Virus record (IMG/VR): IMGVR_UViG_3300042345_000286
Location: 1 to 20,053 of that record
Source of the DNA: a virus
DNA: 20,053 bases
Direction: 5' to 3' (one strand)
Part shown: in pieces, positions 1 to 20,053 of the stretch
Position numbering within the stretch: position 1 is the first letter of the stretch
How the letters are laid out: each line of letters starts with the position of its first letter
Notes under the pieces: generated by a model
What the model was told of the DNA's origin: nothing
The model's input: the letters and a program-made list of their open reading frames with translations, nothing else
The model's database searches: none
Program-made: the position numbers and the translations under genes

Positions 1-1551
1 GAATTGCAAAATTACTTTGATATCTTCTTTTTGATTTTTAGACCTAGTTATAGAAGGTCTATTATCCACGTATATAATTTCTCCTGAATATTTTGATACT
101 TCAGGTTGGGATATACCACCAATAAAGGTTTGTCCAAGATAGTATGTCTTATTATTTATTACTGTAGATATACCTGTGAAGTTTGTATCTATTCCCAATA
201 CACTACTTCCTCCAAGTATATTAACTGATCCACCTGAAGTAGTTTGTGTAGTAAATCTATTCAATACAAATCCATAATCTGGATTAATTTTTTTAGTCTT
301 ATCTGTGTTAAATCCAACTAAACTTCTATCTTGCCAATATTTTAAAACACCAGTAATTTTATCATACGAAATAACTCTTCCTACTGCAGTAACTCCGACT
401 CCTATGGTTTGACGTATCAAAGCATTTGGAGTAAATGTAGCTTGACTGTATCCAATTCCAGTAAGTTTTAATGCATATGCAGCACTAGCTTTATCCAAAG
501 TTAATATAGAATCTCCTCCATTTGCTAATGGATTTCTTACTATACCAACTCTAGAAATTTTATTTCCAATAATAAAATCGGGATTATCGACACTATTTTC
601 CATTCGAGCATATACCGCCACATTATATGCCCCAAGTTCTCTATAAATGTCATATCCATGCCCATCTTTAGGAGGAATTATAACATCTACAACAGCAGCA
701 GTAGATCCAACTGGTATTCCACCTGCCCTTAAATCTAAAACAGCATGAGTGTAATCTGATCCGCCATTTGTTATAGTTACACTTTCTAATTTCGATTCAC
801 TATTAATAATTACAGTTGCCTTAGCATCAGCTCCATCTCCATAAATTGGCACATTTGTATATGATCTATTTGCCGTGCCCAGTCCAACACCTCTATTTTT
901 AATAACTGCGACTTTTAATTGTCCGCTTGTTAAGGAATTATTTCTTACATTAAAATATTCTAAATTTGTTTCCCAATCATTTGGAACTGGAATAAAATTA
1001 GTGGATTCAAATTTTATTATGTCTGATGGTTTTATAGTATATAAGTATTTCCAAAGATAACCATCTTGACTATCTCCAGCAGATCTTGGTTCCAAATCTG
1101 TAAAATTTGGTTCATCTAAAGATGGTCTTCCATTTGGATTTTCAGGATCTGTACCATTATGAATACAAATATAAACTTTATATTCACTATTAACAATGTA
1201 GTAATTTGCAGAATATAAATTAGTTGATTTAGATGGTTGAGATAAATTTGTTCTCGATATGTCGTGTCTATACATATCATATGTGGTTCCATCTTCCCAC
1301 ATAACTTTTCTAACAACTGATTTAATATCACTAGACGATATTTTTTTAAGTGATATCATCGTATCCCAATAGTCATTTTCTTCATCAAATGAATCTTTTG
1401 GTGAAGGAGGGCTTGCATCCCAATCGCTTTGATAATCATCTGGATTGCTAAGCCCTACAAAAGCATAATATGAATTAGAAGACGAAGATGCAATAGAAAC
1501 GAAGTTTCTAGCATTAAGAATTCTTAATTGATCAGTTATTATTGCAGACAT
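1..1551 (-). CDS. 8: T4-like baseplate wedge protein gp8 (3' end just off the window)
   Basis: This is a baseplate wedge subunit. In T4, gp8 joins the gp10-7-8-6-53-25 wedge that forms the outer baseplate. The frame is open from ATG at 1551 to the window edge (517 residues) with no internal stop. The N-terminus starts MSAIITDQLRILNAR. Other stretches typical of cyanophage gp8 are SPKDSFDEEN (about 50-59), TYDMYRHD (90-97), YSANYY (113-118) and PSLDEPNFTDLEPR. The last residues seen (GEIIYVDNRPSITR, then EDIKVILQF) look like the gp8 C-terminus, so probably only a few residues are missing. T4 gp8 is about 334 aa, and the longer form here fits my recollection of cyanophage versions. It lies 26 bases after the giant structural gene, in the T4 order 25-6-7-8. 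The family is recognised from remembered motifs, not from a search. Confidence 0.9.
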   Translation of the reverse strand, partial: MSAIITDQLRILNARNFVSIASSSSNSYYAFVGLSNPDDYQSDWDASPPSPKDSFDEENDYWDTMISLKKISSSDIKSVVRKVMWEDGTTYDMYRHDISRTNLSQPSKSTNLYSANYYIVNSEYKVYICIHNGTDPENPNGRPSLDEPNFTDLEPRSAGDSQDGYLWKYLYTIKPSDIIKFESTNFIPVPNDWETNLEYFNVRNNSLTSGQLKVAVIKNRGVGLGTANRSYTNVPIYGDGADAKATVIINSESKLESVTITNGGSDYTHAVLDLRAGGIPVGSTAAVVDVIIPPKDGHGYDIYRELGAYNVAVYARMENSVDNPDFIIGNKISRVGIVRNPLANGGDSILTLDKASAAYALKLTGIGYSQATFTPNALIRQTIGVGVTAVGRVISYDKITGVLKYWQDRSLVGFNTDKTKKINPDYGFVLNRFTTQTTSGGSVNILGGSSVLGIDTNFTGISTVINNKTYYLGQTFIGGISQPEVSKYSGEIIYVDNRPSITRSKNQKEDIKVILQF

Positions 1552-1565
1552 TTTATTGGTTTTTT

Positions 1566-1577
1566 ATTTATTTATTA
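1566..1577 (-). promoter_or_regulatory. Possible late promoter upstream of gp8
   Basis: The 26-base gap between the giant gene and gp8 reads TAATAAATAAAT on the minus strand. It contains AATAAATA, one base from the T4 late consensus TATAAATA. The leader before the gp8 ATG at 1551 would be about 10-15 bases. The gap is AT-rich overall, so chance similarity is likely; this is position plus motif only. Confidence 0.3.
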
Positions 1578-4500
1578 TCAAAGATAACCAAAATATTTCA
1601 GGGGATTTTTTCTTCTGATTATAGAAGAAGTGTCAATTCCAGAAATTCCATTTTCAGTATATGCATAGAAATTTTTTGGACTCTTTCTTGTTGGAATTGA
1701 AATTTTACCCCAAGAGAAATCTCCATAATACCCGTTATTAAACGATGTTCCAATAGAATTGAAATTGGAAACATTAACCACAACTTTAACAATATTTGTA
1801 GTTCCAACTCCTGTTACAGATGTTTGAGCGACAGAGACTTTAGCTGCTTGATATACGTTATCTACAAATTCGGATCCAATTCCAATGACTGTAAAATCAG
1901 TTCTTAGAGAAGTTAATCCATACCCAACATTTGAATTTCTTACTACAAAATAGTAACCAGTTTGTATTCCACTTATTCCTGTGCTTGTTATTGGTGAAGT
2001 ATTAATAGTAGAATTTCTAACATAAGAATCACTTGGGACATAGAATGTAAATTCGATTCCTGTTGGTATTCCAACCAAAGATGTTGTGGATATTCCAATA
2101 ATAATACCAAAATCTCCTTCATATGAAACATTTTTTATTCTTTCTACTTTAGAAGTTGGAGATTCTATTAATACTAATGGTGGATTAGACTGTGTATAAC
2201 CAATTCCTGAGGTTATTATTCCTATAGAATTAACAGATCCAGAAGAAATATATGCAGTTGCAATCGCTACATTTGCTGAAGATATTCCAATTTTTTTCTG
2301 TATCGTTACAGATGGAGTAAATGTGTAACCAATTCCAGGATTAGTTAATGTTATAGAAGAAATTGTTCCAGCAGAGGAAACCACAGCAGTAGCAGTAGCA
2401 CGTCTTATTTCATCTTGAGATATAATTTCTATATCTGAAATATATGATGTTAAAGTATTTTCTTTATAACTATCAAAGAATGTTTTTAAACTATCAACAA
2501 AAACTACAGTAGATCCAATTCCAACATTTTGAATTATATTCGTTGTTGGATAGATAAGAGGTTCATAGAGAATTCTATTTTTTCCTACTTGTTTTCCATT
2601 TATTATTCTATCTTCAGTTTGCTTCTTCCAAGTTACAGGTCTCAATAACAATTCATTTGTTGATATACCAACACCAGAATATGGAGTTGTTGAAATATCA
2701 TCAGTTGCATTTATTGCCACTACTGTTCTAAATTCTTGATTTAAAAATGGATCATCCGAATTTAGTTCAACATCATCTCCAATTTGAATACTTTCAAGAA
2801 TATCAACTTCCAACACATCAACATCAGCAGTTCCTCTATAGAAAAGAATGGAAGATGTATCTCCTGGTTTTAGTGCTTCAGTAAATGCTATTACACTTCC
2901 GCCTTCGAATATATAACTTTCCCCAGGAACTTGAAGAATATTATTAATAAAGACTAATAAAGTTGATTGAATGTTTATTGGAGATCCAGATTTCGCTCTA
3001 ATTGTCCTTAACTGTCCATCTACTCTAATTGGGAATAATTTTCTCACCCCATCAAATAAATCATCCAGTGGATCTATTGGAAGTAAGTCCCCAACAACCC
3101 AAGATGTGAATTTATTATTATATACTTTATCTACAAAAATCTGCGCTTCTCTAAATGATGGTGATACAGTAGGATCTAATGGAATTCCAGTTAATCCACC
3201 TGTGGGAACAGTTAATATATCTCCAGGTTTGTATCCATATCCATAATTCTTAATATTAAAATCAATTATACTAGATCCTTGTCCAACTACAACATCAACT
3301 TTTGCTTCCGATCCAATTCCACTTGAAGATGAAGAATAATTTAATTTTAAATTGGTATATGATAAAGGTTGATCAAAAACTAAAATTGGAGGTTCAGTAA
3401 ATCCAATTCCAGGATTTACTATAGTAACGTTTGGTGATACATTTCCTGCAATTACTGTTGTAAATCCAACAAATGTAACAGAATAAGATTCGGAATTCTC
3501 AGTTGCGTATCCAACATTAACTATACCTATTTTTGGATTAGTTAAACGTATTTTAACGGAATCGCCAGCATTTATTATAGAAGTGGATGTGCTAGATGTA
3601 GAAACTATAACGGAGGTAGTTCCAAATCCTACAATTTGCCCATCTTTTACCTTAGAACCAATATCAATAAGTCTATTATTATAATATGAAAGTTTATTTA
3701 AAATTCCATTATTATTAATAATAGAAATTATAGTTGATCCGATAGAAACTGTTTCTACGACCTCAGTAATTACTTCTATACTTTCAGTTGCTCTATATCC
3801 AGATCCAGTATTTCCTACACTAATGGATGTTATTGTTCCTGCTATCGATACTGTAGCAGTTCCACCAGCAGAAATTAAAGGTTGATATCCAAGTCCTCCT
3901 GTAGATCCAAATGAAACTATAACACCACCATAAGGAAGTTTAGACTGATTTATATCATACGGAGTAGATGAAGCAGTCCCAACAAATGTAATTGTGGATA
4001 TTCCAGAAACTTCATTTAAGTAGAATGCTCCTTCAATATCAACAGCACCCAATCTTCTTGGTTGTTGGAATATTCCATCAATTAATACGATAGAATTGCC
4101 AGTTGAAAATCCAGAAACGTTATTACCAGATGAAGTTAATGTGTATGATGTAGTAATACCATTAAATTCTTGAGATAAACTATCAAAAATATAATTTTTT
4201 GAATATGGTTCATTTGCAGTATCTGGAACCGAAGATCTTAAGAATGTTCTTCCATTAAAAGTTGAGAATGTAGTTATACCAGTATAATCTCTATCATTAG
4301 GTCTATTCGTAATAGTTCCTATCGGACTCTTTCCTGCAGGAGCTTCAATAAAGTTTATTGTATTTCCTACGATGTTATAATCCCCTTCAATTTTTCTAAT
4401 CAATGATCCTGCAGTATGGAATCCAAGATTTGTTCCCATCCAAGGTCTTTGAACCAATACTAAATTGGAGTCCGCGATTCCAGTTTTATTAATTCGCATA

Positions 4501-7500
4501 ATTTCATCATCAATTCTAATAAGCTCACCACTAAAGAATGAAGTAATTCCAACAAAATTCAAAATACTATCACTTGTTTCTGAATCAGAAGCAAGAAGTG
4601 TTGTTACTGATGATCCAACTATTGGAGATTGTATAAAGTTGTCAATTGCAATTAAACATCTAGAGTTTTGATTTTTCGCTGTAAATTTATGGAATGAACC
4701 AATTCCAACACTTCTCAATTGAATTTCTGTGGGAATAGATTTTAAAGCATTTTCAGCAGTATCTGATACTCTAATGGTAGATGTATTTACAGTTATTGCG
4801 TAGAGTTTATTTGGAAGAATATCTGTAGTTCCAATACCAGCAATACTTGATGTAACAATTCCAATAGGAGTATGAACTCCATCATCAAGATAACTATAAG
4901 AAATTTCTTCCCCAGTTACATAGAAGTGATTTGGTATAGTAAATGTATTATTTGCAATATTTACAATATTTGAGTTATTACCTAAGAATTCTTTCTGGAA
5001 AACTGGCTCATTTTCATAAGTTAATTCAAATGATTTTCGTATATCTTTAGATGTTCCTTCATATAAACCATAACCAGTATCAATAGATGCATTATTCAAT
5101 ACTATCTCATAATTAAGAGATCCAGCATTAATAAGACTTAACGCATTTTGGAACACTCTAACTTGTGTGTTAATATTTGGAATAGGAGTAAATTCAAAAT
5201 TAATGTTCGTTCCAGAAACAGTAGCACCAAAAGTTCCAAGACCAATATGCGTTCTTACTGGAGCATAATCTACTAAATATGCTCTATTTCTATCATTAAT
5301 TACAATAGTTTCTAAAAATTCATAACGATTATTTGTAGTATCTTCTACAGAAATCAGATAATATGCGCCAGAATATGGATTATCATAAGAAGCAATTGTA
5401 TTTTGAACTGGAGTGGATGTTGATCCAATTCCAATATAATGTGATGAGAATTTGGTATTATTTAAAGTTACTGTAGAAACTCCAGAAGATGTAGTATCAC
5501 CTATAGCAACAGTAATGCTATAAAAATGTGAAGTATGAGCTAGGGCAACATTTGGAGTAAAATCTAGATTGATATTTGGACCAGAATAGTAGAAGTGATA
5601 CGTTCCTAATCCAGAAGACGTTTCAGAAGATGCATTAGACATCAATCCATAATCCAAAACATGAATATCAGTCCCATCATGAACTAAAGAAAATTCTATA
5701 AATTCTAGATCCTGTAAATTCAATGCTTCAATTCCAACCAAGATTTTTGCGGATCTATTTGTTTTTGGAATAGTTAAAATATTGGATGGTCCAGTTGAAC
5801 CTGAATTAACATATTTTGTTGTCGCTGCAATACCAACAACACCAAGAGAAGTGGAATCACTTCCATCCAAATAATCATTCATATTATATGAAATATATGA
5901 AATATCATAATCATTCACTTCAAAATTGACTGGATAGAACAGAAGTTTTCCTTCATCTCCACTAATAACAAAATCAAAAGAACCAAGATTTCTAGCTGTA
6001 TCAATTCTTCCATATTGATTCAAATATGAATCAAAACTATCATACATCATACTAATAATGGAAAATTGTCTTTCACCAATAAATCTTTGATCTCTTACAT
6101 AAGTAATATACTTTTTAAATCTCTCGTTTTCCAGTCTAAAACTATCTACAATACTAAATGGAGTAGATCTAGGAGTGTTATTAAATCTGGGACTTACATC
6201 GTCAAAAAGTAATACTCTATTTCCAATAGATTCAAAATAGTCTTGAAGATCTCTGGAATTAAATATTACCTCATTAGATATGTTAGTAGATCCAATTTTT
6301 ATAGTTTTCTCTGATGCTAGATCAAAATCTACAATACAATTTAAATCTACAACTTCAACTATATCAGAAAATGTATCAACAGAAATTCCAGAAATTTCTT
6401 CAGATACCACAGAAACGAATAAATCCGAATTACTGGAATCTGAAGTGGATTCCATCTGCAAATCTGAGAACTTTTTATATCCAGATACATGGTTTAAAGA
6501 ACTTACATAAGAATTCCAATCATCATACTCAACTTTAGATTTTAAAGAATATGAAAAATATTGATAATAATCGCTGTCATGAATTCTTTGAGTATTATCA
6601 TTCAAAAATCCTATTGTATCTTGCCATCCATCAATAACTAATCCAGATGAATTTAAAGTATAATATCCACTAGAATTTTCAACATATACAATTTTGGATC
6701 TTGTATCTGTTATCTCACCATAAATTTCATCATTTATATTAAAACTATCTTTAGATATTATTTTTAATATATCATTTTCTTTATCTGTAGCAATAACTTT
6801 GGATCTTACTTTTCCATTTGTTATGTATTCACCTATTTTATAACTACCCTTTTCTATTTTAATTTCAAATGTAGGGAAGTATTTTTCTGGTATTACTAAT
6901 CCATTTGAAAGTAAAGGATAGAAAGTTCCTGGAGTTTCATCACCAGAAATAAACTCTTTAATATTAAAAGTAATAGATGAATTCGATCCTCCAATGTTTG
7001 GATCTCTACTCTTTACTACAAATGGTTTGTAATTATAATTTGAAGAATTATAACCCTTTCCAATTGTCCCAACTCCTACACTTACATTTTCAATTATAAA
7101 AGTATCATTTATTTCAAATGGAAAATCATTTAAAGAACTATAACTTACACCCAATCCAACGATAACGTCTTTAGTAGTAGAGTTATAATTCATTGATATA
7201 ATAGGAATCCCATTAGTATTACTAATCGGAACAATTTTAACAGAAGATCCAGTTATAGAATTAGTATTTTTTACAATAGAAACATAATTTTCAGACGATG
7301 AATATTGCAATTCAACATCGTTCAATATAATATTTTTTATTGGATCTACCAGTATTAATTTTGGATCTGTAGTATAATTTATTCCAGGGGTCAATTTTTT
7401 AATATATTCAAGTTTTCCTAAAGGAGATATTAATATAATTTGTGGTAATTTAAATTGTGGTTTTAAAGTTGTATCAGAAGGAAATCCAAATCCAATATCT

Positions 7501-10500
7501 TTAACTTCAATTTTTTTGGGTACTCCAATATTTAAACCAATCGGATAAATTAGAGAATCTTTTCCAGCATTTGAATTTATAAGTGATATTGAAGGTAAAG
7601 ATTTAAAGTTCTTTGTCGAATATGGTTGAACTTTATATATTCCTCCAGTTTCAGTTTTAGATGATGTGAAATATGAAATATTAGTGTTTCCATCATTTGA
7701 ATAGAATGATTCTTCTGGAGTCAATGGAAGATAGAATTCAAAATTTGTAGAACCAATGCCAACTTTATTGATACTATGTTTTCCACTATAGTCACTATAA
7801 TCTATTAATACTGTATTATTATTTTGTATATTTTCATTATCAACTAAAATATCTTTTTTAGTTTGAGATATTTTATCTAAATTTATTGGATTTACTTTAT
7901 AGTATAATACTGTAGGATCGGAAAATTGAAGTTCTATTCTTGCATTAGTATCAATTCCAACGTTACCATACTGAATAATTTGAGGTTGAGTTGTGAATTG
8001 ATATTCATCATTAAATTGATTATCGACGTAGAAATTTAATTTAAAGGCAGAATATAATCTAGATCCAACATTATATGACAATGAAGAATCAGAAAGGTCA
8101 AATATAGTTTTTCTTCCAATTTGCAATTTTAATAATGGATTAATTAATCCAATTTCTCCAGTAGAGGCAGAACCAATATTTACATAATTTGGATCTAAAC
8201 TTAAAGATTCATAATAAGAATCGCATAATCTTATAGTATTTTCATCCACAACATTAACATAATAAATCTTATTATTAATAAGATTTGTTGATGGTGAATT
8301 TGAAGTATATACTACTTTTTGACCTGTAAGGAATCTGTGATTTACGATTGTTATAGTATCACTGATTGGATCTATATCTAAATTACTGAATTCGTAGTTT
8401 CCTACTAAAATTCTTCTATTATAATCATTATATTTAACTTTTACAGTGGTAGTTATGCCAATATTTTTAACAAATAAATCCACAGAATCATTTACTCTCA
8501 TATTATGAGTAGATGCTAAAGATACCACCACACTTCCTTTTTTAATCTGGAATGGTTTTATATTATTATAGTTGGTTTTAAAACTATGATTTGTTCCAGA
8601 TCCATTTGATATAAAATATATCAAATTATTAGTTGATGTTATTCCAACATAATTTCCCGTAGATCCAAGTCCAACAACAGAAGTTGATATACCTATAAAA
8701 TCATTTGATAATACTACAGCATAAACTTCTGACTCATCGGTGAGATTATAATTAGTAATTCCATCTAAAGATACATCAAGTCCCGAACCACCATTTGAAT
8801 TGTATATAATCTTAGTCCCATTCTCTATTTGGTGATTTGGAATATAGATTGATCTGATTGGAGCAAATATTTGAGTTGCGCCAATTCCAGGATTCGATAT
8901 TGTTAGTGTAGATCCAATTCCAATTGTCCCAATACCAACAGATTCGGATGGAGTAAAATAATATTCTTTATTCGTTTTTATATTATTTGATGATGTATTT
9001 TGGGGTAAATTAACGTAAAACTTTCTAGTATTTTCAGTTAAAGATTCACCTGTTGTGTATGCTAATCCAACAGTTCCATCATATGCCCTTTGCACCCTAA
9101 TTCTAGATGAAAGAATATCCACCTCCAGAATTTTAACTTTCTCATCTCTAATACTGTATACATCATTCGTTGTTATATTTGGATAAGATAATGGTCCATA
9201 GACATCAAAATAAGTTATTATTCCAGTAATAGATGTGTCTGAAACACCCCTACTTAAAAATAAAACATTATTCTTGATCCTTATTTCAAAAGGTTGATTT
9301 AATTTAAAATTAAAAGTATTTGTTCCAATTCCACTAAAGAATATAGGTTGCCTATCAATTAAATTATGTGTAGAAGTACAAAAACCAATATAATTTCCAT
9401 ATGGGTCCGAATTTGAAATTATTTCTACATTGTTAATTTTTTCACCTTTATATGATATGTTAGAAATTTCTCTACCAACAATACTTTTTATTTTTCCGTA
9501 AATTTCTTCATCATTGAAATTTACCGTATCATCAACTCTATATCCACTTCCAGAATATAAAACCGATATATCAGTGACATTATTTGATGAAACATCCTTT
9601 ACAAAATTATAAATTGGTTTAATTTTATTTGGATTTAATATGTAATTGTAACCTGATGTTTCGGATTCTAAATTATAATGATCTGTATATCTAACTTTGT
9701 TTTCAGTATTGAAATTTTGTAAAGATAAAGCATTTCCAAAATTATCTTCAGATGGAATATGTTTATAAGTATTTCCAATAATATATGGGAACGTTGGTTT
9801 TTTATAGTTAGTGAATGGACCAGAAGTTTCAACTTGACCATCACTTATTGTAGAAAAATATGCATATATTCCATTTGGATATTCTGGAGTTATAGTATAT
9901 CTTCCATTATGTTGATCAAGGTCTCCATTATCAACAAAATCATAATCCTCTACAAAAAATCCTTCTGGATATAAATTAACGCTAGGTCTTTTTGATTTTA
10001 AAGACGATACATATCCAGATTTCATTAATTTGACATTTCCCCCAGTTGGAGTTTCGTATCCATATGGGCCATAAATTGGATTGCCATCATATGCCCATCC
10101 AATTATTGGGGAATGATATGTAGTCTCAACTTCTTTTGAATTGACCAGACTTAGATCTGGTAGATATATTGTTTCTCCATCTGATACTTTTGATCCAAGT
10201 ATTGTTCTACGTAAATTTCTGGGAGCATATAAATGATAATATTGAAGGGTTCTACCCAAAGAACTATTTTTTTCCAAGATTCCATCATCTTGGGTTATTG
10301 TATCCTTCTTTATTAATTTTTCTACATTATTGACAGTCCATTTTTTCGAATTAAATTTAAGTTGGCATCTTCCACCGATAGTTGAAACTTGTAAGGTTGT
10401 TTCTCCTTTAATATATCCATATCCACCATTTATGACCTTAACCTCCACAATAGATCCATTCTCTACTATTGGAGTTAATATTGCTCCAGATCCAACAAAT

Positions 10501-13500
10501 GAATTAATAACAATTAATGGCAAATCTGTATAATTGGAACCACTATTTTGTACATTCACACCAATTATTGTCCCGTTAGAAATTATAGGGAATAATTGAG
10601 CTCCACTACCACTATCAAGTCTATATGAAGGTTGTCTATTGTAATTTAATATTTCTTCTGAACCATAATAATCACCAGCATTATAAACAAAAATTGAAGT
10701 AATATTTCCTATTACAATTGGAGATATTACAGCACTAAAATCTTGCCCGCTTAGCGTTGAAATTCCAATTTTTCCTGTAATTTTAGCTTCTATTGGAGGA
10801 TAATTAAAATAATGAACTCCAGATCCAACAGATGAGAAATTTATATATTCCCCTTTGTTGATATAATAATTTGAAGCAGTTGTCCCAACACCAACGGAAG
10901 ATAATTTGAATCTATTGGTATCAATCTTTGTTACATAATATGATGATGCCGAAGTTAATCCGCTTATTGGAGTTTCCGAGGCATTATATACTATAACTTC
11001 TCCAGTTTCATATCCATGATTCGTTATTGTTATACTATTCGATATTGTGCTTATTCCAGAAGAAGTTGCTTGAATTAATCTATTTTTATACCCTTCTCCA
11101 TTATTTTCGATAACGAACCTTTGAATCTTTTTCTTAGTGGAATACGATTCTATAGAATGTTTTCCTATTCCATAAGAAGTAATATTTACAGTGTTTATTC
11201 CAGATACTGCATCTAATTCTACATTATGGATAGTTATAGATTTTGAATTTAAAGTTTTTATATAATAAATTGAATTATCAGTTAATCCTCCAATTGCAGT
11301 TTGATTAAATGCTCGGTAAATAACTTTTTCGTAATCTCTAAATTTATGATCTTCGGAAAATGTTATTACATTTGTAGATAAATTAACGTTGTTAAAATCT
11401 TCGGATTTGAAAAACTCTTCATGTTTGAATGATGCTAATTCAGCTCTAACTAAAGCTCCTTTTCCACCTCCTCCAATTATATCTACAATAGGAGTATCAA
11501 TATAATCAAATCCAGGATCTACTAATTTTATTCCAGCCAAAGATCCTGCAACCCCAACATATCCTTTAGCAAAATCGTTTGTGGATCTTTGGGAATCATT
11601 TTTATCAGTAATTATTAATCTAGGAGGATTCACTACATCGTAGTCATTTCCTCCATCCAAAACATCTATACTTTCTATCTCACCATAATAAACTAAATCT
11701 GAAGACTTATAATTAAGGATTTCTACACCATTAATTAAAATGCCAGTATTTTGGTTTGGTTTAGTTTCATAAAAATCTAAAGAATCCCTTTTTTGTAATT
11801 CTGGAATTTTTTTCAATAACTTATATGGGACAAAATTATTATCATAATATTTTTCTAGTATAATCGTGCTGTTAGTAACGTTTCCAACTAGATTTATGAA
11901 TTTATTTCCATAAATTGCAGACTTACTTCTGGATAATTTAATTCTGGATGAACTTATTCTTTTAACATAATATAAACCAAAGTCTATATTTAAAGTATTG
12001 CTCGAACTTTGCGGAATGTAATATACAGCATCCCCAGTTAGGAATGAATGTGTTCCAATCTCAAGTTCTTCTCCATTAAAATTACCACTAAAAGATACAG
12101 AATATTTTTTTATATCAAGTGTTAAATTTAAATATGAAGGTAAAGAATTTGATGTAACAAAACTATCACCTTGATAAAAGTCATAATATACATTTGTGAC
12201 ATTTGAAGTCACTTGATCTATAAAAGAGTCGCCAGTATTAACGTATGATATTTGTCTTTCTATATAATAACTTCCAGTAAGATCTATTTCACCCTGTTGT
12301 GATTCTACAACTAAAGACCTTTTATTGTTTAATGATGTAACTTTAAGATTGTTTTTGTTATCTTTGGTATCATATAAAACTAAACTATCTCCAACGTAAA
12401 TATACGAGTCATCATAAAGACTGATAGAATACGAAAAATTAGAAGAATCTACCAGGGTTATATTTTTGACATAATAATAAATTGAATTATTATATAACCA
12501 AGATGTATGAATTGGTCTATTACCAGATAATCCAATATTATCAATTATAACAGGATCATTTTTCGAATATCCTCCGATTGGATTTATAAAAACAGAATCG
12601 GAAATTACAGAAGTAATTTTAAACTCAATTTTATTGTTATTTGGATCATATCCATAAGAATAATTACTATCTCCAACATCACTTCCAGATGGAATATCGA
12701 AAGTTATTCCAGAACATTCTAAAAATTGATTTAGATTTCTATCGTAATATGTTACTAATTTAGTAGTACCATCGGGAAGTTTAATTAATAATTCTCCTTC
12801 ATTTGGAAATCCAATAGTAGAATCAACTGTTACAAAGGTAGAATTTTTTGTTATATTTGAGGTTGCTTTTGTTTTTGGGCTTACATTAAAATTTCCGTAT
12901 ATTGTTCCACTTGAAATATTAATATCTCTATTATAGTCATTATCTAAACTGATCTTATAATAAATTTTATCCCCTCTTTTTATTTCTTCAACATCCAATA
13001 CTGTAGCAAAAGATTGATTGGATGAATTTATTTTATTTTGATATATGGTTTTTCCAACAAGATTTAAAATATTTCTATTATCACACTCTACAACTAATTT
13101 TTGAGCTCTGCGATATTTTGATGCTGATGGAGATATTACGTTATCTGAAGGTTTTAATACCTTTACCTTTTCTCCATACAAAGCATTGAAAAGAATCGTA
13201 AAAGATTTATCAGATCCTTTTGATGAATAAAAATCTTTTACCTGTTTAATAAAAAGTTTTTCATTTACATTTTCATTAAACGTTACCCCTTCAAATCCAG
13301 GAGCAATTTGCTTCTTTATCTTATATAAAAACTCTTTTAAAAATAGAGCACTTAAGTTTGAAATTGCACTACCATCTACATGATCATCAGAATTGGTAGT
13401 GGAAAAAATTAATTTGTCATTTTTTCCATTGAGATCACTTACTCCACTAAATCCTCTGATACATTCTTCAAAACTATTATCAGTTTTGGATTTATATGTA

Positions 13501-13805
13501 ATGATTTCATTATCAATCTGTATTATTCCATACTTGTCTGGGAACCCTACTGTGGATGTTGCCAGAATTGAAGTAGCGAACTGATCAATATCGCCAATTA
13601 AATTGGTAGATTCAGATACACTTTTGATATTATCAATTTTTGCATATTGATCAATATTATTCAGTATATCTGATGGACCACCTGGTATTTCTAAAGATTT
13701 ATAATACTGCGATAAAAATTCAGATACGAGAGGAAATTCCTCCGTAACAAATGATGGAAGTTGATTTTCAACAATCTCGCTGATATTAACTCTTGAATTT
13801 ACCAT
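1578..13805 (-). CDS. Giant virion structural protein in the gp7 position (4075 aa)
   Basis: This is probably a baseplate or tail-periphery structural protein. It sits between gp6 and gp8, where T4 has gp7 (about 1030 aa), but is four times longer. The N-terminus is typical of the large cyanophage protein at this site: SEIVENQLPSFVTEEFPL, then EFLSQYYKSLE and NIDQYAKID. Around residues 170-230 come IKQVKDFYSSKGSDKSF and FNALYGEKVKVLKPSD. The rest is beta-rich, low in Cys, and full of Gly-Ile-Gly-Ser/Thr turns. Two module families recur: GxGY repeats (at least 11) and a module with H-x-x-x-TG near its start and YYV near its end (about 6). Residues about 1235-1320 resemble a YHYH domain (GWAYDGNPIYGPYG, then NGRYTITPEYPNGIYAYF). 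The C-terminus, NNGYYGDFSWGKI to PLKYFGYL, looks intact. The start is one base after the gp6 stop, so translation is probably coupled. No signal peptide or membrane segment is evident. Whether it is a true gp7 homologue is not shown. Confidence 0.85.
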   Translation of the reverse strand: MVNSRVNISEIVENQLPSFVTEEFPLVSEFLSQYYKSLEIPGGPSDILNNIDQYAKIDNIKSVSESTNLIGDIDQFATSILATSTVGFPDKYGIIQIDNEIITYKSKTDNSFEECIRGFSGVSDLNGKNDKLIFSTTNSDDHVDGSAISNLSALFLKEFLYKIKKQIAPGFEGVTFNENVNEKLFIKQVKDFYSSKGSDKSFTILFNALYGEKVKVLKPSDNVISPSASKYRRAQKLVVECDNRNILNLVGKTIYQNKINSSNQSFATVLDVEEIKRGDKIYYKISLDNDYNRDINISSGTIYGNFNVSPKTKATSNITKNSTFVTVDSTIGFPNEGELLIKLPDGTTKLVTYYDRNLNQFLECSGITFDIPSGSDVGDSNYSYGYDPNNNKIEFKITSVISDSVFINPIGGYSKNDPVIIDNIGLSGNRPIHTSWLYNNSIYYYVKNITLVDSSNFSYSISLYDDSYIYVGDSLVLYDTKDNKNNLKVTSLNNKRSLVVESQQGEIDLTGSYYIERQISYVNTGDSFIDQVTSNVTNVYYDFYQGDSFVTSNSLPSYLNLTLDIKKYSVSFSGNFNGEELEIGTHSFLTGDAVYYIPQSSSNTLNIDFGLYYVKRISSSRIKLSRSKSAIYGNKFINLVGNVTNSTIILEKYYDNNFVPYKLLKKIPELQKRDSLDFYETKPNQNTGILINGVEILNYKSSDLVYYGEIESIDVLDGGNDYDVVNPPRLIITDKNDSQRSTNDFAKGYVGVAGSLAGIKLVDPGFDYIDTPIVDIIGGGGKGALVRAELASFKHEEFFKSEDFNNVNLSTNVITFSEDHKFRDYEKVIYRAFNQTAIGGLTDNSIYYIKTLNSKSITIHNVELDAVSGINTVNITSYGIGKHSIESYSTKKKIQRFVIENNGEGYKNRLIQATSSGISTISNSITITNHGYETGEVIVYNASETPISGLTSASSYYVTKIDTNRFKLSSVGVGTTASNYYINKGEYINFSSVGSGVHYFNYPPIEAKITGKIGISTLSGQDFSAVISPIVIGNITSIFVYNAGDYYGSEEILNYNRQPSYRLDSGSGAQLFPIISNGTIIGVNVQNSGSNYTDLPLIVINSFVGSGAILTPIVENGSIVEVKVINGGYGYIKGETTLQVSTIGGRCQLKFNSKKWTVNNVEKLIKKDTITQDDGILEKNSSLGRTLQYYHLYAPRNLRRTILGSKVSDGETIYLPDLSLVNSKEVETTYHSPIIGWAYDGNPIYGPYGYETPTGGNVKLMKSGYVSSLKSKRPSVNLYPEGFFVEDYDFVDNGDLDQHNGRYTITPEYPNGIYAYFSTISDGQVETSGPFTNYKKPTFPYIIGNTYKHIPSEDNFGNALSLQNFNTENKVRYTDHYNLESETSGYNYILNPNKIKPIYNFVKDVSSNNVTDISVLYSGSGYRVDDTVNFNDEEIYGKIKSIVGREISNISYKGEKINNVEIISNSDPYGNYIGFCTSTHNLIDRQPIFFSGIGTNTFNFKLNQPFEIRIKNNVLFLSRGVSDTSITGIITYFDVYGPLSYPNITTNDVYSIRDEKVKILEVDILSSRIRVQRAYDGTVGLAYTTGESLTENTRKFYVNLPQNTSSNNIKTNKEYYFTPSESVGIGTIGIGSTLTISNPGIGATQIFAPIRSIYIPNHQIENGTKIIYNSNGGSGLDVSLDGITNYNLTDESEVYAVVLSNDFIGISTSVVGLGSTGNYVGITSTNNLIYFISNGSGTNHSFKTNYNNIKPFQIKKGSVVVSLASTHNMRVNDSVDLFVKNIGITTTVKVKYNDYNRRILVGNYEFSNLDIDPISDTITIVNHRFLTGQKVVYTSNSPSTNLINNKIYYVNVVDENTIRLCDSYYESLSLDPNYVNIGSASTGEIGLINPLLKLQIGRKTIFDLSDSSLSYNVGSRLYSAFKLNFYVDNQFNDEYQFTTQPQIIQYGNVGIDTNARIELQFSDPTVLYYKVNPINLDKISQTKKDILVDNENIQNNNTVLIDYSDYSGKHSINKVGIGSTNFEFYLPLTPEESFYSNDGNTNISYFTSSKTETGGIYKVQPYSTKNFKSLPSISLINSNAGKDSLIYPIGLNIGVPKKIEVKDIGFGFPSDTTLKPQFKLPQIILISPLGKLEYIKKLTPGINYTTDPKLILVDPIKNIILNDVELQYSSSENYVSIVKNTNSITGSSVKIVPISNTNGIPIISMNYNSTTKDVIVGLGVSYSSLNDFPFEINDTFIIENVSVGVGTIGKGYNSSNYNYKPFVVKSRDPNIGGSNSSITFNIKEFISGDETPGTFYPLLSNGLVIPEKYFPTFEIKIEKGSYKIGEYITNGKVRSKVIATDKENDILKIISKDSFNINDEIYGEITDTRSKIVYVENSSGYYTLNSSGLVIDGWQDTIGFLNDNTQRIHDSDYYQYFSYSLKSKVEYDDWNSYVSSLNHVSGYKKFSDLQMESTSDSSNSDLFVSVVSEEISGISVDTFSDIVEVVDLNCIVDFDLASEKTIKIGSTNISNEVIFNSRDLQDYFESIGNRVLLFDDVSPRFNNTPRSTPFSIVDSFRLENERFKKYITYVRDQRFIGERQFSIISMMYDSFDSYLNQYGRIDTARNLGSFDFVISGDEGKLLFYPVNFEVNDYDISYISYNMNDYLDGSDSTSLGVVGIAATTKYVNSGSTGPSNILTIPKTNRSAKILVGIEALNLQDLEFIEFSLVHDGTDIHVLDYGLMSNASSETSSGLGTYHFYYSGPNINLDFTPNVALAHTSHFYSITVAIGDTTSSGVSTVTLNNTKFSSHYIGIGSTSTPVQNTIASYDNPYSGAYYLISVEDTTNNRYEFLETIVINDRNRAYLVDYAPVRTHIGLGTFGATVSGTNINFEFTPIPNINTQVRVFQNALSLINAGSLNYEIVLNNASIDTGYGLYEGTSKDIRKSFELTYENEPVFQKEFLGNNSNIVNIANNTFTIPNHFYVTGEEISYSYLDDGVHTPIGIVTSSIAGIGTTDILPNKLYAITVNTSTIRVSDTAENALKSIPTEIQLRSVGIGSFHKFTAKNQNSRCLIAIDNFIQSPIVGSSVTTLLASDSETSDSILNFVGITSFFSGELIRIDDEIMRINKTGIADSNLVLVQRPWMGTNLGFHTAGSLIRKIEGDYNIVGNTINFIEAPAGKSPIGTITNRPNDRDYTGITTFSTFNGRTFLRSSVPDTANEPYSKNYIFDSLSQEFNGITTSYTLTSSGNNVSGFSTGNSIVLIDGIFQQPRRLGAVDIEGAFYLNEVSGISTITFVGTASSTPYDINQSKLPYGGVIVSFGSTGGLGYQPLISAGGTATVSIAGTITSISVGNTGSGYRATESIEVITEVVETVSIGSTIISIINNNGILNKLSYYNNRLIDIGSKVKDGQIVGFGTTSVIVSTSSTSTSIINAGDSVKIRLTNPKIGIVNVGYATENSESYSVTFVGFTTVIAGNVSPNVTIVNPGIGFTEPPILVFDQPLSYTNLKLNYSSSSSGIGSEAKVDVVVGQGSSIIDFNIKNYGYGYKPGDILTVPTGGLTGIPLDPTVSPSFREAQIFVDKVYNNKFTSWVVGDLLPIDPLDDLFDGVRKLFPIRVDGQLRTIRAKSGSPINIQSTLLVFINNILQVPGESYIFEGGSVIAFTEALKPGDTSSILFYRGTADVDVLEVDILESIQIGDDVELNSDDPFLNQEFRTVVAINATDDISTTPYSGVGISTNELLLRPVTWKKQTEDRIINGKQVGKNRILYEPLIYPTTNIIQNVGIGSTVVFVDSLKTFFDSYKENTLTSYISDIEIISQDEIRRATATAVVSSAGTISSITLTNPGIGYTFTPSVTIQKKIGISSANVAIATAYISSGSVNSIGIITSGIGYTQSNPPLVLIESPTSKVERIKNVSYEGDFGIIIGISTTSLVGIPTGIEFTFYVPSDSYVRNSTINTSPITSTGISGIQTGYYFVVRNSNVGYGLTSLRTDFTVIGIGSEFVDNVYQAAKVSVAQTSVTGVGTTNIVKVVVNVSNFNSIGTSFNNGYYGDFSWGKISIPTRKSPKNFYAYTENGISGIDTSSIIRRKNPLKYFGYL

Positions 13806-13806
13806 A

Positions 13807-15705
13807 TTATTTTAATATTTGTGGTCCGTTTGGATAACTTGAAGTTACTAGGTATGTGCTTCCAGAGGAATCTGCTCCAGAAGAAATATCATCAGGAAGT
13901 ATAGTCAATTTACTTCTATTAATATCTATCTGCAAATATAAATCCTGTAATCCGATAACATCATTAGATTTTGGAATCGCAGAAATCATAACAACTGGTT
14001 CTCCATCTTGTAAGAGTTCAGTAGAAGTTATGGCAATAGATTCCAAATATATTTCACCTGTTTCATAATTAACTTTACCAACTTCATTGAAGTAGTTTAA
14101 TGTTTCACCATCAAATAAAAATATTTTTCCTGTTGTTGGATTATCTAAATTTGGAACATCGAACAAATAAACCAAATTATCAAGTCCCTCTATTCTAAAT
14201 CCAGACGACTTTATATTTTGTCCCTGAATATTTTTGACATGAAACTCATTTCCAAAACAAATTTCATAATTTCCAATAGCATTTATATCTACTTTAAGAT
14301 CCCTTCTCATTGAAATCTTAGTAATATTCGAGGTTATTGCCGAATTGCTATCATCTACCAACTTTAGGAATTTACTATATTTAAATCTTGCTCCGTATCT
14401 ATTAACTTCGCTAGATTTTGTATATTCCAAAATATTATTATAAACTATATTTGTAACCACATTTTCATTGGAAACCATATTTTTATTATAATAAACTGTA
14501 GTATCATATTCAATGTGAAGATACTTCAGATCCATAAACTCTGGAACAATTCCAGCAACGGAATATTTTCTTAATTCCGATCTAATAAAATCTTTAGTTG
14601 CAGAGGAAACATAAAATCCATTTGTTGGTTTGATTGCAATATAAACTCTTCCATATTTTGGTGGTTCCATAGTTTCACCACCAAAAACGGAAATAGATTC
14701 AGTTTCTGGATATATTTGTGGTATTAATGCCTCATAATCACCTGCAGTAACTGCTCTATTTTGTGTGGAATATATTTTGGGGGCATATTTTTTAATATAA
14801 CTTATGGATTCAATTTCTTTTCCTCCACTTGTTGATCCTTCGGAAGTAACGAAAGAAATCTCGGAATTAACGATGCTCCCATCGTTTGCAACCAATTTTC
14901 CAGCATAACTAAAGTTCGATATTCCATTTGCAACTTCACCATTAGTTACAACATAAGAAACTGTTACATAGTTTCCTGGAAGAAGTTTTCTACCAAATAA
15001 TCCATCACCAAAAAGCAATTCGTATCTTTCATCCTCAATTTCTTGAATCAAAAATATTTTTGATGTCGAATCGATATTTGCAATGCTGTCAATATGCTTA
15101 AAGACTTTAGAATCACTCGACAGAGCAGTATCTTTGACTATTACGGATATGGTTGATGTATCTATTCCAGAGTTGTCTAATATAAATCTTTGATAATTTG
15201 TGCTATCTACAGTAAAGTTTTGAGTAATTAACGTCCCTTCATAGATTATAATGTTTTCAAAAGATGCTATTCCATCTACAACGGGAACAGTAATGTCTTC
15301 GGGAATTGAAAATGAGTTACTCTCTCTACCAAAAGTAGTTAAAGTAGTGAAACAAATTCCCTTTTTAAGAGTCAAAGTCAGTGGTTTAACATTTAAACCA
15401 GAAAGATCTACGAAAAAAGAAACTTTTGCTCTCGATGAAGTCCTTGATCTGGGGACGTAACCAATATTTCTTGCAAGAGAAACGACATTTTCTCTAAGTG
15501 TAGCACCGTCAAGAAATAATTCATTGCTAACCATATTAGCATTATATGAATTGATGTATGTGTTATACGCCAACACATCAATCAATACAGATAAACTAGA
15601 CCCCTCAAAGTCATAATCTGTAAAATTGGAATTCGTTCTTATATAATCTTTTATCGAAGTCTTGATGTCTTCGAAATCTAAATTTGTGAAATTAACTAAT
15701 GCCAT
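13807..15705 (-). CDS. 6: T4-like baseplate wedge protein gp6
   Basis: gp6 is the main wedge protein of the T4 inner baseplate, where it forms the ring linking neighbouring wedges. This protein is 632 aa; T4 gp6 is 660 aa. The N-terminus MALVNFTNLDFEDIKTSIKD and the early ATLRENVVSLARNIGYVPRS segment are typical of the cyanophage form. The central signature is the baseplate-J/gp6-like block: NRAVTAGDYEALIPQIYPE, then SVFGGETMEPPKYGRVYIAI, then KPTNGFYVSSATKDFIRSEL. The ATG shares one base with the gp25 stop (TAATG at 15705-15707 on the minus strand), and the giant gene begins one base after its own stop. The block 25-6-giant is therefore almost certainly co-transcribed and translationally coupled. 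No truncation is visible. Confidence 0.93.
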   Translation of the reverse strand: MALVNFTNLDFEDIKTSIKDYIRTNSNFTDYDFEGSSLSVLIDVLAYNTYINSYNANMVSNELFLDGATLRENVVSLARNIGYVPRSRTSSRAKVSFFVDLSGLNVKPLTLTLKKGICFTTLTTFGRESNSFSIPEDITVPVVDGIASFENIIIYEGTLITQNFTVDSTNYQRFILDNSGIDTSTISVIVKDTALSSDSKVFKHIDSIANIDSTSKIFLIQEIEDERYELLFGDGLFGRKLLPGNYVTVSYVVTNGEVANGISNFSYAGKLVANDGSIVNSEISFVTSEGSTSGGKEIESISYIKKYAPKIYSTQNRAVTAGDYEALIPQIYPETESISVFGGETMEPPKYGRVYIAIKPTNGFYVSSATKDFIRSELRKYSVAGIVPEFMDLKYLHIEYDTTVYYNKNMVSNENVVTNIVYNNILEYTKSSEVNRYGARFKYSKFLKLVDDSNSAITSNITKISMRRDLKVDINAIGNYEICFGNEFHVKNIQGQNIKSSGFRIEGLDNLVYLFDVPNLDNPTTGKIFLFDGETLNYFNEVGKVNYETGEIYLESIAITSTELLQDGEPVVMISAIPKSNDVIGLQDLYLQIDINRSKLTILPDDISSGADSSGSTYLVTSSYPNGPQILK

Positions 15706-16106
15706 TATCGTGTTGGAGTGAGTGCAAATGATAACTGTTGAGTTGGCACATCAATTCCTATAATTTTATATTTTATTACTATATCGAATTGATTTTCATC
15801 GTAATTTGGTTCAACATCTAATGATACGAGAGACACTCTAGGCTCGTAATTATTAATTACATACTCAATTTCGTTTCTTATGAAAATTGAAGTGCTTCTG
15901 TCAAGATTTTCAAAGAGAAGTCTAGATACTTCGGATCCCAATTGACTATTAAAGAACCTTTCTCCTTTCTGAGTAAGAACTAAATTGCGAATAGAACGTG
16001 CTATTGCTCTTTCATTAGTGATTGTCAGAATATCACGAGTCAAAGGATGACTCTGTAACGTTAAACTGACATCTTTGAAGGGTTTGCTAACACGTTCTAA
16101 TGGCAT
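15705..16106 (-). CDS. 25: T4-like baseplate wedge protein gp25
   Basis: gp25 is a small wedge protein with the lysozyme-like GPW/gp25 fold. It sits in the inner baseplate, where it helps trigger sheath polymerisation. At 133 aa it matches the T4 length (132). It carries the conserved EPR triplet at residues 88-90 (NNYEPRVSL), preceded by the helix FIRNEIEYVIN. Other conserved parts are the N-terminal SHPLTRDIL and the central LVLTQKGERFFNSQLGSEV. It is the first gene of the structural block. A late-promoter-like site lies 28 bases upstream, and its stop overlaps the gp6 start by one base. No strong Shine-Dalgarno is visible before its ATG. Confidence 0.94.
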   Translation of the reverse strand: MPLERVSKPFKDVSLTLQSHPLTRDILTITNERAIARSIRNLVLTQKGERFFNSQLGSEVSRLLFENLDRSTSIFIRNEIEYVINNYEPRVSLVSLDVEPNYDENQFDIVIKYKIIGIDVPTQQLSFALTPTR

Positions 16107-16133
16107 TTATTGTATCATAGAGGTCAATTATAA

Positions 16134-16144
16134 CTTATTTATTA
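16134..16144 (-). promoter_or_regulatory. Putative T4-type late promoter before gp25
   Basis: The minus strand reads TAATAAATAAG here, containing AATAAATA (consensus TATAAATA in T4; cyanophages use a similar box). It lies in the only non-coding gap (16107-16152) ahead of the gp25-gp6-giant block and would leave a leader of roughly 20 bases. This fits late expression of structural genes. No -35 is expected for this class. It rests on the motif alone in AT-rich DNA. Confidence 0.45.
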
Positions 16145-16152
16145 CATTTATT

Positions 16153-16401
16153 TTAACTTTTGGTGCCATAAACGGGTTCAGTTCCATACTCCCAGTCATC
16201 ATAGTCCGCATCATTTCTAATTTTCTGGTGTAATTCATTTTGAATTGTCAAATTATGCTTTTTAACGGCATAATCATCGTTCATAATCTCTGAAATCATC
16301 TGTTTTGGTTGATTTTGTGGAGATTTATAGTCCGTCACCAGACTATTTGTTCCCCACATGTCCATCATATACTCTTTATTTCGATCTGATTGTTTTCCCA
16401 T
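16153..16401 (-). CDS. Small hypothetical phage protein (82 aa)
   Basis: I do not recognise this gene. The protein (MGKQSDRNKEYMMDMWG at the N-terminus) is hydrophilic and acidic towards the C-terminus (NDADYDDWEYGTEPVYG). It has no membrane segment or signal peptide, and no cysteine. The base composition matches the flanking phage genes. It lies on the same strand, 46 bases before gp25 and 38 bases after the stop of the 159-aa gene, so it is the last gene before the late-promoter-like site. The ATG at 16401 has no clear Shine-Dalgarno. Coding status is supported by an open frame of this length in AT-rich DNA and by tight packing between same-strand genes. A small accessory protein conserved among cyanophages is likely, but its function is unknown. 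Confidence 0.7.
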   Translation of the reverse strand: MGKQSDRNKEYMMDMWGTNSLVTDYKSPQNQPKQMISEIMNDDYAVKKHNLTIQNELHQKIRNDADYDDWEYGTEPVYGTKS

Positions 16402-16439
16402 GACGGTTTTTCCGATTTTTAGAGTTAAATCAGAACTTT

Positions 16440-16919
16440 TTACGGGGTTCCTATCCCGAGTCGCACAAGGTCCGAATCGTTTCTAAGAATTTCTAAGAGA
16501 TATTCCTCCTCCCAAAGGTCATAATACTCGGTTCTACTCAAAATCTCTCTAAATCTTCTAAGTTTTTCCTTTGGTTGGGCAAGAATTAGATTATATTTGC
16601 CATTATTTGTTTGAATTCCGTTGATATAAGTATAAGATGCACAGTCCTCAAAATATTCCCACTTTTCATAAAGAGTATTGTAAATTTCCACCCAGTCTTG
16701 AATTTCTTCAAGTGTATGGTGCAAACCAACAACAAATATTATAACATCAAATCCCTCAATAGGGTCTAAATTTTCGATGTTACTTTCTATAATCTTATAT
16801 TTTGATTTTGATGCAAAAGGACAAATAGCAAATCCTTTTAATTCTGGTCTAGCTTCAGAGACATGTTGAATCCAATTTAAAATATCCTTTTCAATTGGAC
16901 TTAACATAAACTCAAACAT
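16440..16919 (-). CDS. Hypothetical phage protein (159 aa), start corrected to Met at 16919
   Basis: Function not recognised. The longest frame begins at 16952 (MSFLLYRY), but that ATG lies inside the stem of an intrinsic terminator and its first codons are the terminator T-run. I therefore choose the next in-frame ATG at 16919, giving MFEFMLSPIEKDILNWIQHV. The protein is soluble, with alternating helix and strand character. It carries ELKGFAICPFASKSKYK, a GFDVIIFVVGLHH strand-loop, and a charged C-terminal helix (EYYDLWEEEYLLEIL). The CPFA element faintly recalls DUF1415 proteins, but the rest does not obviously follow, so I do not assign it. It is the first gene after the terminator of the glycosyltransferase operon and therefore needs its own promoter, which I cannot place with confidence. 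Confidence 0.75.
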   Translation of the reverse strand: MFEFMLSPIEKDILNWIQHVSEARPELKGFAICPFASKSKYKIIESNIENLDPIEGFDVIIFVVGLHHTLEEIQDWVEIYNTLYEKWEYFEDCASYTYINGIQTNNGKYNLILAQPKEKLRRFREILSRTEYYDLWEEEYLLEILRNDSDLVRLGIGTP

Positions 16920-16941
16920 TCTTATATTGTATCTATACAAT

Positions 16942-16965
16942 AAAAAAGACATCCTTGCGGATGCC
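16942..16965 (-). terminator. Intrinsic terminator of the glycosyltransferase operon
   Basis: On the minus strand GGCATCC, loop GCAA, GGATGTC is followed at once by TTTTTT. The stem has 7 pairs, including one G-U, with a stable GNRA tetraloop. It begins 7 bases after the stop of the 47-aa gene, the expected position for ending the unit that contains the glycosyltransferase. It also shows that the ATG at 16952 is not a real start. Confidence 0.9.
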
Positions 16966-16972
16966 TTAAGAA

Positions 16973-17116
16973 TTATTTACCTTGTCCCCTGTACTTCTTC
17001 TTTGCCTTATTACGAGAGGTAGCAGAGTATTTGGTTCCACCACCTTGACCTTGAAGAGTCTTTTTCTGTTTGGGTTCAATTACAATTTTATTCGTAAGTG
17101 ACGGTCGTTTTGCCAT
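16973..17116 (-). CDS. Small basic cyanophage protein (47 aa)
   Basis: The protein starts MAKRPSLTNKIVIEPKQKK and ends NKAKKKYRGQGK. It is strongly basic, with many Lys/Arg and a Gly-rich middle (QGQGGGTKYS), and has no hydrophobic core, so it is probably disordered. The composition would suit nucleic-acid or ribosome binding, but that is inference. I recall similar short Lys-rich proteins in cyanophage genomes without a known role. The start is secure: GGAGG lies 7 bases upstream, inside the end of the preceding gene, and the ATG overlaps that gene's TAA by one base. An intrinsic terminator follows 7 bases after its stop. Confidence 0.8.
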   Translation of the reverse strand: MAKRPSLTNKIVIEPKQKKTLQGQGGGTKYSATSRNKAKKKYRGQGK

Positions 17117-17128
17117 TAAATTTCCTCC
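17115..17128 (-). promoter_or_regulatory. Strong ribosome binding site for the 47-aa gene
   Basis: The minus strand reads GGAGG (17128-17124), a 7-base spacer, then ATG at 17116. This is the clearest Shine-Dalgarno in the window. It lies inside the last codons of the upstream 48-aa gene, so the upstream ribosome would expose or cover it. It fixes the start of the 47-aa gene. Confidence 0.8.
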
Positions 17129-17262
17129 AGTTCAATTTCATTTACATCATACTCCTCGTTCTCATAATATTCTTGAGCGAGGTTTTCAAGAACATCAACA
17201 CATTCTTCATGTGTGAGGTTCTGATATATCTTACGTCCTCTGTATAAGATATTAAAGGTCAT
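17116..17262 (-). CDS. Small acidic hypothetical protein (48 aa)
   Basis: The protein starts MTFNILYRGRKIYQNLTHEE and ends in a run rich in Glu, Asp and Tyr (YYENEEYDVNEIELEEI). The N-terminal part could form a strand pair followed by a helix (THEECVDVLENLAQEYY). Its function is not recognised. It is framed by two one-base overlaps: its ATG begins on the last base of the glycosyltransferase TGA, and its TAA shares a base with the next ATG. This chain argues strongly for real, coupled translation. The acidic protein is adjacent to a strongly basic one of similar size (the 47-aa gene), so a charge-matched pair is conceivable but unproven. Confidence 0.78.
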   Translation of the reverse strand: MTFNILYRGRKIYQNLTHEECVDVLENLAQEYYENEEYDVNEIELEEI

Positions 17263-18032
17263 CAGATAACGCGGGTCTTCTCGTGTCCTACTCGAATACG
17301 GGGATCACACCAAATCTTAAATCCTTCTGCAATTGCATCGAGACAGAACGAAACGTCTTCTCCACACATATCCTGAACTGCACCAGATTCAAAGACTTGC
17401 ATCTTAGGAGCAAACCAAGGATACTCAAGGTTTTCAAATACTCCCTTCTTAATCAGAACCCAACCAAATCCAGTGTAATCAACGGTGAATGGTTTCTTAC
17501 GCTTGGAGATCGAATCAACAGTCTCGTGATTCATTACACCACCATTCTTACGGAAATCATCTTCCTCAAGCCAGTGTGCAACGGAGGTTGTGTGACCATC
17601 TTCGGTTGCATACCATCCAGCAACAACTTCTTTCTCTTCACCTTCTTCAGAGAGGGCAAGATCACAGAGTTGCCAGAACTTTTCGCTGTTGAATACAATG
17701 TCACTATCAATCCACAGTTGGTAATCATAATCCAACTTACCATCCCAAGGCACCTGTTTGGGTCCTCGGAGAACATTCGCACCCAACACCTTACAACGTG
17801 CAAAATTGACCATGGATGAATAATCTTGAGAAATTTGAATACTCATTCCGTTTTGCACAAGGTCAAAACACAGTTGCACAAATGCTTTCAGAAAGATAAA
17901 CGAACACCCTCTGCCAGGAAGGCAGAAAACAATCGATTTTCCTTTCATTCTTTCTTTGATCGCACCGTAGTCCCAACTATCGGTTTCAGTGGGCTTCGGT
18001 GGGTTCGCTTTTACAGTAAATCCTTTTGCCAT
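17262..18032 (-). CDS. GT-A fold glycosyltransferase (256 aa)
   Basis: This is probably a metal- and nucleotide-sugar-dependent glycosyltransferase of GT-A type. The DxD motif is at residues 109-111 (QLWIDSDIVF), at the end of a hydrophobic strand as expected. An early strand, KSIVFCLPGRG (32-42), precedes a helix that could contact the nucleotide. DYTGFGWVLIKKGVFE (185-200) and CGEDVSFCLDA (223-233) fit the acceptor/catalytic-base region. The C-terminal DPRIRVGHEK supplies the usual late His (residue 250) for the metal. There is no signal peptide or membrane segment, so it is cytoplasmic. It lies 48 bases after the 63-aa gene and overlaps the next start by one base. Cyanophages often carry such enzymes; targets could be host surface glycans, phage proteins or modified bases. 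The sequence does not say which. Its codons look less AT-rich than those of the structural genes. Confidence 0.85.
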   Translation of the reverse strand: MAKGFTVKANPPKPTETDSWDYGAIKERMKGKSIVFCLPGRGCSFIFLKAFVQLCFDLVQNGMSIQISQDYSSMVNFARCKVLGANVLRGPKQVPWDGKLDYDYQLWIDSDIVFNSEKFWQLCDLALSEEGEEKEVVAGWYATEDGHTTSVAHWLEEDDFRKNGGVMNHETVDSISKRKKPFTVDYTGFGWVLIKKGVFENLEYPWFAPKMQVFESGAVQDMCGEDVSFCLDAIAEGFKIWCDPRIRVGHEKTRVI

Positions 18033-18080
18033 AGAGATAACATTACTTCCTTCAAATTCTATCTTTTATTTCGTCAATTG

Positions 18081-18272
18081 TCAATGAGAAGACTCTAAGT
18101 TTAGGTTCTTATTTGATGTGAGTTCTACGAATGTGAGGTCCTCTACACTATAGTCTGTCTTCATTAAACCTACCATATTCTTCAATGTATTCCAAGTGAT
18201 CTCAAACTCTTCTTCCTTCAAAGAATGGAAAATGCAGCGTTCCTTGGCGTATATGTGGTAAATTTTTTCCAT
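18081..18272 (-). CDS. Conserved-looking cyanophage hypothetical protein (63 aa)
   Basis: The protein starts MEKIYHIYAKERCIFHSLKE and continues FEITWNTLKNMVGLMKTDY. I recall this type of short protein (MEK-YHI-AK-RC--, then MVGLMKTDY) as recurrent in T4-like cyanophages, with no known function. It appears to be a small globular alpha/beta protein: one strand, then the amphipathic helix EEEFEITWNTLKNMVGLM. There is no membrane segment. It starts 6 bases after the stop of the truncated membrane-protein frame and ends 48 bases before the glycosyltransferase, so it is part of the same run of genes. No convincing Shine-Dalgarno precedes the ATG at 18272. Confidence 0.8.
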   Translation of the reverse strand: MEKIYHIYAKERCIFHSLKEEEFEITWNTLKNMVGLMKTDYSVEDLTFVELTSNKNLNLESSH

Positions 18273-18278
18273 TATTAA

Positions 18279-18533
18279 TTAATTGACAACCGCTTTATAT
18301 ATAAGCACTAAAATAAATCCGAGTGGTAATAACACTACCTTCGGATACCTTATTAACCATCCAGCAAGCACAACCTTCCAAAAGTTCCAGTAGGGGGTTT
18401 GATGGCGATTTTTTCTACGCGAAATTTTTTTATAATACACGGAATCAATCTTTGAATTTGGTTGAGGTCTTGTTGAATATTTTTCAGTCGCTTGGGGACC
18501 TTTGTAGGTTACATAGGACCCATTTTTTAATAA
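18279..18533 (-). pseudogene. 5'-truncated small membrane protein gene, cut at the composition junction
   Basis: This frame has no ATG, because the gene is missing its beginning. From 18533 to the TAA at 18279-18281 it is open for 84 codons. It reads like a genuine protein: NGSYVTYKGPQATEKYSTRP, then SKIDSVYYKKISRRKNRHQ, then a Trp-rich segment (TPYWNFWKVVLAGWLIRYP), then a transmembrane helix (KVVLLPLGFILVLIYK). Lys/Arg-rich sequence before the hydrophobic part suggests a single-pass or hairpin membrane protein with its N-terminus inside. The frame runs without interruption into the G8 tract and the GC-rich DNA, where protein-like character stops. The only candidate start within it is GTG at 18440, which would leave 53 aa and begin mid-protein. 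A 6-base gap to the next gene supports an operon. Function unknown. Confidence 0.72.
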
Positions 18534-18611
18534 GGGGGGGGCGCACGGCGCCCGCCATAACGATAACGTTATATCGTATAACTGTCCTGCTGAAAGAACG
18601 AATGACGGGGA
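18534..18611. other. Composition junction with G8 tract and GC hairpin
   Basis: DNA changes from phage-like AT-rich to GC-rich within a few bases, at eight consecutive G (18534-18541). GGGCGC, loop ACG, GCGCCC (18539-18553) forms a short strong hairpin that starts inside the tract. I see no gene that credibly spans this stretch. It marks either an assembly chimera or a true insertion/recombination point; the truncated phage frame ends exactly here. Confidence 0.6.
18560..18577. repeat. 18-bp nested palindrome, operator-like
   Basis: ACGATA (18560-18565) pairs with TATCGT (18572-18577), and the centre ATAACGTTAT (18563-18572) is itself a perfect 10-bp palindrome. It sits in the only AT-rich patch of the right-hand segment, between the array terminator and the junction. 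A regulator binding site is possible, but no promoter or target gene can be assigned. Confidence 0.4.
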
Positions 18612-18637
18612 GGGGGACGGTCCTGAGACTGTCCCCC
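18612..18637 (-). terminator. Hairpin closing the small-gene array (no -35 loop)
   Basis: On the minus strand an 11-pair stem (one G-U) with loop TCAG begins 7 bases after the stop of the 58-aa gene. That is the same spacing as the hairpins inside the array. Unlike those, its loop is not TTGACG and no -10 follows at the right distance, consistent with there being no next gene to drive. There is no T-run, so classical intrinsic termination is uncertain; it may act as a 3' end or stability element. Confidence 0.6.
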
Positions 18638-18644
18638 ATAAGGA

Positions 18645-18821
18645 TCAGCGGATCACCAGAGGGTGTACGTCGCTGGCGTGAGTCTCTGCCCACTGGGCGG
18701 CGAGCAGAGTAGCGGTGTGACCCACGGGATCGGTGATCCGATTGAACTTGCTGCCGTCGTTGCGATAGGCGACCCACAGGATCTGGCGATCGGTCAGGCG
18801 GGAGGCGGGGGAGAAGCGCAT
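18645..18821 (-). CDS. Small GC-rich array gene, 58 aa
   Basis: I do not recognise this protein. It starts MRFSPASRLTDRQILWVAYR and continues NDGSKFNRITDPVGHTATLL, ending in a helix AAQWAETHA and VHPLVIR. It is soluble, with mixed charge, no Cys and no membrane segment. It is the last of five minus-strand genes, and I read it directly because it is short. Support comes from context: it starts 24 bases below the conserved -10 element, its leader has the shared AGCAAACCGCA block, and its TGA is followed after 7 bases by a hairpin, exactly as in its neighbours. No Shine-Dalgarno is present. Third codon positions are mostly G or C, as expected for a real gene in GC-rich DNA. Function unknown. Confidence 0.65.
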   Translation of the reverse strand: MRFSPASRLTDRQILWVAYRNDGSKFNRITDPVGHTATLLAAQWAETHASDVHPLVIR

Positions 18822-18829
18822 CGGTCTTT

Positions 18830-18857
18830 TGCGGTTTGCTCTGGAATTCTACAGGGT
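18830..18857 (-). repeat. 28-bp promoter/leader repeat, copy 1
   Basis: Identical over 28 bases to 19091-19118 and 20025-20052. It covers the -10 region (TAGAAT) and the start of the leader with AGCAAACCGCA. Identity in non-coding DNA between unrelated genes implies recent duplication or strong constraint. Confidence 0.9.
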
Positions 18858-18883
18858 GTGTGGGGCACCCGTCAAGGTGCCCC
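18846..18883 (-). promoter_or_regulatory. Terminator/promoter module between the 63-aa and 58-aa genes
   Basis: Minus strand: arms GGGGCACC and GGTGCCCC (18883-18876 and 18869-18862) enclose loop TTGACG (18875-18870). After 18 bases from the loop comes TAGAAT (18851-18846). The hairpin starts 7 bases after the upstream stop, while the loop and the hexamer form a good sigma-70-type promoter for the downstream gene. The inner arm bases differ from the other modules on both sides, so pairing is kept. Confidence 0.72.
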
Positions 18884-18890
18884 GTAGAGA

Positions 18891-19082
18891 TCAGTATCCC
18901 ATCCAAGTCAGCAGTTCGCCAGCATCGATGCCGCCGATGCCCCAGCGGTCAGCGGTGCCATACTCCTCCAGAAAGGCATCCGTGATGCTGTGCAGGTCAG
19001 CAGCATAGAGGGCATCGTCATAAGTGATGCACCCGCAGTCGTCGGCGATGGTCAGCAGTTGCTCGGTGAAGGTCTCAGGCAT
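18891..19082 (-). CDS. Small acidic GC-rich array gene, 63 aa
   Basis: This protein is not recognised. It starts MPETFTEQLLTIADDCGCIT and ends GGIDAGELLTWMGY. It is strongly acidic (many Asp/Glu and hardly any basic residues), probably helical, with a CGC pair at residues 16-18 and Tyr/Trp in the second half (FLEEYGTADRWGIGG). No membrane segment or signal is visible. Acidity and size recall DNA-mimic or host-takeover proteins, but that is only analogy. It begins 25 bases after its own TAGAAT element, has the shared AGCAAACCGCA leader and no Shine-Dalgarno. It ends in TGA, followed after 7 bases by the next hairpin module. Confidence 0.7.
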   Translation of the reverse strand: MPETFTEQLLTIADDCGCITYDDALYAADLHSITDAFLEEYGTADRWGIGGIDAGELLTWMGY

Positions 19083-19090
19083 GGTTCCCT

Positions 19091-19118
19091 TGCGGTTTGC
19101 TCTGGAATTCTACAGGGT
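19091..19118 (-). repeat. 28-bp promoter/leader repeat, copy 2
   Basis: An exact copy of the element at 18830-18857, placed upstream of the 63-aa gene. It contains the TAGAAT hexamer and the conserved leader. Confidence 0.9.
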
Positions 19119-19143
19119 CAGGGGGCAGGCGTCAACCTGCCCC
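19107..19143 (-). promoter_or_regulatory. Terminator/promoter module between the 88-aa and 63-aa genes
   Basis: Minus strand: arms GGGGCAGG (19143-19136) and CCTGCCCC (19129-19122) with loop TTGACG (19135-19130), then 17 bases, then TAGAAT (19112-19107). The hairpin begins 7 bases after the TGA of the 88-aa gene. A 17-base spacer is the optimum for a sigma-70-type promoter. Confidence 0.75.
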
Positions 19144-19150
19144 GTGAGGA

Positions 19151-19417
19151 TCAGATCCTCTCCAGATCGCCGTGCTGCAGAGCACGGTGGAGCAGGCGGC
19201 CCCAGGAGGTTGCCTCCCGTGCCTCGGGATCCTGCAGGAGGTCAGTCCAGCGAACAGCAGCGCCGTGATCCTCAAAGGCGAAGCGGTATTCGGTGCTGCT
19301 GCTGGTGTAGGTCACCAGCAGGTCGAAGGTGCCCTGCAGGTCACCTGGCACGATCGCCAGGTGGGAGATGGCGCTGCTGTTCACTGAGGCGGCGGCGATG
19401 GCGGTTGCGGTGGTCAT
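19151..19417 (-). CDS. GC-rich array gene, 88 aa
   Basis: Not firmly recognised. The protein starts MTTATAIAAASVNSSAISHL, followed by a beta-rich stretch (FDLLVTYTSSSTEYRFAFED) and then a helical, charged second half (AAVRWTDLLQDPEAREATSW, GRLLHRALQHGDLERI). The S-S-x-I, strand, Y-x-F pattern and the late SWG/H faintly recall KTSC-type small domains, but I would not assign it without a profile search. The first 12 residues are Ala/Thr-rich but too weakly hydrophobic for a signal peptide. It starts 24 bases after a TACCAT hexamer, with a diverged leader (AGCAAGCAACCGCA) and no Shine-Dalgarno. TGA is followed after 7 bases by the next module. Confidence 0.7.
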   Translation of the reverse strand: MTTATAIAAASVNSSAISHLAIVPGDLQGTFDLLVTYTSSSTEYRFAFEDHGAAVRWTDLLQDPEAREATSWGRLLHRALQHGDLERI

Positions 19418-19441
19418 CGGATCGGTTGCGGTTGCTTGCTA

Positions 19442-19478
19442 ATGGTAGACGATGAAGGGGCAGGCGTCAACCTGCCCC
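19442..19478 (-). promoter_or_regulatory. Terminator/promoter module between the 91-aa and 88-aa genes
   Basis: Minus strand: arms GGGGCAGG (19478-19471) and CCTGCCCC (19464-19457), loop TTGACG (19470-19465), 17 bases, then TACCAT (19447-19442). The hairpin starts 8 bases after the TAA of the 91-aa gene. Hairpin and loop are unchanged even though the downstream -10 and leader have diverged. Confidence 0.72.
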
Positions 19479-19486
19479 CGTGGCGT

Positions 19487-19762
19487 TTAGAGGGTGTATT
19501 CGGGGCGGGTGCCGTTGATCTCATCTCCCAGGCGGGAGATGGGGCGCTGCCCCTTGTGATCGAGGTGGCACACAGGAGGGACTCCACCGATGCGGTTCTG
19601 TGCCCGCAGGATCAGCGCATCCTGTGCGGTCACCCGTGCCACGGGTGTGTGGGGAGCAACGCCAAACACGGTGGAGCACTGCGGGCGATCAACGGGTTGA
19701 AAGGCGGCGCTGGCGGGAGCATCGCGGTGGAGGGTGCAGGCGCTGATAAAGGTGGTGATCAT
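19487..19762 (-). CDS. GC-rich array gene, 91 aa
   Basis: Function not recognised. The protein starts MITTFISACTLHRDAPASAA and has three Cys (9, 29 and in VPPVCHLDHKGQ near residue 64). His residues lie close to the first and last of these. A metal site is conceivable, but the spacing matches no motif I know. It is mildly basic, with no clear membrane helix. It is the only array gene that ends in TAA, and the one with the longest leader: about 43 bases between TACAAT and ATG, containing its own hairpin. Its start is therefore less certain than the others. An ATG immediately following a CTG is used here as the first in-frame start. Confidence 0.6.
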   Translation of the reverse strand: MITTFISACTLHRDAPASAAFQPVDRPQCSTVFGVAPHTPVARVTAQDALILRAQNRIGGVPPVCHLDHKGQRPISRLGDEINGTRPEYTL

Positions 19763-19777
19763 CAGTCTGAGGATGGT

Positions 19778-19797
19778 GCGGGGTCCGTTTGCCCCGC
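19778..19797 (-). promoter_or_regulatory. Hairpin in the leader of the 91-aa gene
   Basis: On the minus strand GCGGGG (19797-19792) pairs with CCCCGC (19783-19778), with an 8-base loop. It begins about where transcription from TACAAT would start and replaces the plain AGCAAACCGCA leader of the other genes. It could protect the mRNA 5' end or modulate translation; no ligand-type architecture is visible. Confidence 0.5.
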
Positions 19798-19805
19798 TTG
19801 TGAGA

Positions 19806-19843
19806 ATTGTAGTCTATGGGTGGGGCAGGCGTCAACCTGCCCC
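19806..19843 (-). promoter_or_regulatory. Terminator/promoter module between the 54-aa and 91-aa genes
   Basis: Minus strand: arms GGGGCAGG (19843-19836) and CCTGCCCC (19829-19822), loop TTGACG (19835-19830), 18 bases, then TACAAT (19811-19806), the closest of the set to TATAAT. The hairpin begins 7 bases after the TGA of the 54-aa gene. Confidence 0.75.
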
Positions 19844-19850
19844 GTAGGGG

Positions 19851-20015
19851 TCACCAGAGCAGGTCAGCGATTGCTTCCAGGCGCTGCTGGCGGGATACCA
19901 GTTCCTTCAGGATGGCCCGCTCCTCCTTGGCGGTGGGGTTGCCTTCCCACAGCCACTCCTCCAGTTGGAAGGAGGTCAGGTCGTCGAAGGCGGTGGCGAT
20001 GGTTCCGTCCAGCAT
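19851..20015 (-). CDS. Small GC-rich array gene, 54 aa
   Basis: Not recognised. The protein starts MLDGTIATAFDDLTSFQLEE and continues WLWEGNPTAKEERAILKELV, then SRQQRLEAIADLLW. It is predicted to be almost wholly helical, with a Trp-containing amphipathic first helix and a heptad-like second helix (ERAILKELVSRQQRLEAIADLL). A small helical hairpin or dimer is plausible. It is the most upstream complete gene of the array. It lies 25 bases after a TAGAAT hexamer with the shared AGCAAACCGCA leader, lacks a Shine-Dalgarno, and ends in TGA with the conserved 7-base gap to the next hairpin. I read it directly because of its length. Function unknown. Confidence 0.65.
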   Translation of the reverse strand: MLDGTIATAFDDLTSFQLEEWLWEGNPTAKEERAILKELVSRQQRLEAIADLLW

Positions 20016-20024
20016 GGGGTGGGG

Positions 20025-20052
20025 TGCGGTTTGCTCTGGAATTCTACAGGGT
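20025..20052 (-). repeat. 28-bp promoter/leader repeat, copy 3, at the window edge
   Basis: Identical to copies 1 and 2 over 28 bases, and to copy 1 for one further base (20053). The TAGAAT hexamer is at 20046-20041. Its expected TTGACG hairpin would lie just outside the window. The sequence ends inside the repeat, which is where a short-read assembly would be expected to break. Confidence 0.85.
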
Positions 20053-20053
20053 G

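Follow-up and report, generated by a model that had tools for sequence, protein, structure and literature searches.

The closest described counterparts of the elements reported here are the promoter-early stem-loops (PeSLs) of T4-like phages, which PMC4503421, citing Arbiol et al. 2010 and Comeau et al. 2014, presents as composite motifs linked to gene shuffling; for the part of S-PM2 that it studied, the same paper considers shuffling by PeSLs unlikely. A second kind of unit that bears comparison is the moron, which PMC1524935 describes in lambdoid phages as an insertion made up of a promoter, an ORF and a terminator and having a foreign base composition; most novel ORFs of T4-like phages do not resemble morons (PMC1524935). 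We took the geometry of PeSLs from measurement in the RB49 genome, not from the PeSL publications. Eighteen terminators were found there, 7 of which have a promoter nearby, and in all 7 the centre of the -35 box lies 29-46 nt after the hairpin centre, such that the terminator comes first and the promoter follows downstream with no overlap. Integron gene cassettes form one-gene arrays that are reshuffled at a hairpin-forming repeat (attC).

The window analysed here is the entire viral record IMGVR_UViG_3300042345_000286, a stretch of 20,053 bases. Its AT-rich part (25-44% G+C in 500-base windows) encodes T4-like cyanophage genes, and adjoining the baseplate genes is a module of tiny minus-strand genes (18501-20053) with 59-65% G+C, as against about 30% for most of the surrounding phage DNA. 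With gp25, gp6 and the baseplate-wedge gene in the window, the module lies in a variable region of the kind that houses PeSLs, and S-SM2 has small ORFs at the equivalent position. Two contigs from other metagenome datasets cross the junction between the AT-rich and GC-rich parts, one with 99.8% identity over 5.2 kb (L091) and the other with 93.2% identity over 5.6 kb (L127), which rules out an assembly chimera of the two kinds of DNA. A source of the GC-rich block was not found, the tblastn searches of named phages with its 88-aa and 63-aa genes both being empty, and family searches with the cassette genes gave nothing above the cut-off that would point to a function. As in morons, each small ORF comes with its own promoter-like signal and hairpin and differs in G+C from its surroundings; unlike morons, the genes here form many-cassette arrays in which one repeated element serves both neighbours.

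The initial annotation had described, in the spaces between the genes of this module, four perfect 8-bp stems around the loop TTGACG, each followed 17 or 18 bases on by a -10-like hexamer (TAGAAT, TAGAAT, TACCAT and TACAAT). All four stems were recovered, exact in every detail and on the minus strand, where the genes also lie, and the hexamers were confirmed at each of them (Table 1). Three of the four elements share the stem arms GGGGCAGG/CCTGCCCC and one has GGGGCACC/GGTGCCCC. A fifth, partial copy runs off the end of the record, and in the contig L127 it is completed by the expected stem, GGGGCACC-TTGACG-GGTGCCCC. Perfect hairpins with an 8-bp stem and a 6-nt loop number 5 in 18501-20053, against a mean of 0.035 in 1000 dinucleotide shuffles, none of which contained a hairpin with a TTGACG loop; the TTGACG hexamer by itself shows no enrichment across the window (8 observed against 5.1 expected). 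RNA folding of the four elements gave energies of -19.3 to -21.7 kcal/mol (z -3.4 to -4.0), and no known RNA family matched the element. The -35 and -10 hexamers, with a spacing of 16-18 nt in elements of this type, match a sigma-70-like promoter.

Table 1. Features of the window (positions in the 20,053-base record; distances are from loop to -10)
Feature	Position	Strand	Details
Giant baseplate-wedge gene	1578-13805		T4-like cyanophage gene
gp6	13807-15705		Best matches are Synechococcus phages, e.g. S-SM2
gp25	15705-16106		T4-like cyanophage gene
Hairpin with GCAA loop, T-run, then TACAAT	16926-16967	-	AT-rich part; no -35 in loop
TTGACA-N17-TAGAAT without hairpin	18056-18084	-	AT-rich part
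Module-end hairpin	18612-18637	-	GGGGGAC-A-GTC-TCAG-GAC-C-GTCCCCC after last cassette gene; internal control
Cassette gene, 58 aa	18645-18821	-	Final gene of module
Element D	18846-18883	-	Stem 18862-18883, GGGGCACC/GGTGCCCC; loop/-35 18870-18875; -10 TAGAAT 18846-18851, 18 nt
Cassette gene, 63 aa	18891-19082	-	No known family; no tblastn match in named phages
Element C	19107-19143	-	Stem 19122-19143; loop/-35 19130-19135; -10 TAGAAT 19107-19112, 17 nt
Cassette gene, 88 aa	19151-19417	-	Weak phrog_4357 match (unknown function); no tblastn match in named phages
Element B	19442-19478	-	Stem 19457-19478; loop/-35 19465-19470; -10 TACCAT 19442-19447, 17 nt
Cassette gene, 91 aa	19487-19762	-	No known family
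Element A	19806-19843	-	Stem 19822-19843, GGGGCAGG/CCTGCCCC; loop/-35 19830-19835; -10 TACAAT 19806-19811, 18 nt
Cassette gene, 54 aa	19851-20015	-	No known family
Element E, partial	20025-20053	-	-10 TAGAAT 20041-20046 and leader; hairpin past contig end

These elements resemble PeSLs, as far as the account in PMC4503421 describes the latter, in being composites of a sigma-70-like promoter and a stem-loop placed between small genes in variable regions of T4-like myoviruses, with modular shuffling of those genes. The statement in the initial annotation that no named element has this design is hence not borne out, PeSLs being composite promoter/stem-loop motifs as well in that account, with a difference in the overlap of the two parts. 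Unlike the RB49 arrangement, with its offset of +29 to +46, the window element has an offset of about 0, the -35 box being the loop itself, and it is also GC-rich and has no T-run; a -35 in a hairpin loop was found in none of RB49, T4 and KVP40, even in a looser scan. We read the window element as one that would work like a PeSL, with its two halves overlapping; the interpretation that fits best is a compact terminator-promoter, a variant form of the PeSLs found in T4-like phages. Judging from sequence, we give a probability of about 0.72 to the reading that it is a compact fused terminator-promoter and also links exchangeable one-gene cassettes to one another within a variable region of T4-like cyanophages (Kyanoviridae).

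In this proposed mechanism an element of about 40 bases would act in two forms. As RNA, the strand just past the upstream stop codon would fold into a strong hairpin that carries the -35 of the next promoter in its loop and that would end the upstream transcript or protect its end; as DNA, the same loop would be the -35 of a host sigma-70-type promoter with its -10 at 17 +/- 1 bases. Host RNA polymerase would probably start the next gene at the element, early in infection, and the start and end sites of the transcripts are predicted to lie accordingly placed around it. With the element sequence at every joint, recombination between copies could exchange cassettes, shuffling, inserting and deleting small genes in such a way that each gene keeps a promoter and a 3' end.

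We scanned IMG/VR for the stem-loop or for the combination of -35, -10 and leader; the first pattern scan was noisy, and we removed by hand 15 loci that the first element filter had let through but that resembled chance matches or other element types. The search that the initial annotation had suggested, for an inverted repeat around TTGACG followed by a -10 in metagenomic and cyanophage DNA, bore out the design, which recurs in dozens of contigs; among the matches listed there were, after filtering, 74 copies, spread over 38 loci that include overlapping or near-duplicate contigs. Most of the element-bearing loci are metagenomic. The layout of the copies is a stop codon, 6-9 nt (mostly 7), an 8-bp stem, TTGACG, the other stem arm, 8-10 nt, the -10 and a start codon, with a distance of 20-27 nt from the -10 to the start in 66 of the 74. 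The inner four stem positions, which were free in the first pattern, pair in the loci with full geometry, with one mismatched exception; covariation in window-type stems can be judged on these inner four pairs, since the search pattern fixed the outer four. An origin of the element in host chromosomes was considered and rejected: a stem-specific pattern matched only twice across 84,980 genomes of bacteria and archaea, in neither case in a cyanobacterium.

A window-type fused element is also present in a laboratory phage, at S-PM2 22046 (L349 2046), where GGGAGCAGG-TTGACG-CCTGCTCCC is followed by TATACT at 17 nt; the next gene on the same strand, about 290 nt further, is an anti-restriction gene. 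In L021 and L400 several hairpins are followed by the leader CCTATACTGATCTCAGTTC, whose TATACT occupies the -10 position, and this sequence has been given as a putative Pho box of S-PM2d250 (PMC10976474).

A version of the element with a T-run occurs in AT-rich marine cyanophages, among them S-SM2, Bellamy and S-PM2. At S-SM2 167151, upstream of hli03, we found AGGAACCC-TTGACA-GGGTTCCT-TTTTTT with TATAAT at 17 nt; Bellamy (at 184228) and DSL-LC02 likewise have a fused copy ahead of an hli gene, as does S-PM2 (at about 124309), there with TTGACT, the upstream gene differing from phage to phage. In the looser scan a -35 in the hairpin loop was seen in S-SM2, Bellamy, S-SCSM1, S-PM2, S-SRM01 and DSL-LC02, and hairpin and T-run are both present in S-SM2, Bellamy, S-SCSM1 and DSL-LC02; weaker candidates in Syn9, S-CRM01, P-SSM2 and HTVC008M were left uncounted. 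A scan with CCTTGACRGG plus a T-run drew in 61 hairpins of at least 6 bp among the matches listed, and 41 of these 61 have a -10 matching at least 5 of 6 positions at 16-18 nt, as against 4 of 300 control positions. To select promoters independently of the hairpin, we searched solely by the -10 and leader common to the hli03 genes of S-SM2 and Bellamy. All 81 distinct contexts of hli03-type promoters selected in this manner have a TTGAC -35 at 17 nt; in 49 of them it sits in a loop closed by a perfect stem of 6 bp or more, and in 59 the spacer contains a T-run (47 distinct 39-mers). The remaining 22 lack this T-run, and the majority of them also lack a hairpin.

The stems of the 47 distinct T-run sequences show two-sided changes at all 8 pairs, with a covariation of 0.600 compared with 0.240 in shuffles and at most 0.295 with slid partners. 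Pairing-compatible flanks (CC-TTGACR-GG, with T6 and TATAAT) were found in at least 120 viral stretches, and the non-pairing CC-TTGACR-CC in 6, of which 4 are hairpins shifted by one base. For the pooled loci, a 17-nt spacer was counted in 83 of 88 contexts, and the left arm takes 57 different forms; of the 133 contigs, 125 are similar in DNA to named cyanophages. A palindrome centred on a -35 box is what one would see in an operator for a dimeric repressor or activator, and we weighed this explanation; arms that change freely as long as pairing is kept, as the 57 left arms and the covariation indicate, fit poorly with a sequence-specific operator, which makes such a role highly improbable.

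A -35 box does not form the loop at every joint. The same GC-rich modules contain sister junctions where a G-rich hairpin and a -10 come with a different loop, such as CACG, CCA, GCTCCT or GCAA, and these refute a strict rule by which the loop would always be a -35. Among the hairpins outside the search pattern, a TTGAC loop was found in 21 of 101; a -10 follows 19 of these 21 and 43 of the 80 with other loops (Fisher p = 0.002), so that 43 of the 62 promoter-bearing hairpins in this set have non-TTGAC loops. In 80 loci chosen solely by a neighbour gene, 101 hairpins lie upstream of that gene; no TTGAC loop occurs among them, and 39 are followed by a promoter-like -10, which suggests that a -10 alone may be enough at some joints. 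It could accordingly be supposed that every joint is a hairpin with a -10-only promoter and that TTGACG is incidental to a compact layout, the more so as the distance from loop to -10 is similar where the loop is no -35 and as more than half of the other-loop hairpins counted above have a -10. Against this stand the TTGAC -35 at 17 nt in every hli03-type promoter despite varying stems, the association of TTGAC loops with a -10, and the retention of TTGAC with the sixth base free (TTGACC, TTGACT), and we regard the supposition as improbable. The -35 in the loop is thus common in these modules and not obligatory, and, of several arrangements of the same two parts, we take the fused one to be the most compact. 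The two parts also occur separately in the AT-rich part of the window, as a terminator-like half at 16926-16967 and a promoter-like half at 18056-18084.

Like intrinsic (Rho-independent) terminators, the window elements place a G+C-rich stem-loop right after the stop codon, and their marine relatives add the T-run; unlike them, the window copies use a promoter hexamer as the loop and have a strong hairpin without a T-run, and so lack the combination of hairpin and T-run expected of an intrinsic terminator. The initial annotation had itself pointed out the absence of a T-run, which we confirmed in the window. Owing to this absence, termination by the window-type copies can be put forward as probable at best. 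The hairpin may instead be no terminator and shield the 3' end of the mRNA, as a barrier to exonuclease or a processing site, with read-through into the next gene and a real promoter half. Besides the missing T-run, the fixed position of the hairpins 6-9 nt past the stop codon and the stable tetraloop-type loops (GCAA, TCCG, TTCG) at sister junctions agree with a shield, and we hold it to be unlikely, though well worth weighing, since AT-rich phage elements of the same geometry have a T-run directly 3' of the stem and since a similar, promoter-less hairpin closes the module. The loop of this closing hairpin (18612-18637) is no -35, and no -10 was seen 3' of it. The notion that one element could end one transcript and start the next remains the best reading, in view of the recurrent geometry and the T-run relatives, with termination a putative function in the copies that have no T-run. 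A shared sequence resembling CATTCGTTCG follows module-end hairpins in the window (18612-18637) and in L011, L016, L031, L056 and L090.

Stretches of the window module are mostly 93-99% identical to other contigs (lowest 73-89%), and gp6 and the neighbouring phage genes of the same contigs are about 65-75% identical. In L021 the module stretches stand in a different gene order; two or more downstream neighbours were counted for 7 gene clusters, and two or more upstream neighbours for 7. When the comparison is restricted to single-gene segments, an element lies no more than 70 nt away from 115 of 117 distinct breakpoints, with 56% expected. Across all element-bearing loci the signal is weaker: 142 of 407 breakpoints lie at most 60 nt from an element, where 13% would be expected. 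The probable cause is that sister joints with other loops did not enter the count of elements. The breakpoints are scattered over the hairpin, the -10 and the leader, it being noted that BLAST ends mark where similarity stops and not the exact crossover. Single-gene cassettes permuted with breakpoints at a hairpin-forming repeat recall integrons, and the elements might on this ground be sites of a site-specific recombinase akin to attC. That the breakpoints do not converge on one point, that no integrase occurs among the window genes assigned to families, and that the same bases bear strong promoter signatures set them apart from integron cassettes and leave this explanation with very little probability. 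Recombination between repeated sequences fits the scattered breakpoints better, and we infer that it is homologous rather than site-specific and that the elements, like PeSLs, mediate modular shuffling of small genes.

The joints of the PeSL kind would in this manner be extended to cyanophages, in a form more compact than that measured in RB49, and they offer a possible route by which small genes of unknown function move between divergent cyanophages and yet stay expressed. S-PM2, S-SM2 and Bellamy are isolates with fused copies, so that the idea can be tested in RNA-end data. Predictors that treat terminators and promoters separately will misread such junctions. More tentatively, it is possible that these elements form a distinct 'loop-promoter' class throughout Kyanoviridae. 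Termination, initiation and cassette exchange would then all take place at one stretch of 40 bases, with the firing of the promoter and transcription from upstream in competition for the hexamer, and in freshwater phages the element would have become the joint at which micro-genes are assembled from a GC-rich pool that divergent phages share.

Some further overlaps of transcription signals were observed. In the window, the TGA stop of the ORF 18081-18272 sits within the -35 TTGACA of the hairpin-less promoter at 18056-18084, and at S-PM2 124309 the TGA stop of the upstream gene lies within the -35 TTGACT; in both cases the end of a gene and a promoter overlap more tightly still. RB49 promoters with a 6-bp hairpin in the spacer between -35 and -10, for example TTGACAGGGGATCGGTGATCCCCTATACT, were seen on the minus strand at 43031 and 33335 of L128 (RB49) and at 8416 of L129, and represent another manner in which hairpin and promoter overlap.
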